A stretch of 64,000 nucleotides of DNA from assembly GCA_025642065.1 (NCBI GenBank), contig JAODUP010000436.1:124001-188000 (forward strand), in the 5' to 3' direction. This document shows, one piece after another, positions 1 through 64,000 of this stretch. A model generated the notes under the pieces. It made no database searches. It was given only the letters and a program-made list of their open reading frames with translations, and was not told where the DNA came from. Every line of letters starts with the position of its first letter. Position 1 is the stretch's first letter. The translations under genes and the position numbers were made by a program. This stretch comes from Paralvinella palmiformis. Lineage: Eukaryota; Annelida; Polychaeta; Terebellida; Alvinellidae.

Positions 1-77
1 AAAATATCTGTTAAAGTAATGATATTTCCACATATTAATATTGGTCCACTTCTCGTCAACAAATTTCCAGTGGATAA

Positions 78-143
78 GTACGGCCCATTTAGCCAACCAT
101 GTGCACAAAAGTGGCTGTAAAACATCAATCATCATCACCATTA
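78..143 (+). repeat. SINE, 3' part only
   Basis: Carries the recurrent 3' module of this window's SINE: 'cggcccatttagccaacc', 'atgtgcacaaaagtggc' and the 'aacatcaatcatcatcacc' tail. No tRNA head remains. The rest of 1-680 is 3' flank with nothing else recognised. Confidence 0.7.
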
Positions 144-543
144 AGTGTAATACAGTTCTTGGTGAGACAGTTGTCTCCAAAAGAACTGTACCACACTTAA
201 CAGAAACCTGATGCAGATGTTATGGCCTTTTTGATGTACTTGTATTTAATTTTGCAACATTATTGTCAAAATTTTCACTTAACATACTTTCCCTTGGACG
301 GGCAAGAGACGAATAATGAAATAATTAAAAACAAATGTAACCATTTCCCCTTTCTCCATTATGACGTCTCCCTCAAAATAGTGTTTAACTACCAATCATG
401 ATCATGAAATGAAAACTTCCTATTTTCTCATATTCTTTATGCAGCATTGATTCCTAATTGTTTAACAAACCAATTCCCTAAAAATGAGATTGCCTCAGAA
501 TAAGGGCATTCTTAATTGGTGGATGCTACATTTTATGAGCAAA

Positions 544-549
544 TTTTAT
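544..549 (-). promoter_or_regulatory. Poly(A) signal AATAAA for the ankyrin gene
   Basis: Reverse complement of TTTATT, 132 nt downstream of the stop codon. It is the only AATAAA I saw in the immediate 3' flank. Confidence 0.5.
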
Positions 550-680
550 TTCCCAGAATCAAAGTTTTTTCCTCCAAATGGTGTAATATTTCCTACACAT
601 TTGATGAACAAAGGTAGTTTGTTTATAGGAAAATGATTTGATTAATAAAAGTCTCAAGTCTGACACCTGAGCTCCATCTC

Positions 681-838
681 CTACAGAAACTTACTTAGTG
701 TATAGGTTCCCAAACTAATCTGTGATGCACGACCAAGAGTACAATTGACGGAATTAGCTGGGATCATCACAGACAGGATCATAGCAAGACACTCGGCAAC
801 CTCCCTACATGGAGCACATGCTAGTGCTGGTGTGTATC
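681..838 (-). CDS. ANKRD28/44/52: Ankyrin gene exon 26 and stop
   Basis: Encodes [20 protein letters not shown], then [12 protein letters not shown] and a short family-unlike tail ending LSKFL before TAG (683-681). The total length is a multiple of three with this stop. A perfect GTAAGT donor motif (rc of 689-694) lies in the tail, so an alternative further 3' exon is possible. Vertebrate proteins have longer C termini. Confidence 0.8.
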
Positions 839-3800
839 CTGAAAATAAATATTTAAAAAAATATATTTACATGAAAAGCAGGCAGACCTGTATATGAAAA
901 GAACATAATGTCTGTGGCAAAGGTTGTTATATGGAAAGTCTGCAGTTTTTATTTCTGATGGCTGCAACTGGCTACAGTAAAACAGAAGTCGTTCAGTCTT
1001 TGTTCTGAATTACACCTATTTATGTATCATATAAAAACCTGTTAATCAGTTGTCGCTGTTCTATGAAAAAAGCAAACCTGCAATGTATCATTAAGTTTGG
1101 CTTATATATTTTTGTGTCTAAGCCAATCCTGGCAAAATAAAGCTAATATTACCAAGTTTTAATTTCTAGTGTACTCAATATGGTGTAATAATAGATAACT
1201 TGATCCATTCAATGCCCCAACACACAATATCATAAATGACAATAATTGTCAATGGAATTACAAATTATCCCTGTGATCCCTAGTGTAACATGTGTGCTAT
1301 CAATCCTACACCCATCCCATTGTGACATCACTCTACTGTAAGCTAATCACTGATCATAATTTGGATATGATTTTGATGAATTTAAGACCAAGCAATGAAT
1401 TACTATCCATCCACTGATAGCGTTATTTTGTCAAAGTCAATACAAAATTTTAAATGTTTGACAGAACAAAGAGCTGTTATTGTTATATTTATGGACATAA
1501 TTAGTTCGGGGATGTCAATCAAGAAAACAAATTTAGACTACAAGCGAAGAAAAAATGGTCCTCAGGATCCCAAAAGGTAACAATTTTCCAAATAAGTGAA
1601 ACACACACTCACAAACACATACATACATGGAATGAGGAATAGAGATGTTCCATAAGAAATAGTGCTTACCATTTTCATCTGTGGAGAAGACACTAGCACC
1701 TTTTGTTAACAACATCTGTACAAAAGGAACCATTCCTTGTTGTGCTGCTATATGTAAAGCTCTGGAAAACAATAATAACAACAACAACAATCACAAAATT
1801 TGGGCTTTGAATGAAGGAGATGACGATGATCATTGATGATTGATGTTTTACGGCCACTTTTGTGCACAAGGTAGGCTAAATGGGCCGAGCGATCTTCAAA
1901 GGTAATGAGGCGAAGTCAAAGACGAAACAAACTTCAGATAAACCCACACCAAAATTCTCTTCTGTTGATTGGTGGCTTTAGTTAAGGGCTGGCCCCATAT
2001 AACAATCAAATAATATGGTTTCAGCATGGGTACACTGACATGTCGCATCAGTAAACATCCAGCTCACTGTACTAGGGAGTGAGCTCTTTGTTTAGCCTTG
2101 GCACTAGTCAGATGGATGACCGAGAGGTGACTCCCTAAGGAAATGATCCACAAACATGGGTTAGACTAAACAATTGGATCCTGACCTGGAATGTCCTAAT
2201 GCAAAAATCATCAGAGAACCTCTCCGTTGGGTTAGTTTCCAGTCACACAAAATTAGAAACATCTCAAGGGAGCCAAATTTTGAACTGGATTTCTGCGCAG
2301 AATTGTAAAATTTAATAATATTATGATAATGGTTGCAGACTATCTGGATGTCTACAGACAAGCACTTTGAAAATTTATGGAGACGGGACAACAACAATTT
2401 AAATCACTGGTTTTTTTCTTACAAAGAATTATGGTAGATAAAGTTTGATTGTTGTGCATGTGCATGTGGCAGCCTAAAAGGTAAATAAGGCAAAGAGAAA
2501 GATGAAATTCCCTTCAGTCAAACCAATGCCGAGATCTGAACTCGGGTGGCAGAGAACTGTGGGCAACCGAGCCACCACTTAGACCATGGAGGTTTCCTTG
2601 ATGATGGCAGATGATGATGATGATGATAGGCTAAATGGGGGGACTTGATGATGGTAGCACAACCGCTACAACTAACTTGGTTATTTATCACACGCCAAAC
2701 AAAAACCTTCAGTACACTTACGTTTTACCGCTGCTGTTAGCCAAATCTATATGTCGTGTATCATCGATCCTGTCTAATATGATCAGGGCAGCATTTTCAT
2801 GTCTCTGAATAATGCAACATAATAATTTAACATAAAAACTATATGCCCATAGTCTCATTACAATTAGTTAGAAGAGATTTAGTTACCGATGTCCATTGAC
2901 CAACATACTTTAATTGAGTTGATCATTTCTACTTACGTTCATAGAGACATGATGTAGTACTGAACACTTCTCATTATCTGTTGCTATCAGATTAGCATTA
3001 TGCTCTAACAGAATTTCTGAAATGATTAGTTTTTGCATCGTGTATTGATGTGAACAATGATCTAACACACACACACACAGAGCAGAACCTGGAAAGTCAA
3101 CACACACACACACACATATACACTACTGATAACCATTCTGAAAGGTACCAGTCTACAGACTGTTACATCATTCACACAGATTTTAACACAGTATGTCATT
3201 AAAGCTACAAATTAATTTGGCTGATTCACCTAAGCCTACACTTACCTACGGAGGCACAATGGCCATTCATAGCAGCATACATCAGTGGCGTTCTACCATT
3301 GTCATCGCAATGATTAACTTCACCACCATTACTGATTAACATCTGCAGTGACTCACAGTTATCATTAAAGGCAGCAGCATGAACTGGCGTTCTATTACCA
3401 TAGCAACGATGAAATAAATATAAAAAAATATAGTGATTCAGCACCAAGAGAAAAGCATGGCATGCAATCAATTTTCTTATTGAAGTTACCAGCAATCCTA
3501 TTTCCACATTTAACATATATTCTAAAGTGACCCCTTATGTAGCTACAGGGATTATTTTTTATCTACTAGTTACTATCTCTTATTTACGTCAAGTGGCCAA
3601 TACTAGTCAGTGGTAACAAAGACAGTATTACAATAATTAACCAATAGTAATCTTTTATGATTTTTGCAAATATTCACAATTTATGTATGAATTGAACCAT
3701 TGAATCTGGGGTCAAAGGCTATTCATGGTGTGTGCTATATCCAGATTAAAGGGCCTTTTTTAATATAAATTTGGTGTTAATTTTTTTTAAAGTGTTACTG

Positions 3801-6800
3801 TTTTATGCCTACTTTTGCCTACATGACAGTCTAAATAAGCCAAACTACCTCCAAAAGTAATGAAGCAAAGTGAGAGATGAAACACCCTTCAGACAGAGCC
3901 AGGTACTAGAAACTGTATAATCAATCGATGCTAATTAATTCTAGATAACTATATTATTAATGCTGTAAGTGTACATTAAACATACTATCTATAAACAATA
4001 TGTCTAAAGTGCTAGGCATAAAAGTGTGCATTCAATATGCTCAGTGTAAAACTAAATATGCTAATTAATATGTTAATTAAATATGCTAGGAGTTGTTGTT
4101 GAGTTTAGTTATTTAGCCTATCACTGGTCATACCTAGGACATATACCTGAAAGGTAACATAATAACGAAACAAAAACCATAACCTTTTCTAATCAAAATG
4201 TTATTGGAGCACCCTAAATATGCTATATGTGTGTGTGTGCTTTAAAATGAAAGAGATTCCAAGATTATGCATTTTTAAATAGAACATTTGGTAGTGCAGG
4301 AGATATAAAACAGCGAATAATTTACTAAACTGACCACCGAATCAAGAAATAGATTTTTTTACAGGCAGTTGTGTGTACATGATTGACTGAATTAAGTTGT
4401 AATTTGAACCCACATCCCAGACCTCTGTGACCAACCATGCTACCAAATCAAGAGAGATCATTTCCTTAATCAGTAACACATCACAATCTGAAGCAGTCAA
4501 GTCGCATGTTTAAATCAGTGATGATTTGCTTTGAATAAACAAATCAGGAAAGCGTATCTTATACAATGATCTATATATAGATCACACTTCTGTTCTATGC
4601 CGAACATACCTTCCTTTGCCATCAGCAAGTTTAACGATGTTTGATCCTTTGGTTTCAAGTAAAAGTTCTGTACAAGTGTCATTGGCATTGATTCTGAAAT
4701 AGAGACAAGAAAACTGATGGTCAATGAGACAACAAACTCCAGCACATCTGCAAGCATTGGATAAGAGTGGGAAAGAATACTATTAGGTTGACAAAGTTTT
4801 TATAAAACTAATACTTTTTAATAACTGACGAACCAAATAAACTGAATACACAGTTCATTATTAGGATATTTAAGAAAAGACATATCTGCTTCTATCAATT
4901 TAGACACATAAACACACTGACGAACACTCGGTCAAACTTTTATATTAATACTTCAGATGGCGGCAACTTTGCAATTAAGATCATCAAACAGTAGTACATG
5001 CTGGTCTGATGTTATATCAAGAAATAAATATTTTATTAGTTAAGCCGAGAATATAATTTACATATTAATTCATAAATCTGTACACAAGACACAGTCAGCA
5101 CACACACATGTTGACTGCAGATGCAACTTGATTTGAATGGATGCAATTTTCAAGAAAACAGTCACAAGCAATTGAATATCATCTGGTGCATTCAAGAACC
5201 GATTGGACATTTATTATGAGTTAGCAAGAACAGATGAGCCATATTAATGCACTTCCTTACACTCCAAAATTAAAATGTAACGCATGATAGCCAACGCATA
5301 ATCCATTGAAGTGTGCATGAAACATTACATATACTGGATTCCTTTAGCAAATTTAGAACTTGTGTATAATACTTTATTCTAAAAAGACTTTCTCTTTCTA
5401 AACCTATGAAGACTTTTAGGCAAATATACACAGAAGAATTACGTAGCCATCAGCAAGCTTATCTAAACCATTAAAACATCAAGACCTGTACTTAATCATT
5501 GAGCCAACAGACAACGACATAAATTACATACACTGCACAGTGTAGGGGACTAAATGGGTTGCCTTCAAAATCTGCTTTCTTTTCTCGTTCGAGTAGAAGT
5601 TCAACACAACTATCTTGACCTGAAAACAGAAAAACGGTCTATTCAGATAGATCCTTAAGCTTTATGGTTACGATTCTGAAATGTTTTTCTACGATTACCA
5701 CCTAGGGAAATAAATATAACAAACACAGAGATGTAGAGCTCTCACCACTTTACTAATGGAATGACCACATTAATAATTGAAAATTTATGCATAAAACCAA
5801 AGGAATATTTTAATTTTTTTTAAATGCAGGATTTTAATGACTATCTGTACATTTTCAAACTGATACATTCTCCCGTAATATATTTTTCTGCATTGATCTA
5901 TTTCCATCTGACGATAAAAGTGTTATGAGAGATTCAAACAGACTATCACATCCAAGTGACACAATAAAACAAGTTACCATTGTAACAAGCTATATGTAGC
6001 GGTGTATAATCTTGATTGTCTAGAAGCTGAACCGATGGCGCTATCTGCAGCAAGGACCCCAAAAGTCCCACGTTACCACACGCGGCAGCCAAGTGTAATG
6101 GCGAACGGCCCCTGATATCCTGAGCAGTAACATCAGCTCCATTGTTCAGTAACAAATCCACACAGTCCTCGTGGCCATTAGCAGCCTGAAATAAACAAAA
6201 TCTACTCTGTATTTTCTCAATATGTTTTTAGTGATCTAACATTCATTGATAAATCATTAGGCTCTGCATTAGCTACAACTGCATATCATCATTTTATATT
6301 ATACACATTTACATATCATATAATTATTTATTACTAACACATACATTTGTAAATATATAACTAACAATATTAATGCAATTTAAAGACATATACTATTTTG
6401 TTCTGGATTTAAAATCATTTCCTTTTTTCAAAATAACTCTCAACTGTAATCAACATCTCCATGTTTACTTCTCTGAATGTCTTACTACGACCTTCAAGCA
6501 GTAATTTATCATTAATTATTTCAATAGATATCCTATGTATGTAACTACCACCTCAACCCATCCCTGCTTATAACACTCTAACTTCTAAGCACATCTTTTA
6601 AAGTGAATTTAGCACACTGACTTAGTCAGCTAATCCCATTCATCCCCGATGAACCTGGCTAGATAAGCTAAGCATCCACATTTATGAAACACCATGTCAG
6701 CATCCTGACAAAAATTGGGGTGTAAGTGCGAATATAGGAAATGTTGAGCATATGGCTAAAGTGGAGCACATAATCAGGTGTCATACTGATTATAAGAAAA

Positions 6801-9800
6801 TGATAATCAGAAACAATTTTATTTGCAGCTGTACTTAAAACTGTTTCTGTCAATGACGTATTAGAAAATAGTAAGTTCCCCAACAATCAACCTGTTTATT
6901 ATAGCAATAAGTTACCATACATCTCATTTTTTATAGAATGTTTCAAAAACTGTCAACAAAATGCTAATAGATTTTTTGGTATACAATCACCCATGAAAGA
7001 CAGCTTATTTATAAATTAGCGCCACAACTGCAGCTGAAGGCATCACAGTTTTAACAGCGTCCTATTTATTGGACAGAATGATAAACAGAGAAAATTTTCA
7101 GTAGTCCTTTAAAGATACATTTCATCTGTATTGGCTTTGATGTTCTGGAAGTCTGGGTGTTTATTGTTTTATTAATAATTTTACCTCGTGTAAAATAAAT
7201 ATGATTTACCGTAAATGTCTGATGAGTGTGACAGACCTTATACAGCTTTAAATTGTCATTATCACTGGTAATAAATAAATAAGGCACACACATTCATGCA
7301 CACATGCACACACAGATAAATGAGGAGATAGAGGAGACAGCCATTCTATACTAACCCCTCTGTGTAGTGCAGTACGTTGACACACATCACTGGCATAGAC
7401 ATTAGCACGAAGTTGTAACAAAAGTTTCACACAACTAAAATGTCCATTAATAGTAGCTAACATTAATGGGGTCCTGAAACAGAAATGTTAAATTATGTCA
7501 AATTTACTGAGAACAATGAAAATCAATATATGGTAGATCATCATCGATCAGAAGAAATCATCATCATCATCATCAATACCATAATACACATCAATATACA
7601 GCACAGAACCCATAGATCAAAGAACTGTTCACACACACACTAAAGTTTGTTTCCGTCAGTGATACATTTAGTAGGCCAAGATTCAAGACCATCCTTATTC
7701 ATCAAATGCAGCTTACAGCACAGATAACATTTATTATAAGTAAGGCTGTGATGGTCACATAGTCAGTTACTTGATTCTGATTACAATACATGGTTATGAC
7801 AATTAATAAGCATGTGATCTGGGTATCCAATTAATATAAACAGTGTGTAATGTGAGTTTAAATTTGCAAGAAAACTGATTAAATTTCAAAGCTTTTCTTA
7901 TCTCTAAATGTAATTCTGCAATTTATAGAATACAAATTTTGTTGCACACAAAATGTAAGAAACAAAAGCTCCTTTCTGTCATACTATATGATGGCATGCA
8001 GCATGTAAAATGAGACCCTATTTTAATTGTTTTTAAATACTATTTGATTACCTATACCGATGAAATACATTTGCTGGTACATGTATATACAACCATGCCT
8101 AACTAGCAATGGGTACCAGTGTAAAATAGGAATTAAACACTGAAATCAACATTAACAATATCATACAAATTAATCAAAAGGGCGAATACTTGATGCCAGA
8201 TTCTAAATGATTGATCCGCTTATGAAATCTATACTCATCACATTCCGAATTATAAGTAAATAAGGTCAGATTACATCAAGAAGCAACTTTATGTAGTTAT
8301 TTTAATATAAACTAATGCCAGATATTTGAGTAATTTTGTTCTCAATTTTTATTTATGAAATTATTAATTTTATAAACATTAGAAAGAAATCTATGAAATA
8401 TTATATTAGGCGATTTCTTGTCATTGGCTACTGTTTTTGTTTGCAAGATGAGGCATCAATGTTTTGTGAGGATCTGCCATAAATAATCTACATGCAGTCT
8501 TCATGAAGATTTACAAATATTTGCACTACAGAATGTGATTTAAGTAGTGATAGCCAACCCTGGATATCTTCCAATACGTTCTCAAAATATGGTTTTCATC
8601 TGCTGGTTTGACACGTGTCTTTATTTTAATACGCACATCTGCTTGTATTGGTGTATCTCTACTGATGAAAGTTAATTATCTTTGTATCTAAATATGTATC
8701 AGTGTATTTTACTTTTTTTTATAAACATTAGAATATTAGATACCTTTCAAGTTCATCCAAACAATCAACAGACTCTTTGCTTCCATGCTGCAGTAGGACA
8801 CCCAAACTATCTGTTTGACCATGAAGCGCTAAAACATAAACACGACATTGTTATTATTATTATTAACTCTGATCTTAGCTTGTTGTTGATGACAAAAATG
8901 AAACGGCAAGTGTTCTAATGACAGAAAGCTTAAGATAATCTTGAATATGCTTCATATTATTGTCTGTTTCATAATGTATTGACTTTCATCAAAAATAAAT
9001 ATATTATTGTTATAATTGTTGTTCAGAAAATTTCAACAGAAAGCTTTCACTAGTGTGAATATAAAAAAAATACTTCCATTTAACAGACAATATTGTTTCG
9101 TCTGTAAGTACTTCTATATTTTCTCTTACTTATATCTGTATTCTAATAATGTAAATGTTTGATAAGATAAATGGTTGATATTAATGATAACTATTATATC
9201 ATAAAGGCATATCATGTCCTGGTTTTTGAACTATAACCGAAACTCTCCAGCATCATCTGTGGCCAATCGGAAGACAGCAATTACGATACACTGGTCCCTT
9301 AATTTACATTCTATTGGCGTTTTATTATTATTGTGCTACATTTAATGCTATATATGTATATACATGTAAATTGGAAATAAATTCATTTGTCATTTGAGAT
9401 AAAGTCAGATATTTCTTTCTCAGAGTGAATCATTTACTGTCATGAGATACATCGACAGCTGAGTGCATTCACTCTGTGTAGGCGTACGTGTTTATTTGTG
9501 TCTTTTTATGCATGCAGTCATGCATACACATTTGTACACGTGTTCAATTTTACCACAATATTAATCCTGGATATGGCTTTGCCTTTCACACTACCAATAT
9601 AGACTTGTAGGAGGCAGTAACGAGACATATTGGTTAAAATGATGGTACTAATAATGTACGTTTAATAAAAGACCATTACTAGCAGGAGCTATTAGGAGGC
9701 CACCAAAAAGACAGTAAACAAAGAGAGTAAGGCGAAATGTTTTGTACGGGTCATATATCCTGCAGGACAATGTGGAGTGAAGCAGAAAATAGAGAACAAG

Positions 9801-12800
9801 AAATAAACCATGGTTTGATGATATCAAGAACTTGTCTGAGCTAGATACGAAGCAGTCATTAATGGACGCCGGCCTCGTGGCCATCAAACTAAAGGATTTC
9901 ACGATGAAGAGTATCTGATATTAATTAAGCCATATTTCAACTGGACTATTTACATCAATGACCAGATCTAGCTTGGACACAAACCTGCCAAATGTAGAGG
10001 GGTTGATTTGGCTAAACTGTCACGGACCAATAGCGTTGCTCCCTGAGATAGCAGTGCCTGGCAACAATCTGGATGACCTCTGCTGGCAGCCAAGTGCAGC
10101 GGCGTCCTACCTGTCAATAAACAGTAACCATGACAACCTCACATCAAACACAACATTAAAAAAAGAAAAATGTGTAATACATAAATAGTACTTCTAATAA
10201 AGATAATAATAATCTTATCTTTATGTTAAAAATTAAACTCTTCTTATAAACAACTTTCAGATATTTGGCATAAATCATATGCCTAGTTCTTTCCTAAGGC
10301 ATTTAGATATATTTCATGCTTAAGTCAAAGGTTTGGTGATTGAGTCAAGTCTAAAGACAAATGGTACAAAAGATCGTTCAGTTTTAGTCCATTTTGGTCG
10401 CATCTTACATCAAATGTTCAGTACTGATTTTTACTGGACATGCTAGCTAGCTAATTTGATATATGTAAGATATTTTTGTTTACTGATTAAAATCATGATT
10501 TGTATAGAGACACAATTTCAATGATTTTCATATACTTTCCCTCAGCAGTTAATCAATCTATTTTTTTATGGCTTAAGGTATGTGGTTCACTGTTTTAAAA
10601 TTAATTGACTTGGTGAATATGTAGACTCTTGCACACTAATTATCTAAACTTATTACCTGTAAATTTCAGTTCTTCATTAACAAAAGTCACTGCTTGATAC
10701 AAAAGCAAGTAAAAAAGGTGACATAGATATTCTTAAAGTTGATCAAGAGTAATTCTTACTGGATAACAGGTACGACATATGTTAATCTATAATTATGTCC
10801 TTGTCTAAACTGCAATCAGTTATGTAATAGAATAAAAGATGACTGCATCAAGCAGCATCCGCTTAAGTCCATTGCTCTTGCCAGTGACACACAAAACATA
10901 AACTTGGCATTTGTATGTTACTCGTTCAATCAGATTTGTATGGACACATCATATTATGACTTATTCAAGTAGATGATTACTTGTTCCAAACACCATGCTC
11001 AAGCTAATTTATTTTTAATGTTCCCCCTCCCACTCCCCTCAACAATATGAAAAAAAATTAGAGTAGTCATAAAAACAGCCTCCATACATTAGAATTGTGA
11101 ATGAAATGCAATGGAAAAGGAGTGCATCTAATAGTTGTACCAATTAAAGGTTTAGTGTATCCATAAGGTTAGTTTGTAAATAATGAATTGAACCCTGGCC
11201 AGCATGAAACGTGTGTTTATTTACAGTTATACTGGTAACTGGAAGTTGATGATTCATGATTGATGTTTTACACCCACTTTTGTGCACATGTTAGGCTTAA
11301 TGGGCTGAGCGACCTCCAAGGATAATGAAGCGAAGTCAAGAATTAAACAGCCTTCAGATATGCCCACACCAAGATTCGAACTCGGCTGACTGGAATCCAC
11401 AATCTCTTGCTCAAGTAGCAGTCAGTGTTAATAGATGAACCACATGAAATGACAACACTAACCTGCATCATCATAGACGTCCACATCAGCCATGGCATCC
11501 AACAAGGAGATCAGGGCATCATAATGGTCATTATAGGCCTGGTTATATAGAAAACAGTAGGACATCATGTACATGGCATATGTAGACCCATATCTCCATG
11601 GTTCATGTCTCTGTGGGCACACATCCATGTGCACACACACACAGACACCTAATAATTTCAGCCACATCTACTACTTTATACCACAATCTATATACTTACT
11701 GCTAGGTGTAGAGCACTGTAGGCTGGTAATAAACTTGACCGACTTAACAGATCTGTACCTGAAGCATCTAAAAGCTGAAATAAAACCAAATAATTATGAT
11801 ATCACATCACAAAACCTTGATGTAAACAAAAAAATAGATAATATTCATGGTTCATGTACAGCGAGAAGTAACAATTGATTTCTGATATGTAAATAACATC
11901 TATACTCTTTAAGATGGACAAGCCATATACTGGCTTGTAATTTGGATAATTTTTTCACCCATTAATACATTTCCATATATAGAACATAAAAGTCAAGAAT
12001 GGATATTAAGAATGATCCTTCATCAATAAATCTTTTTACCACAATAATTTTTATGCTATGCTATGAAGACATGCTTTATTCACTGTATGTCTTAGTTGTA
12101 AAAGATTATCTATCTTTATGCTATATCTGAAGAATCAGTCGAAACAGCGAAGTTTCTTGGGATGTACCAATTTGACTTTAAAGGGATAGTTCACCTTCAT
12201 TTCAAATGTTAAGGACTAATACAGCTATACTCACAAATATCATAAATAATGTCAAAATCTCTAAACGATCACCCACATATTAAATAATTCAGTTCACAGT
12301 GCTGATTAATTGAATTTTAATGGCCTGTGGACGCCACCATTTTGAAGCTAGACAGAGACCGGAAGCTCCTGAATGCTGACGTCACTTCAGCGTATCCGGT
12401 TGACCTGAAATCTGTAGAGCCTGTACAAAGGCATATAAATAAGTGTGAGCTAAGAATTATTCCAGAACTAAACGGCATTATCTTGTTAAAATTACATCAT
12501 GAATGACATACAGCCATATCAATTTGAGCCAGAAGGAACCTTAAAAGAGGAAGATGATTCAAAATGGCCAAGATATTAATATTCAAGAGAAACTATAATC
12601 CGCATCAGTCTAGAAACCACCCGTGTGATGTCACAGCATTTCAGTTTTCTCCTTACTGCCTTCCGGTGTAGCCATAATGGCGGCTCTCCAGTAATTTGGA
12701 TTATTTCTCTATATCTATGATATCGGGTACATTTTGTTATTATAATTGTAGAATTTTTGGTTACCGTTCTAGGCATTACATATTTAAAAAAATATTTTCC

Positions 12801-15800
12801 GAGGGTGGACTGTCCCTTTAAGGAGGATAAATCTACGAACACTTGACAACTGTGTAGTTGTAAACGCAACAAGATCTTAATACAGAGAACAATCATATAA
12901 GATGCTTTAGATAAATACCCTTCCAGTCATTGATCCACAAATCTCACACAAAAAAGGCATAAATATTCTTGTCTAAGAATGGACTTCCAATTACAGTTTT
13001 CTGATTTCCAACCAAGTTATTGTCAATGGTGGCTATGAATAGCATCCATTACAAGATTACGACGTATATACGAGATATGATAAAATAACAAGATCACACT
13101 CTCGGGATTTCACAATTACTGCATCACAGTATTATGGCATAACACCATGTTTCATCGCCAGAGTTAACAATCAGAATGGAATTAATGCACAAGGAGACAT
13201 TGCTAGATTAAGAAGGTGTCAAGTTTTCAGCACAAATTTTAAAAAAAAGCTTTCTGTAAAAAACACAAGAAACCAGCCATGCCAAGTTTGCATAATCACG
13301 TTTCCAAATAGAGTTTCTGTACCAAAAACCGAAAGCTAAGTGGGGTTTTCACTGCTGAGCCAGAAAATATTACTGTGGTAACACAAATTATTTTCTTTAT
13401 ATACCAGGTTGCCTACTAACCATTTCTATTGCTAATCTGTGACCATTGAGGGCAGCATAATGTACGGCACAGTATCCATTATGATCCCTGACACAAGGGT
13501 TAGCATCATGATCTATCAACGCCTCAAGAACCCTGTACGAGAAAGAAATGCTTATTAATAATGATACCAGCATCTAAATGATAACATGTATAAATATCAT
13601 TATATTACCAACTGTGTGTGCATGCGTATACAAAATATGATAAAACCCTATTGCCGGTGACTTACTGTGCATTTGTATCAAAGCCAGCTGCATAATGTAG
13701 TGGCGTACAACCTTGCGTATCAACGACGTTAATATTAGCTCCACGAGCTATCAGCGTCATTACACAGGAATGGTTTGTACGAGCTGCGGCATAGTGAAGT
13801 GGCGTCCTATAAAATGCAAGCATCAACCACAATCAGTTCTAAGACTAACAAATAATCAGTCCTAACCTTTCCGTTCTCTACTCTACACCAGCCAAGTCAA
13901 CAAGTACTGAATAGAAATTCCATAACATAACATCCATACCAGCACGGAACTGATAATTAACCAAACCTAACTGTCAGAATCACCTGACATTTCTAGCTTA
14001 ACTAGCACGGAACAATGAAATCACATTCTAAACACCACTACACTAACCTGCCATCCTTGTCAACTAAATTTACATCAGCACCACCAGTCAACAATAACTC
14101 TACGACATCAACATTACTGAAATACCAAACATTAACATGTTTTGGAACAAAATAGTACACAGAGAATAATAGAAAGGTATTCAATAATTTTTACTGCCTA
14201 CTCTGGAGAACTGTTAATAAAGGTTTGTGAATGACAAACTTGCACTGTTTACAATACTGGGCTCCATTTAAATTTCTTAGCATTTGAAATGTTGCATTCT
14301 AATGGTGTTATGATAAAATACCCAGCGCATGCTGCAGCATGTAGACAGGTTCTGCCAGACGCATCAGGCGTGTCGATGTCGAGACCATGACAAGCTTCCA
14401 TCAGCCTTCCTACGCAGTCTATGTAACCATTAAGGGCTGCCATGTGTACTGGTAACATTCCTGAACTACCTCGTCTGTTATAATAATTATCGCATTAACA
14501 TAATACACATGTTTATAATAATAACAACAATACTGATGACAAAAATATTAATGTAGTTTGGATTTATGCCAACCTTTTATCTAAAGCATTTCCAGGTATT
14601 TTACAGCAATGAAAAAGCTATGTATGCAACTTCACATACAGAGATAAAATATGGGAAAGTGATAAAATTGGATCAAATAAGTAGATGTGAAAAATCAGTT
14701 AAATTGTCACACAGGCTAATGTTTTCATAACAATACAAGGAAATAAATCACCAGAGATTAGCCATGCTGAATACAGCACTGATCAAGAATACAGAAACAG
14801 CTTAACATAATGCTGGATACAAGCTTCCATCTTGCTTCTAATTATTTGTAAAAAGTTACTTATGTTCAAAACGCTTTAAATAAATGTCTACCATTAATGC
14901 CTTTTGTTGTCATTTATACAAGTAATGACTGATTCAATAAATATAATTTTTTTAACAAAGAACATAATCAATATATAATGTAATAATATGAACAGCTTGT
15001 TATTCCTGTTCTTTTGACTCCAAGAATAATTAGAAAAAAGGCCATTAAAATAAAACAAGATACTACACAAAATCAAATTATATATATATGTGCACCATTA
15101 TATCAAAAGTATTCACTATAATTATGCATCTTACTTATCCACCCAGTTTAGCAAATGAAATTGAAATAAGGTGCCCGAGATATTCCAAGTGGCGAAGATT
15201 ATAATTGAACCCATAATGTAAGTTATGTAACAAGTGTGAAGTTTATTATATGAACTGGCCCTTAATAGAAGTAAAACACAGATATTCATCATTCTTAGCA
15301 GCTGACATGACACAAATTCAGAAACCGTATGATACTTAATTAAAAAAATTCTGAAACAGGATAAAAATGTGGTAACAGGCAAAAGGTGTGTATACATATG
15401 ATATATTCATCAGATTTACAACATGTATGAAACAATAATATCAAAAATCGAAATTAACTTAAAAAACTGGCAGCATACTTTTGCTACCAGTCTTTTTGTC
15501 AGGCAGCAAATACAATGTCCAGGCAGCAAATTTCATGGAGGTGTTTAATTGTAATACATTAGTTATTCAATGGGGCCTCATTATTAAATCATCCATGTCC
15601 ATGAAAACAACCCTGGAAAATGCTCTAATTATACTTGACCCAGATTATGCAGGAAAAATTTCATAAATACATCACAAATATGTCATGATAAAAACATATG
15701 TGGCAATCACTAATTAATCAATAACTATAACACAATACCTACTTGTTAGGGTCTGCTTTATTTTCTAACAAAGCATTTATCAACAACTTATGCCCATAGC

Positions 15801-18800
15801 GAGCTGCTATATGTAATGGTGTGTTATTATCCATGTCAATACCATCTACTGTGGCACCTAAGATAAACAAGAAAAACAACTTTGTGTCAAGTCACATTAC
15901 AGAAGAAGAATATGCCATTCAGACAACTGACAACATACAGAGTGTACTCATTACAACTAATTTAAAGCTTTGTTTATTATAATATAATGCAGCAAGGCTT
16001 ACAAAGATAATAAATACCCAAATAAGTATAAGACAATTTATAAGAATCAGCAATTAAGTTGTTTAGTGGAATCAGTAGCTTCCTCTGAAAGAGAAGGGGC
16101 TGGTGGGAGGAAATTTAAGTCATATCAGAGCAACCTTTATTTGAAATTTACAGTTATTGTGTGAGGGACCCAAAACTAAATTGTTTACAGAAGCAGATAA
16201 GTGAGTAATTGATTATAACAAAATGCTACAACACAAAAATAATCCAGTAACTTGCCATTCTGTATCAGTAATTCTGCCCTAGAAAATCTTCCATGTAAAG
16301 CTGTCATGTGTAATGGTGTTCTGCCATCCTGAGCCTAAAATTTTACATTTATACAAATCAAACATTGCTTCATGTGTGGATGTTGTAGGAAATCATTATA
16401 CTGAAAATTCAACACTTCCTTTTAATACAGTGAGCCACTCACCCTGATATTAGTATTAGCACCTTCATTGATGAGTATTTCCAGACACTGACTGCCATGT
16501 GTCGAAGCAGCTGCATAGTGTAATGGCGTCTAAATAAAAACAACATATTGATAACACGACCTGACCAACTATGTATAAAATCTCTCAGTACTTATCCTCA
16601 TTGAACTAATACTTTAAACTTTCTATAATTTTAATCAGTTTGGACATTTAACATTTTGGCATCTGATAATCAAACAATATTGCTGATGGAACACCAGAAA
16701 TGATATCCCCGGATTAAAATATTCAACATCATGGACACTATCTGCACGTCTTTTCAAGGTTTTTCATGACCAAAAATCAAAACCATGGAGTATCAAAACT
16801 CTCGTATTAGTACTAAAATTATTCATCTGCAAAAACTTCGCTAAGATCCTACCTGTCCTCTGTGATTGAGGGCATTCACAACAGCTCCGTGACCAATAAG
16901 CTCACTAACCACCAGATTCTGGCCATTAAGACAAGCCACATGAAGGCTCGTATTACCAAATGCATTCACAGCATCAACATCCACGCCAAGTTCCAGAAGC
17001 ATTCTCACAATGGTAATCTGACCTCCAGCAGATGCCGCATGTAGAGGTGTAAACAACTGTGAAAAAAGAATACATTAACAGCTATGAAATCATTCCTAAC
17101 AGTTCTGTTATGGTGTTTAGAATTGGATAACAATCATAATCATTAAAAACCTGTTAACTTAGAATACCGAATAAACATGAACAGATAACATAAATTTCTG
17201 AACCAACAGATAATAAAATGTAGCTGTTTCACAGCCAATTTGCTGCATACTGTAGATTAAATGGGCTGAGTGAACTCTAAAAGTAATGGGCCAAAGTGAA
17301 GGTTAAACCCTCCTTCAGACATAGCCCATGTGAGGTTTGAACCCAGGTGCTAAAGGTCTGTGTCCAATTATGCGAGTAGGTAGGCTGTGTAGATGCCCTT
17401 AACAACCGTTATCCATAGAACACAACTATTTTCAGCTACCATGTTACCTGTTTGTCGCTACAGCTCAGCTCTGCACCGAAGTGAACCAAGGTACGAACTA
17501 CTTCCACATGACCCATCACAGCTGCCCAATGTATGGCACGACGATCTTTCTTATCAAAGGCATTCATTGTGGCTCCCTTCTCCAGCAGAAGTTTTACCAT
17601 CTGACAAATACAAGAAAATATTACACTGGATACATTAACAAACCAAATTGAATACATTACCACTAAATCAATATTTAAAAAAGATGTTACTCTATAAAAT
17701 TTAGATGTATGTTCATACAAAGTATCAACACATGTTGTAGGTGACCTCACAGCCTTTTTTAGTTCAGTTAATCAAACAACAAACAAGAGTGGGCCGAGTG
17801 TTCTTTCATATTATAGATCCTAAACATGATGGGACAAATGAATGCATATTAAGTCGACACTTCATAATTATTTTTAGTCTCCTAAACATCAACCACCAAT
17901 AACATAAACCTAACTCTGAATGCTGCCCACTGCATTAAATTTAGGCAAATACAAATGTTGATCCATGTTGTATAAATTCCACAAGAGGTTACTTACATCA
18001 TGATGTCCATTAAAGGCTGCATGGTGTAGACTTGTACGACCAGCCCTATCGGACACATTAACATTGGTCAGAGATGGAATGAGAAGTTCGGCACATTTGA
18101 CAGCATTATTCGCGGCAGCAACATGCAGCGGAGTCTGCCAATTCTTGTCTCTGGCATTGACATCAGCATGATATTTCAACAAAGTCTCGACTGTGTCCTG
18201 AAAAACAAGTGATCCCAGAATATTTATTACAAACAAATATGCACAACTCATTGCCAAATTACCAAAAAACAAAGATCGTTACTTACAGCACTTTTAGAAC
18301 AACAAGCTCTGTGTAATGGTGTCAGCCACTTGTTGTCCTTAGAGTTGACACGCGCCCCATTTATAAGAAGTAGTTCAGTAATCTCAGCTTCCCCGCAGAA
18401 TGCTGCAGCGTGTAGAGCCGTCCTCTTTTCACAATCCTGTATGTGTGCAATGATGGGATTATCAACAAAAGAAAGTAACACACATACACATTACTAGTAT
18501 AAACAACCCGATAGAGGCTACAGCTTGGTTAGTCCAGGGTTGAGATTATGGATCTTACTTTTCAAGTACCATAGGTCCCGGGCATTAAGCCAATACTTTG
18601 CGTCAACATTTTGATTCTTATTTGGGGGTGGGGGGGGCGGTTAATGGCTGGTGCTATTTCAGTGTCAAGAAATCCACTCATCGGGAGAAAAAAATTCAGC
18701 CATCGACTCTAGTAGATCTAGATGCAAACGGATATCAATTGTCATTTTGATTTAAACTCATGCAGTCATGGAGTGAAAATAGAAGTGAAACAAATTGATG

Positions 18801-21800
18801 ATACTTATACATGGCTTTATAATGAAAATCAATATTTATGTGTAGAATTATCTGATTTTTGTAATTCTGGATAAACGTTGTTGGACTCAGTAGCGCATTT
18901 CATGAAGGCAGTGTCGGTAACAAGACAACTCATACTAAAGAGCGTCGTATCTCATTCGTTTGGTGGCATAGACATTAGGGTGCTCCCATATACATAGTTT
19001 GTCTGGGCATATTTATACCAATAATGGGATAATTACTGATTAATTAATTTATTTTCAATAGAGATTTAGTTACTAACTGACCACATATACATACCGGTAA
19101 TTTAAATTGTCTTGGTTATTGCTGTGTTAGTGACCAAAAGTACCATCAAAGGCTCAGTAGATGAGTAGTAATTATTTATAAGTCATTGACTTTTATGCGG
19201 TTCATTGCATGTTTAGTCACGCTGTTAATTTAAGTTTGAGGTCCTACGTATGCGCTAACAGTTTGCGTAAACGATTGTTATAATTTGCCTTGATCTATTG
19301 ACAGTATACAAAACACACTGTTATGAATAACGAATTATAAAAACACAACTATTTCTTGCATTAAAAGTATCATATTGCAGGGAAAAGTTCAGATTTTTAG
19401 TTCAGCTTAATGGATGGTACTACCATAAATCGTCATATTATAGGCCCCAAAAATTACCTCAGCTTATTGCATTTTGACAGACAAAAGCTTTATGAAATGT
19501 AACCTCTGTGTTAGGCGAAGTTATACTAAAAATAAATGATATAAATTGCATTTCATAATGATCAACAATAGTCATAGTGAACAGTTTAAAGTGGAGTTAC
19601 CATATCTACTTGTGTATAAGACACACCCGTTTAGGACCAATAAACCCCCTGGAGTTGAACCAGTGTATAAGACGCACTAAAATCAGCAATACTGATTTAA
19701 AACCAAAAAATTCATTATCGCTCTCATCACTGAAAACTGTTTGTGTGTCATCATACATGTCGTCGCCTTTGTCATACTATTCAGCCCACAATACATAATT
19801 TTCCGTGCCATCAAATTATTGCTGATAGAGCACTTCTTGAAGGATTTGGTAACGATGGCAGGGTCGATTTAATCCCAGGCCATTTTCACCCACTGTGTGA
19901 TGATAGGTAACAACGGCAGCCTCAGGTTGCTGGCTGCTAGGTATTCGTTTCTCTAATACTGTTTGAATTACTTAATAAGTAATTAACACATTATTTGCTG
20001 TAATTGTTTTCCTTTGATGTGGCTTCTATTGTCATTCTTTGCGTGGCTTCATTTACCATTTCGTTCAATAAGCCCAAAATTCCCTGCTCATTTGGATGAT
20101 AAAATCAATTTTTTCCATCACCCTGTCAATGATCAGAACACCATTACTTAACTGCTCAAGCAATAAAAAATAGGACTCAACGCTTTCAGTTCTGCTTTGT
20201 CTTATATATAAATTAGGTAGTTTTCCACAATATTGGCTGATATACTGACCACATCTTATATATGAGATTGCCTTATACAGAAGTATATATCTGGTAATTA
20301 ACAAATAAATGAACTTACTATTTACTTAACTGTGACATACTGTGTGTAGTTAAAGATAACGTAAGATATACCTGGTAATTAACGTCTTCTTTTTTGTACA
20401 AAAGGGCTCGGACTTCATCAGGGTCACCATGGAAACATGCCTTGACCAAGGGTGGCTGAAATATATAACTGAGGGTAACAAAGCTGACTGCAATTGAAGC
20501 TTAACTCATGCTTCTGTAGGTCACAGCAGTATTACTGTCAAGCAGTCCATGTGTGAGGGATAGTACAGACAAATACAAAATCTTAATTAATGTTCTGCAA
20601 CATAACTAAAGTATTGAAATGAATAACTCTATGCATGAGGACAGAGGGGTTTCACTAATAAATTGTGAAGCAGAAGGGAATTTGAAATCACCCGGTAAGT
20701 GACAAGCAGAAATTTACCAAGAAATGTTTCTTTTTGGTCCTTCTTTCCACACAAATCACACAAGAAACGTAAGCATCAATTTGATTGGTATTGTTTTGAG
20801 AGCATCATAATAGACCCACAATGACTATTTATACTTAAATTGAGCAACAAAATTCAACAGTAATACAGCAGATTTGATGAGTGTTCTGCAACATAATTAA
20901 AGTAACCAAACAAATAACTGTGTATGCATTTAAATAAACAGGTTCTAGTAATAAACTGTAATGCAATAGGAAATTCAAAATCACCTCCATGTTTTCATTC
21001 TTCTTTACATGCAAATAAACAAGAAAACTGCATCAATATGATTTGTATTGTTCTGAAAGCATTACAATACCACAATGATGATTTGAACAATTCAGTATTC
21101 ATACACAATTTGAGCAACACTAATCTCCATTATAATACATATGTCAAAACAGACTGGAGAACAGTGACTGAGCGAGTAATAAAGAAGTATCCATTAGTCA
21201 TCCTTAATTCCAATCTATTCCCTCGCTAAATGCCTAAACCTACACCATTGATATATGATATAAGTTACCTGTCACTGGAGTTAACTTTGCCTGATTAATT
21301 AAAATGTCCTATTGTTATAAGGCATTGACAGAACACACTCAGTCAATCAAATGTTAAATGTCCTCTCCTTTTGGAGATTTGCGGACACACCCCAGAATTT
21401 GTTTCCTTTAAACAATTCTAGGAGCCGAGTCATGTTGTTTAGCCTCAGCAGTGGTTAGACTCCGCACACATGATGGAGAGGCTTTGAACTGGATTCAGAC
21501 ATAGAATATGAAGTTATGCAATGCAATGCTCTGAATACTGCACCACTGGAATGCAATTCCGAGCAAATGGACAGTATCACGAACATAAAAAGCCACACAA
21601 TAGATTTTCAGTCCCAGCTTCCTTTTATATACATGTATATACAAAGAAATTGCTGTTTTAATGGTTTTCATATCTATATGTTATCACAGAGTTTAAAATA
21701 GGTCCAATATGAGTTTTTGGGGTGCTCCAGGACCCACAATGTCAACTCTGAAATTGAGGATAATTACGGGCTTACAAGACCACAACTAGCACTAAAAGGT

Positions 21801-23601
21801 GTGACTTTTGGACCACACAATTACATTAGTGCCAAAACACACGAACCATGAAAGAAATAGCCCCGTTACTTTTTGGCTATAAAAAACGGAATTCTGACAA
21901 AACCCAGAAAACTCTTATGCCTGTAGTTGCTAAGATGTACCAAACAGGTAGTCAAAAAGGTAGAATAGAATTTGGACTGATACTCATACAAGTTTGTGGT
22001 GCTGGAGGTATGTATCTACTAATCTAACTGGGTGTAGACAACCCACTCAAACACTTTAGGAATAATGCTAAGAATTGAGCCTGTTTCCATTGTACTGTAT
22101 TTTTTATAAATGGGAGTCACCCTTGCAGATTTTAGAGCATCAGGAATATCATCAGTTACCACCAATTAATTTAGAATATATGTTAGAAGTGACTTAATAG
22201 TCTTTTTAAATTTTGAACCTGATTATGAACAAAATATACTGATCACACGAACTGTGGCATTTTTTAATTTGTAATATACCTGCATTGTGTCACAAACTGG
22301 GTGTAAAATATATCCAGTCATCCAAGGAACAGTTTTTTTATTCAAGACAAATCTGCCTGAGTGGAGAAATTTGATCAAAGAGAGCAACAAGTCCACAGTT
22401 TAAACTACTCCATGCCTCTTCCAATGTATTGGATCCCAGCACCTTACACCATTTCCTTCCTGCAACTTTGTTGGTGTAATTTTTTCACAGATCTTAATTT
22501 TAGAGCACCAGTCTGCTTACCAGGTATTTTTCTAATTTTGTTGTATAACAGATTATTTGATGACCATATACATTGTACAATATCACACTGCTGTTATTAT
22601 TTTTGTTTGGGTCTGAAAGTATTAAGATTTAAAATTGTTGATGTTGATCTGATTGGAATTTTAATTATTTGGGGCAAATCAAACATGGAGGTAAAATATT
22701 TTAGATGTTTTAAGTTACGTTTGTTTTCAATTTAATTTCTTGATAACACATACTAAAATCACCAAGCAGTAAGCATTCTGAGAAATTTTGACAGTTCAAA
22801 CATGATTACTCATGCAGTCCAACTGCTTTGGTAAGCACTAATATATGCCAACAAATATTGGTTTCTTTCTAGGTAGATATAGTTTGCCAGCATTGTTTCT
22901 AAATTACCCCAAATGTCATTTCTCAGGTTGATGCCATGCAAATATAGATATACTCTGCCACCCTTACATTTAATTGCATGTTTATGTAATTTACCCAGAC
23001 AATGATTAATCTAAATTACCCCGAAAAATTAATGACTATTCAGTCTATTGACTATAAAATATAAATTACAAAACTGATATTTAATTTGATCTACTTCACC
23101 ATTTCATGACAATATTAAAAGATCCGAAATTAAGGTCACCTCTGTCAGCTGATAGCCATATTTCTCAAATATACTGTTACTACTATGAACCCGATAAAAA
23201 ACCAAAAACATGTGCTACAGGTGGGCCAAAGAATTCCAATTATTACCAAATAACTGTTGTGTTCGCAATAGCATGGCTGTGACCCCGATATGACAGAGTG
23301 TGAGTGTCTACGCTGATGGTATTGGTACATAATCTGAGAATATGATAGCCAATCTACATGATATTTTTAATAATACATTGCGTGAACTGTTTACTAATCA
23401 CAGAGTATAGCGTTTAATAATACAACGATCAACATTTCAATGTCAACCGTGTATGCTTAGCAGAAACTGAGAAAGGGAACAGGTAATACATAAGCGATTC
23501 TGCAGAAGTGGCAAGATTTTATATCAAACTGACACAAGTCGTCGTGGGGCGAAATCCCAATGTAACATTATTACCTCGTCGTCCAGTTGGAGAACAAACA
23601 T
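681..23601 (-). CDS. ANKRD28/44/52: PP6 regulatory ankyrin-repeat subunit, 26 exons, complete
   Basis: Scaffold subunit that in vertebrates binds protein phosphatase 6 through its SAPS-domain partners; cytoplasmic or nuclear. Exons in transcript order: 23601-23575, 20455-20372, 18436-18287, 18197-17997, 17600-17448, 17056-16853, 16529-16443, 16334-16256, 15857-15743, 14474-14322, 14116-14048, 13806-13666, 13532-13421, 11774-11700, 11538-11463, 10110-10018, 8828-8744, 7473-7356, 6185-5978, 5619-5532, 4693-4610, 3391-3246, 3016-2937, 2804-2722, 1761-1670, 838-681. These sum to 2961 nt, or 986 residues plus stop, with phases agreeing at every junction. Human ANKRD44 is of similar length and ANKRD28 slightly longer. 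The chain is almost wholly ankyrin repeats (TPLHAAA-type helices); 'DKNWQTPLH', '[10 protein letters not shown]' and '[15 protein letters not shown]' are near-diagnostic of this family. Which of the three vertebrate paralogues is closest cannot be said; an invertebrate gene is probably co-orthologous to all three. Confidence 0.93.
1670..1761 (-). CDS. ANKRD28/44/52: Ankyrin gene exon 25
   Basis: 92 nt, phase 2/1: [20 protein letters not shown] and [11 protein letters not shown]. Matches 'TPLHVAARNGLTMVVQELL' and '[20 protein letters not shown]'. Confidence 0.94.
1838..1962 (-). repeat. SINE copy in ankyrin intron 25
   Basis: Inverted copy: starts 'gattgatgttttacggcc', then the 'gtgcacaaggtaggctaaat' and 'gaggcgaagtcaaagacg' segments and a degraded tRNA-like part. 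Confidence 0.65.
2466..2598 (-). repeat. SINE copy with tRNA-like head in ankyrin intron 24
   Basis: Inverted, degraded core (aaggcaaagagaaagatg, cccttcagtc) running into a tRNA-like head with B-box remnant 'gatctgaactcggg' and 'accatggaggtttcc' at its 5' end. Confidence 0.6.
2722..2804 (-). CDS. ANKRD28/44/52: Ankyrin gene exon 24
   Basis: 83 nt, phase 0/2: [20 protein letters not shown] and LANSSGKT. Matches 'GHETSALLILEKITDRNLIN'. Confidence 0.92.
2937..3016 (-). CDS. ANKRD28/44/52: Ankyrin gene exon 23
   Basis: 80 nt, phase 1/0: [20 protein letters not shown] then LHHVSMN. The TALHLAC helix is replaced by SVLHHVS. Confidence 0.9.
3246..3391 (-). CDS. ANKRD28/44/52: Ankyrin gene exon 22
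   Basis: 146 nt, phase 2/1: [20 protein letters not shown] and [18 protein letters not shown]. Matches 'RTPLHAAAFTDHVECLQLLL' and 'KTPLMMAAENG'. Confidence 0.94.
3798..3912 (-). repeat. SINE copy in ankyrin intron 21
   Basis: Inverted and strongly diverged: 'tgttttatgcctactttt', 'tctaaataagccaaac' and 'taatgaagcaaagtgagag' recall the SINE core. Confidence 0.5.
4610..4693 (-). CDS. ANKRD28/44/52: Ankyrin gene exon 21
   Basis: 84 nt, phase 2/2: [20 protein letters not shown] and KLADGKGR. Donor GTATGT. Confidence 0.92.
5532..5619 (-). CDS. ANKRD28/44/52: Ankyrin gene exon 20
   Basis: 88 nt, phase 1/2: [20 protein letters not shown] then PFSPLHCAV. Matches '[14 protein letters not shown]'. 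Donor GTATGT. Confidence 0.92.
5978..6185 (-). CDS. ANKRD28/44/52: Ankyrin gene exon 19
   Basis: 208 nt, phase 0/1. Two and a half repeats: [40 protein letters not shown] and [12 protein letters not shown]. Confidence 0.95.
7356..7473 (-). CDS. ANKRD28/44/52: Ankyrin gene exon 18
   Basis: 118 nt, phase 2/0: [20 protein letters not shown] and [13 protein letters not shown]. Equivalent to 'QTPLMLSVLNGHTDCVYSLL' and 'GRTALHRGAVTGH' in human ANKRD28. Confidence 0.94.
8744..8828 (-). CDS. ANKRD28/44/52: Ankyrin gene exon 17 (atypical repeat)
   Basis: 85 nt, phase 1/2, encoding [20 protein letters not shown] and VDCLDELER. It lacks the TPLHAA helix found at this place in vertebrate homologues, so the repeat is degenerate or an adjoining exon was missed. 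Placement rests on the phase match and clean ATTTTAG/GTATCT borders. Confidence 0.75.
10018..10110 (-). CDS. ANKRD28/44/52: Ankyrin gene exon 16
   Basis: 93 nt, phase 1/1: [20 protein letters not shown] and [11 protein letters not shown]. The following repeat is abnormal (see exon 17). Confidence 0.93.
11250..11420 (-). repeat. SINE copy near ankyrin exon 15
   Basis: Well-kept inverted copy: 'gattgatgttttacaccc', 'ttgtgcacatgttagg', 'aatgggctgagcgacct', 'aatgaagcgaagtcaag', then a tRNA-like head with B-box remnant 'gattcgaactcgg'. It ends about 43 bp from exon 15. Confidence 0.7.
11463..11538 (-). CDS. ANKRD28/44/52: Ankyrin gene exon 15
   Basis: 76 nt, phase 0/1: [20 protein letters not shown] and VYDDA. 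Corresponds to 'AYHGHHQALEVLVQSLLDLD' of human ANKRD28. Confidence 0.92.
11700..11774 (-). CDS. ANKRD28/44/52: Ankyrin gene exon 14 (linker)
   Basis: 25 codons, phase 0/0: [20 protein letters not shown] then ALHLA. Matches the non-repeat linker that carries 'SGTDML' in vertebrates. Confidence 0.9.
12178..12821. mobile_element. MITE with TTAA ends in ankyrin intron 13
   Basis: Bounded by terminal inverted repeats TTAAAGGGATAGTTCACC (12178-12195) and, on the other strand, TTAAAGGGACAGTCCACC; 16 of 18 bases match and each begins with TTAA. Inner segments also pair imperfectly: 'gacgccaccattttgaagc' and 'gctgacgtcac' against 'gtgatgtcacagc' and 'gtagccataatggcggc'. About 644 bp with no transposase. 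This is a non-autonomous, TTAA-targeting DNA transposon (piggyBac or Kolobok type not resolved). Confidence 0.75.
13421..13532 (-). CDS. ANKRD28/44/52: Ankyrin gene exon 13
   Basis: 112 nt, phase 2/0: [20 protein letters not shown] and [17 protein letters not shown], corresponding to 'GYNAVHYSAAYGHRLCLQL' of human ANKRD28. Confidence 0.94.
13666..13806 (-). CDS. ANKRD28/44/52: Ankyrin gene exon 12
   Basis: 141 nt, phase 2/2: [20 protein letters not shown] then [17 protein letters not shown]. Clear repeat consensus with canonical borders. Confidence 0.94.
14048..14116 (-). CDS. ANKRD28/44/52: Ankyrin gene exon 11
   Basis: 69 nt, phase 2/2: [20 protein letters not shown] and DGR. Donor GTTAGT, acceptor TATTTCAG. 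Confidence 0.92.
14322..14474 (-). CDS. ANKRD28/44/52: Ankyrin gene exon 10
   Basis: 153 nt, phase 2/2: [20 protein letters not shown] and [20 protein letters not shown], matching the 'GMFPLHLAALSG' region of the family. Confidence 0.94.
14475..15742. other. Ankyrin intron 9, nothing recognised
   Basis: About 1.27 kb of AT-rich intron with no repeat family, RNA gene or coding signal that I can see. Confidence 0.5.
15743..15857 (-). CDS. ANKRD28/44/52: Ankyrin gene exon 9
   Basis: 115 nt, phase 1/2: [20 protein letters not shown] and [19 protein letters not shown]. Donor GTAGGT. Confidence 0.93.
16256..16334 (-). CDS. ANKRD28/44/52: Ankyrin gene exon 8, followed by a GC donor
   Basis: 79 nt, phase 0/1: [20 protein letters not shown] and ELLIQN. 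Only the donor GCAAGT (16255-16250) keeps frame with exon 9 (AAT G|GT GCC). The nearby GT at 16251 would shift the frame. Confidence 0.9.
16443..16529 (-). CDS. ANKRD28/44/52: Ankyrin gene exon 7
   Basis: 29 codons, phase 0/0, beginning [20 protein letters not shown]; the ASTHG insertion in this repeat is shared with vertebrate ANKRD28. Confidence 0.93.
16853..17056 (-). CDS. ANKRD28/44/52: Ankyrin gene exon 6
   Basis: 68 codons, phase 0/0: two repeats, [20 protein letters not shown] and [20 protein letters not shown], then NHRGQ at the donor. Confidence 0.95.
17232..17400 (-). repeat. SINE copy in ankyrin intron 5
   Basis: Inverted and diverged: 'gattaaatgggctgagtg', 'aatgggccaaagtgaagg', 'ccttcagacatagccc', B-box remnant 'ggtttgaacccagg'. 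Confidence 0.6.
17448..17600 (-). CDS. ANKRD28/44/52: Ankyrin gene exon 5
   Basis: 51 codons, phase 0/0: [20 protein letters not shown] followed by [14 protein letters not shown]. The IHWAA variant of the repeat is conserved in PP6 ankyrin subunits. Confidence 0.95.
17997..18197 (-). CDS. ANKRD28/44/52: Ankyrin gene exon 4
   Basis: 67 codons, phase 0/0. Contains the family hallmark [20 protein letters not shown] and [20 protein letters not shown]. Donor GTAAGT, acceptor TTTTTCAG. Confidence 0.95.
18287..18436 (-). CDS. ANKRD28/44/52: Ankyrin gene exon 3
   Basis: 50 codons, phase 0/0. Encodes repeat 1 ([20 protein letters not shown]) and the start of the next ([16 protein letters not shown]). 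Acceptor ACATACAG, donor GTAAGT. Confidence 0.95.
18437..20371. other. Ankyrin intron 2, mostly featureless
   Basis: 1.9 kb of AT-rich intron. The only internal pattern is a 'tgtgtataagac' motif repeated at about 19612 and 19665, suggesting a transposon remnant. No coding signal. Confidence 0.4.
20372..20455 (-). CDS. ANKRD28/44/52: Ankyrin gene exon 2
   Basis: 28 codons, phase 0/0, reading '[20 protein letters not shown]' and ending DVNYQ; equivalent to the '[19 protein letters not shown]' cap of the human family. Flanked by a TTTCAG acceptor and a GTATAT donor. Confidence 0.9.
22035..22200 (-). pseudogene. LINE reverse transcriptase fragment in ankyrin intron 1
   Basis: Reverse-strand reading gives [18 protein letters not shown] followed by a degenerate [18 protein letters not shown]. 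This matches the N-terminal RT segment of Jockey/CR1-group LINEs (usually 'A.VTPIYKKG...NYRPISILP'). The NYRP core and all downstream domains are lost. The rest of intron 1 (20456-23574) shows nothing else. Confidence 0.6.
23575..23601 (-). CDS. ANKRD28/44/52: Ankyrin gene exon 1 (start codon)
   Basis: ATG at 23601-23599 encodes MFVLQLDDE, matching the short N-terminal segment that precedes the first repeat in the family, then a donor 'gtaata'. Phase 0 joins cleanly to exon 2. The start is inferred from homology and the in-frame splice. Confidence 0.7.
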
Positions 23602-23830
23602 TATATGCTAAAATTCCCCTCTGAGCCGAAATGAGGCAAGTAAACTTCAAGTTGTGTCCCGTTTCCCTCACAGCGCCATGAAAAGAAGTTTGTCCTACAC
23701 TCTCTGATTGGTCGAGTCAGCCTTGTGTAGCGCAGTAACGAATGCTGTCATTGGCTAATTCGTAACTGGAACTCTTTTAACTTCCGGTTTACTTTACTGG
23801 TAGCACGTGATTACAGATCATTTGTCAACA
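23602..23830 (-). promoter_or_regulatory. Candidate promoter / 5' UTR of ankyrin gene
   Basis: The sequence upstream of the ATG holds two CCAAT-type boxes (CCAAT on the minus strand at about 23702; 'cattggctaa' near 23750) and a CACGTG E-box near 23804. No TATA box at a convincing distance. Proposed from position and motifs only. Confidence 0.3.
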
Positions 23831-24513
23831 ACTTTGATTGTTAACTAAATATTATACAAACAGTTTACGGATCAGCTTATTTATTTAATGACAACAATAT
23901 TCGGCCAAGCTGATTTTTGTTGTTAGATAAATCCAGTAAAATTTATAATATCAAAAGAAAACGAAGCTCAGATAGTCTACGGATAAGACCCATAGGTATA
24001 CAGTGATACACTAATAGTGTGAATGAGAGATCTGTAGAACTATTCTAGACCTATTTCTAGACTATACTAAGTTACTGAACTAAGTAAGTATATAGTAGTA
24101 TAGAGTATATTGCAGTAGATGTCTACACATCTGTAGCTTTTAGGTTGAAAAGGGGGTAATCACATTCACGTTTACAGTTACTGACTTAATTACTGTTCGA
24201 TATTGCAGGCAGTAAAACTTCTATAACAAAAACTAACTTTTAATATTACCCTGAGTCTTTTAATATATATTATATAGGTGTTGACTTTATTTATCTATAC
24301 ATAGATCTAGTTTAGATATTACTAATATATCTTTCGGTTGTAAAGTGTTTTATTAACCAAGATAGATTTAAACATTCCTTCTTTTGCCAGAAGTATCATG
24401 CATCGTCCACGAACCGACACTATTCAAGAAAACTGCACGATCCTGTATAATGACATTTATAGGGCTATAACATATATCTTATGACTGATATAGCACCCTC
24501 GTATATGACATAA

Positions 24514-24540
24514 ACACACACACACACGCACACACACACA
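24514..24540. repeat. (CA)n microsatellite
   Basis: CA repeat with a single CG interruption. Confidence 0.9.
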
Positions 24541-24830
24541 TTAGGTGATAGGGATAGCATCATTTCGATTTCCTCTGTTTTGGCAGATGAACATATAATA
24601 TATGGGGCAGGGAAAGTAAAAAAATGCTATTCAACCACGATAAGATGTTTTCTAACAATGCATTTGTTCAACTTTGAAGCAAATGTTCAACGGGAAGCTA
24701 ATTAAATCAATACCTCATTTACAGTTGCCAAATTTCCTGTTTACTGTAAACCAAACCGTACGTAATGATCGATGTGATGACTTCGGTTCTTGTATACTTC
24801 TGACCTATACATTAACCTTTTCAGGTCATT

Positions 24831-24919
24831 GGTGTTGTACGATACCGTGTCAGGTTTGCATCTTTAGAAACGTAATTCCTTCTAAAGATGCAAACATGGT
24901 ATCGTATATGTACAACGCC
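24831..24919. repeat. Imperfect hairpin, ~35-bp stem
   Basis: Left arm 'tttgcatctttagaa' (24855-24869) pairs perfectly with 'ttctaaagatgcaaa' (24880-24894), and the outer parts 'ggtgttgtac' and 'gatacc' pair with 'ggtatc' and 'gtacaacgcc'. Loop about 10 bp, with small bulges. Could be a miniature transposon or fold-back. Confidence 0.7.
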
Positions 24920-25008
24920 GATTTCGACAGTTTTCTTAGAACTCTCGCACCTGGAAACATACGGACGCCAAATGTTAACCACTCTGTCACAGCAATATAT
25001 AGACTGAG

Positions 25009-25195
25009 GAAGCCTCCGTGGCATAACCGGTAGGGCGGTCAGTGACAGATCTATAACATCTAGGTTCAAAAGCCGACCGGGCTATCTCCGTAGGGTGTTT
25101 CATCTTTCACTTTGCCTCGTTACCTGTATAGCTCGTTCGGCCCATTTAGTCTACCGTGCGCACGAAAGTTGCCTTAAAACAACATTATTACATTT
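25009..25195 (+). repeat. Full-length SINE copy
   Basis: tRNA-like head with A box around 'tggcataaccggtagggc' and B box 'ggttcaaaagccgac', then the core 'gtgtttcatctttcactttg', 'cggcccatttagtctacc' and 'tgcgcacgaaagttgcc', ending in an A/T-rich tail. Confidence 0.75.
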
Positions 25196-25987
25196 GCCCA
25201 CGACGCGATAGAATTGTTCAAATGGTCTGGAACACTTAGTCATATAAAGTACTCATTATACAGTTTTGAGAATCATTTAGAAACTTATTTCGCGAACCTC
25301 TATTTACTTTTATGTCATTCATTAAAAAACATTATCTATATAGTGTCATATAGAGTATCCTGTAGGGCAATGTCGATAATAATAATAATAATAATTATTA
25401 TTATTATTAATATTTATTAGAAATACATTTAAATGGAAGGTACATTACAATGGACAATCCACCTTACAGTTAATCAAGTTGGATAATACTGCGCTACATG
25501 TAAATAGATGATCACGAATGAATGAATGAATGAATGAATGACTTTATTTTTCTGAACTGTATACATACATGTGTTGACATACAAAGGTAAAGGTTCATGA
25601 ACAGAAGTAAATAATAAATACAATAAGTATACAGCTCACAGATGTAGAATAGAGTCTACAAGAGACCATCCGGCGTAATTAAATTGTTTAAGTAAATACA
25701 TTTATATTATAATTTTAGTTGGAGCCATTCTACAACAGTTTGACATGACAATTACTGATTTATTCCGTAAACCTGATGTTGCCGCTTTGGTGCAGTCCCC
25801 ATAACCCTATCTCACTCATTAAAAGAATATACCGCGCAATAAATACATGGGTGATAAAATAAGATTAATCATCGTAGCCCTCCAGTGTGGATCGTTTGAA
25901 TCTGGATGATAAAACCGCAAAAGATATGTGCAATGAGTTGCGCATATAGATGTCCTGCGTCAAAAGGTTCCATGTTTGAGGACACAT

Positions 25988-27200
25988 TTAGATGATGCTT
26001 TGGCACGCAGCCCAGGTACGTGTTATTTGCACCATTAATTTGTATGCTGTCTGAGTGTCCGGTGTTGTGGCCGTGTTGATTTTGTGATAATCTAAATATG
26101 TGTTTAACGTAGATGGCAATAAGCCTTCAAGAAATGATAGAACATATTTGTTACCTTGTAATTGATATAAGTCTACCAGTTTGAGAAAGTGAAGGTCTTT
26201 AAATATTGGTGTTGTATGTGCTCTGTACTGTGGTCCTGTGATGATTCTGACACTTTTTTGCATTATGATCAATTTTGATAAATGAACATGACATGCTGCT
26301 GCCTATAATATAATGCCATAAGTTATGTATGGATATATTAGGGAGTAATAAAGTGTATTTAAGTATCTTTTTGGCATGATATGTTTAACTTTATTAATTG
26401 CAAAGAACGATGTTGATATTTTCTTTTTCATCATATTAATATGTTCATCCCATTTTAATTTATCATCAATATACAATCCCAAGAATTTGGCACATTTGGT
26501 TCTCTGAATGTTACTGTTATATAGTTGAAGATCTATGTTGGTGTCTTGTTGCTTTTGGTACACGAATAATATGTAATTAGTTTTAGATATATTAAACGAA
26601 AGTTTGTTGGTTCTAAATCAATCGGTTAGATTTAGTTACATTTCAGAAGCTAAATAAACTGTTGCATCATCTGCAAATAATACTGATTTAGTTAAGTTTA
26701 AAAATCTGGGAAGGTCATTAGTATAAACAATGAAAAGCAATGGTCCAAGTATAGAATCCTGTGGAACACGACATTTAATAGTTTCAACGTGAGAATTACT
26801 TCCCAGATAATGAACGGTTTTCTTCTATTATATAGGTAGCTGGAGAACCAGTCTAAAGCCTGTCCTCTTATACCATAACAATCTAACGTTTTCGGTAAAA
26901 TACGGTGATCAATCGTATCAAATGCTTTTGATAAATCTAAATATACAGCTAAAGTTGCTTTGTTTTCATCTAAAGCTTTACATGTATCAGTAATCAATTT
27001 TGTAACAGCGTCTATTGTGCTATGCTTGCGTCTAAAACCAAACTGATTATCATAAAGTAAATCATGCAATTCTAAAAAGAAGCATAATCGCTTGTGTACT
27101 ATTTTCTCAAGTATTTTTGAGACAGAAGGCAGCAATGAGATTGGTCTATAATTAAAAAGGTTTTATTTGGCTTTGGTCTTGTATATTGGTATTGCTTTCG
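25988..27200 (-). pseudogene. LINE ORF2 reverse transcriptase, broken
   Basis: Segments in order: GVFPDSLKIAKAIPIYKTK, LPSVSKILEKIVHKRL, NQFGFRRKHSTIDAV, AVYLDLSKAFDTIDHRILPK (RT motif A), then KFLGLYIDDKLKWDEHI and NKVKHIMPKRYLNTLYYSLI of the thumb, and a C-terminal piece at 26272-25988. Motif C (YADD-like) falls in a decayed stretch around 26640-26700 ('YALFADDATVYLAS' remnant). Several frameshifts. Confidence 0.75.
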
Positions 27201-27514
27201 CAATTTTTAGTGAATCTGGGAAGACCCCAGTCTGTAAGGATTTATTGATAAGTATAATTACAGGAGTTAGCAGCTATTTCTTTGGAATTTTTTTCCCCGT
27301 TTACTGTGAATGCTTGAGGTATACTTGTTTTGTCATTAGTCTTACCTATTATGCTATTTATTGTTTTCCATGTATTTTTATATCATTTTAAATTTAGAAA
27401 TTATTTGAAAATAGTTATTTTTCTTAAAGATAATTTAAAATTTATTGTAAATATTTTGGTATCTTTTATAGGTTTTGTTTGTTTCATCAGTACGTGTCTT
27501 TCGTACGCATTTGT

Positions 27515-27710
27515 GAGGGGCGCCTCCGTGGTCTAGCGGTAGCGTGTTGGACCACAGATTACTACCACCCGTCTTGGAATATCGGCGTAGCCATATCTGA
27601 AGGTTGTTTCATCTCTGACTTCGCTTCATTACTTTTGGATGTCGCTCGCCCATTTAGCATACCATGTGCACAAAAGTGGCCGTAACACAACAGTCATCAT
27701 CGTATGCACT
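27515..27710 (+). repeat. Full-length SINE inserted in the LINE
   Basis: tRNA-like head with A box 'tggtctagcggtagcgtg' and a degraded B box, then 'gaaggttgtttcatctctga', 'cttcgcttcattac' and 'catgtgcacaaaagtggccg'. It interrupts the endonuclease part of the minus-strand LINE, so it is younger than that element. Confidence 0.8.
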
Positions 27711-28373
27711 TGTGAAATAATTTCGTGCATATTCGTGATGATGTTAGTAGGCCCCGGATCATTCACGGATACATTATGATAAATTTATGTTGCATTTTAA
27801 CCTGTTTCAACGGTGCATATAAGTAAGTTATTGTATTTAATTTATCTGCCTCATTAACATCCATATAATTTATATATCCCCAGTTGACCCATTCAACTTC
27901 AGAAGAAATACGCTATATGGTTCCATGTGTAATTTTTCTATGTGCAAATGTAACTGATTCTCGAGATTTTAATTTAGTTCCTTGGTATGAAATTGCAAAA
28001 AAAAAACACTGGAAATGGTCAGAAATATTTGTACTTATTATACCAGAATATACTCTGTTATTATTGTTTGATTTCACAAGGATATTGTCAATTAAGGTTG
28101 CACTGTTATAAGTAATTCGTGTAGGCTTAGTTATAGTTGGTATAAATGAATTTTTGAATATTGAATATGATAAATTTGTTGTCGGAATATGCGTATCAGT
28201 TTTGAGAAAATCAAAATTTAAATCACTGCCAATAATAACGTTTGGCTTTTGGAGAGCTTGGATAGAATCGTATCATATCGCTCAAGTGATAAAGCAGAGT
28301 TGCTGTTTAGAATGCGATATATTTCACCAACAATGGTTTTTCTCACGGTATTAACCGTTTTAATAAATTTAGA

Positions 28374-28860
28374 TTAAAATTTACCTTCTTCAAATCTTGC
28401 AAGATCATCGCGCAGATTAAATTGTATAGAATCTTTTATGTACATACAAACTCCATCTCTTTGCATGCGATTTTTGTAAATAAAATTGTAACCTGACAAT
28501 CCAAACAAATATGTATTTCCATCATGCAGAAATGTTTCACATACAAGAATAAAATCAGGTTCAATAAACTGGTTTATCAATTCTGATAACAATAACTTAA
28601 GCTCATCAAATTTCGTTGACAACGACTGTATACTTAAATGCAATGCAAAGAAGGATGTTTGTGTTCCGTTAATTCTTTATTCATTTTCATATCATGAGCA
28701 TCATGGTATAAGCTGTTGCCAGTTAAGCACAGTAATGGGTTATCTGCCCCATCTAATTCACCAGAATAACTAATCGGGTGGTAATTCAGATCAAATTCCT
28801 CTTGAGCTATACTATTTAGAGTTGTATTGGGTCTTGACATGGTAAGATAAAGATATTTGT
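28374..28860 (-). pseudogene. LINE ORF2 N terminus: endonuclease
   Basis: A possible ORF2 start (MSRPNTTLNSIAQEEFDLNY, about 28840) leads through a frameshift into SIQSLSTKFDELKLLLSELI, EPDFILVCETFLHDGNTY and GVCMYIKDSIQ. This is the N-terminal half of an AP-like endonuclease, with the N-x-QSL and V-CET motifs (E = metal ligand). Confidence 0.65.
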
Positions 28861-29520
28861 ACTTGATTCTATCCCGATCCCCCAACTCTATACTACAACG
28901 AGGAAATAAATAATAATATGTATAAATGTGAGAGACTAAGGTATCAATAACGAATGCGTTCAAATATATTGACACATATAGTATTATCCAAGGAGCCATG
29001 ATATATTGACAGTGAATCATATACCATGAATACCTATCATTGGTTGGACCTACATCCAATCCATATATGTAATGCCGGTACTACTGGAAATGATGTGCTA
29101 GGTGTAGAATAACGTAGATGTACAATAAAGTTACTCAATCAGGATTGCAAATAAACTAATAGTATTATTGTTTATGACCTATCATTCTGCTTCTCATAAT
29201 GAGTGATTATTATACAACTACACAAACTTATTAGAAGTCTCATACCTGCCCCTTCCATCCCCTACCCCACCTCTTCACCTACCTATACCAACTTCCAAAT
29301 CTAAATATTTCGTACACGATATCAGCTTAAATATAGTTATATCTACAGCCAAGTCGACCAATAACAGACGCACAGCTCATTAACAGGTGTTTTGTCAATA
29401 TACTCATAACATAAGAATGTGCTACAGACGTGTATGCTCAAATATAAAGATAACATGTTATAAGATAATAATAGTACAAACTAAACAGAGCAGTATGCAA
29501 TTGATAATTGGTTAACATGT

Positions 29521-29998
29521 GACAATAGCTTTTATTTCAATAGTTCACAAACTTCCATCAGAGTGAAGCCTTGAATGTTTTCACCAGTCCATCGAGTTCT
29601 TATCCAGTGGCGGGATTGCTCAGTGAAAGTTCAATGCCGAACAAAGTGTCTGATGGACTTTCTTTTCCAATCAGCCTGTTGTCAGTTGCGAGAAGTGAAG
29701 CTTTTAGGTGTTCATTTTGTTAAAATTTAGCTTCAAGTGCTGGTTTAAGTATTTCAATTACATGTTGTTTCCACTTTCCAGGATTATAGTGTGGTAGGCT
29801 GCGCACCATTCGTTTCTGATCTCTTGGTTCACTTGTGTTGAGGATTTTCTCATGCAGCTAATTCTGGCTAAGAGAACAGGAGAGCCTTTTTGTGTGCCAG
29901 ATATTGCTCGACACAATTATACTGGTGATCATCCATATCGAATAAGAAAGGGTAAAAGTTAGAAAGTGGGCTTTCTTTGGCGAAGAAAATTGTTAGCT
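29521..29998 (-). pseudogene. NADAR (YbiA-like / DUF1768) domain remnant
   Basis: Read across frames on the minus strand: LTIFFAKESPLSNFYPFLFD, HQYNCVEQYLAHKKALLF, HYNPGKWKQHVIEILKPALE, QNEHLKASLLATDNRLIG and SPSDTLFGIELSLSNPAT. These match NADAR N-glycosidase motifs (F-xKESPLSNFYP, Y-x-C-x-EQY-x-x-x-KA, P-x-x-W, ASP-D-x-x-WGIG-L-S). NADAR proteins hydrolyse N-glycosidic bonds of riboflavin intermediates or ADP-ribosylated substrates. At least three in-frame stops and two frame changes make this copy inactive. It directly continues the ORF1p-type domain. Confidence 0.75.
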
Positions 29999-30305
29999 CA
30001 TCAGTCTGTATGGAGGACGTTTTATTTTCCGCTTTGGCTCCTCATCTACTGCAGACCTAACAAAATCAGGAACCTTGTCGACATTGTCCACGGAAAATGC
30101 CTGACAGTTTATAATGAGTTTGTCAACTCGTAGATGTGCCGTGACACGGTTTTCATGGTGATTTGGGTCACCAGCACGCGCAGCCCGTAAGTATGGCCAC
30201 AGCTGTTTGCGGCGTCGCTCGATCTCATAAGGATAGTCCTCCTTCACACATATGTGTGTGCCCTTGAAGGCATTTCGCTTGGCCCAGACTCGCTCACGGT
30301 CTGCA
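29993..30305 (-). pseudogene. LINE ORF1p-type (Transposase_22) C-terminal domain
   Basis: Reads YADRERVWAKRNAFKGTHIC, EDYPYEIERRRKQLWPYLRA and VDKLIINCQAFSVDN. This is the RRM/CTD signature of LINE-1-type ORF1 proteins (RxxVWxxRxxLKGTxIxxxEDF...R...L.P....AR), which bind RNA as a chaperone. The N-terminal coiled coil is missing: 30309 upward belongs to another element. A frameshift near 30005 links it to the NADAR-like sequence. Confidence 0.7.
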
Positions 30306-30599
30306 TATTGTATTGCAGACATAAGTACTTGGATGAACAGCAACATGCTGAAATTGAATAAAGACAAGACAGAATTCATTGGTTTTTTTTATCCAAGCAA
30401 CATGTAAAGAAACCTGAGAATCTTCACATTAAGGAAGGATCCAGTTTTATAAATTCTTCCATGTTTGCAAGAAATCTAGGGCTTATTTAGATAATACTCT
30501 AAGAATGGAGAAGTAGGTGAATTCTATATATAAGTCCTGTTATTATAAAATAACAAATATTTGACTTATTCGTAAGTACATAAATGATGAGAATTGCAA

Positions 30600-30990
30600 T
30601 ACTTTAGTCCAAGCCCTTATTATTTCCCGACTGGACTATTGCAATGAATCGTTATATAATATCCCTCTATCTCTGACAAATCAGCTACAGCTTCTAAAAT
30701 ATCTTTACTGGTTCCCTGTTCAATCTCGCATCATTTTCAAACGGTGTTCCATTGCCTATCAAACTCTTTCCCCTGGAGACCCTTCGTATCTATTTTCCAC
30801 ACTTTCTCTAGCACCCAAGCCATTAGTGCTCGGTTCATCTGCTTTTCACTTGCTGTCTGTTTCCAGGATTAAAACTAATGCTGGGATTCGTGTTTTATCA
30901 GTTGCTGTCCTTACTCTTTGGAATTTACTCCCTGAACACGTTAAGTCACGAAATGATCTCGATTATTTTCGCGCTATAGAAGCTTTGTAA
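30600..30990 (+). pseudogene. LINE RT C-terminal fragment (left arm)
   Basis: Forward reading gives QALIISRLDYCNESLYNIPL, LLKYLYWFPVQSRIIFKRCS and RVLSVAVLTLWNLLPEHVKS, ending EAL-stop at about 30990. This is the hallmark C terminus of CR1/L2-group LINEs (LDYCN, 'LHWLPV..RI.FK', 'SVAAP.LWN.LP'). The same sequence continues further 5' only in the right-arm copy. Confidence 0.8.
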
Positions 30991-31300
30991 TTAGTATAAT
31001 AATTATTAAGCCAAGCTGATACCAAAATAATTTATTGATAATATCACTATTCTTATAGAAAATCTTCATTTACAATGTCACAGAGAGATTCACTGAATGA
31101 GACGGCTACATGTTTAATGATATAAACATATACCAAACTATAATTGGGTTATTTATTATTACTTTTCACATAATCAATTTGCCAAATACAGGCTTTCCCT
31201 TAACCTCTACTTTTAGTTTATTGTTGTGGGGAAACAATTTCGAAAGTTGACTTACAGATAATTAGGTTAATTTAGTATGTTATTAAGTAGAGTGTTTATC

Positions 31301-31302
<2 letters not shown>

Positions 31303-31331
<29 letters not shown>
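31303..31331. repeat. (AT)n microsatellite, left arm
   Basis: About 14 TA units; the partner run in the right arm (44427-44528) is over three times longer. Confidence 0.9.
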
Positions 31332-31934
31332 ACACAATAATGAATTTAATTATACTAGAACATGACACAACCAAGGAATTAAAGACTAAAACATTTAGAC
31401 ATTAGCCAAGGCGGCCCAGACAATATTATTATCCCCGACTCAGACCTGAGTCATGTCCTTGATACTTATTTACCTTACCTTTAACAAAACCCATCATTAG
31501 AGTATATCTAGTCTTTGAGCATCACAGCCTAGTTACATATTTACGTCAATTGATTAAAGTACTCAAAAATGCATCATCTAATTATTTTAATTTGTCTGTA
31601 TTAGCTCTAATTAGATGGTAACTTCTTGATATTTTACGAAATTTAATTCGGACATAAAACATAGGCTCTATTATATTAATCAAATTATGAAAATCGATTA
31701 TACCAGATCATATAACCGAAACTCTGAATGTATATCAAATATGATCACGTATCTAGTAACAATCACAAAATAATAATTTACAGAAAAACATTTAAATAAA
31801 TCAAATCAGTCATCATACGTAGTATTATTTATATAATTATACAAGGCTATGTTTACTAATGGTTATATTAATGAACCTTAACTATCCTATTTAACTTATC
31901 AGTCCTCGAAATTGAAATCATTTGGTTATGTCTA

Positions 31935-33060
31935 TTTTACCGGAAACGGTTCTGTCGAATTCATACATGAGGAGACGAGAAGGAATTGGTTCAAAACCCG
32001 AACTGCAATTTAAAAGAAGAAGATTTGATCTGTCTTGTACTGAAATGTAAACCGGCTTCCCTTCGGTTTACTCCAAACAAAGTATTTTTCAGAACTGTAG
32101 ATTTCTTTAGATTCGAGTAAACAGTGTAAAGCTTGTTTCTGTTATAGAAATATATGCCCACAATTCCCACATCGAATTTGCTCTTCCTTCTTTATCAAAC
32201 TTCTGGAACCATCTATTGATTGCCAAACCCGGCATAAACGGCTTGAACGTTTCGTTCTTATGCATTTCGTGAAATCAATCCTGAAAGTTTCGCCATTCGT
32301 TTGGTTTGGGAGAGAATCCCCAAGTCCCCAAAAGACGATAAACAAAGATGTTATCTGTCTTTGGCATGTTGGTCACAGGTCTTATCCTATCTTTAATGTA
32401 ATTAACATTTTCGTCTGTATTGTATATCCTCCAAAACTTGGAACTGTCCTGAAATGGGAATCACCATCTTTAGCCATTTGTAAGTGAGAGATGAAATATC
32501 AATATCATTTCTAGAATTAATGCTATCTCATGTGTGTTCTCACGAGGTCTCCACGTATACACCCACTGACCCATTATATAAGCATTCTCTTGTTGAACGT
32601 GTACACAAACTTGTCCTAATGTCCACTTTAGTTGGAATTATTGAGATATATTCAACATCCACTTTTTTCTAGCCTTCTTTCGATCTATCAATCCAGATAT
32701 CAACACCTACTTTATGTCCTAGAGTGTCCAACTTAGCTACGCGAGAAAGACATTTCCTTAGAGAATCAGGACGACTGAAGGTCAAAACAATTATCCTGAA
32801 ATCTAATTCATCTGGATATTGACATGGTACACCTATCTTACATTTAGTGGTACACATATGTCGTGTTTGCCAAAACTGAGAAACCGTCGTTTTCGAGTTA
32901 CATATCCAAACGATTACGATGTATACGAAGATGAAGCAACACAAAAAGAGAGTTGCTAAATAAATTATTTTAGCGGTGAATAAGATGTCAGCATAGGATT
33001 GAGGTAATACTTTATGACTGAGCCGTAATCCTTGATCAATGTATCCAGGTATTCCACAAT
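31935..33060 (-). pseudogene. Glycosyltransferase-like gene, dead copy A
   Basis: Reverse-strand reading: hydrophobic signal-anchor (CCFIFVYIVIVWIC), then CQYPDELDFRIIVLTFSRPD, LDTLGHKVGVDIWIDRSKEG, then (in other frames) GQWVYTWRPRENTHEIALIL, ENDIDISSLTYKWLKM, LLGTWGFSPKPNEWRNFQD, stop, FHEMHKNETFKPFMPGLAIN. This looks like a type II Golgi GT-A enzyme, with 'IIVLTFSRPDSL' as the nucleotide-binding start and 'ENDID' as a DxD-like site. Breaks: TAG after KEG, frameshifts in 32340-32660, TGG to TGA near 32275, and a 1-bp deletion near 32165. The exact family is not recognised. Confidence 0.55.
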
Positions 33061-33321
33061 ATTGAGACGCGGCATTTATAACTTTTCAGTTTTTTCGGCT
33101 AAATTCTCCCCGACTGATGTAAACCTATTTAAATGACAAAAAAGTTCCTAGAAATTATCTCAGCGTATTATACGTAAACCTCCTTTAAAACTTAGCATTA
33201 TATATCGTAACAAAATTAAGATAAGAACCATATAAATGATATAATATATGTTGTATCGGGAACCCGTGGTGACGTCTTTTGACAAAATATGGATCAACTC
33301 TCTTCGGTTTTGTATTAAATG

Positions 33322-33380
<59 letters not shown>
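33322..33380. repeat. (AT)n microsatellite
   Basis: About 28 AT units at the inner side of the left arm. Confidence 0.95.
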
Positions 33381-33382
<2 letters not shown>

Positions 33383-33395
33383 CGAGGGTGTATTA

Positions 33396-33480
33396 GCTAG
33401 GGAGTCACCCTGTCGGCAATATAGTTTCAACAGTTATATGAAGGTTGTTTCGTTTTTGACTTCGCCTCACTACCGTCATC
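33396..33480 (+). repeat. SINE core fragment
   Basis: 'tatgaaggttgtttcgtttt', 'gacttcgcctcactacc' match the SINE core; head and 3' end are lost. It is absent from the right arm, so it was inserted or lost after the duplication. Confidence 0.55.
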
Positions 33481-33664
33481 GTCAGCGCAAGAGTATTATT
33501 CGTATTATTCTAAACTTAATCTCTAATGTCGGCTTATCAGCCAAGTTAATTACAAGTTCAGTATATGTTTATTGTGGTTCCAAGACAAAACCCCAGTGTA
33601 TAAGGGCCATTCGCCTGTTATCACATTATATTAAGACAACATATACCATTTTTATGATTGCGTA

Positions 33665-33928
33665 TCACTCACTCACTCACTCGCTCACTCACTCACTCAC
33701 TCACTCACTCATTCACTCACTCACTCACTCACTCACTCACTCACTCACTCACTCACTCACCACCACCACCACCACCACCACTCACTCACCACCACCACCA
33801 CCACTCACCACCACCACCACCACTCACTCACTCACTCACTCACTCACTCACTCACTCACTCACTCACCCACTCACTCACTCACTCACTCACTCACACCAC
33901 TCACTCACTCACTCACTCACTCACTCAA
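33665..33928. repeat. (CACT)n / (CAC)n satellite block
   Basis: 264 bp of CACT tetranucleotides interrupted by two CAC trinucleotide blocks (around 33760-33785 and 33790-33822). Translates to low-complexity HSLT runs in several frames, which is not a real protein. Confidence 0.95.
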
Positions 33929-34969
33929 CAGGATCAATCAACAGAAAATAGAACAGATAAATTGTTCATTCTTTCTTTAGGAGATCCGCCGTAATTGGGA
34001 ACAAAGGCAAAATTTGCGAATCATTACCGTTACCATAAAAAGGTGGCTCGGTCTACATTCTGTAAAGGATACGTGCCAAGTTCAACCCAGATGTACCCCC
34101 CCCCCCCATTTAAGTGCTTCCTCCGATAGCTTGGTGAGTTGTGATTGATGTGGTGACGGTTGTCTTGAAATCAAGTGTCCACTGTCCAAGAAATGACTTT
34201 TCAAAGAGTCTTTCTACATGGATTGGTTGCGAGATTTTACTCTAATCTTCCAAACGCCAACTTGTTCTTATCTCATTACAGAGCTCTGAATTCTGCGGAA
34301 ACTATCAACAAGAACGATATGTTAATTTCTGGTAGCGACGATGGTATCTTCTGCTAAGGTGAATAGGGTGATGTGGTGGGGTGTGATAATGACCGATTTG
34401 CTATAAAGTGGTTTAATATTGCAGAAAACTTCCACAATTCAAGCGCGTTAAGAAAACAACTGCAAAGTGAGAAATCATGTTGCTGGAGACATTATATGTA
34501 TGTATACAGGTTAATATCTCATGTTTCATAACTTAACAAACAAGTGGCTATTTAACTATACACAGGAAAAGGTTACCACATACACATATCTTATAAAAAG
34601 TGAGACTTGTAATAGCTAGTCTCTTCACGCAAAAGTGATAGAATGTTAATGTGTGAAAAGGGCAAGGATACTCTTTTCATTTGATTTGTATAATGTGTGC
34701 AACAGAAAAGAACAATACGTTTATTATATATACATATTATATGAAAGTGCAATTTATTGTTTATTTTTAGCAACAAATAAAACATAGAAGTGGCTATTTA
34801 ACTATTAATTTGTGATAACTGTACAAAATGCCAATGTAATGGTAACCTGTTCATCTAAATAAATTCATGCTCTTTGGTGTTTCTCAGTTAAATTAAAATA
34901 TCGGTTCACAGCAGCTTTTTAGAGCACAACAAACGTGACACATTTGATCAATCATTGTAATATTGGTTT

Positions 34970-35820
34970 CACCTTTTGTTAATATATAATCAGCTGGTAA
35001 GGTACTAAACATTCTACTAATAGTGGTCTGTGAAACACAAAATTCAAAGGCTATAAACCGCTTTGCATATTGAGCCGCTTACGCATAAAAGTCATGAGAA
35101 CAATTTGAAATTTTGTCAGAGATGTTTTCTTTGGTAAGTGAATAGGATAGACAGGACAATAAATGATGACAGACCAGTTAAATACCTGACTTTATCATCT
35201 TTCCATTGAAAATTTCTGGTGTCAGTTCTGACATAAGAGCTTGCTGTTTCAAGTCAATGTTTTCTACCACCCGGGTTTGAATCTCGGCGTGAGCATATCT
35301 GAAGGTTGTTTCATCTTTGACTTCGCTTCATTACCTTTGGAAGTCGCTCGGCCCATTTAGCCCTCATTTTGCACAAAAGTTGCTTTAAAACACCAATCAT
35401 CATCATCATCATCATCATCAATGCATTCTAGTCTCAGCTATTGGAGTTGAGTGGTCATTCCCTCCGTAAGGCTACTGCCTATTTCGGCTTGGGATACCAT
35501 GGACAGTTCTTCTTTCTGTGGGCTGGCTGATGAGGCACCGTCGTCTACATGTTACAGTTGGAGTAACGACAGGGCAGCAGCAATTCTTTCTTTAATACCC
35601 GCTTTTCTAACTTGTGATGGCGCATCCGTTGCATGTTGGGAGATTGACGTTTTTCATGACCCATCTTAACAGTTGGTGTACAGTCTAGTTTGGCTTCATC
35701 AAACAGCAAAGCTGGCTTCCCTGTAAAAATGTCATTAAGGTGTATAATTTCATAATGAAAACTGGATACTACATTGTAGTTTCGATTAATATAAATGAGG
35801 ATAGTACTGGTGTAGATCAA
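34970..35820 (-). pseudogene. DDE_Tnp_4-type transposase remnant (ISL2EU-like?)
   Basis: Minus-strand pieces: GKPALLFDEAKLDCTPTVKM then GHEKRQSPNMQRM; after the SINE, ALMSELTPEIFNGKMIKSG; then RFIAFEFCVSQTTISRMFST, an HTH segment. The order 'D-x-x-PTxxxGH', 'ELTPExFxxx', then an HTH with 'VSxTTVSRxF' is typical of metazoan DDE_Tnp_4 transposases of the ISL2EU/Harbinger kind. The catalytic DDE part is not seen. The family assignment is from memory of the pattern. Confidence 0.45.
35262..35425 (+). repeat. SINE copy inside the transposase remnant
   Basis: B box 'gggtttgaatctcgg', then 'atatctgaaggttgtttcat', 'gacttcgcttcattaccttt', 'gtcgctcggcccatttag' and a (ATC)n tail at 35396-35421. The A box is eroded. 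Confidence 0.8.
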
Positions 35821-36129
35821 TATTATTGTTGAACCCTACTTAATTATCATTAATTCTTCGGTGTTTATTCCTGTCTAATTTAATATCTAAACAAATTTAC
35901 AATATTTAAGCGGTAATAGAATAGCGGTAATACAAATACTACTTCTAATCCCTTCTTTTACCTAATACTTCATGGAGAAAATACACATCAACCATATTAA
36001 CAATTATCACATCATATACTTATTCGAAATCTGCAAGTGAAATCTTAAACATACCGGTATGCTGTATTACATAATAAAGTTCAATTCGTGTGTGTACTAA
36101 CACATTTAACAAAGTCCATTTAGTTTCAT

Positions 36130-37330
36130 AATCTGCCAAGTAGCTTGGACGTTTCCTGGCGCGACTTGGGTAAGACCGTGGAATTACCGGCGTAGACATC
36201 TCATCTGGTGTCGGTGTTATTAGCTAGCTGATTCCACTAGGATGGGTGACGATTCTACCCCCAATTGGTTCAACCAATTCAGCTGGTTGTGTCACATGCT
36301 CTCTCACTGGATCAGATAGTTCCACACCTTCTGGCAGTTGTGGAACAATGCAAGCACTTTCCAAATCCTCTTTTTCGACAATCTTCCTCAAATTATCCCG
36401 TTGGTGGTGAAGCACACGACATTCTTTAAGACGTACTTGATAAGAGTAAGTCCGGATTTATCAGTCACCTGACCTTCTCTATGCTAATCAACAATAATCA
36501 CTTTTCTTCCAGAATGAAAGAGCTCGCCCGACGACGCATGTCGGCGTAGGCTTTCTATTGACCCTGGTGATCAAAAGCTCGCTCTTCAACGTGAAGTGAC
36601 ATACATCCTAATGGATATCTGAACTGTCGCTTCAGTAATAGCTTAGCTGGAGAAACACCTGTTGCAGAGTGTGGTGTGTTCCTGTACTGAAACATGTCCT
36701 CTTCTCATACATCTTCTGGAGGTCTTGACAGCATTTCCGCCAAACCATTCGACGCAGGGTGTAGAGGTGAAGTATAAATTAACCTGATTCTATTACTCCT
36801 TGTAAATTCATGAAATTCCCTTCCGGTGAATGATGTTCCATTGTCTGTAATGATAATACTAGGCAAGCCATGTTTAGCAAATACTCGACGGCACAATTTT
36901 GCAGTGACATGAGCTGTTGATATTGAAGTGGGTATCACTTCCAACCACTATGACTAAAAGTCTATTATATTCAGGTAGATTTGCCCCCAAAATGGTCCAG
37001 CTTAGTCTAAGTGTAAACGCATCCATGGCTTATTTGACCAATGCCATAGGTGTACTGGGGCCTTATCTGGTTGATCGCGTTGTTCTTGACATTCATGGCA
37101 AGATCTTACCCTAAGATCTATCCCTTCATATAACTTTGGCCATCAGACAAAACGTCTTGCTAACCCCTTCATGCGTACAATTCCTGGATGAGAAGAGTGC
37201 AACTCACGCAATACTGCTACTCGTCACTGTGCAGGTCGACCACACGATTTCCCCATAATAACACTCTATTGTGAACACCTAACTCGTTTCGGCGATTAAA
37301 GTATAGCTTTAAAGTAATATCAGTCAATGT
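36130..37330 (-). pseudogene. Gypsy integrase and C-terminal tail
   Basis: HECQEQRDQPDKAPVHLW, RLHLD-stop-AGPFWG (first Asp), TDNGTSFTGREFHEFTRSNR (second Asp), TSPLHPASNGLAE (Glu) give a complete DDE set interrupted by stops. The tail includes a 63-codon open piece at 36415-36224 and ends near 36060. Confidence 0.75.
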
Positions 37331-37336
37331 TCCTGG

Positions 37337-37900
37337 TCATCCGTTCATGCCGTAATGAAACACTTTAGACAAAACTGGTTCCATACGCGTCCATTTTCTG
37401 TTTTCCGTAGTTAATAGAGTTTTTAATAAGATGTCCAACAAATATAAAACGTCTGTTGGTAGAGTGTTCTCCAAGATGTTATCGGATAATGGCAGACGAC
37501 TTAATGCATCCGCATTGGCATAGGCCTTTCTGTGACAAAATGTCATTGTATAATTGTATGCAGTCAGCGTTAGCGTCCATCTTTGCACTCTTGGAGATGG
37601 CGTGGGTGGTAGGGCTTTTCTTCCATTGAATAAACTGTAGAGAGGTTTATGGTCACTACAAATGGCCACATGCCGACAATACACATATTGATGAAATTGT
37701 TTTACACCAAATATGATGGTTAGAGCTTCTTTTGCGAATAATTTATTTCTGCTACTGACAATGAACCTTGATGCGTAAGCAATAGCTTGATCTGACCCAT
37801 CTGTACATCTTTGTGACAATACACTACCGACACTATATGGTGAAGCATTTGTACTGTACTCAAGACCAACTACCGGTCTGTGTCATAGTGGACAAGAACC
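37337..37900 (-). pseudogene. Gypsy RNase H and integrase zinc-finger linker
   Basis: GLEYSTNASPYSVGSVLSQR, AIAYASRFIVSSRNKLFAKE, KQFHQYVYCRHVAICSDHKP and YANADALSRLPL: the RNase H fold with the conserved 'KEAL...F...SDHKPL' and 'ADALSR' marks. The strand is open over 160 codons (37819-37340). Confidence 0.85.
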
Positions 37901-37956
37901 AGCGAAGAGTGTAATATATTCTTTGTCGATTCAAACGTATCTTTTTTGGCTTTACC

Positions 37957-38480
37957 TCACTTGCAAGACACACGTTTGCGTAGCAACACGTGCAATGTGG
38001 CTAAACGTGATGAGAAATCTGTCAGAAATCTGCCATAATAATTCAATAAACCCAGGTACGATCTAAGTTCAGTAACATTCCTAGGCGCAGGTGCTGACTC
38101 TGTAGCCTGCACTTTCTCATCTGTAGGATGTAAGCCATATTGATCAATTTTGTAATCCAGATAAATGACAGATTTTGGGTTAAATGTACATTTGTCTTTA
38201 CGGAGCCGTAGACCAGCCGTTGACAATCGACTCAATACCTTGTCCAGACTACGCAAATTATCTTTTCCTGTCGGTCCAGCGACAAGAATGGTATCTAAAT
38301 AACAATAAACAAGGGGAATACCCTTCAGTAAGTTATCAATTGTATGTTGGCACAATCCTGGAGATGCAGAAACCCCAAATGGTAAACTGGAATATTCAAA
38401 TATGCAGCCCACCTAGACTGTTTTACTGCAGATATTACTCCAAGATAAATTAAACGGTCAATTTCTTGATCCACCCTCTC
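37957..38480 (-). pseudogene. Gypsy reverse transcriptase, internally deleted
   Basis: ARPLPYALRERVDQEIDRL, LGVISAVKQSRWAA, then a jump and frameshift to FEYSSLPFGVSASPGLCQHT, VYCYLDTILVAGPTGKDNLR and LRSYLGLLNYYGRFLTDFSS. The segment with the first catalytic Asp (LDLSxAYxQ) is missing, and the YLDD box reads YLDT, so this RT lacks all but one catalytic Asp. Confidence 0.8.
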
Positions 38481-38698
38481 CCTCAAAGCATAAGGTAGGG
38501 GTCTAGCTTTATAAAACGAGGATGTGTTGATTCATCAACCAGAATATGGTTCCTCATTAGTACGATCTGTAAGATTGTGAGTGCAATAGTTTTGACCTTG
38601 ACGCGGATTTTTGAAATGTTTATTTTTGAGTGCTTGACCCGATGCGTGTTTAACAAGGCAAACATTTGCTATACAACCTCTTCTTCCACAGTTATAAC

Positions 38699-40502
38699 TA
38701 AGGATGGGACGTTTTTTAAATATATTTTCGATTCGATTTTCGATATTTAGTCCACGGTTCGATTTATTCACAATACTTTACTCAAGCATCCCGATAATCA
38801 CACAGACTTTTAAATAAACTAATTTAAAAAAGTTTAAAGCAGAAACTTTATTTCTAATAAAGACTTAAATGAATTGATGGTAAAAACAAATGATATGACT
38901 AGAAAAGAAAAATACCCTTTTGGTAATATCTAAACTACATGAAGATCACATGAAATGACTTTATGAACTAAAGTTCAAAGTTTTTGTTCAGAAAGACCAA
39001 CCTCAGTGCTGTGACTACATAGCTTGCTGTTGAGCAAACCCTCTGGCGTGGAACTGAAGTCCCAGGGATGGCGAGATAACACTGGGCCAGTTTGCCCAGC
39101 AAAGGAGGCTGAGAGGATTTCTTTCTCCACCAGTTTTTGGCATAATCATTCAGCAGAATGGGGATATCGTTCCTGTAGCTGGCAATCTCATGGTCTATTT
39201 GTGATGTCAGTGATTGAGTTGTGGCCTCACTAGCACCTGTCATCAGAACATCTGACCAAGATAAATCCTCTAATGCATTTATTTTTGGCTTTGGTTCATG
39301 AATATCTGAATCATATTCCACCAATACAGACGTGATTCCAGTTCTTCTTTCATGTGAAAAGGAATGACTTCAGGGCCATCCTCCTCCCTAACTAGTGCTG
39401 AATGATAGGAAAGTAAGATAGGGAGATTAGGCCTGGATCGTAAGTTTAGTTTAGACACATGAATATTAATACACTAATTACAAGTACTAACTTTAGTAAA
39501 AAGAAATAGCAGAAACATAAAAATTACTTCAGGAACATATACCTAAATTAGCGTTAGCTATTAGTTAAGCCCACATATGAAATAAAGAACTTAAGAGGAG
39601 GCTGCCAGATCCACTTCCCAAAGAACCGACACTATAGACAGTGTAGTGTGAGTTATAAAGTTATTAGAGAAAATAGTTAATATGAGTTGACAACCAACGG
39701 TCCGTAACTACCCACTTGGCTCTATTTAATTAACTGGCAACTCATAAATATAGTAGGGTCTATATTGCATGCCTCATACTTTGGCTCCAGAACATGTAGA
39801 AGTTCCTTAAATCCTTGCTTCTCCACCACTGTGTATGGTCTCAGATCTGTCACTATGAATTTCCCAATTTGGTTTGTGATGACAGTCAATCGTGAAGAGT
39901 TGAACGGCATCTTTTCTAACAAGTGATGCTTCTCTCAAAGATTGTTGCTTTTCTACGGGATTTGAAAGTGGCTTGCTGTCACTGTCAGATAGACGTGTAT
40001 ATGAAACCAAAACTAGCAAAAGCGAAGTTGACGAATATTCCGGGTGGTGTCTGTTTAAATGGTGGATCGTGTTCATAGTATTTCCAGACTTATGTTACGA
40101 TCCTACAAATCCGACAGACAGTTAGTTCTCTTCCACTCTCAGATATTTCTGTCATCGTGTGGCCGAAATGTTTCCAAACAAATGATTTATACGATTTTGG
40201 AGGCAACAAATTGCCGAGAAACTTTCCACGCTATGCTAACTGGGTTTGATCTGGGATAGCCCATGCAAATATAACGTGCTGTGGAATCGAGCACTGTGAT
40301 TGGCTGAAATCTATGGGTCATCGGAAATCCGCACTGACGTCAATGAAAACGTAACTGGAAATCCGAGATTTTCTCCCATCATTGTCTGAGTGCACACTAC
40401 CAAATCGAAATAAACCGCGATTTTCCAATTGAAGAACCGTGAATGGAACCGATTAACCAAAACCACGAATACCATGAATCGCGATTAATCGTCGCATCTC
40501 CA
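38699..40502 (-). mobile_element. Non-autonomous hAT transposon with 8-bp TSD
   Basis: 1804 bp flanked by GTTATAAC (38691-38698) and GTTATAAA (40503-40510). Ends TAAGGATGGGACG and, inverted, TGGAGATGCGACG. Inside, reading minus: BED-finger tail IHHLNRHHPEYSS, ITNQIGKFIVTDLRPYTVVE, GFKELLHVLEPKYE, then directly the C-terminal hAT dimerisation domain NDYAKNWWRKKSSQPPLLGK, LAQCYLAIPGTSVP. The central catalytic DDE region of a ZBED/hobo-type transposase is deleted. It lies within the Gypsy zinc-knuckle region. Confidence 0.8.
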
Positions 40503-40664
40503 GTTATAAAACTTTTGAAACATTTTTGAATCTACACGAATTAGATTCGTGTGTACCTCCACAATACACACAATTCAATTTTTAGAAGCAGGCTTCTATT
40601 CGGTAACTGTAATGAGTTTTCTTATTAAGTTTGTTAACTTGTGATGATGAACCATTAACCTCAT

Positions 40665-41130
40665 TTACAGATCCAGTTGCTTTTTGGGTTTCATGCAAAT
40701 CTTGCGTCTATGTATACGATCATCTGCTATGCCGCAAACAGTGCGATCACAAATAATTTCATCCAGCATTGAACCAAATTCACAATACTCAGACAAGCGT
40801 CGCAGTTCCGCAATATACATAGACACAGAATCACCACTTGTCGCATGTATTAAGTTTGTAGAGTTGAAAAGTTTAGAAGGCTTGGGACAAAAATTAGTTT
40901 GTAGAGTCTTACACAAATCTTTATAAGTTTTCTTACATGGTTCTTCTGGGGCCACCAAACTTCTCATGAGAGGATAAGTTTTAGCACCACACATTGATAG
41001 AAGAACTGCTCTCTTTTAAGCATCATCTATATCATTAGCAATGCAATATCGATCAAGGCGTTCTTTATACTGAGTCCAGGACTCAATGCTACTGTCATTA
41101 AATTCTCCTATTTTCCCGAAAAGCGCCATT
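40665..41130 (-). pseudogene. Gypsy gag
   Basis: Starts MALFGKIGEFNDSSIESWTQ, the usual opening of gag in K02A2.6-like Gypsy elements, followed by YKERLDRYCIANDIDDA, a TAA stop, KRAVLLSMCGAKTYPLMRSL, and LRRLSEYCEFGSMLDEIICD with RTVCGIADDRI. One in-frame stop around 41020. Structural capsid protein of the element. Confidence 0.8.
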
Positions 41131-42013
41131 TTGATCCTGGTCGCCAAATGTAATGTATACTGTTTTGGATTGGTTTCCTTTACCAAACACCAAATATACT
41201 TAGCCTGACACACAGCCAACAAACAAGTATCGTACCACAGACATTCTCGAGCTAAGAAAGAACAAGTGTGTCGTGGTCGACATACATTACCTAAGAGGGT
41301 TTATTGCTGGCTCGGCCCAGTACAGGTACCGAAGATAATTCTCCGTTACAAACCTATTACAAAATAATTAGCTTCATATACATATATGTGACTATAGCCA
41401 TACATTACATCGGGCGTTTCAATTCAATGTTCAAATGTGAGCAAAAATGTAACACGACACAAAAGCCTAAATTGGTATTAAGAAAAGAAGAGTTACTTAT
41501 TTATGTACCTGATAAAATAATGATCAGAAGACACCCTGACAATATTGAGGTTTTTGCATTCCTGTATATTCTGCTGTATAATTAATCAGGCATATGGTAA
41601 AGTGATACGTGTCAACACAAACTTCTTCCGACATGTCTACCCACAAAACCGCATAATTGTTTATAACGTGCAATATATACGCGATCAAGAGACTATTGTT
41701 TTTATGAGTTAATTATCTTCTTTTTTAAATAGACTTAGCCATACCTGATAAGCCGTCATGAGAGATTAAGTTTAGAATAATACGAATAATACTCTTGCGC
41801 TGACACTGTTTAGGATAGCATGGCCTAGAACGACTAATGTGCACCAAGAACAATTCACACTTTGATTAACAGATATACTTATGGATATAGTCATTACCTT
41901 TATTAAATAGCGATTTCCATAGAGTGAATATAAGTAAGAAAATTGGCACATAATATTTATTTTAAGTGATAAACATTATAATTAATTGTTTCTGTAACCA
42001 TCTCAACTTTCTA

Positions 42014-42017
<4 letters not shown>

Positions 42018-42058
<41 letters not shown>
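42018..42058. repeat. (AT)n microsatellite
   Basis: About 20 AT units directly before the 0.2-kb extra copy at 42061. Confidence 0.95.
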
Positions 42059-42060
<2 letters not shown>

Positions 42061-42265
42061 TGTTAAAAACTGTATGTGGCTAAATGATTATTTGAAAATA
42101 ATAATAAATAACCCATTTATATTTTGATATATGTTTATATCCTTATAGATGTATGCGTCTTATTCCGTGAATCTCTCTGTGACGTCGTAAATGGACATTT
42201 TCTACAAGAATAGTGATATTACTAATCAATTATTTTGGTAACAGCTTGGCTTGAATAAAACATGA
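42061..42265 (-). repeat. Third copy of a 0.2-kb arm segment
   Basis: 'aataataaataacccattta', 'atgtttatatc', 'gaatctctctgtga', 'agaatagtgatatta' and 'caattattttggtaacagct' match 44640-44832 in direct order and 31010-31200 in inverted order. It probably marks the 3' UTR/tail of the LINE found in both arms. Confidence 0.75.
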
Positions 42266-43129
42266 TTTTTGTTTGATCATTTGGCCAAGCACTATTTGCG
42301 GATGTACAAAGGTAAGATGTTAATTATTGGCGCCTTAAGTCTGCAGCAAACAGTTACAATACGAGTGCGAAAGCCACAGCCATACGTTGATTTACCATCC
42401 TCTGATTTCGATATAATATTGAAAGAAAGCCGATGATGTCGTATATATTGTGTGGTTTTGTCCCGGCTAATCGTGTCTTATCATAGATCAAAGATGGGCA
42501 AAGATTTATTTTACATAATTTTACACGCTATTGTTTGTCATCCGACTTAATAAGTTGTTTGTTGTGGACTTAAATCATAACAAATGAGGAGACTTGTTGG
42601 TAGCAGACTTAATGCGCATTAAGAAAAAGAGAGTGAAGTATACTTCCTTGGTAAGATGACTTCTATGTATAAACAATTGGCCAGGGAAGATACAAAATTC
42701 CTTATTTCAACCCACATTTTTGTGGAGACTAAAGAAACAATAGCCACAAGATACAATGCGAATGCACAAAACAAATACACAAAAGTTGCTTTTCTCTATA
42801 TTTTATGCACGAATTACCATAATCAGTCCATTTCTGATAACATTTATAATCTAAAGACAACCGAGTATAATGATGTGAACATTTAGCACAACAACCGAAG
42901 AAATTTAGACAAATGCATTCTGAGTTGATCCGTATTATATCATTTATATGGTTCTTATCTTAATTCTGTTACGATATATAATGCTAAGTTTTAAAGGAGG
43001 TTTACGTATAATACGTTGAATTTTTTTTTGGGAACTTACTTTTGTTGTCATTTAAATAGGTTTACATCAGTCGGGGAGAATTTAGCCGAAAAAACTGAAA
43101 CGTTATAAATGCCGCGTCTCAATATTGTG

Positions 43130-43880
43130 GAATACCTAGATACATTGATCAAGGATTACGGCTCAGTCATAAAGTATTACCTCAATCCTATGCTGACATC
43201 TTATTCACCGCTAAAATAATTTATTTAGCAACTCTCTTTTTGTGTTGCTTCATCTTCGTATACATCGTAATCGTTTGGATATGTAATTCGAAAACGACGG
43301 TTTCTCAGTTTTGGCACACAAGACATATGTATGCCACTAAATGTAAGATAGGTGTATCATGTCAATATCTAGATGAATTAGATTTCAGGATAATTGTTTT
43401 GACCTTTAATCTTCCGGATTCTCTAAGGAAATGTCTTTCTCACGTAGCTAAGTTGGACACTCTAGGACATAAAGTAGGTGTTGATATCTCTCCCAACCCA
43501 AACGAGTGGCGAAACTTTCAGGATTGGTTTCACGAAATGCATAAGAACGAAACGTTCAAGCCGTTTATGCCGGGTTTGGCAATCAATAGATGGTTCCAGA
43601 AGTTTGATAAAGAAGGAAGAGCAAATTCGATGTGGGAAATATTGGCCATATATTTCTATAACAGAAACAAGCTTTACACTGTTTAATCGAATCTAAAGAA
43701 ATCTACAGTTCTGAAAAATACTTTGTTTGGAGTAAACCGAAGGGAAGCCGGTTTGCATTTCAGTACAAGACAGATCAAATCTTCTTCTTTTAAATTGCAG
43801 TTCGGGTTTTGAACAAATTTCTTCTCGTCTCCCCATGTATGAATTCGACAGAACCGTTTCCGGTAAAATAGACATAACCA
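43130..43880 (+). pseudogene. Glycosyltransferase-like gene, dead copy B
   Basis: An open frame 43240-43686 encodes 148 residues: signal-anchor helix, DELDFRIIVLTFNLPDSLRK, LGHKVGVDI, then directly SPNPNEWRNFQDWFHEMHKN, MPGLAINRWFQKFDKEGRAN, SMWEILAIYFYNRNKLYTV, stop. Compared with copy A, about 378 bp is lost between GVDI and SPN (short 'gatatct/ggattct' homology at the ends), removing the DxD-like centre. The frame may be read back to about 43160 (LPQSYADILFTAKIIYLATL). Beyond the TAA, sequence homologous to copy A continues (SNLKKSTVLKNTLFGVN), so the stop is premature. Confidence 0.55.
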
Positions 43881-44424
43881 AATGATTTCAATTTCGAGGA
43901 CTGATAAGTTAAATAGAATAGTTAAGGTTCATTAATATAACCATTAATATACATAGCCTTGTATAATTATATAAATAATACTACGTATGATGACTGATTT
44001 GATTTTTAAATGTTTTTCTGTAAATTATTATTTCTTGATTGTTACTAGATACGTGATCATATTTGATATACATTCAGAGTTTCGGTTATATGATCTGGTA
44101 TAATCGATTTTCATAATTTGATTAATATAATAGAGCCTATGTTTTATGTCCGAATTAAACTTATCAAGAAGTTAACATCTAATTAGAGCTAATACAGACA
44201 AATTAAAATAATTAGATGATGCATTTTTGAGTACGTTTAATCAATTGACGTAAATATGTAACTAGGCTGTGATGCTCAATGAGTAGATGTACTCTAATGA
44301 TGGGTTTTGTTAAAGGTAAGGTAAGTAAGTATCCAGGACATGTCATTTATCAATATTTTATTGTCTTGGCTCTTGCCTTGGCTAATGTCTCATGTTCTAG
44401 TATAATTAAATTCATTATTGTGTC

Positions 44425-44536
<112 letters not shown>

Positions 44537-44839
44537 TTCACTGATAAACACTCCACTTAATAACATACTAAATTAACCTAATTATCTGTAAGTCAACTTT
44601 CGAAATTGTTTCCCCACAACAATAAACTAAAAGTAGGGGTTAAGGGAAGCCTGTATTTGGCTAATTGATTATGTGAAAAGTAATAATAAATAACCCATTT
44701 ATAATTTGGTATATGTTTATATCATTAAACATGTAGCCGTCTCATTCAGTGAATCTCTCATTGTAAATGAAGATTTTCTATAAGAATAGTGATATTATCA
44801 ATAAATTATTTTGGTATCAGCTTGGCTTAATAATTATTA

Positions 44840-46158
44840 TACTAATTACAAAGCTTCTATAGCGCGAAAATAATCGAGCTCATTTCATGACTTAACGTGT
44901 TCAGGGAGTGAATTCCAAAGAGTAAGGACAGCAACTGATAAAACACGAATCCCAGCATTAGTTTTAATCCTGGGAACAGACAGCAAGTGAAAAGCAGATG
45001 AACGGAGCACTAATGGCTTGGGTGCTGGAGAAAGTGTGGAAAATAGATACGAAGGGTCTCCAGGGGAAAGAGTTTGATAGGCAATGGTACACCGTTTGAA
45101 AATGATGCGAGATTGAACAAGGAACCAGTAAAAATATTTTAGAAGCTGTAGGCGGTTTGTCAGAGATAGAGGGATATTATATAACGATTCATTGCCATAG
45201 TCCAGTCGGGAAATAATAAGGGCTTGGACTAAAGTATTGCAATTCTCATCATTTATGTACTTACGAATAAGTCAAATATTTTGTTTTTGTATTTGATAAT
45301 AACAGGACTTATATATAGAATTCACCTACTTCTCCATTCCTAGAGTATTATCTAAATAAGCCCTAGATTTCTTGCAAACATGGAAGAATTTATATAACTG
45401 GATCCTTCCTTAATGCGAAGATTCTCAGGTTTCTTTACATGCTGCTTGGATTTAAAAAAAATGAATTCTGTCTTGTCCTTATTCAATTTCAGCATGTTGC
45501 TGTTCATCCAAGTACTTATGTCTGCAATACTAGCTTGAATTGAAGATGAAATAGCATCTCATTTATCACATGGCTTTAAAGTCAAATAAACTTGTGTATC
45601 ATCGGCATAAAAGTGATATTTAATATTAAGCCGTTTAAATATTTCACCAACTTGTTTGGTATAAATACAGTAATTCTTTGGTCCTAAAACGGATCCCTGT
45701 GGTACACCAAAAAGAAGACCTACATCTGGTGATGTTTTATCCACTACTGAAACACACTGAGTTCTTTCGGTGAGGTACGACTTTACCCAAGTTAAAGCCT
45801 TTTCCTTGATTCCAAAGGAGAAATCTAAGCGCTCCGGTAGAATTGGACCGAAAGCTGCAGAGAAGTCAAGCCTAATTAATGCAGTCATGGGTCCTTCATC
45901 AAGACCCTCAGCAATGTCAGTGTGCACTTTCAAAAGAGCAGTTTCTGTTGAATGACATCTACGATAAACAGACTGATAAACGTCATTGAGATCATTGTGC
46001 TCTAAGTGTTCTTCTATACGCCTTTCTACCACCTTTTCATTAAGCTTAGATATAAAAGGAAGGTTAGAAATAGGACGATAATTCTTCATCTTTTCCTTAA
46101 CCAACCCAGATCTCTTAAGCAGCGGGGTTTTGTAGCTCATCCATTGACCTATTGACAA
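44840..46158 (-). pseudogene. CR1/L2-like LINE reverse transcriptase
   Basis: A 200-codon open frame (46158-45559) reads MKNYRPISNLPFISKLNEKV, RCHSTETALLKVHTDIAEGL, ALIRLDFSAAF (motif A), GVPQGSVLGP (motif B) and YHFYADDTQVYLTL (motif C, catalytic YADD intact). After a stop it continues through 45540-44850 as the same C terminus found at 30600-30990. Only this copy retains the catalytic core, so the outer end of the duplication lies inside the LINE. Confidence 0.85.
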
Positions 46159-46299
46159 TGGCTGTTATCAGTGGTAGAAGTTGATCCACACATTTCTTCA
46201 AAACCAAGTGGGGAGCTGGTGCAAGTCACGTGAATTCTTCGGTCGAAACATTTCGAGCATATTTCCATTAAACACCGCAAAATAAAGGCGCAGCTTCTT

Positions 46300-46440
46300 A
46301 TTTTTATTGATTGAAACCTATTTATTAATAACGAGCAGATCCAGGTAAGTGCTGTGCCCCGATATCCCATGCCAATCAGAGAGGCGATCTAGAAGTACAG
46401 AATAATCAATGGTGTCAAAAGCTGTAGATAAATATAACTG
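46300..46440 (-). pseudogene. Second LINE RT fragment
   Basis: Reading minus: LYLSTAFDTIDYSVLLDRLS and MGYRGTALTWICSLLINRFQ, an RT motif-A region of a related CR1/L2-group LINE. It abuts the upstream end of the RT at 46158, indicating a nested or chimeric LINE. Confidence 0.6.
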
Positions 46441-46663
46441 TGTTAATAGTGTGAATGTATTGTGAGAAGGTGTGGATCAGGACCAGTTTGTGTGTTCATT
46501 ATAAAAGTTTGAATTCACGGTTCGAGTTTATCTGTAACTTATTACACGCATTCTATGCAACCTGTTGACGACTTGAATAGGTCGAAACCGGTCGTTGCTA
46601 TTGGGTTGAGTCGTGTTGTATTGCTTCTATTAGTATTGATCTGAATTTATTCTGATTTATGTT

Positions 46664-47012
46664 TCAATCATAGTTTCTTGTTTATATTTAGTTTATCATC
46701 TTCTGGATTATTTTAGAAATTAATTTTTTCTTTCATTTTTCTCTAATTATAACGGTAATTAATTTTCTCTAATTATAACGGTAATTAATTATACATGCAA
46801 TTAAATATTCTTTTAAATCAGTTTTAATTCTTTCTTGGCCGTAGTGTTCGACACAACGCCTGGTTTTGTTTTAATCATAGTTTCTTCTTTTTTTATATTT
46901 AGATTATCCTCTTTTGGATTATTTTAGAAATTTTCTTTTTTCTTTTCATTTTTCTCTAATTTTACCGGTAATTAATTATACTTACAATTAAATATTTTTT
47001 TAAAATCAGTTT
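46664..47012 (+). repeat. Direct repeat of ~150 bp, two copies
   Basis: 'aatcatagtttcttg', 'tggattattttagaaatt' and 'ggtaattaattatac' occur in order at 46664-46795 and again at 46871-46985. Inside the first, 'tctctaattataacggtaat' is itself doubled (46740 and 46765). Confidence 0.8.
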
Positions 47013-47073
47013 GGAGTTAATTGTTGCTTGAATGAAAGTATAACACCTGTGCCAGCGCCTTAACTATCTTTAT

Positions 47074-47076
<3 letters not shown>

Positions 47077-47147
<71 letters not shown>
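47077..47147. repeat. (CA)n microsatellite
   Basis: About 35 uninterrupted CA units; a shorter run lies at 47263-47284. Confidence 0.95.
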
Positions 47148-47149
<2 letters not shown>

Positions 47150-47245
47150 GACTGGTGAGACATTACACATGTCTCAGCAAGAAAAGTCGCCACTCTGGTT
47201 CAGTCCCGGAAAGTTAATCAGTTCGAGATTCTCTGTGCCTGTGCC
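47150..47245 (+). repeat. Dispersed repeat R2 with palindromic head, copy 1
   Basis: 'ggtgagacattacacatgtc' and 'gtcgccactctggttcagtc' reappear at 62990-63090. GAGACAT-tacac-ATGTCTC can form a hairpin. Confidence 0.75.
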
Positions 47246-47568
47246 TTATTATACACAGCTAAAACACACACACACACACACACACCCCCTCTCCCCCCTT
47301 TGTCCAGAGTTTGAATTCACGGTTCGAGATTCTCTTTAATGTAGAACCTGTTGTTGAAATTACATAATAATAATGGTTAATTAAAAGTTAAAGTATATAT
47401 ATCATTTAACGAAAAAAGTAATCTTCCAACTGGTCCCAGTGTCTTCCCACTGGTCCCATTTGTACAATTTATATATACGAAATGATCTTTCCTAACTAGT
47501 GTCATCTTCATACAAGCTCATCCCATATCATATAATAGTAATAATGGTAATAAAAAATAAAATAATAA

Positions 47569-47570
47569 TA

Positions 47571-47634
<64 letters not shown>
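47569..47634. repeat. (AAT)n microsatellite
   Basis: About 20 ATA units; related AAC and ACT/ATA triplet runs follow at 47897-47922 and 48100-48230. Confidence 0.95.
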
Positions 47635-48059
47635 GGAATCATCATAAGGATTGACAAGTCTGATATTAATTCACCTATTTAACTACAAAATGACACACAT
47701 ATTTTAAGTGGTTATAGTGTACTCAGTGGCCTTGTCATTGAGGTTATATACGGGGTTGGTTGAGGTTACCAGCTGGTGACAGGATATCGTCTGTTGTCTA
47801 ACTGTCTAGTGACGATAACATCGTCTCAGTTACAGGACACATGCAGCAATATTCCCCAAACACAGAAATTAACAACATTTGGCTATGAGAATAGCTACAA
47901 CAACAACAACAACAACAACAATTATAACAAATATAATTATAATAACAGCAGCAACTATATAAACAGGAACTGGAACAATAATCATATCCACAAGTAGTTT
48001 AACAACGAGAACAGTAACAATAGTAGCAAGAATAACACCGGCAATAGTAATTACAATGA

Positions 48060-48235
48060 TAAAACGTTGATGATGATGATACTGATGAAGATGATGAAAT
48101 TGAGGACGATAATAATAATAATAAAAATACTACTACTATTACAACTACTATTACTACTACTACGACTACGAAAACTACTACTACTATTACTATTACTACT
48201 ACTACTACTAATAATAATAATAATGATAATAATAA
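48060..48235. repeat. Mixed trinucleotide-rich tract
   Basis: GAT, AAT and ACT triplets in blocks; gives long low-complexity frames on both strands that are not genes. Confidence 0.9.
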
Positions 48236-48259
48236 ACACAAAAACAAATAAACAAACAA

Positions 48260-50224
48260 GCAAATAAATGTAAAGGGAAAGGTGATACGTCAATCTTTAT
48301 AAAATGAATCCTTTATTGATGTATAGTGTTTATGTGCGCGTGCGTATTCATATTCATATTCAAACGAAATCATTTACACAGCACAATTATAGCCAATAAG
48401 CAAACAATTATTTACTAGTCATTTATATATTTCTTGTTAATGGAACGGAGCAGAAAGCAACTGTTAGCCAGTTTGTATCCAGGACGACGCCATAAACGAA
48501 CACAGGTGAGCGGAGAGAGTAGACCAGTCTGTCCATCTGGTACATAGATGGCTGTTATTAGAGGAGAAAGTGGCAGATGGTGTCGTGTCATCACACAATG
48601 TCTGTCTCCTAGACAGACATGCCTCGGCCAGGTTTTGTTGCCAAGTAAATTTGGCGCGTCTTGTTTATAGGTATAACCCAGTTATAGAGACGCGCAAGCG
48701 CACAACATGTTGTGTAATGTCGTGATGACATAATGAGGAAGACAAAGCCGTTTTTAATCCAAAAACAGTTGCACCCGCTTGTCTTAAAATGAACAGCAAG
48801 CGTTGATGCATGTGTTCACGCAACCAATCACTCAATCATGCATGCACACGAGAACCCTTGCACACATAAACAAATGCATATTCACCTTTTTATCAGTTCT
48901 GAGCTCTGATGTATTCACCTGTCGCTAGAGGGAAAAACCTACCCGATAGGTCATGGACGTTTAATATGAATTCTGTATTTGATAGATGGGATGTGTCTTG
49001 TTGACGTTTGACGATGAACAGAATGGTGCTCGATTAAGTTGGATTATACAAGGAAAAAAGCTAAATATTTATATTCGAATTTAGCCACATTTTACAGTTA
49101 TTAGCTTCTGACACTTATTAGATGGCTGGCTATTCGATTGACGAAAAGGCTAAGATCTTTAGATAAATCATAAACTTTAAGCACTCTAATAGTCAAATAA
49201 AATCCAACTTCAACAATAAACGAACCGAATAGTACAATGAATTCCATCACAAAGCGGCTAGTACATATCAAGTAAGAAATATAAGTTCAAATAAAGTACA
49301 AGGATGTTCAACTTATCACCAATTTTACCGAAACAAGGTGGAAAGGACTAAACTCCTAACTGATGTCATGAAACTGTACTTATAAAACTGAAACATGTAC
49401 TTTAACTGACGTCATATTGCCGAAATTTAAAATACCATAGAAAAACATTCTGTACATATGTCTCGCCCGCGATGTTCATGCGCAAGCGCACTCACGAGCG
49501 AACTAATTGATACACTTCTCGGGAGGTGTCGCGCCGAGTAGCCTTGACCGATCGTCAGGAAGACAGCAAATGGCCGGGTAGACGTCGAGGACAATGGATG
49601 TATGAAGTTTGTGGTTTGTTTCCTTTTTGACAAAAAACAATTCGCCGAATGTGGATTATTTTCGTAATTACGACATTCGATGGGCTGAGATAGACACTTT
49701 TTATATATTGGCAATTCCTAGGAAGCGACATAAATGAGATAGGAAAAGCTCCTGGATTTATCACAGCTCTTCCACGAAATCCTTTTCACACGTGTGCATA
49801 TTTGTGGAAATCGGACGATTCCGGTAATTACCACCGACTGGAAGAAAACAAAACCACACGAAAGCTGCGCCAATCCATTGTTAGTAAAATAAAAGCTGAC
49901 GATAGACAGTTGCACTTTCTGGTAGAAAGGTCTGCCAAGAACGGAACCCATAAACACAACCGCCATATTGAACACGTGATCTGACGTAACTGTTTACCTG
50001 AGCTACGATAAGGAAAAGAAACAAAGAGAGAACTTCCAGAATAAAAGTGGACCTTTGACGATCGAAGTTTCATTCGTCCACGAGCCGGTCTTTTAAATGC
50101 TTGCCTTTTCGAGCCCTGCTATATGGAGGCTGGCTTAGTCTTGACCAACTTCGTGGCCGAGAAGATGATATGATGATGATGATGATAATGATGTGATACG
50201 TGTTTTTACTACATTCATCTCCCG
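48260..50224. other. Upstream flank of chitin synthase gene
   Basis: Mostly unique sequence. 49440-50110 is richer in CpG than its surroundings ('cgcccgcgatg', 'tgtcgcgccgag') and is the likeliest promoter / 5' UTR area. No coding exon could be supported, and the short frames here lack homology or coding character. Confidence 0.35.
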
Positions 50225-50323
50225 ATGGCGCAGAGCGATGTCTCAGACGGAACCAGTTCGCAACAAACCGAATCTGTCCAATCCCATCAGCGGAGTAGAT
50301 GCTCGGCGAAACAGTTTTGTCGG
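50225..50323 (+). CDS. chs: Chitin synthase exon 1 (predicted start)
   Basis: ATGG context; encodes MAQSDVSDGTSSQQTESVQS then HQRSRCSAKQFCR, ending at GTAAGTG in phase 0, as exon 2 requires. No homology supports it, and an extra phase 0/0 exon in the 1.7-kb intron cannot be excluded. Confidence 0.5.
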
Positions 50324-50548
50324 GTAAGTGAGTGTGTCTAAAAATTGGTTGCTAGTAGAAATGTCACGTTTTATACGCATAGGGATATGTTCGGTTGAGT
50401 TATTAAACATCGGTACTGGTCAGATATTGTCTGGTAACGGAAACAAATGTCAAAAACGCAGGCATGGGCTAGATTCGAATCCCCACCCCGGAGGTTTGCG
50501 TTACAGTGCTCTAACCACTGTGCCGTGAGAACGCCATATGCAATGGTC

Positions 50549-50606
<58 letters not shown>

Positions 50607-50642
50607 CCTATCAAGCTCTCTCTCTCTCTCTTGTCTCTCTTT

Positions 50643-50722
<80 letters not shown>

Positions 50723-53700
50723 TGTGTGTGTGTGTGTGTGTAGTAAATAAGTAAGTAATTTATTCACAATTTCAAAATGCACTTATGTTTGTTGGAAACA
50801 CTGTACAATGTGTTTTGATTGACTTATTGAATGGGTGTTTATTGTGTCATGCTGCAAATTGTGTGATCATCTCTTTAATTTCTTTTCTTTGTTATATATT
50901 ATCCGGATTTGATTATACCCTAAACGTCGTCAATATTGTTTGGTGCAATTGTAATCTCTCGGCTATTTTATTTGCAATGCCCCGCACCAACTTGTAAACT
51001 TTAAACATCCAGTGGCTAGAATAGGACGTGACCCTTTACTGTGGAGATCAAATCAAATGTCAGCAAAGAGTGCTCATGATATTAGTATTAATATTGAGCA
51101 GTCCAATCGGAACAGTCAACATTGCCACCTTGACCCACCAACCCGTAACCTGTTGACAATTAAGTCGAGCGTTGAGCAATCTGTTTCCTTGTCGACTATG
51201 ACAATATGTTCATCCTTCTAATGATAGAAGATGGACCACAGATGACAGGTTCGTCTTTAATGATGCACCGAGAACGGTCATCGAGCTATCATAACAAGGA
51301 AGACATATGGCTCATTTATGGTGGCAATCCATTATCAACTCGTGACGCCTTCTCGCGAGCGACGGGATGTCGCGCATTCCAGAAGAACAACGTTACGCGT
51401 AAAATATACGCCGATGGGTCACTTGGACGGGTCATTTAGTGAGCTGATAGATGCCTTAACTATGTTTAATGGTAGTAGTAATGATGCTGTAATCTAAGCA
51501 ATAGAATGTGTAAACCGGAAACGCTTTGTCACAACGTAATTGTCATTATTCATAATCCGTACTTAGATGCGGCTATAACATTTTCATTTCTTGGGAAAGG
51601 TTTCTTAGTCGTATATATTTGTGCGACAACCACCCCCTCCATTTCCCTCTCACTCACACTCACAGGGTTAGCACACGCGCGCGCGCACACACATACACAC
51701 GCGCACACATATACACACACGCGCGCGCACGCACGCACGCACACACACACACACACACACAGGTTGCACCGAATAAGCGACAGCCTGGGGATTCTCCCCG
51801 AACAACAAAACACACACACACAAAAATACGTGCGCAAATAATTGAGCACGCATCATATAGTTTGTTGCTACCATGATGACAATAAATCAATTGTTTTATG
51901 ATAAGAATAACCATATATATATATATATATATATAGAGAAAGAGAGAGAGAGAGAGAGAGAGAGGTTTTATTTCATTTTTTTCTTCCAGATTGTCACAGC
52001 TCTACTTCTCGGTATATTAATGACATCATCTCTAGTTCTCAACAGATTATCACTAACATGGCTTCTTTCAATGAAATCAAACAACAACAATCAACTTCTG
52101 ACCTGGTAAGATCGGACGTAATTTGAATATGCAACGAAGACTAATTAAATAAACACTAGTGTATATAATGATGTTTATTTATGGGTATTTAAATTTTTAA
52201 GTAATCTTGCGTGGTATATGTTTGTTTGTGTATGTTTATGTGTGTTTGCACCCTTACATGGGTGTATATGTGTATCCGTGTGCGAGTGCATGTGTACGTG
52301 TGCACGTGGCATTTTTGATTAGTTGTGTAATTATGTGTTTGCGAACTTGTTTTTATGTGAGTGTTGCTTGTGTGTATATTTTCATAGTTCTATTATTTTG
52401 GTATGTGTGCACTTGTATAATATTATTGGCAACACTAATATAAGTTAATCAACGCAAATATTTTACAAATATTATTTATATACATTGAATTTATAAAAAG
52501 TTGGCATAATGCGCACCAGACATCCATAAAATGTTATGAAATTATGATGACTTTTACATAATAAGATAGTAATATGTGGGTACTACTTTTATGTAATGTT
52601 TCTGTATCTTTGTATTTGTCCCTGTGCCTATATCTCCATTATTATTTTATATCGGTTACCATGTATCATCACGTTTTATTCATTATATGTATTTCGCAGG
52701 TATGCAGCCATGATGTTAGTTTTAATTGTACCGGAAATAGTGTCTCTCGTGAAAGTGTTTTGGCACACCTCATTTATTAAGAGAACCAAGACACATAAAT
52801 GGCCCGGTTGTTTGGCGTTGCTTGTTGTAAGTAAAAAAATTATTAACCTGAAGTAGGTTAAAATAATCCTTCTGTCTAAAGTATTTACTATTTTATTTCA
52901 CTCTCACCATCTCTTTCCTATCCTATCCTTTAAACTTTTTTTAATTTATTCATTTCCTAAACGGTAAAGTGCCTTATGGGTCACCTTGTGTATAAAATTG
53001 GCGTGCAATGTATCAATAGGCTTGTCTGATTTAACAATCGTTGGTCATAAATTAAATGAATCGTTTCAAAAGTGTGATCAGCCGGCAAAGTTTTGATGTT
53101 ACTAGATGTCCTCAATACAAAAATGTTATGCATTTTTGTTAAATCTCAGTGTGTTTAGTATATGTTTCGTTACAGTCTGTACTATCATTATTTTTAACAA
53201 CCAGATCTAACATTCTTAACATTATGGCATTAACATAAATCATAACGTTTTAGTATAATATCATTTATCGATACAGGGTACGTTGACAAGTTTTGCAGAG
53301 GCCTCCAGTTATGCTGTATTCTCCCTTGAGGTGGCACCACTGTTACCTACGCAACTGTTACTTCCTCTTCTCAGTGTAGTGTTGTCAATAACTCTTGTAC
53401 ACGAACAATGGAAGTACTACAAGGTAAAACCTGAAAAGTGAAATGTGAAATGTCATGTTCACTATTTGGCATTATTATTTTGTAATGTTTGTACATGAAA
53501 ACCTTTATACACGTACATTGTACTATATAATAGTATGAATACATTATATAGAGTATAGAATATATGCTGACAACTAAGAAATGTTTAGAAAAAAAAATCC
53601 TATATTTACCAGCTAATATTTTGAGGTAGCTAAGAAGCTAACTCCATAAATATGTTGTTGCTGAAAGGATTTTATACTCGTAATTCAGTTAACGTGAAGT

Positions 53701-55869
53701 AATAACCCGCTTTTATATATTTCGACCAATGGGGCCATTTGGATGCCATCCACTGACTGGCATTGATCATTCATGATACATAAATGATTTGAGAATATTC
53801 CTAGCCAAGGCACCATGTTGCAAAACTTTAACAAGGGCGTCTGTGAAAACGTTAATCTTAAGGTTAATGTGACGTTAAACTCACGAGTTGCACGGATTTA
53901 TATTTTAATATCACAGAATGTTAATAGAAATTCAGTTAATAATAAAAGCAAATTATACTAAAGTAGAGGTATCTAATCATCTGAAACACCTGATTTGTTT
54001 TAGTGTGGAGAAATCATCGCTGTACGTTTGGGCTTAGAATATGTGAGAGCTACCGATACTGTATCTGTGTGTGTGTGTGTGTGTCAACATTTGGTGAAAA
54101 ACTAAATCCAATTTAAAGTAAACGTTCGTAAACTTGAACTTAACTATAACTTAATCGCCCAGTTGACCAATTTGTCTAATTTTCACCACCAGCAACAATA
54201 ACGTCGTAAAAAACAGTGGAAATCAACAATCACCACCAGGTGGCTGTGCTCAATAGGCGACAGCCAGGGATCTCTATCCCAAATTATAGGAGAGAGATTC
54301 ATCAGAGTTTAATACATGGGTTCCAAACAAATTCTCATTCTATTCTACCCTCTTATTATCGTGTAATTATAATATACAAAGGTTGTCAGTAGTAATATAT
54401 TTAATTTAAATTGCCATGACTAAACAACTCCAACAGAAAATAACAATTCGTGTTTTGATCATTTCATTTTATTACAGGAAGGATTTGCTGGCAGCAGCCG
54501 AAGAAAGTTAGACGCCAACTTCATCTTGGAACCAAAACAATCCGAGAATGTGTCAGATAACAAAGAGAGCTGCGAGCCGATGAAGAACAAAAAATGCAAA
54601 TTGAAGATTTTCTTCCTCATTGTGTTTGGTTTGAGTGGCATTTGGTGCGCGTTGGCAATAGGCGCCATTTTAGCTTTGGCGTCGCTGGTGTCGTGGTTTC
54701 ACGCGGTATGCATACCGGCCAGTTTGTTTTTGCTGTCTCTCTGCTGGCATCCACTGGTACAAGTTTACATCGTCAAGTCAGCCGATGGTACCCTGCTCGG
54801 CAGATGGAAAGCTACCTGTCTCTATACCATCATAAGGGCATTAGTGATTTTCATGGCTCTGAATATTACTATGCTTGTCCAGCTCAGACAACATGGCATT
54901 TTAGATAGGATGTTCTTCACCAGTTTGTGGCATGGGCTAAAGTCCTGTCAACAGCCCGCCATATTGTATCCGATGTTATCCCATTTAGCTAGCGGCCTTG
55001 GTGTACACGTGCTTGGCTACGTTGGGGCTGCCTTAGGGCTAGCGGGCACAACACTCTCGGTCCCATTTTTCGTCGCCACTCCGCTCTCGGTAACAATCGT
55101 TCTCTTATTGTGTGGTTCCCTCAACGTGGTCCCCTTCAGTAATGCGCAGTGTTTCGATCTTGGAATCGCGATGTGGTGCGCTTGCGCTCTGGCGCTGATC
55201 TCGTGGCTCGCTCCGATTATCGTGCGAGGTAAGGAGGTCACCAGGAACTGCCACAGCTTACTGATGCCGTTCGAAGAGATCTTCATACAACCATCGTGGA
55301 ATGCCATCTTCATTGAGCAGCACCTATCGCTCAGCTATATGCACGAGGGCATCAGTGCCGAGAAGATTCCGATTGCGGGCGAGGAAGATCCCTGTAGACG
55401 CATCTTCATGTGTACGACGATGTTTCGGGAGGCTGATTTCGAAATGGCCAGACTGCTGTCTAGCATCGCGCAAGTGTCAAGATCAAAGAAACTGTGCAAC
55501 GTCTACATGGAAGCGCACATCTTTATGGACAACGGTACCCAAGATACCCACATCACGGATTTCGGCAGCCAACTGGTGTCACTCTTGGAAGATAAGATTG
55601 GAGTCTCCCCTAAGGATGCGAATGCCTATACGACACCGTACGGAGTGCAACTGAACTGGATGCTTCCTGGCGGAATGCCATTCTTTGTTCATTTGAAGGA
55701 CCCGAACAAAGTGAAGGCCAAAAAACGATGGAGCCAGATCATGTATATGTCCTATGTACTTAACTTTCGAGTTTCGAATTATGACAAGCTGCACGATGCC
55801 AATTTACGTGCCCACTCGTCTGACAGTGGTTCAACGATCGCTGATTCCTTATGTTTAGGTAACTGCTAT

Positions 55870-55965
<96 letters not shown>

Positions 55966-58900
55966 AGCACATATCATATACAAATAACTACAAAAACATT
56001 AATATGTTTGTAAAAAGGGGAATTAGAACAGTTAAGACTTGACCAGTAGTTCGCTAACAGATTTATCTAATAATACATCCACCCATAATGAATTTAGAGC
56101 ACCATCAATTAATGACATCAGTAGATTGTGTTCCAACCTCACAACTCCATCCGAGAAAATGGCGTTTACACAATGGCTCGTCTATATTGGTGTCTTTATC
56201 TCGACTATCGTTACCAACAACAAAATACTCTATTACAAGACCCTTTCAAAACGAAATAAAAGAAGTAAAACCATTATTTATCTACCCATAGTGTTCAGGC
56301 AATTTGTATGAAACGTGCAATTCATGGGATTGATAGGATTGAGTCAGTGTGGAAAATTAACTTTATTATAGGAAACAAAATAGCTATTACTAAATACCCT
56401 CATATTTGTATTCAACAGTAACATTTTATTTATTTACTTTCTATAGGTTATGCCAGCGAAAGAGAATGGCAGAAGAACATTAAGTCATTGGCAAATGATG
56501 AAGACAAGATTAATGATATTTATCCAAATTTGACTAGGCTGACGTCAGCACTCGATTCGAAGACGAAGCGCTATCTGCGAGAGAGCAAACGTAAGCTAGC
56601 TCAGATGGTAAAGGAAGGGCCGTATTTCATCAACTTTCACAAACTGACTAGCACTGAGATCCCAGTTAACACTCCCGAGACTTCGACAACGGACATAGCT
56701 GGCTTAAATACGAGTTCGGACACGGGTCTCGGGACAAGTGATGACGTCATCTCGGTGGCGTCATCAGCCGAGAAGAACGACAATAATTCGGACGCCAGCG
56801 GATCTCGGCAGAGTTCGACGACTCGCGAAGGTGACGAACCTTGGCGAGACTATGAAGGAGATATCTCGTCGAACAACGAGAGTTCTATGTCGTCGATCCA
56901 TGCGAGATTTTCACAGAGGACGCGAGAATATGTTCGTCAGAATGGCGAAGTCGTCTACGAGAACGTGCCTTATCCGATTGAAGAAGATGCGAATTGTTAC
57001 TACAATCTTCCCTATCGGCCAAATTTACTTCACCTGCACCAAGGTGACGAACCTGTTAACAAACATCAACGAAACAATTCGGCTCTTTCTGGTAAGCCAC
57101 TGAGAAATAATCGCCATAGACGCGAACACGGTCAAGGACATGCAGTGAGGAAGCCATTTGCAAGGACAACCAATGTGAAGGACGAAACTAATAACGGCGC
57201 AGTCAAGGACAGTAACCATATAAAGGAACTGAGGGAACTGAACGCCATGAAAGCGTTATATGACCAAAGTGCAAATAGACTAGGAAGCAATGAGTTTACA
57301 GGAACATGTAAGTGTTCAAATCCTTCTTTTTGTAAAGATTTGTTGCTCCCAAAAGCGATGCCGACAGACGGACATATGGAAGTAAGAAAGTTGGCGAAGG
57401 GTTTCAAAGAAGAAAGGTGTTTGAATGCCATATGTGAAACACCCGGGTCTTCACTGATACACATACATGATGATTCTACAGCTAACTTCCTTCTGCAAGA
57501 TGATTCACACTCGTCCATAATTGATGATCACACTTACATCTTGGCCACTGATGCTGATATGGAATTTACAGACAGCAGCGTCCTTGACCTTTTGAATCTA
57601 TGCCATTACGATCGTAGGGTAGGCGGTGCCTGTGGCAGGACACACCCCATTGGCCAGAAAACTGGGCCATTAGTCTGGTATCAGAAATTTGAATATGCGA
57701 AAGGTAGGTGTTGAGTTGAAAGAAACGATCTGGCAGCACATAAAATTGTAGCTGTAAAGATAGAAATACAGATCTGGGATATACCTATTGGAAAACTCCC
57801 TTTTTGTGTTTTCATATGCCTTTTAGATATTCTTACTTCAATGTTAGCCATTTTGTGTTTATTTCGAAACATAGCTCAAACCCTTGTTATATAAATGGCT
57901 TAGATATATAATTAGTACACGTAACCGAAACGAAATATACACAAATTATTTATAAAGGTAGTTCAAACATGATATACTCACCGATGAATAAACGCCATAA
58001 TAATATGCACTGCAATAATAATATTAATGATGATAATAATAATAATAAGTGACATCATTATTATTATCATCATCTCATTTGAATTGTTACCAGATTTCTG
58101 GATGATAAAAAGTGCCCAGAATGTTATAGGATCGGTGATGTGTTGTCCAGGATGCTTTAGTTTATATCGTGCCAGAGCGGTGCGAGATATCCTTAAGCAT
58201 TACGCCAGTCCAACCTCGAGCTCTTTTGATGTCTTTATCAAAGATACAGGTAAGAAATAATATATTGTAAGACACTACTTACAACGTTCATAATGACGTA
58301 AAAATACTACACATTAATATTATATAGATAATCATTTTCGTATCAGTTCAATAATCACCTGGAAACTGTGCTAATTAATTATCGAAAAGCTAGAAACTAA
58401 CGTGACAACGTAAAATGAGAAGATGATATTTAAAATATTCACTGAATTAAATGAGAGGACATTTTCAAGTATGTTTACTTTAGTGCAGTATTATCCAGAG
58501 CTATAACATCTTCTTGACAGCTTTGGCAATAGTACCACCATATCATTTAAAAATAATTATACTTTAGCATACCATTAGCAAGTCATGAATTCAGAATGGA
58601 AAATGATTCAAATATTCAAGAAAATCTTGGTTGGAAGCTTCTAAATAATGGCAACTAGCGCCATCTTAGCCAATTTAAATTCATAAACAAAGATACCATT
58701 AGCATAACTCAAGTTGTCCCTCTCCTAGGTGAAGACCGTTGGATGTGTACTCTGATGATGCTGCAAGGTTGGAAACTCGAGTACACCGCATTCTGCGACA
58801 ACACCACCTTCTGTCCGGATACCTTCAGCGAGTTCATGCGTCAGCGACGACGATGGGTGCTCTCGGACTTGGCCAACATGTTGCTCGTCTTCAGGAACGT

Positions 58901-60527
58901 CTTCCGGCTGACCCAGAATAACGACAGCTTCTCGATTGCCTACATCCTCTACTTGGCTCAGATGTTCAGTATCGTCTTGCTGTCACCAGCCTCCACCGTG
59001 GTCATCATAGCTGGTGGCCTGGACATCGTCTACGGCGTGCCTTACGCGCTGGTGGCGCCCATCCTCGGCGTTTTAATATTGACTTACGCATTGATCTGTA
59101 TTCTGGGTAGCATGCGCCTACAGGAGCGGGTCAGCCTCGTCCTGACCATGTTCCTTGGTCTGACCATGTTGTTGGTGGTTGTAGGTGGCTCGGTGTTCGT
59201 CGTTCAAGATATCATGACAGGTAATCACGGTGAAAGCTGGATTGGTTTGACATGTTCTTCAGTATATATGTTAATAGAAGCAAATAAATTAATAGTCCTT
59301 ATATAAAAGCCAACGTAAAACGATCTAGCTTGCGCTGTTGTTGTCTAGGAATTGAAATCCGTTCAATATATCAGGATTCAAAGGTTCAGCGAACTGCAAA
59401 GTCACCTTTGATAAATTATGGCTTGACTTGTCTGTACGAAAAATGTAAATTAAGAATACTTTTATTTAAGCCGATGCGTGATTAATGTGCTTCTATTGTA
59501 AACGTATCCGAACCAAAACCTGTTGGCATAGACCACCTCAGAAAGTCCTATAATAGGGCCTATAAGACAGGTTCTATTTTCATATTGGATCAACAAGAGA
59601 AATAGGATAATGTCTAAGGCTTAATCTTAATTCATTGGTATATGGTATTATATGTTATTGTTGTCCTACTCTAACAGACGATATTATTAGTTTGTTTACC
59701 ATGGCTTTGTCTAGACAAACGTTTGTTTACTGATGATATGTTTTGTTGAAGTATTAAAATGGGATTCGAATTGGAACTAAAACAAATATTGCACGATGAG
59801 CACGAGACACTTTATTATTTTATGTATGCAATCTTGTATACATACACACATAAACATATAGACGTTCATGGACAAACACACACACACCTTGCTGTAAATC
59901 TTATATTTAGTCATTATTCTTGCTTGTAGAGATAATACACTATTTATCTGAATAATTTATTGCTTATTACAAAAGGTAGTTGTTCTCGTTTTTCATATAT
60001 TACGTGTATTGAAGCATTTAATAATTTTAGAATCCTGCTCGTATCATAGCTATCCTTATATGACATCGTTCAAACCGAGGCAGGAATTAGCATTCAGGAT
60101 GAACATTCATAGAAGAAAATCACGAAAATAAAATTCCACATAACGTGATCAGGTTTCAATAAACCCTTCCTACTTTTGTCTTTATGTTTTTAGATATTCA
60201 CGAGAACACGCTCATATTTCAAGAATATTACTTGATATTATTGTTGATAGCTGCGTTGGTTTTCGCCGCCTTCGTGCATCCAAAAGAGACCTGGATATTG
60301 TCGCACGGACTATCCTATTTACTCGGATTTCCCGCCATGCAGATCTTATTGCCTATTTATTCCATGTGTAATATAGTAGACCAAAGCTGGGGCACACGTG
60401 AAAAGGTTAGTTTCGTAACAAAACAGTAAACAAACGTTAAAAGGAATCGCCGTTGCTGACCATAAATGTTATTGCCAAAAACTTTAAGGATTTTAAAATA
60501 TTGTGTGCATTTTATTTTCAAACTGTC

Positions 60528-60571
<44 letters not shown>

Positions 60572-61598
60572 AGTGCATTTATATTTACTATCCAAATATC
60601 CTGCTTCTCTGTTATTCATTAATAAGAATATATTATATTCATAGGCAGAAGTTGATTTTTATCTATTTTCAAAGTGTGTTTGACTTATTAGCTTCTTTTG
60701 TTAGATTTATCGAATTTTAATTACCCTATCATTGAAGAGTAAGTGTTTGTCATTGGGCTATTGCTATTCAACTCTGGGTGCGGAATACGAACTAATGATG
60801 AGATTATGTGAAGTGTTATTTTCTTGTATGCTATGGATACTTCTTGGAACATTTCAGAACGAGTCTAAATCTCCTCCAGTTTCATGCTTTGCTAAGAACC
60901 GAAAGAAATATCATAAGTCATTGAGCAAGAAGTCTGGATTAGAATGTAAGTTAGAGAGGAATGACGGTTATGCAAACACACGTATGGGTCCACACACAAT
61001 TAAATGTACGCACACACGCGCGCCCGCGAGTACACATACACCCATGCACACTCATATATTCATGGAGAGAGAAATGATGACATAAGTATTATTAACCTTT
61101 TTTTTCATCTTGACAGGTGGCAAATCGAAACTCGAAACCGAAACCAAAACCAGCGAACAATCTCCGATCGAAGAGAAGACTGTCGTGTGCCCTAGAGAAC
61201 ACTTCCGGCCGATGTCAGACGAGACGCACAAGAGAGAATTCTCATTTTGGTCCAACCTACGTCAAGCCGTCCTCGGCAACAACAACGTCAGTGGTCTCCA
61301 AGACGACAAACTAAACTCCGGGTTAAGAACCCTGAGGAACCTCTGTCTGCTTGGTCTACTGCTTATCAACTGCCTGTGGCTGGTTCTACTCAGCGTTCTC
61401 TATTACAACGTCGATCTGAACCTGGCCAAGCTAAACGTCTACGGTCTGATAGCCGGAGCCGTGTATGGCCTAGTCCTGCTCATACAACTCTTAGGTATGG
61501 GCATACACAGGATAGAAGCGGTTTTTACCAGGTTTGGAAGAGCGGTGTTCGGAGGTACTAAGCCAATCTGGATACAGTATAGAGTACCCGACACGTGA
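50225..61598 (+). CDS. chs: Chitin synthase (GT2, multi-pass membrane), 11 exons
   Basis: Polymerises UDP-GlcNAc into chitin and extrudes it through the plasma membrane. Exons: 50225-50323, 51990-52105, 52700-52826, 53277-53423, 54478-55858, 56447-57703, 58094-58249, 58729-59220, 60194-60405, 60858-60945, 61117-61598. These total 4557 nt (1518 residues and stop) with consistent phases. N-terminal membrane segments (residues ~34-440), catalytic core (CTTMFREADFEMARLL; KKRWSQIMYMSYVL; ILATDADMEF; ACGRTHPIGQ; EDRWMCTLMMLQGW; FMRQRRRWVLSDL), then further membrane helices and SWGTRE near residue 1325, a Lys-rich cytoplasmic stretch and two last helices (~1410-1490). Length is typical of animal enzymes (about 1500). 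No N-terminal myosin head was found, unlike some mollusc shell-forming chitin synthases. Exon 1 is the least certain. Confidence 0.93.
50460..50535 (-). repeat. tRNA-derived SINE head in chitin synthase intron 1
   Basis: On the minus strand, A-box-like 'ggcacagtggttagagca' and B box 'ggattcgaatc' about 35 bp apart. The acceptor-stem ends do not pair well, so it is a SINE head rather than a tRNA gene. Confidence 0.65.
50549..50608. repeat. (CTAT)n microsatellite
   Basis: About 14 tetranucleotides, followed by CT, (AT)n at 50648-50688 and (GT)n at 50693-50742. Confidence 0.95.
50648..50742. repeat. (AT)n(GT)n compound microsatellite
   Basis: 20 AT units then about 22 GT units with a TA interruption. 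Confidence 0.95.
51669..51763. repeat. (CA)n/(CG)n alternating purine-pyrimidine tract
   Basis: 95 bp of nearly perfect alternating CA, CG and TA steps. Confidence 0.95.
51764..51816 (+). repeat. Dispersed repeat R3, copy 1
   Basis: 'aataagcgacagcctgggga' resembles 'aataggcgacagccaggga' at 54252-54271. Both stand beside short 'ccc' palindromic ends. Small unclassified repeat. Confidence 0.4.
51914..51964. repeat. (AT)n(GA)n before exon 2 acceptor
   Basis: AT units then about 12 GA units, ending some 25 bp upstream of the exon 2 splice acceptor. Confidence 0.95.
51990..52105 (+). CDS. chs: Chitin synthase exon 2
   Basis: Phase 0/2. IVTALLLGILMTSSLVLNRL: first membrane helix. Follows (AT)n(GA)n and a pyrimidine-rich TTCTTCCAG acceptor. 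Confidence 0.8.
52700..52826 (+). CDS. chs: Chitin synthase exon 3
   Basis: Phase 2/0. YAAMMLVLIVPEIVSLVKVF then WHTSFIKRTKTHKW: the 'VPE' helix conserved in animal chitin synthases. Confidence 0.9.
53277..53423 (+). CDS. chs: Chitin synthase exon 4
   Basis: Phase 0/0, 49 codons. GTLTSFAEASSYAVFSLEVA, PTQLLLPLLSVVLSITLVHE: membrane helix. Confidence 0.9.
54235..54300 (+). repeat. Dispersed repeat R3, copy 2
   Basis: See the copy at 51764; lies in chitin synthase intron 4. The rest of this intron (53424-54477) shows only a short GT run at 54066-54084. Confidence 0.4.
54478..55858 (+). CDS. chs: Chitin synthase exon 5 (membrane and GT2 N-half)
   Basis: Phase 0/1, 460 codons. Membrane helices up to APIIVRGKEV, then RRIFMCTTMFREADFEMARL (UDP-binding start of the GT2 core), YMEAHIFMDNG, AYTTPYGVQLNWMLPGGMPF and AKKRWSQIMYMSYVLNFRV. 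The donor GTAACT is followed after about 10 nt by (CT)n(TA)n. Confidence 0.95.
55869..55962. repeat. (CT)n(TA)n next to exon 5 donor
   Basis: About 26 CT then 20 TA units starting only ten bases into the intron. Confidence 0.95.
56447..57703 (+). CDS. chs: Chitin synthase exon 6 (insert and catalytic Asp)
   Basis: Phase 1/1. Begins YASEREWQKNIKSL, then a long hydrophilic Ser/Thr/Asn/Arg-rich segment with a Tyr patch (YENVPYPIEEDANCYYNLPY), and ends TYILATDADMEFTDSSVLDL with GGACGRTHPIGQ and WYQKFEYAKG. The TDAD and ACGR blocks are catalytic. The insert before them is about 300 residues. Confidence 0.92.
58094..58249 (+). CDS. chs: Chitin synthase exon 7
   Basis: Phase 1/1. NVIGSVMCCPGCFSLYRARA: the conserved 'G-x-V-x-C-x-PGCFS-x-(F/Y)R' block. 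Confidence 0.95.
58729..59220 (+). CDS. chs: Chitin synthase exon 8 (EDRW, QRRRW)
   Basis: Phase 1/1. GEDRWMCTLMMLQGWKLEYT, FMRQRRRWVLSDLANMLLVF: the acceptor/product-binding motifs, followed by a group of membrane helices up to VVGGSVFVVQDIMT. Confidence 0.96.
59221..60193. other. Chitin synthase intron 8
   Basis: Unique AT-rich intron with a short CA run near 59878; nothing else seen. Confidence 0.5.
60194..60405 (+). CDS. chs: Chitin synthase exon 9 (SWGTRE)
   Basis: Phase 1/0. Two membrane helices and LPIYSMCNIVDQSWGTREK; SWGTRE is needed for chitin translocation in the family. Confidence 0.96.
60529..60567. repeat. (TA)n microsatellite in chitin synthase intron 9
   Basis: About 20 TA units. 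Confidence 0.95.
60858..60945 (+). CDS. chs: Chitin synthase exon 10 (small basic exon)
   Basis: 29 codons plus 1 nt: NESKSPPVSCFAKNRKKYHK and SLSKKSGLE. It is needed to bridge phase 0 (exon 9) to phase 1 (exon 11). Borders ACATTTCAG / GTAAGT. Confidence 0.85.
61117..61598 (+). CDS. chs: Chitin synthase exon 11 and stop
   Basis: GKSKLETETKTSEQSP, EFSFWSNLRQAVL, then LLGLLLINCLWLVLLSVLYY and AGAVYGLVLLIQLLGMGIHR: the last two helices with 'FW' and 'Q-x-x-x-M-x-x-HR' as in the family. TGA at 61596. Confidence 0.93.
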
Positions 61599-62183
61599 TA
61601 TCTTGTGTACCTAGGTCATGTTTATTAGTTTATTTGGACCCATTAAGGGCACAGCTTTGTTTAAAATATAACACCCGTCGTCTCAGAATATTTCATCCTT
61701 TTCAACTGATAAGCTACCGCCAGGTAATGTTAGAATGCGTGAAATATGTTTCAGCCTTATTATATTTGGCAGTTTGGTTCAGATGCATATTTTGAGACGC
61801 TATTGAAGAAAAGCAACGGAAACGCACACTATTCTGAATGCCATTGATAGGAAATAGTGACGGTTGATGTGTTGTTCCCTATTCATATATGTAGTTGGAT
61901 GTTTTTGTGAATATGTACACCATTGAAGAAAAACAACATTATAATTGGTTTAGAGTTTGATTCAAATTATTTAAAAAACAACAAACAGACAAATAACATA
62001 CAAATAAATAAACAGATAAACAAACAAACAAAGGAACGAACAATCAAACGCATATGCAAACTTGCTGCCATACACACTCACATGCATACATAATGATATT
62101 GTTTAGCTCTAGCATTAATCATTAAGCGTATATTTGAAAATGTTTTATGCCAATTATATTTATATGTTAATATGTTTTAGCTG

Positions 62184-62184
<1 letters not shown>

Positions 62185-62262
<78 letters not shown>
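62185..62262. repeat. Two (AT)n runs in chitin synthase 3' UTR region
   Basis: 62185-62216 and 62222-62262, between the stop codon and the poly(A) signal. Confidence 0.9.
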
Positions 62263-62266
<4 letters not shown>

Positions 62267-62352
62267 AATATAGCCTAATAGATAGTTATATAAATATTGT
62301 CAATGTAATACTGGAAGAAGATGCTAGTTAATTTTCAGTTTATTATATTTTG

Positions 62353-62358
62353 AATAAA
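62353..62358 (+). promoter_or_regulatory. Poly(A) signal AATAAA for chitin synthase gene
   Basis: About 755 nt after the stop, in 'tttgaataaagttttgtgt' with a T/G-rich stretch after it. The sequence beyond shows no coding signal. Confidence 0.55.
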
Positions 62359-62734
62359 GTTTTGTGTAAAATCATAACGTCTATTGTCATTAGTTACTCT
62401 TCAACTTCATCTACAAATCTCGGTATTAATCTTGGAACTAAATACATATGTCAACGGAGAAGCACGTAATTATTTATCCGATTAGATGTAGAATGTACTA
62501 CGTAATTAAAAAGAAACAAAAATCTTCATCAGAGATAATGGCAAACTAAAGACGAGGTTGACTCAGTTCTACTACTACATATACTTGAAATAGATTACTG
62601 GGATTTATGACACAATCTACGAATGTAATAGGGACATTTGTTCTGGTGGCTATGCCATAGACAGGATTGTACAGCTTCGTGTAGAATAGGGGAATGCTGG
62701 TATTTTGCCGTCACGTTTGTGTCTATGGAAAAGG

Positions 62735-62825
62735 AAACGGGCCCAACAATCTCCATAGGTAAAGAAGCGAAGTGAAGGATGAAACAACCTTCTGACACAG
62801 TATAAGTGAGGTTTGAATGCTACTC
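62735..62825 (-). repeat. SINE fragment
   Basis: Inverted core: 'gaagcgaagtgaaggatgaa', 'acaaccttctgacacag', 'tgaggtttgaatgctac' (B-box remnant). Confidence 0.6.
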
Positions 62826-62989
62826 TTTGTCACTGACTGCCTGCCTGCATGTCTGCAAGTCTGCCTGCCTGACTGAATGACTGAGGGCGTGATACAATTA
62901 TTACGCAGGAAAATCGGATTGTCTGGACCTCACAGGCTGATGAGTACTCCCGGCTAATCGATTAGGTCTCCGATTTATGTATTTATAAC

Positions 62990-63090
62990 TGGTGAGACAT
63001 TACACATGTCTCAGCAAGAGTCGCCACTCTGGATTCAGTCCCCTGAAGAAACTTCCAGAGTTGAACTCACTATTCGAGATTCCTTGTGCC
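62990..63090 (+). repeat. Dispersed repeat R2, copy 2
   Basis: 'ggtgagacattacacatgtc', 'agagtcgccactctgg', 'attcgagattccttgtgcc'; partner at 47150. Confidence 0.75.
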
Positions 63091-63169
63091 CTCTGAGGTT
63101 TGCGTTTTCTTTTTACCAATTTTGTAATATTTAATATCATAAAGGGTTACTGACGTGTAGGTCAAAGTA

Positions 63170-63261
63170 TTTGATTCTAATGAGCTCAGAATATGTTTTA
63201 ATTGTGTTTTAAATGTTAAGCGCCTTAGAACAATTTCGGTTGAATAAGACGCTATATAAAA

Positions 63262-63292
<31 letters not shown>
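63170..63292 (+). repeat. LINE/SINE 3' tail with (ATT)n
   Basis: 'taagcgccttagaacaattt', 'gaataagacgctatataaaa' then ATT repeats. This is the 3' end form common to L2/CR1-like elements in many animals, where 'GCGCCTTAGA...GGCGCTATATAAAT' forms a stem before a trinucleotide tail. Confidence 0.6.
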
Positions 63293-64000
63293 GTTATAGT
63301 TTGTATAGCAGACATTAGGTCTGATTTGAAAATGTTAATATATAGAACGGCAATTCCGCCATAACGGTCTGCTAAAGCGCCGATGTAAATTGTTATAATA
63401 GTGACGAGTAGGTCATAGTATTTATTGGATTTGTATGTTTATGAGGTATTTGACCCTCCAGCAAATATCACAAGGCATATTATGCTGCGGTTGAGAAAGT
63501 TCCGTTTTCTATGCGTGGAGACCATATTTCCCGGTCCCTGCATTCAAGAAAAGTTGATCTAGAGCTGTATAATCCATGTACTATTTGCGTCTTTGGAGGC
63601 ACGCCGTTTAAGTGTTTGGCCTGGTTATCCAGCATTTAAATGACTGTAGCAGGCACAGTACGCTCTTAAAGCATGTACTCCTGACTCAGGAATAGAAACA
63701 CTGCATCGCATCTCGATCGGTGGCATTGGACACAGCTCGTGTGGTTGGTGTGTTTTATATAACAAGTTTAGTTGTATATATAATTCACCTTAGTTGTTTG
63801 TGGGAATAGAATTATCTTTCCTAGGTCCAGTTATGTCCAGTCTGTACTATGACATTCAAGGCTAACTTTAGTCTCCTTGTCATTAATAAAACCCTATATT
63901 ATAATTATAGTTTGTATAGCAGACATTAGGTCTGATTTGAAAATGTTAATATATAGAACGGCAATTCCGCCATAACGGTCTGCTAAAGCGCCGATGTAAA
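63291..64000 (+). repeat. Direct repeat, 611-bp period, reaching window edge
   Basis: 63301-63389 ('ttgtatagcagacattaggt ... cgccgatgtaaa') recurs without a visible change at 63912-64000, where the window ends. The unit between them has no coding frame. Either a satellite unit or the two ends (LTRs) of an unclassified element. Confidence 0.85.

Follow-up and report, generated by a model that had tools for sequence, protein, structure and literature searches.

The closest described counterparts of the element reported here come from a 2025 paper, the available portion of which places NADAR domains in the ORF1s of Tx1 LINEs of Crassostrea gigas and in a Gypsy element of Ectocarpus (PMC12477816). 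The type II ORF1, composed of a coiled coil, an RRM and a C-terminal domain (CC-RRM-CTD, Transposase 22), occurs in the L1, CR1, L2 and R1 clades, and ORF1 evolution in the CR1 and L2 lineages has been termed reticulate; in the available text of the same paper the extra domain of these ORF1s is a PHD, and the word NADAR is absent from that text (PMC4120745). An enzyme module common to unlike retroelements is known from the SGNH esterase of CR1, L2, RTEX and Penelope elements, according to the accessible parts of two papers (PMC3905857, PMC5408684); NADAR is absent from both. The DarT1-NADAR toxin-antitoxin and YbiA are, in the accessible text on them, bacterial hydrolases with neither an ORF1p nor a mobile element (PMC11543638, PMC11125620). 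Excerpts of these papers give E88 and K95 as the catalytic residues of the E. coli C7 NADAR (PMC11543638) and a Glu in the last strand as typical of the YbiA family (PMC11125620).

Here we describe a LINE remnant in a 64,000-nucleotide window of the genome of the vent annelid Paralvinella palmiformis (C1971:124001-188000 of the 594,056,205-base assembly G000, which was used for own-genome searches). It resembles the C. gigas elements in having a YbiA-family NADAR in a LINE ORF1, but the oyster elements were assigned to Tx1 in the paper, whereas the reverse transcriptase (RT) of the window reads as CR1/L2-like, a comparison made from the published description. The Ectocarpus Gypsy is also a retroelement with a captured NADAR, but it is an LTR element with the domain in another position. 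The ORF1p core is that of the type II ORF1 LINEs of the CR1/L2 lineages, with NADAR rather than PHD as the extra domain, and the enzyme module is NADAR rather than esterase, an SGNH or SGNH-like domain accompanying it in two other families. With the bacterial hydrolases the family shares the fold, the catalytic Glu and Lys and the YbiA-type last-strand Glu. Among the matches listed in the open PMC literature, PMC12477816 is the one paper that treats NADAR in transposable elements; for CR1/L2-like LINEs, Penelope-like elements and CCHC-SGNH proteins those matches contain no report of the domain. The following appear to be new: a CR1/L2-like LINE whose type II ORF1 carries NADAR; the presence of NADAR, in this genome too, on L1-type LINEs and on a probable Penelope-like element; and a family of CCHC-NADAR-SGNH proteins.

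Structure of the window copy

A broken ORF1 occupies 30328-29535 on the minus strand of the window, with NADAR following the terminal part of a type II (L1-type) ORF1p (Table 1). An uninterrupted database relative of 419 aa, P0001, aligns through its residues 157-419 with this entire stretch (tblastn, 78% identity), confirming a proposal made from the sequence alone that the ORF1p runs into the NADAR as one reading unit; the feature had been delimited as 29521..30305, the upper end of which is 23 bp short. Because the P0001 alignment begins at residue 157, the window copy is without ORF1 residues 1-156, comprising the predicted coiled coil and most of the RRM. In the minus-strand translation, what is left of ORF1 is broken by in-frame stops and by frame changes, three of each. 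The window copy is a 5'-truncated two-ORF LINE and is dead, as that reading had supposed. The element has an AP-type endonuclease (EN), weakly matched by profiles in the window, together with RT in ORF2, 5' truncation and a short 3' tail, as in a LINE. Its anatomy is almost certainly that of a type II ORF1p (predicted coiled coil, RRM and C-terminal domain, CTD) with a C-terminal NADAR in ORF1, EN-RT in ORF2 and a (CATT)n tail. No common word of at least 7 bp, such as would represent a target-site duplication, was present between the two flanks examined.

Table 1. Features of the NADAR-bearing LINE remnant, in window coordinates
Feature	Position	Strand	Basis
Type II (L1-like) ORF1p remnant, RRM end and C-terminal domain	30011..30328	-	tblastn with P0001 from residue 157; E 1.1e-33 with an ORF1p profile of its database relatives; family profile matches human L1 ORF1p
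Broken NADAR domain, C-terminal in ORF1	29535..30005	-	three PF08719 pieces in collinear order; 61.1 bits when stops are passed over; P0001 to residue 419
ORF1-ORF2 spacer, same element	28841..29534	-	alignment with L009 and L024; L015 in pieces only
ORF2 start and broken AP-type endonuclease	27913..28840	-	weak PF03372/PF14529 matches below cut-offs; collinear DNA
Short SINE-like repeat inserted in window copy	about 27517..27701	.	skipped by L009 and L024 alignments; more copies in window
Broken reverse transcriptase, jockey-superfamily-like	25988..27162	-	PF00078 E 3.8e-18; DNA collinear with L009, L015 and L024; motif VPQDSILGPLLF
3' end: AATAAAG, then (CATT)n tail	25516..25548	-	read in sequence; similar tail in L009 and L032

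The 5' edge of the remnant adjoins another repeat, namely the edge of an inverted repeat of about 3 kb (30310-33246 and 45530-42933, 91.6 and 95% identical) that contains the end of another LINE RT. The SINE-like family has copies at 27517-27701, 35261-35404, 1819-1957, 11247-11388, 25084-25184 and 3799-3893, and frames resembling a Ty3/Gypsy element were seen by eye at 36000-41000 on the minus strand. The P. palmiformis gene model P0017 (LSH36_436g01022) matches the window in three stretches (100%, 100% and 98.8%) and has, by eye, the appearance of a false fusion between the tail of this Gypsy-like element and the LINE ORF1p remnant. Putative exons of an ankyrin-repeat gene (1500-18500, minus strand) and of a chitin-synthase-like gene (54400-61600, plus strand) were likewise noted by eye.

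Identity of the ORF1 domains

The NADAR motifs quoted in the sequence-only reading are present in the minus-strand translation, and the broken domain that they suggested was recovered by profile search. Three pieces of the window match Pfam NADAR (PF08719) in order, at profile positions 9-52, 59-101 and 103-135, with E values of 2.2e-4, 2e-5 and 2.8e-4; each scores under the curated cut-off singly, but in the whole-genome search, with the stops passed over, the domain scores 61.1 bits, the cut-off being 35.1. Nine database relatives score 115-148 bits with the same profile.

The ORF1p part had been called Transposase_22-type. No such match was obtained from the window piece at E up to 1, or from any of nine intact relatives scanned, and the ORF1p part of the window taken alone had no Pfam match of any kind at E up to 1. 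The L1-type identity rests on a profile search of the PDB and on folds. The family profile matches human LINE-1 ORF1p (2ykp, E 6.5e-11) and a NADAR with ADP-ribose (8bau, E 1.4e-35). An AlphaFold2 model of P0001 (54 sequences, mean pLDDT 94.2) has a helix at 7-99, RRM- and CTD-like parts and a NADAR, and the best PDB matches of this model in Foldseek are 8bau (TMt 0.77), YbiA (0.75) and the human L1 ORF1p trimer 2yko_A (0.74); the predicted folds of P0001 are those of L1-ORF1p plus NADAR. The family has the L1 ORF1p fold in its RRM and CTD, of which the window retains only the RRM end and the CTD.

ORF1 and ORF2 in one element

Three further copies, L009 (C870), L015 (C1902) and L024 (C2104), are collinear with the window from about 30300 to about 25560 (25736 in L024), a span that covers the ORF1p-NADAR, the spacer, the ORF2 start with EN, and the RT, with an ungapped identity of 87.5-89.0% across some 4.1 kb; among themselves the three can be aligned for about 5 kb. 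L021 covers a portion of this span (29943-28742). The spacer is 79% identical to L009 at 29467-28890 and 77% identical to L024 at 29472-28890, lying in both between ORF1 and ORF2 of those copies, and the stretch with the ORF2 start and EN (28886-27700) is collinear with L015 (84%) and L024 (87%). On the evidence of these collinear copies, the EN-RT downstream of the ORF1p-NADAR is part of the same element, as had been suggested beforehand; NADAR and EN-RT do occur together elsewhere in the genome, albeit in damaged copies. A shared 3' tail had been named as a check: AATAAAGT followed by CATT or ATTC repeats ends three of the five copies examined (the window, L009 and L032), and L015 and L024 break off before reaching it.

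RT searches yielded 9657 candidates, 150 of which were scored; among the matches listed, 27 copies, window included, have at least 68% identity. Five of these 27 have a same-strand NADAR match no more than 6 kb upstream, compared with 0.02 pairs expected under random placement, and in a further copy an ORF1p match lies on the opposite strand at a distance of 2.3 kb. A proportion of five in 27 fits ordinary LINE 5' truncation. Eight of the remaining copies, the RT-centred loci L029-L036, selected for having no listed NADAR match nearby, showed no EN, ORF1p or NADAR match in the approximately 6 kb upstream of the RT; L031 extends back to about 27914 and the others less far, and as 5'-truncated copies they are neutral on the pairing of ORF1 with RT.

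That the NADAR-ORF1p and EN-RT remnants are unrelated insertions, adjacent by chance, was suggested by the gene-free gap of about 0.7 kb and by an L1-type ORF1p next to a non-L1 RT, which looked wrong initially, but it is hardly credible when the span including the spacer is collinear in L009 and L024, in L015 (with the spacer in pieces) and partly in L021, when same-strand pairs so exceed expectation, and when the four copies (the window, L009, L015 and L024) are on four different contigs and diverge by 9-12.5%, which bears on the idea of a shared segmental duplication. The collinear genomic copies likewise speak against treating an L1-type ORF1p and a non-L1 RT as separate elements.

Class of the reverse transcriptase

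The RT carries the motif VPQDSILGPLLF in the window and VPQGSILGPLLF in L022, which we take to denote the jockey superfamily, CR1/L2 group. The RT piece of the window gives 24.7 bits with L1 ORF2p and 17.2 with R2; the corresponding scores are 51.1 and 40.1 for the jockey-like RT of L012 and 76.1 and 17.8 for the L1-type RT of L014, the last not being like for like with the other two because the L014 match covers another part of the RT. The window RT reads as a member of the jockey superfamily, CR1/L2-like, on the motif, the weak L1 scores and the non-A tail. The L1-type ORF1p proposed earlier is upheld in fold, but the RT is not clearly L1-type. Since CR1/L2 lineages have type II ORF1s in the available account of them (PMC4120745), the combination with a CR1/L2-like RT is not odd in itself, unlike the NADAR.

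NADAR in other retroelements of the genome

An own-genome search for NADAR gave 364 candidates, 150 of which were scored, and 20 stretches were examined: the 14 best and six further ones, some picked for long frames. An ORF1p match lies directly upstream of the NADAR in 15 of the 20. Same-strand EN and/or RT follows downstream in 13, of which ten are jockey-like (L009, L011, L012, L013 with EN only, L015, L016, L019, L020, L022 and L024), two L1-type and one of another kind (L028). Neither EN nor RT was found downstream in five of the 20 (L017, L018, the second NADAR of L021, L023 and L026), and in L025 and L027 the RT is more than 3 kb from the NADAR. Five loci have additional RT or EN matches on the opposite strand or upstream (L011, L015, L019, L027 and L028). 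A live family elsewhere in the genome had been predicted; a repeated family there is, but all three of the collinear copies, L009, L015 and L024, contain stops in ORF1.

In the L1-type loci, L010 (C394) and L014 (C2078), which resemble one another, ORF1p-NADAR is followed by an L1-type ORF2; a piece of L014 matches human L1 ORF2p with an E value of 2.7e-20 and R2 with 0.019. These two may be the counterpart of the oyster Tx1 elements. The remaining locus, L028 (C888; 2043-6334 and 7180-9899), has a 662-aa NADAR frame (66.8 bits) overlapping a 792-aa RVT_1 frame (E 2.2e-10), the pair being repeated in tandem at an interval of 5137 bp, and four 662-aa NADAR frames are among the genome matches listed. 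By eye, the first frame has an SGNH-like end and the second contains KIHK..GRPIV and GIY-YIG-like stretches as in Penelope-like elements; Pfam at E 0.1 gave neither a GIY-YIG-like nor an SGNH-like match in this locus. From the stretches seen by eye, L028 is a probable Penelope-like element.

Long NADAR frames of 534, 960 and 936 aa were seen at C1470:527154-528738, C1470:363252-364808 and L025:1107-3914 respectively, and C1470 has two or three NADAR matches side by side. The frames in C1470 and L025 belong either to host genes or to further element genes.

Database relatives and catalytic residues

A first database search returned 42 proteins, and a profile built from 19 of them brought 119 in a second search; the 148 different proteins comprise 77 with ORF1p core and NADAR, 61 with NADAR alone, nine with ORF1p alone and one partial. 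The relatives of the window ORF1 have uninterrupted frames. Catalytic positions were located by alignment and by spacing, with E88 and K95 of the E. coli C7 NADAR as reference. The Glu is kept in 76 of the 77 fusions and the Lys in 71, with Arg replacing it in three of the other six; the last-strand Glu is present in 69 of the 71 with a letter at that position, and the conservation of Glu and Lys extends down to about 25-30% identity with P0001. The window NADAR has both catalytic residues, with the last-strand Glu replaced by Lys. Across 22 own-genome NADAR rows the Glu-Lys-Glu trio is complete in 12, gapped in two and changed in eight (the window, L015, L010, L014, L018, L019, L026 and L028), and both L1-type loci are without the catalytic Lys. 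Within families, 13 of the 14 pairs have a NADAR dN/dS of 0.53-0.80 and the other has 1.27, values that alone do not show selection because they are expected for decaying copies; synonymous sites are saturated in a fifteenth pair, which compares two families.

In a NADAR tree of 82 rows, in which near rows were thinned and two long fusion rows and about a dozen NADAR-only rows dropped (the latter mostly fragments placed among fusions), the type II ORF1 label needs five changes, one of them forced by starred branches, with a bootstrap that had not converged. A quick tree of 135 rows needs 17, with seven forced, a high count due in part to fragments without ORF1p being counted as NADAR-only.

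Other domain combinations were seen amongst the relatives: in P0120, P0131, P0102 and P0132, NADAR is joined with an mRNA cap methyltransferase, with an ADP-ribosylglycohydrolase and, going by Pfam accessions that we take to denote them, with a macro domain and DNA-ligase domains. P0153, P0117 and P0170 have weak matches, far below cut-off, to the NCBIfam NADAR family anti-phage protein NF053876. There was no match in the phage collection (megablast), and no locus was found by search in the viral contigs and genome contigs collections.

A CCHC-NADAR-SGNH protein family

P0117 and 20 relatives (P0149-P0168), 42-68% identical, bear a NADAR in another architecture. Two CCHC knuckles are visible by eye in the 18 aligned proteins, with no Pfam CCHC match in the family; Pfam GDSL is listed in eight of 11 proteins scanned, above cut-off in one (P0153). 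The AlphaFold2 model of the family (mean pLDDT 79.8) is usable for domains only, given its pTM of 0.37, and Foldseek matches it to NADAR 8bau and to platelet-activating-factor acetylhydrolase folds. The NADARs of this family form one clade (100/99) in the 82-row tree, whereas those of the ORF1p proteins were not gathered into a clear clade there. These proteins sit on contigs of 1.5-12.2 kb, 12 of the 21 being on contigs of 5.1-7.5 kb, and no RT was seen beside them. Judged by their architecture, they are likely to be a second kind of retroelement ORF1.

Possible function of the NADAR domain

Our best overall explanation, a dead NADAR-ORF1p LINE together with a guanosine de-ADP-ribosylation role, has a probability of roughly 0.6. 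For the role itself we offer a tentative mechanism. Intact ORF1p trimers would coat the element RNA, each particle thereby bearing several NADAR units positioned on RNA; these would strip ADP-ribose from guanosine bases in the element RNA, or in cDNA or target DNA during integration, and so undo a host or environmental nucleic-acid ADP-ribosylation that would otherwise block reverse transcription. A role on the RNA or DNA of the element is in keeping with the occurrence of NADAR alongside several RNA-binding or retroelement proteins. The altered Glu-Lys-Glu trio of the window copy and of other own-genome rows weighs against the mechanism, and we know of no annelid host ADP-ribosyltransferase acting on LINE RNA. 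In the accessible text of earlier work, NADARs remove ADP-ribose from guanosine of DNA and RNA and not from RNA phosphate ends (PMC11833690), and RNA processing was proposed as the role of the transposon-borne domains (PMC12477816). Guanosine de-ADP-ribosylation is ranked above protein targets, a structural role and metabolite clearance, with somewhat less than even odds.

The same anatomy and catalytic residues would equally serve an enzyme that de-ADP-ribosylates proteins (ORF1p, ORF2p or host factors) and so counters PARP-type restriction of the particle, and database NADARs are fused to ADP-ribose enzymes, namely the ADP-ribosylglycohydrolase of P0131 and, in P0102 and others, PF01661, which we take to be the macro domain. 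We consider protein targets distinctly unlikely, as the substrate in the available literature is guanosine in nucleic acids (PMC11543638, PMC11125620, PMC11833690). Of similarly low probability is a NADAR that serves the particle for binding or packing, with catalysis dispensable: Lys or Glu is altered in some database members and in the eight changed own-genome rows, including both L1-type loci, but the near-invariance of these residues in the fusions, even amongst distant ones, argues against it. Destruction of reactive riboflavin intermediates, which the sequence-only reading mentioned, or of another metabolite is very improbable, the NCBIfam label riboflavin biosynthesis intermediates N-glycosidase on three scanned proteins (two above cut-off, P0153 and P0117) being an inherited name and a LINE particle having no link to riboflavin synthesis; to our knowledge, animals do not synthesise riboflavin.

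The guanosine reading can be extended to propose that NADAR has been repeatedly acquired or exchanged by target-primed retrotransposons (CR1/L2-like and L1/Tx1-type LINEs, Penelope-like and CCHC-NADAR-SGNH elements) as a counter-defence against animal guanine ADP-ribosylation of retroelement RNA or cDNA. We regard this as rather unlikely, its probability being lowered by the missing catalytic Lys in L010 and L014.

Some proteins labelled ribA/ribD-fused, P0005 and P0008 among them, are retroelement ORF1s, and a single genome holds at least 150 NADAR matches. Uninterrupted NADAR frames in the RNA-packaging protein of a retroelement place the NADAR of animals in a definite setting that is open to experiment, namely the ADP-ribosylation of guanosine in the RNA or DNA of retroelements. 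Repeated uptake or exchange of NADAR, if true, would bring to light an as yet undescribed animal defence in which guanines of retroelement RNA or cDNA are ADP-ribosylated.
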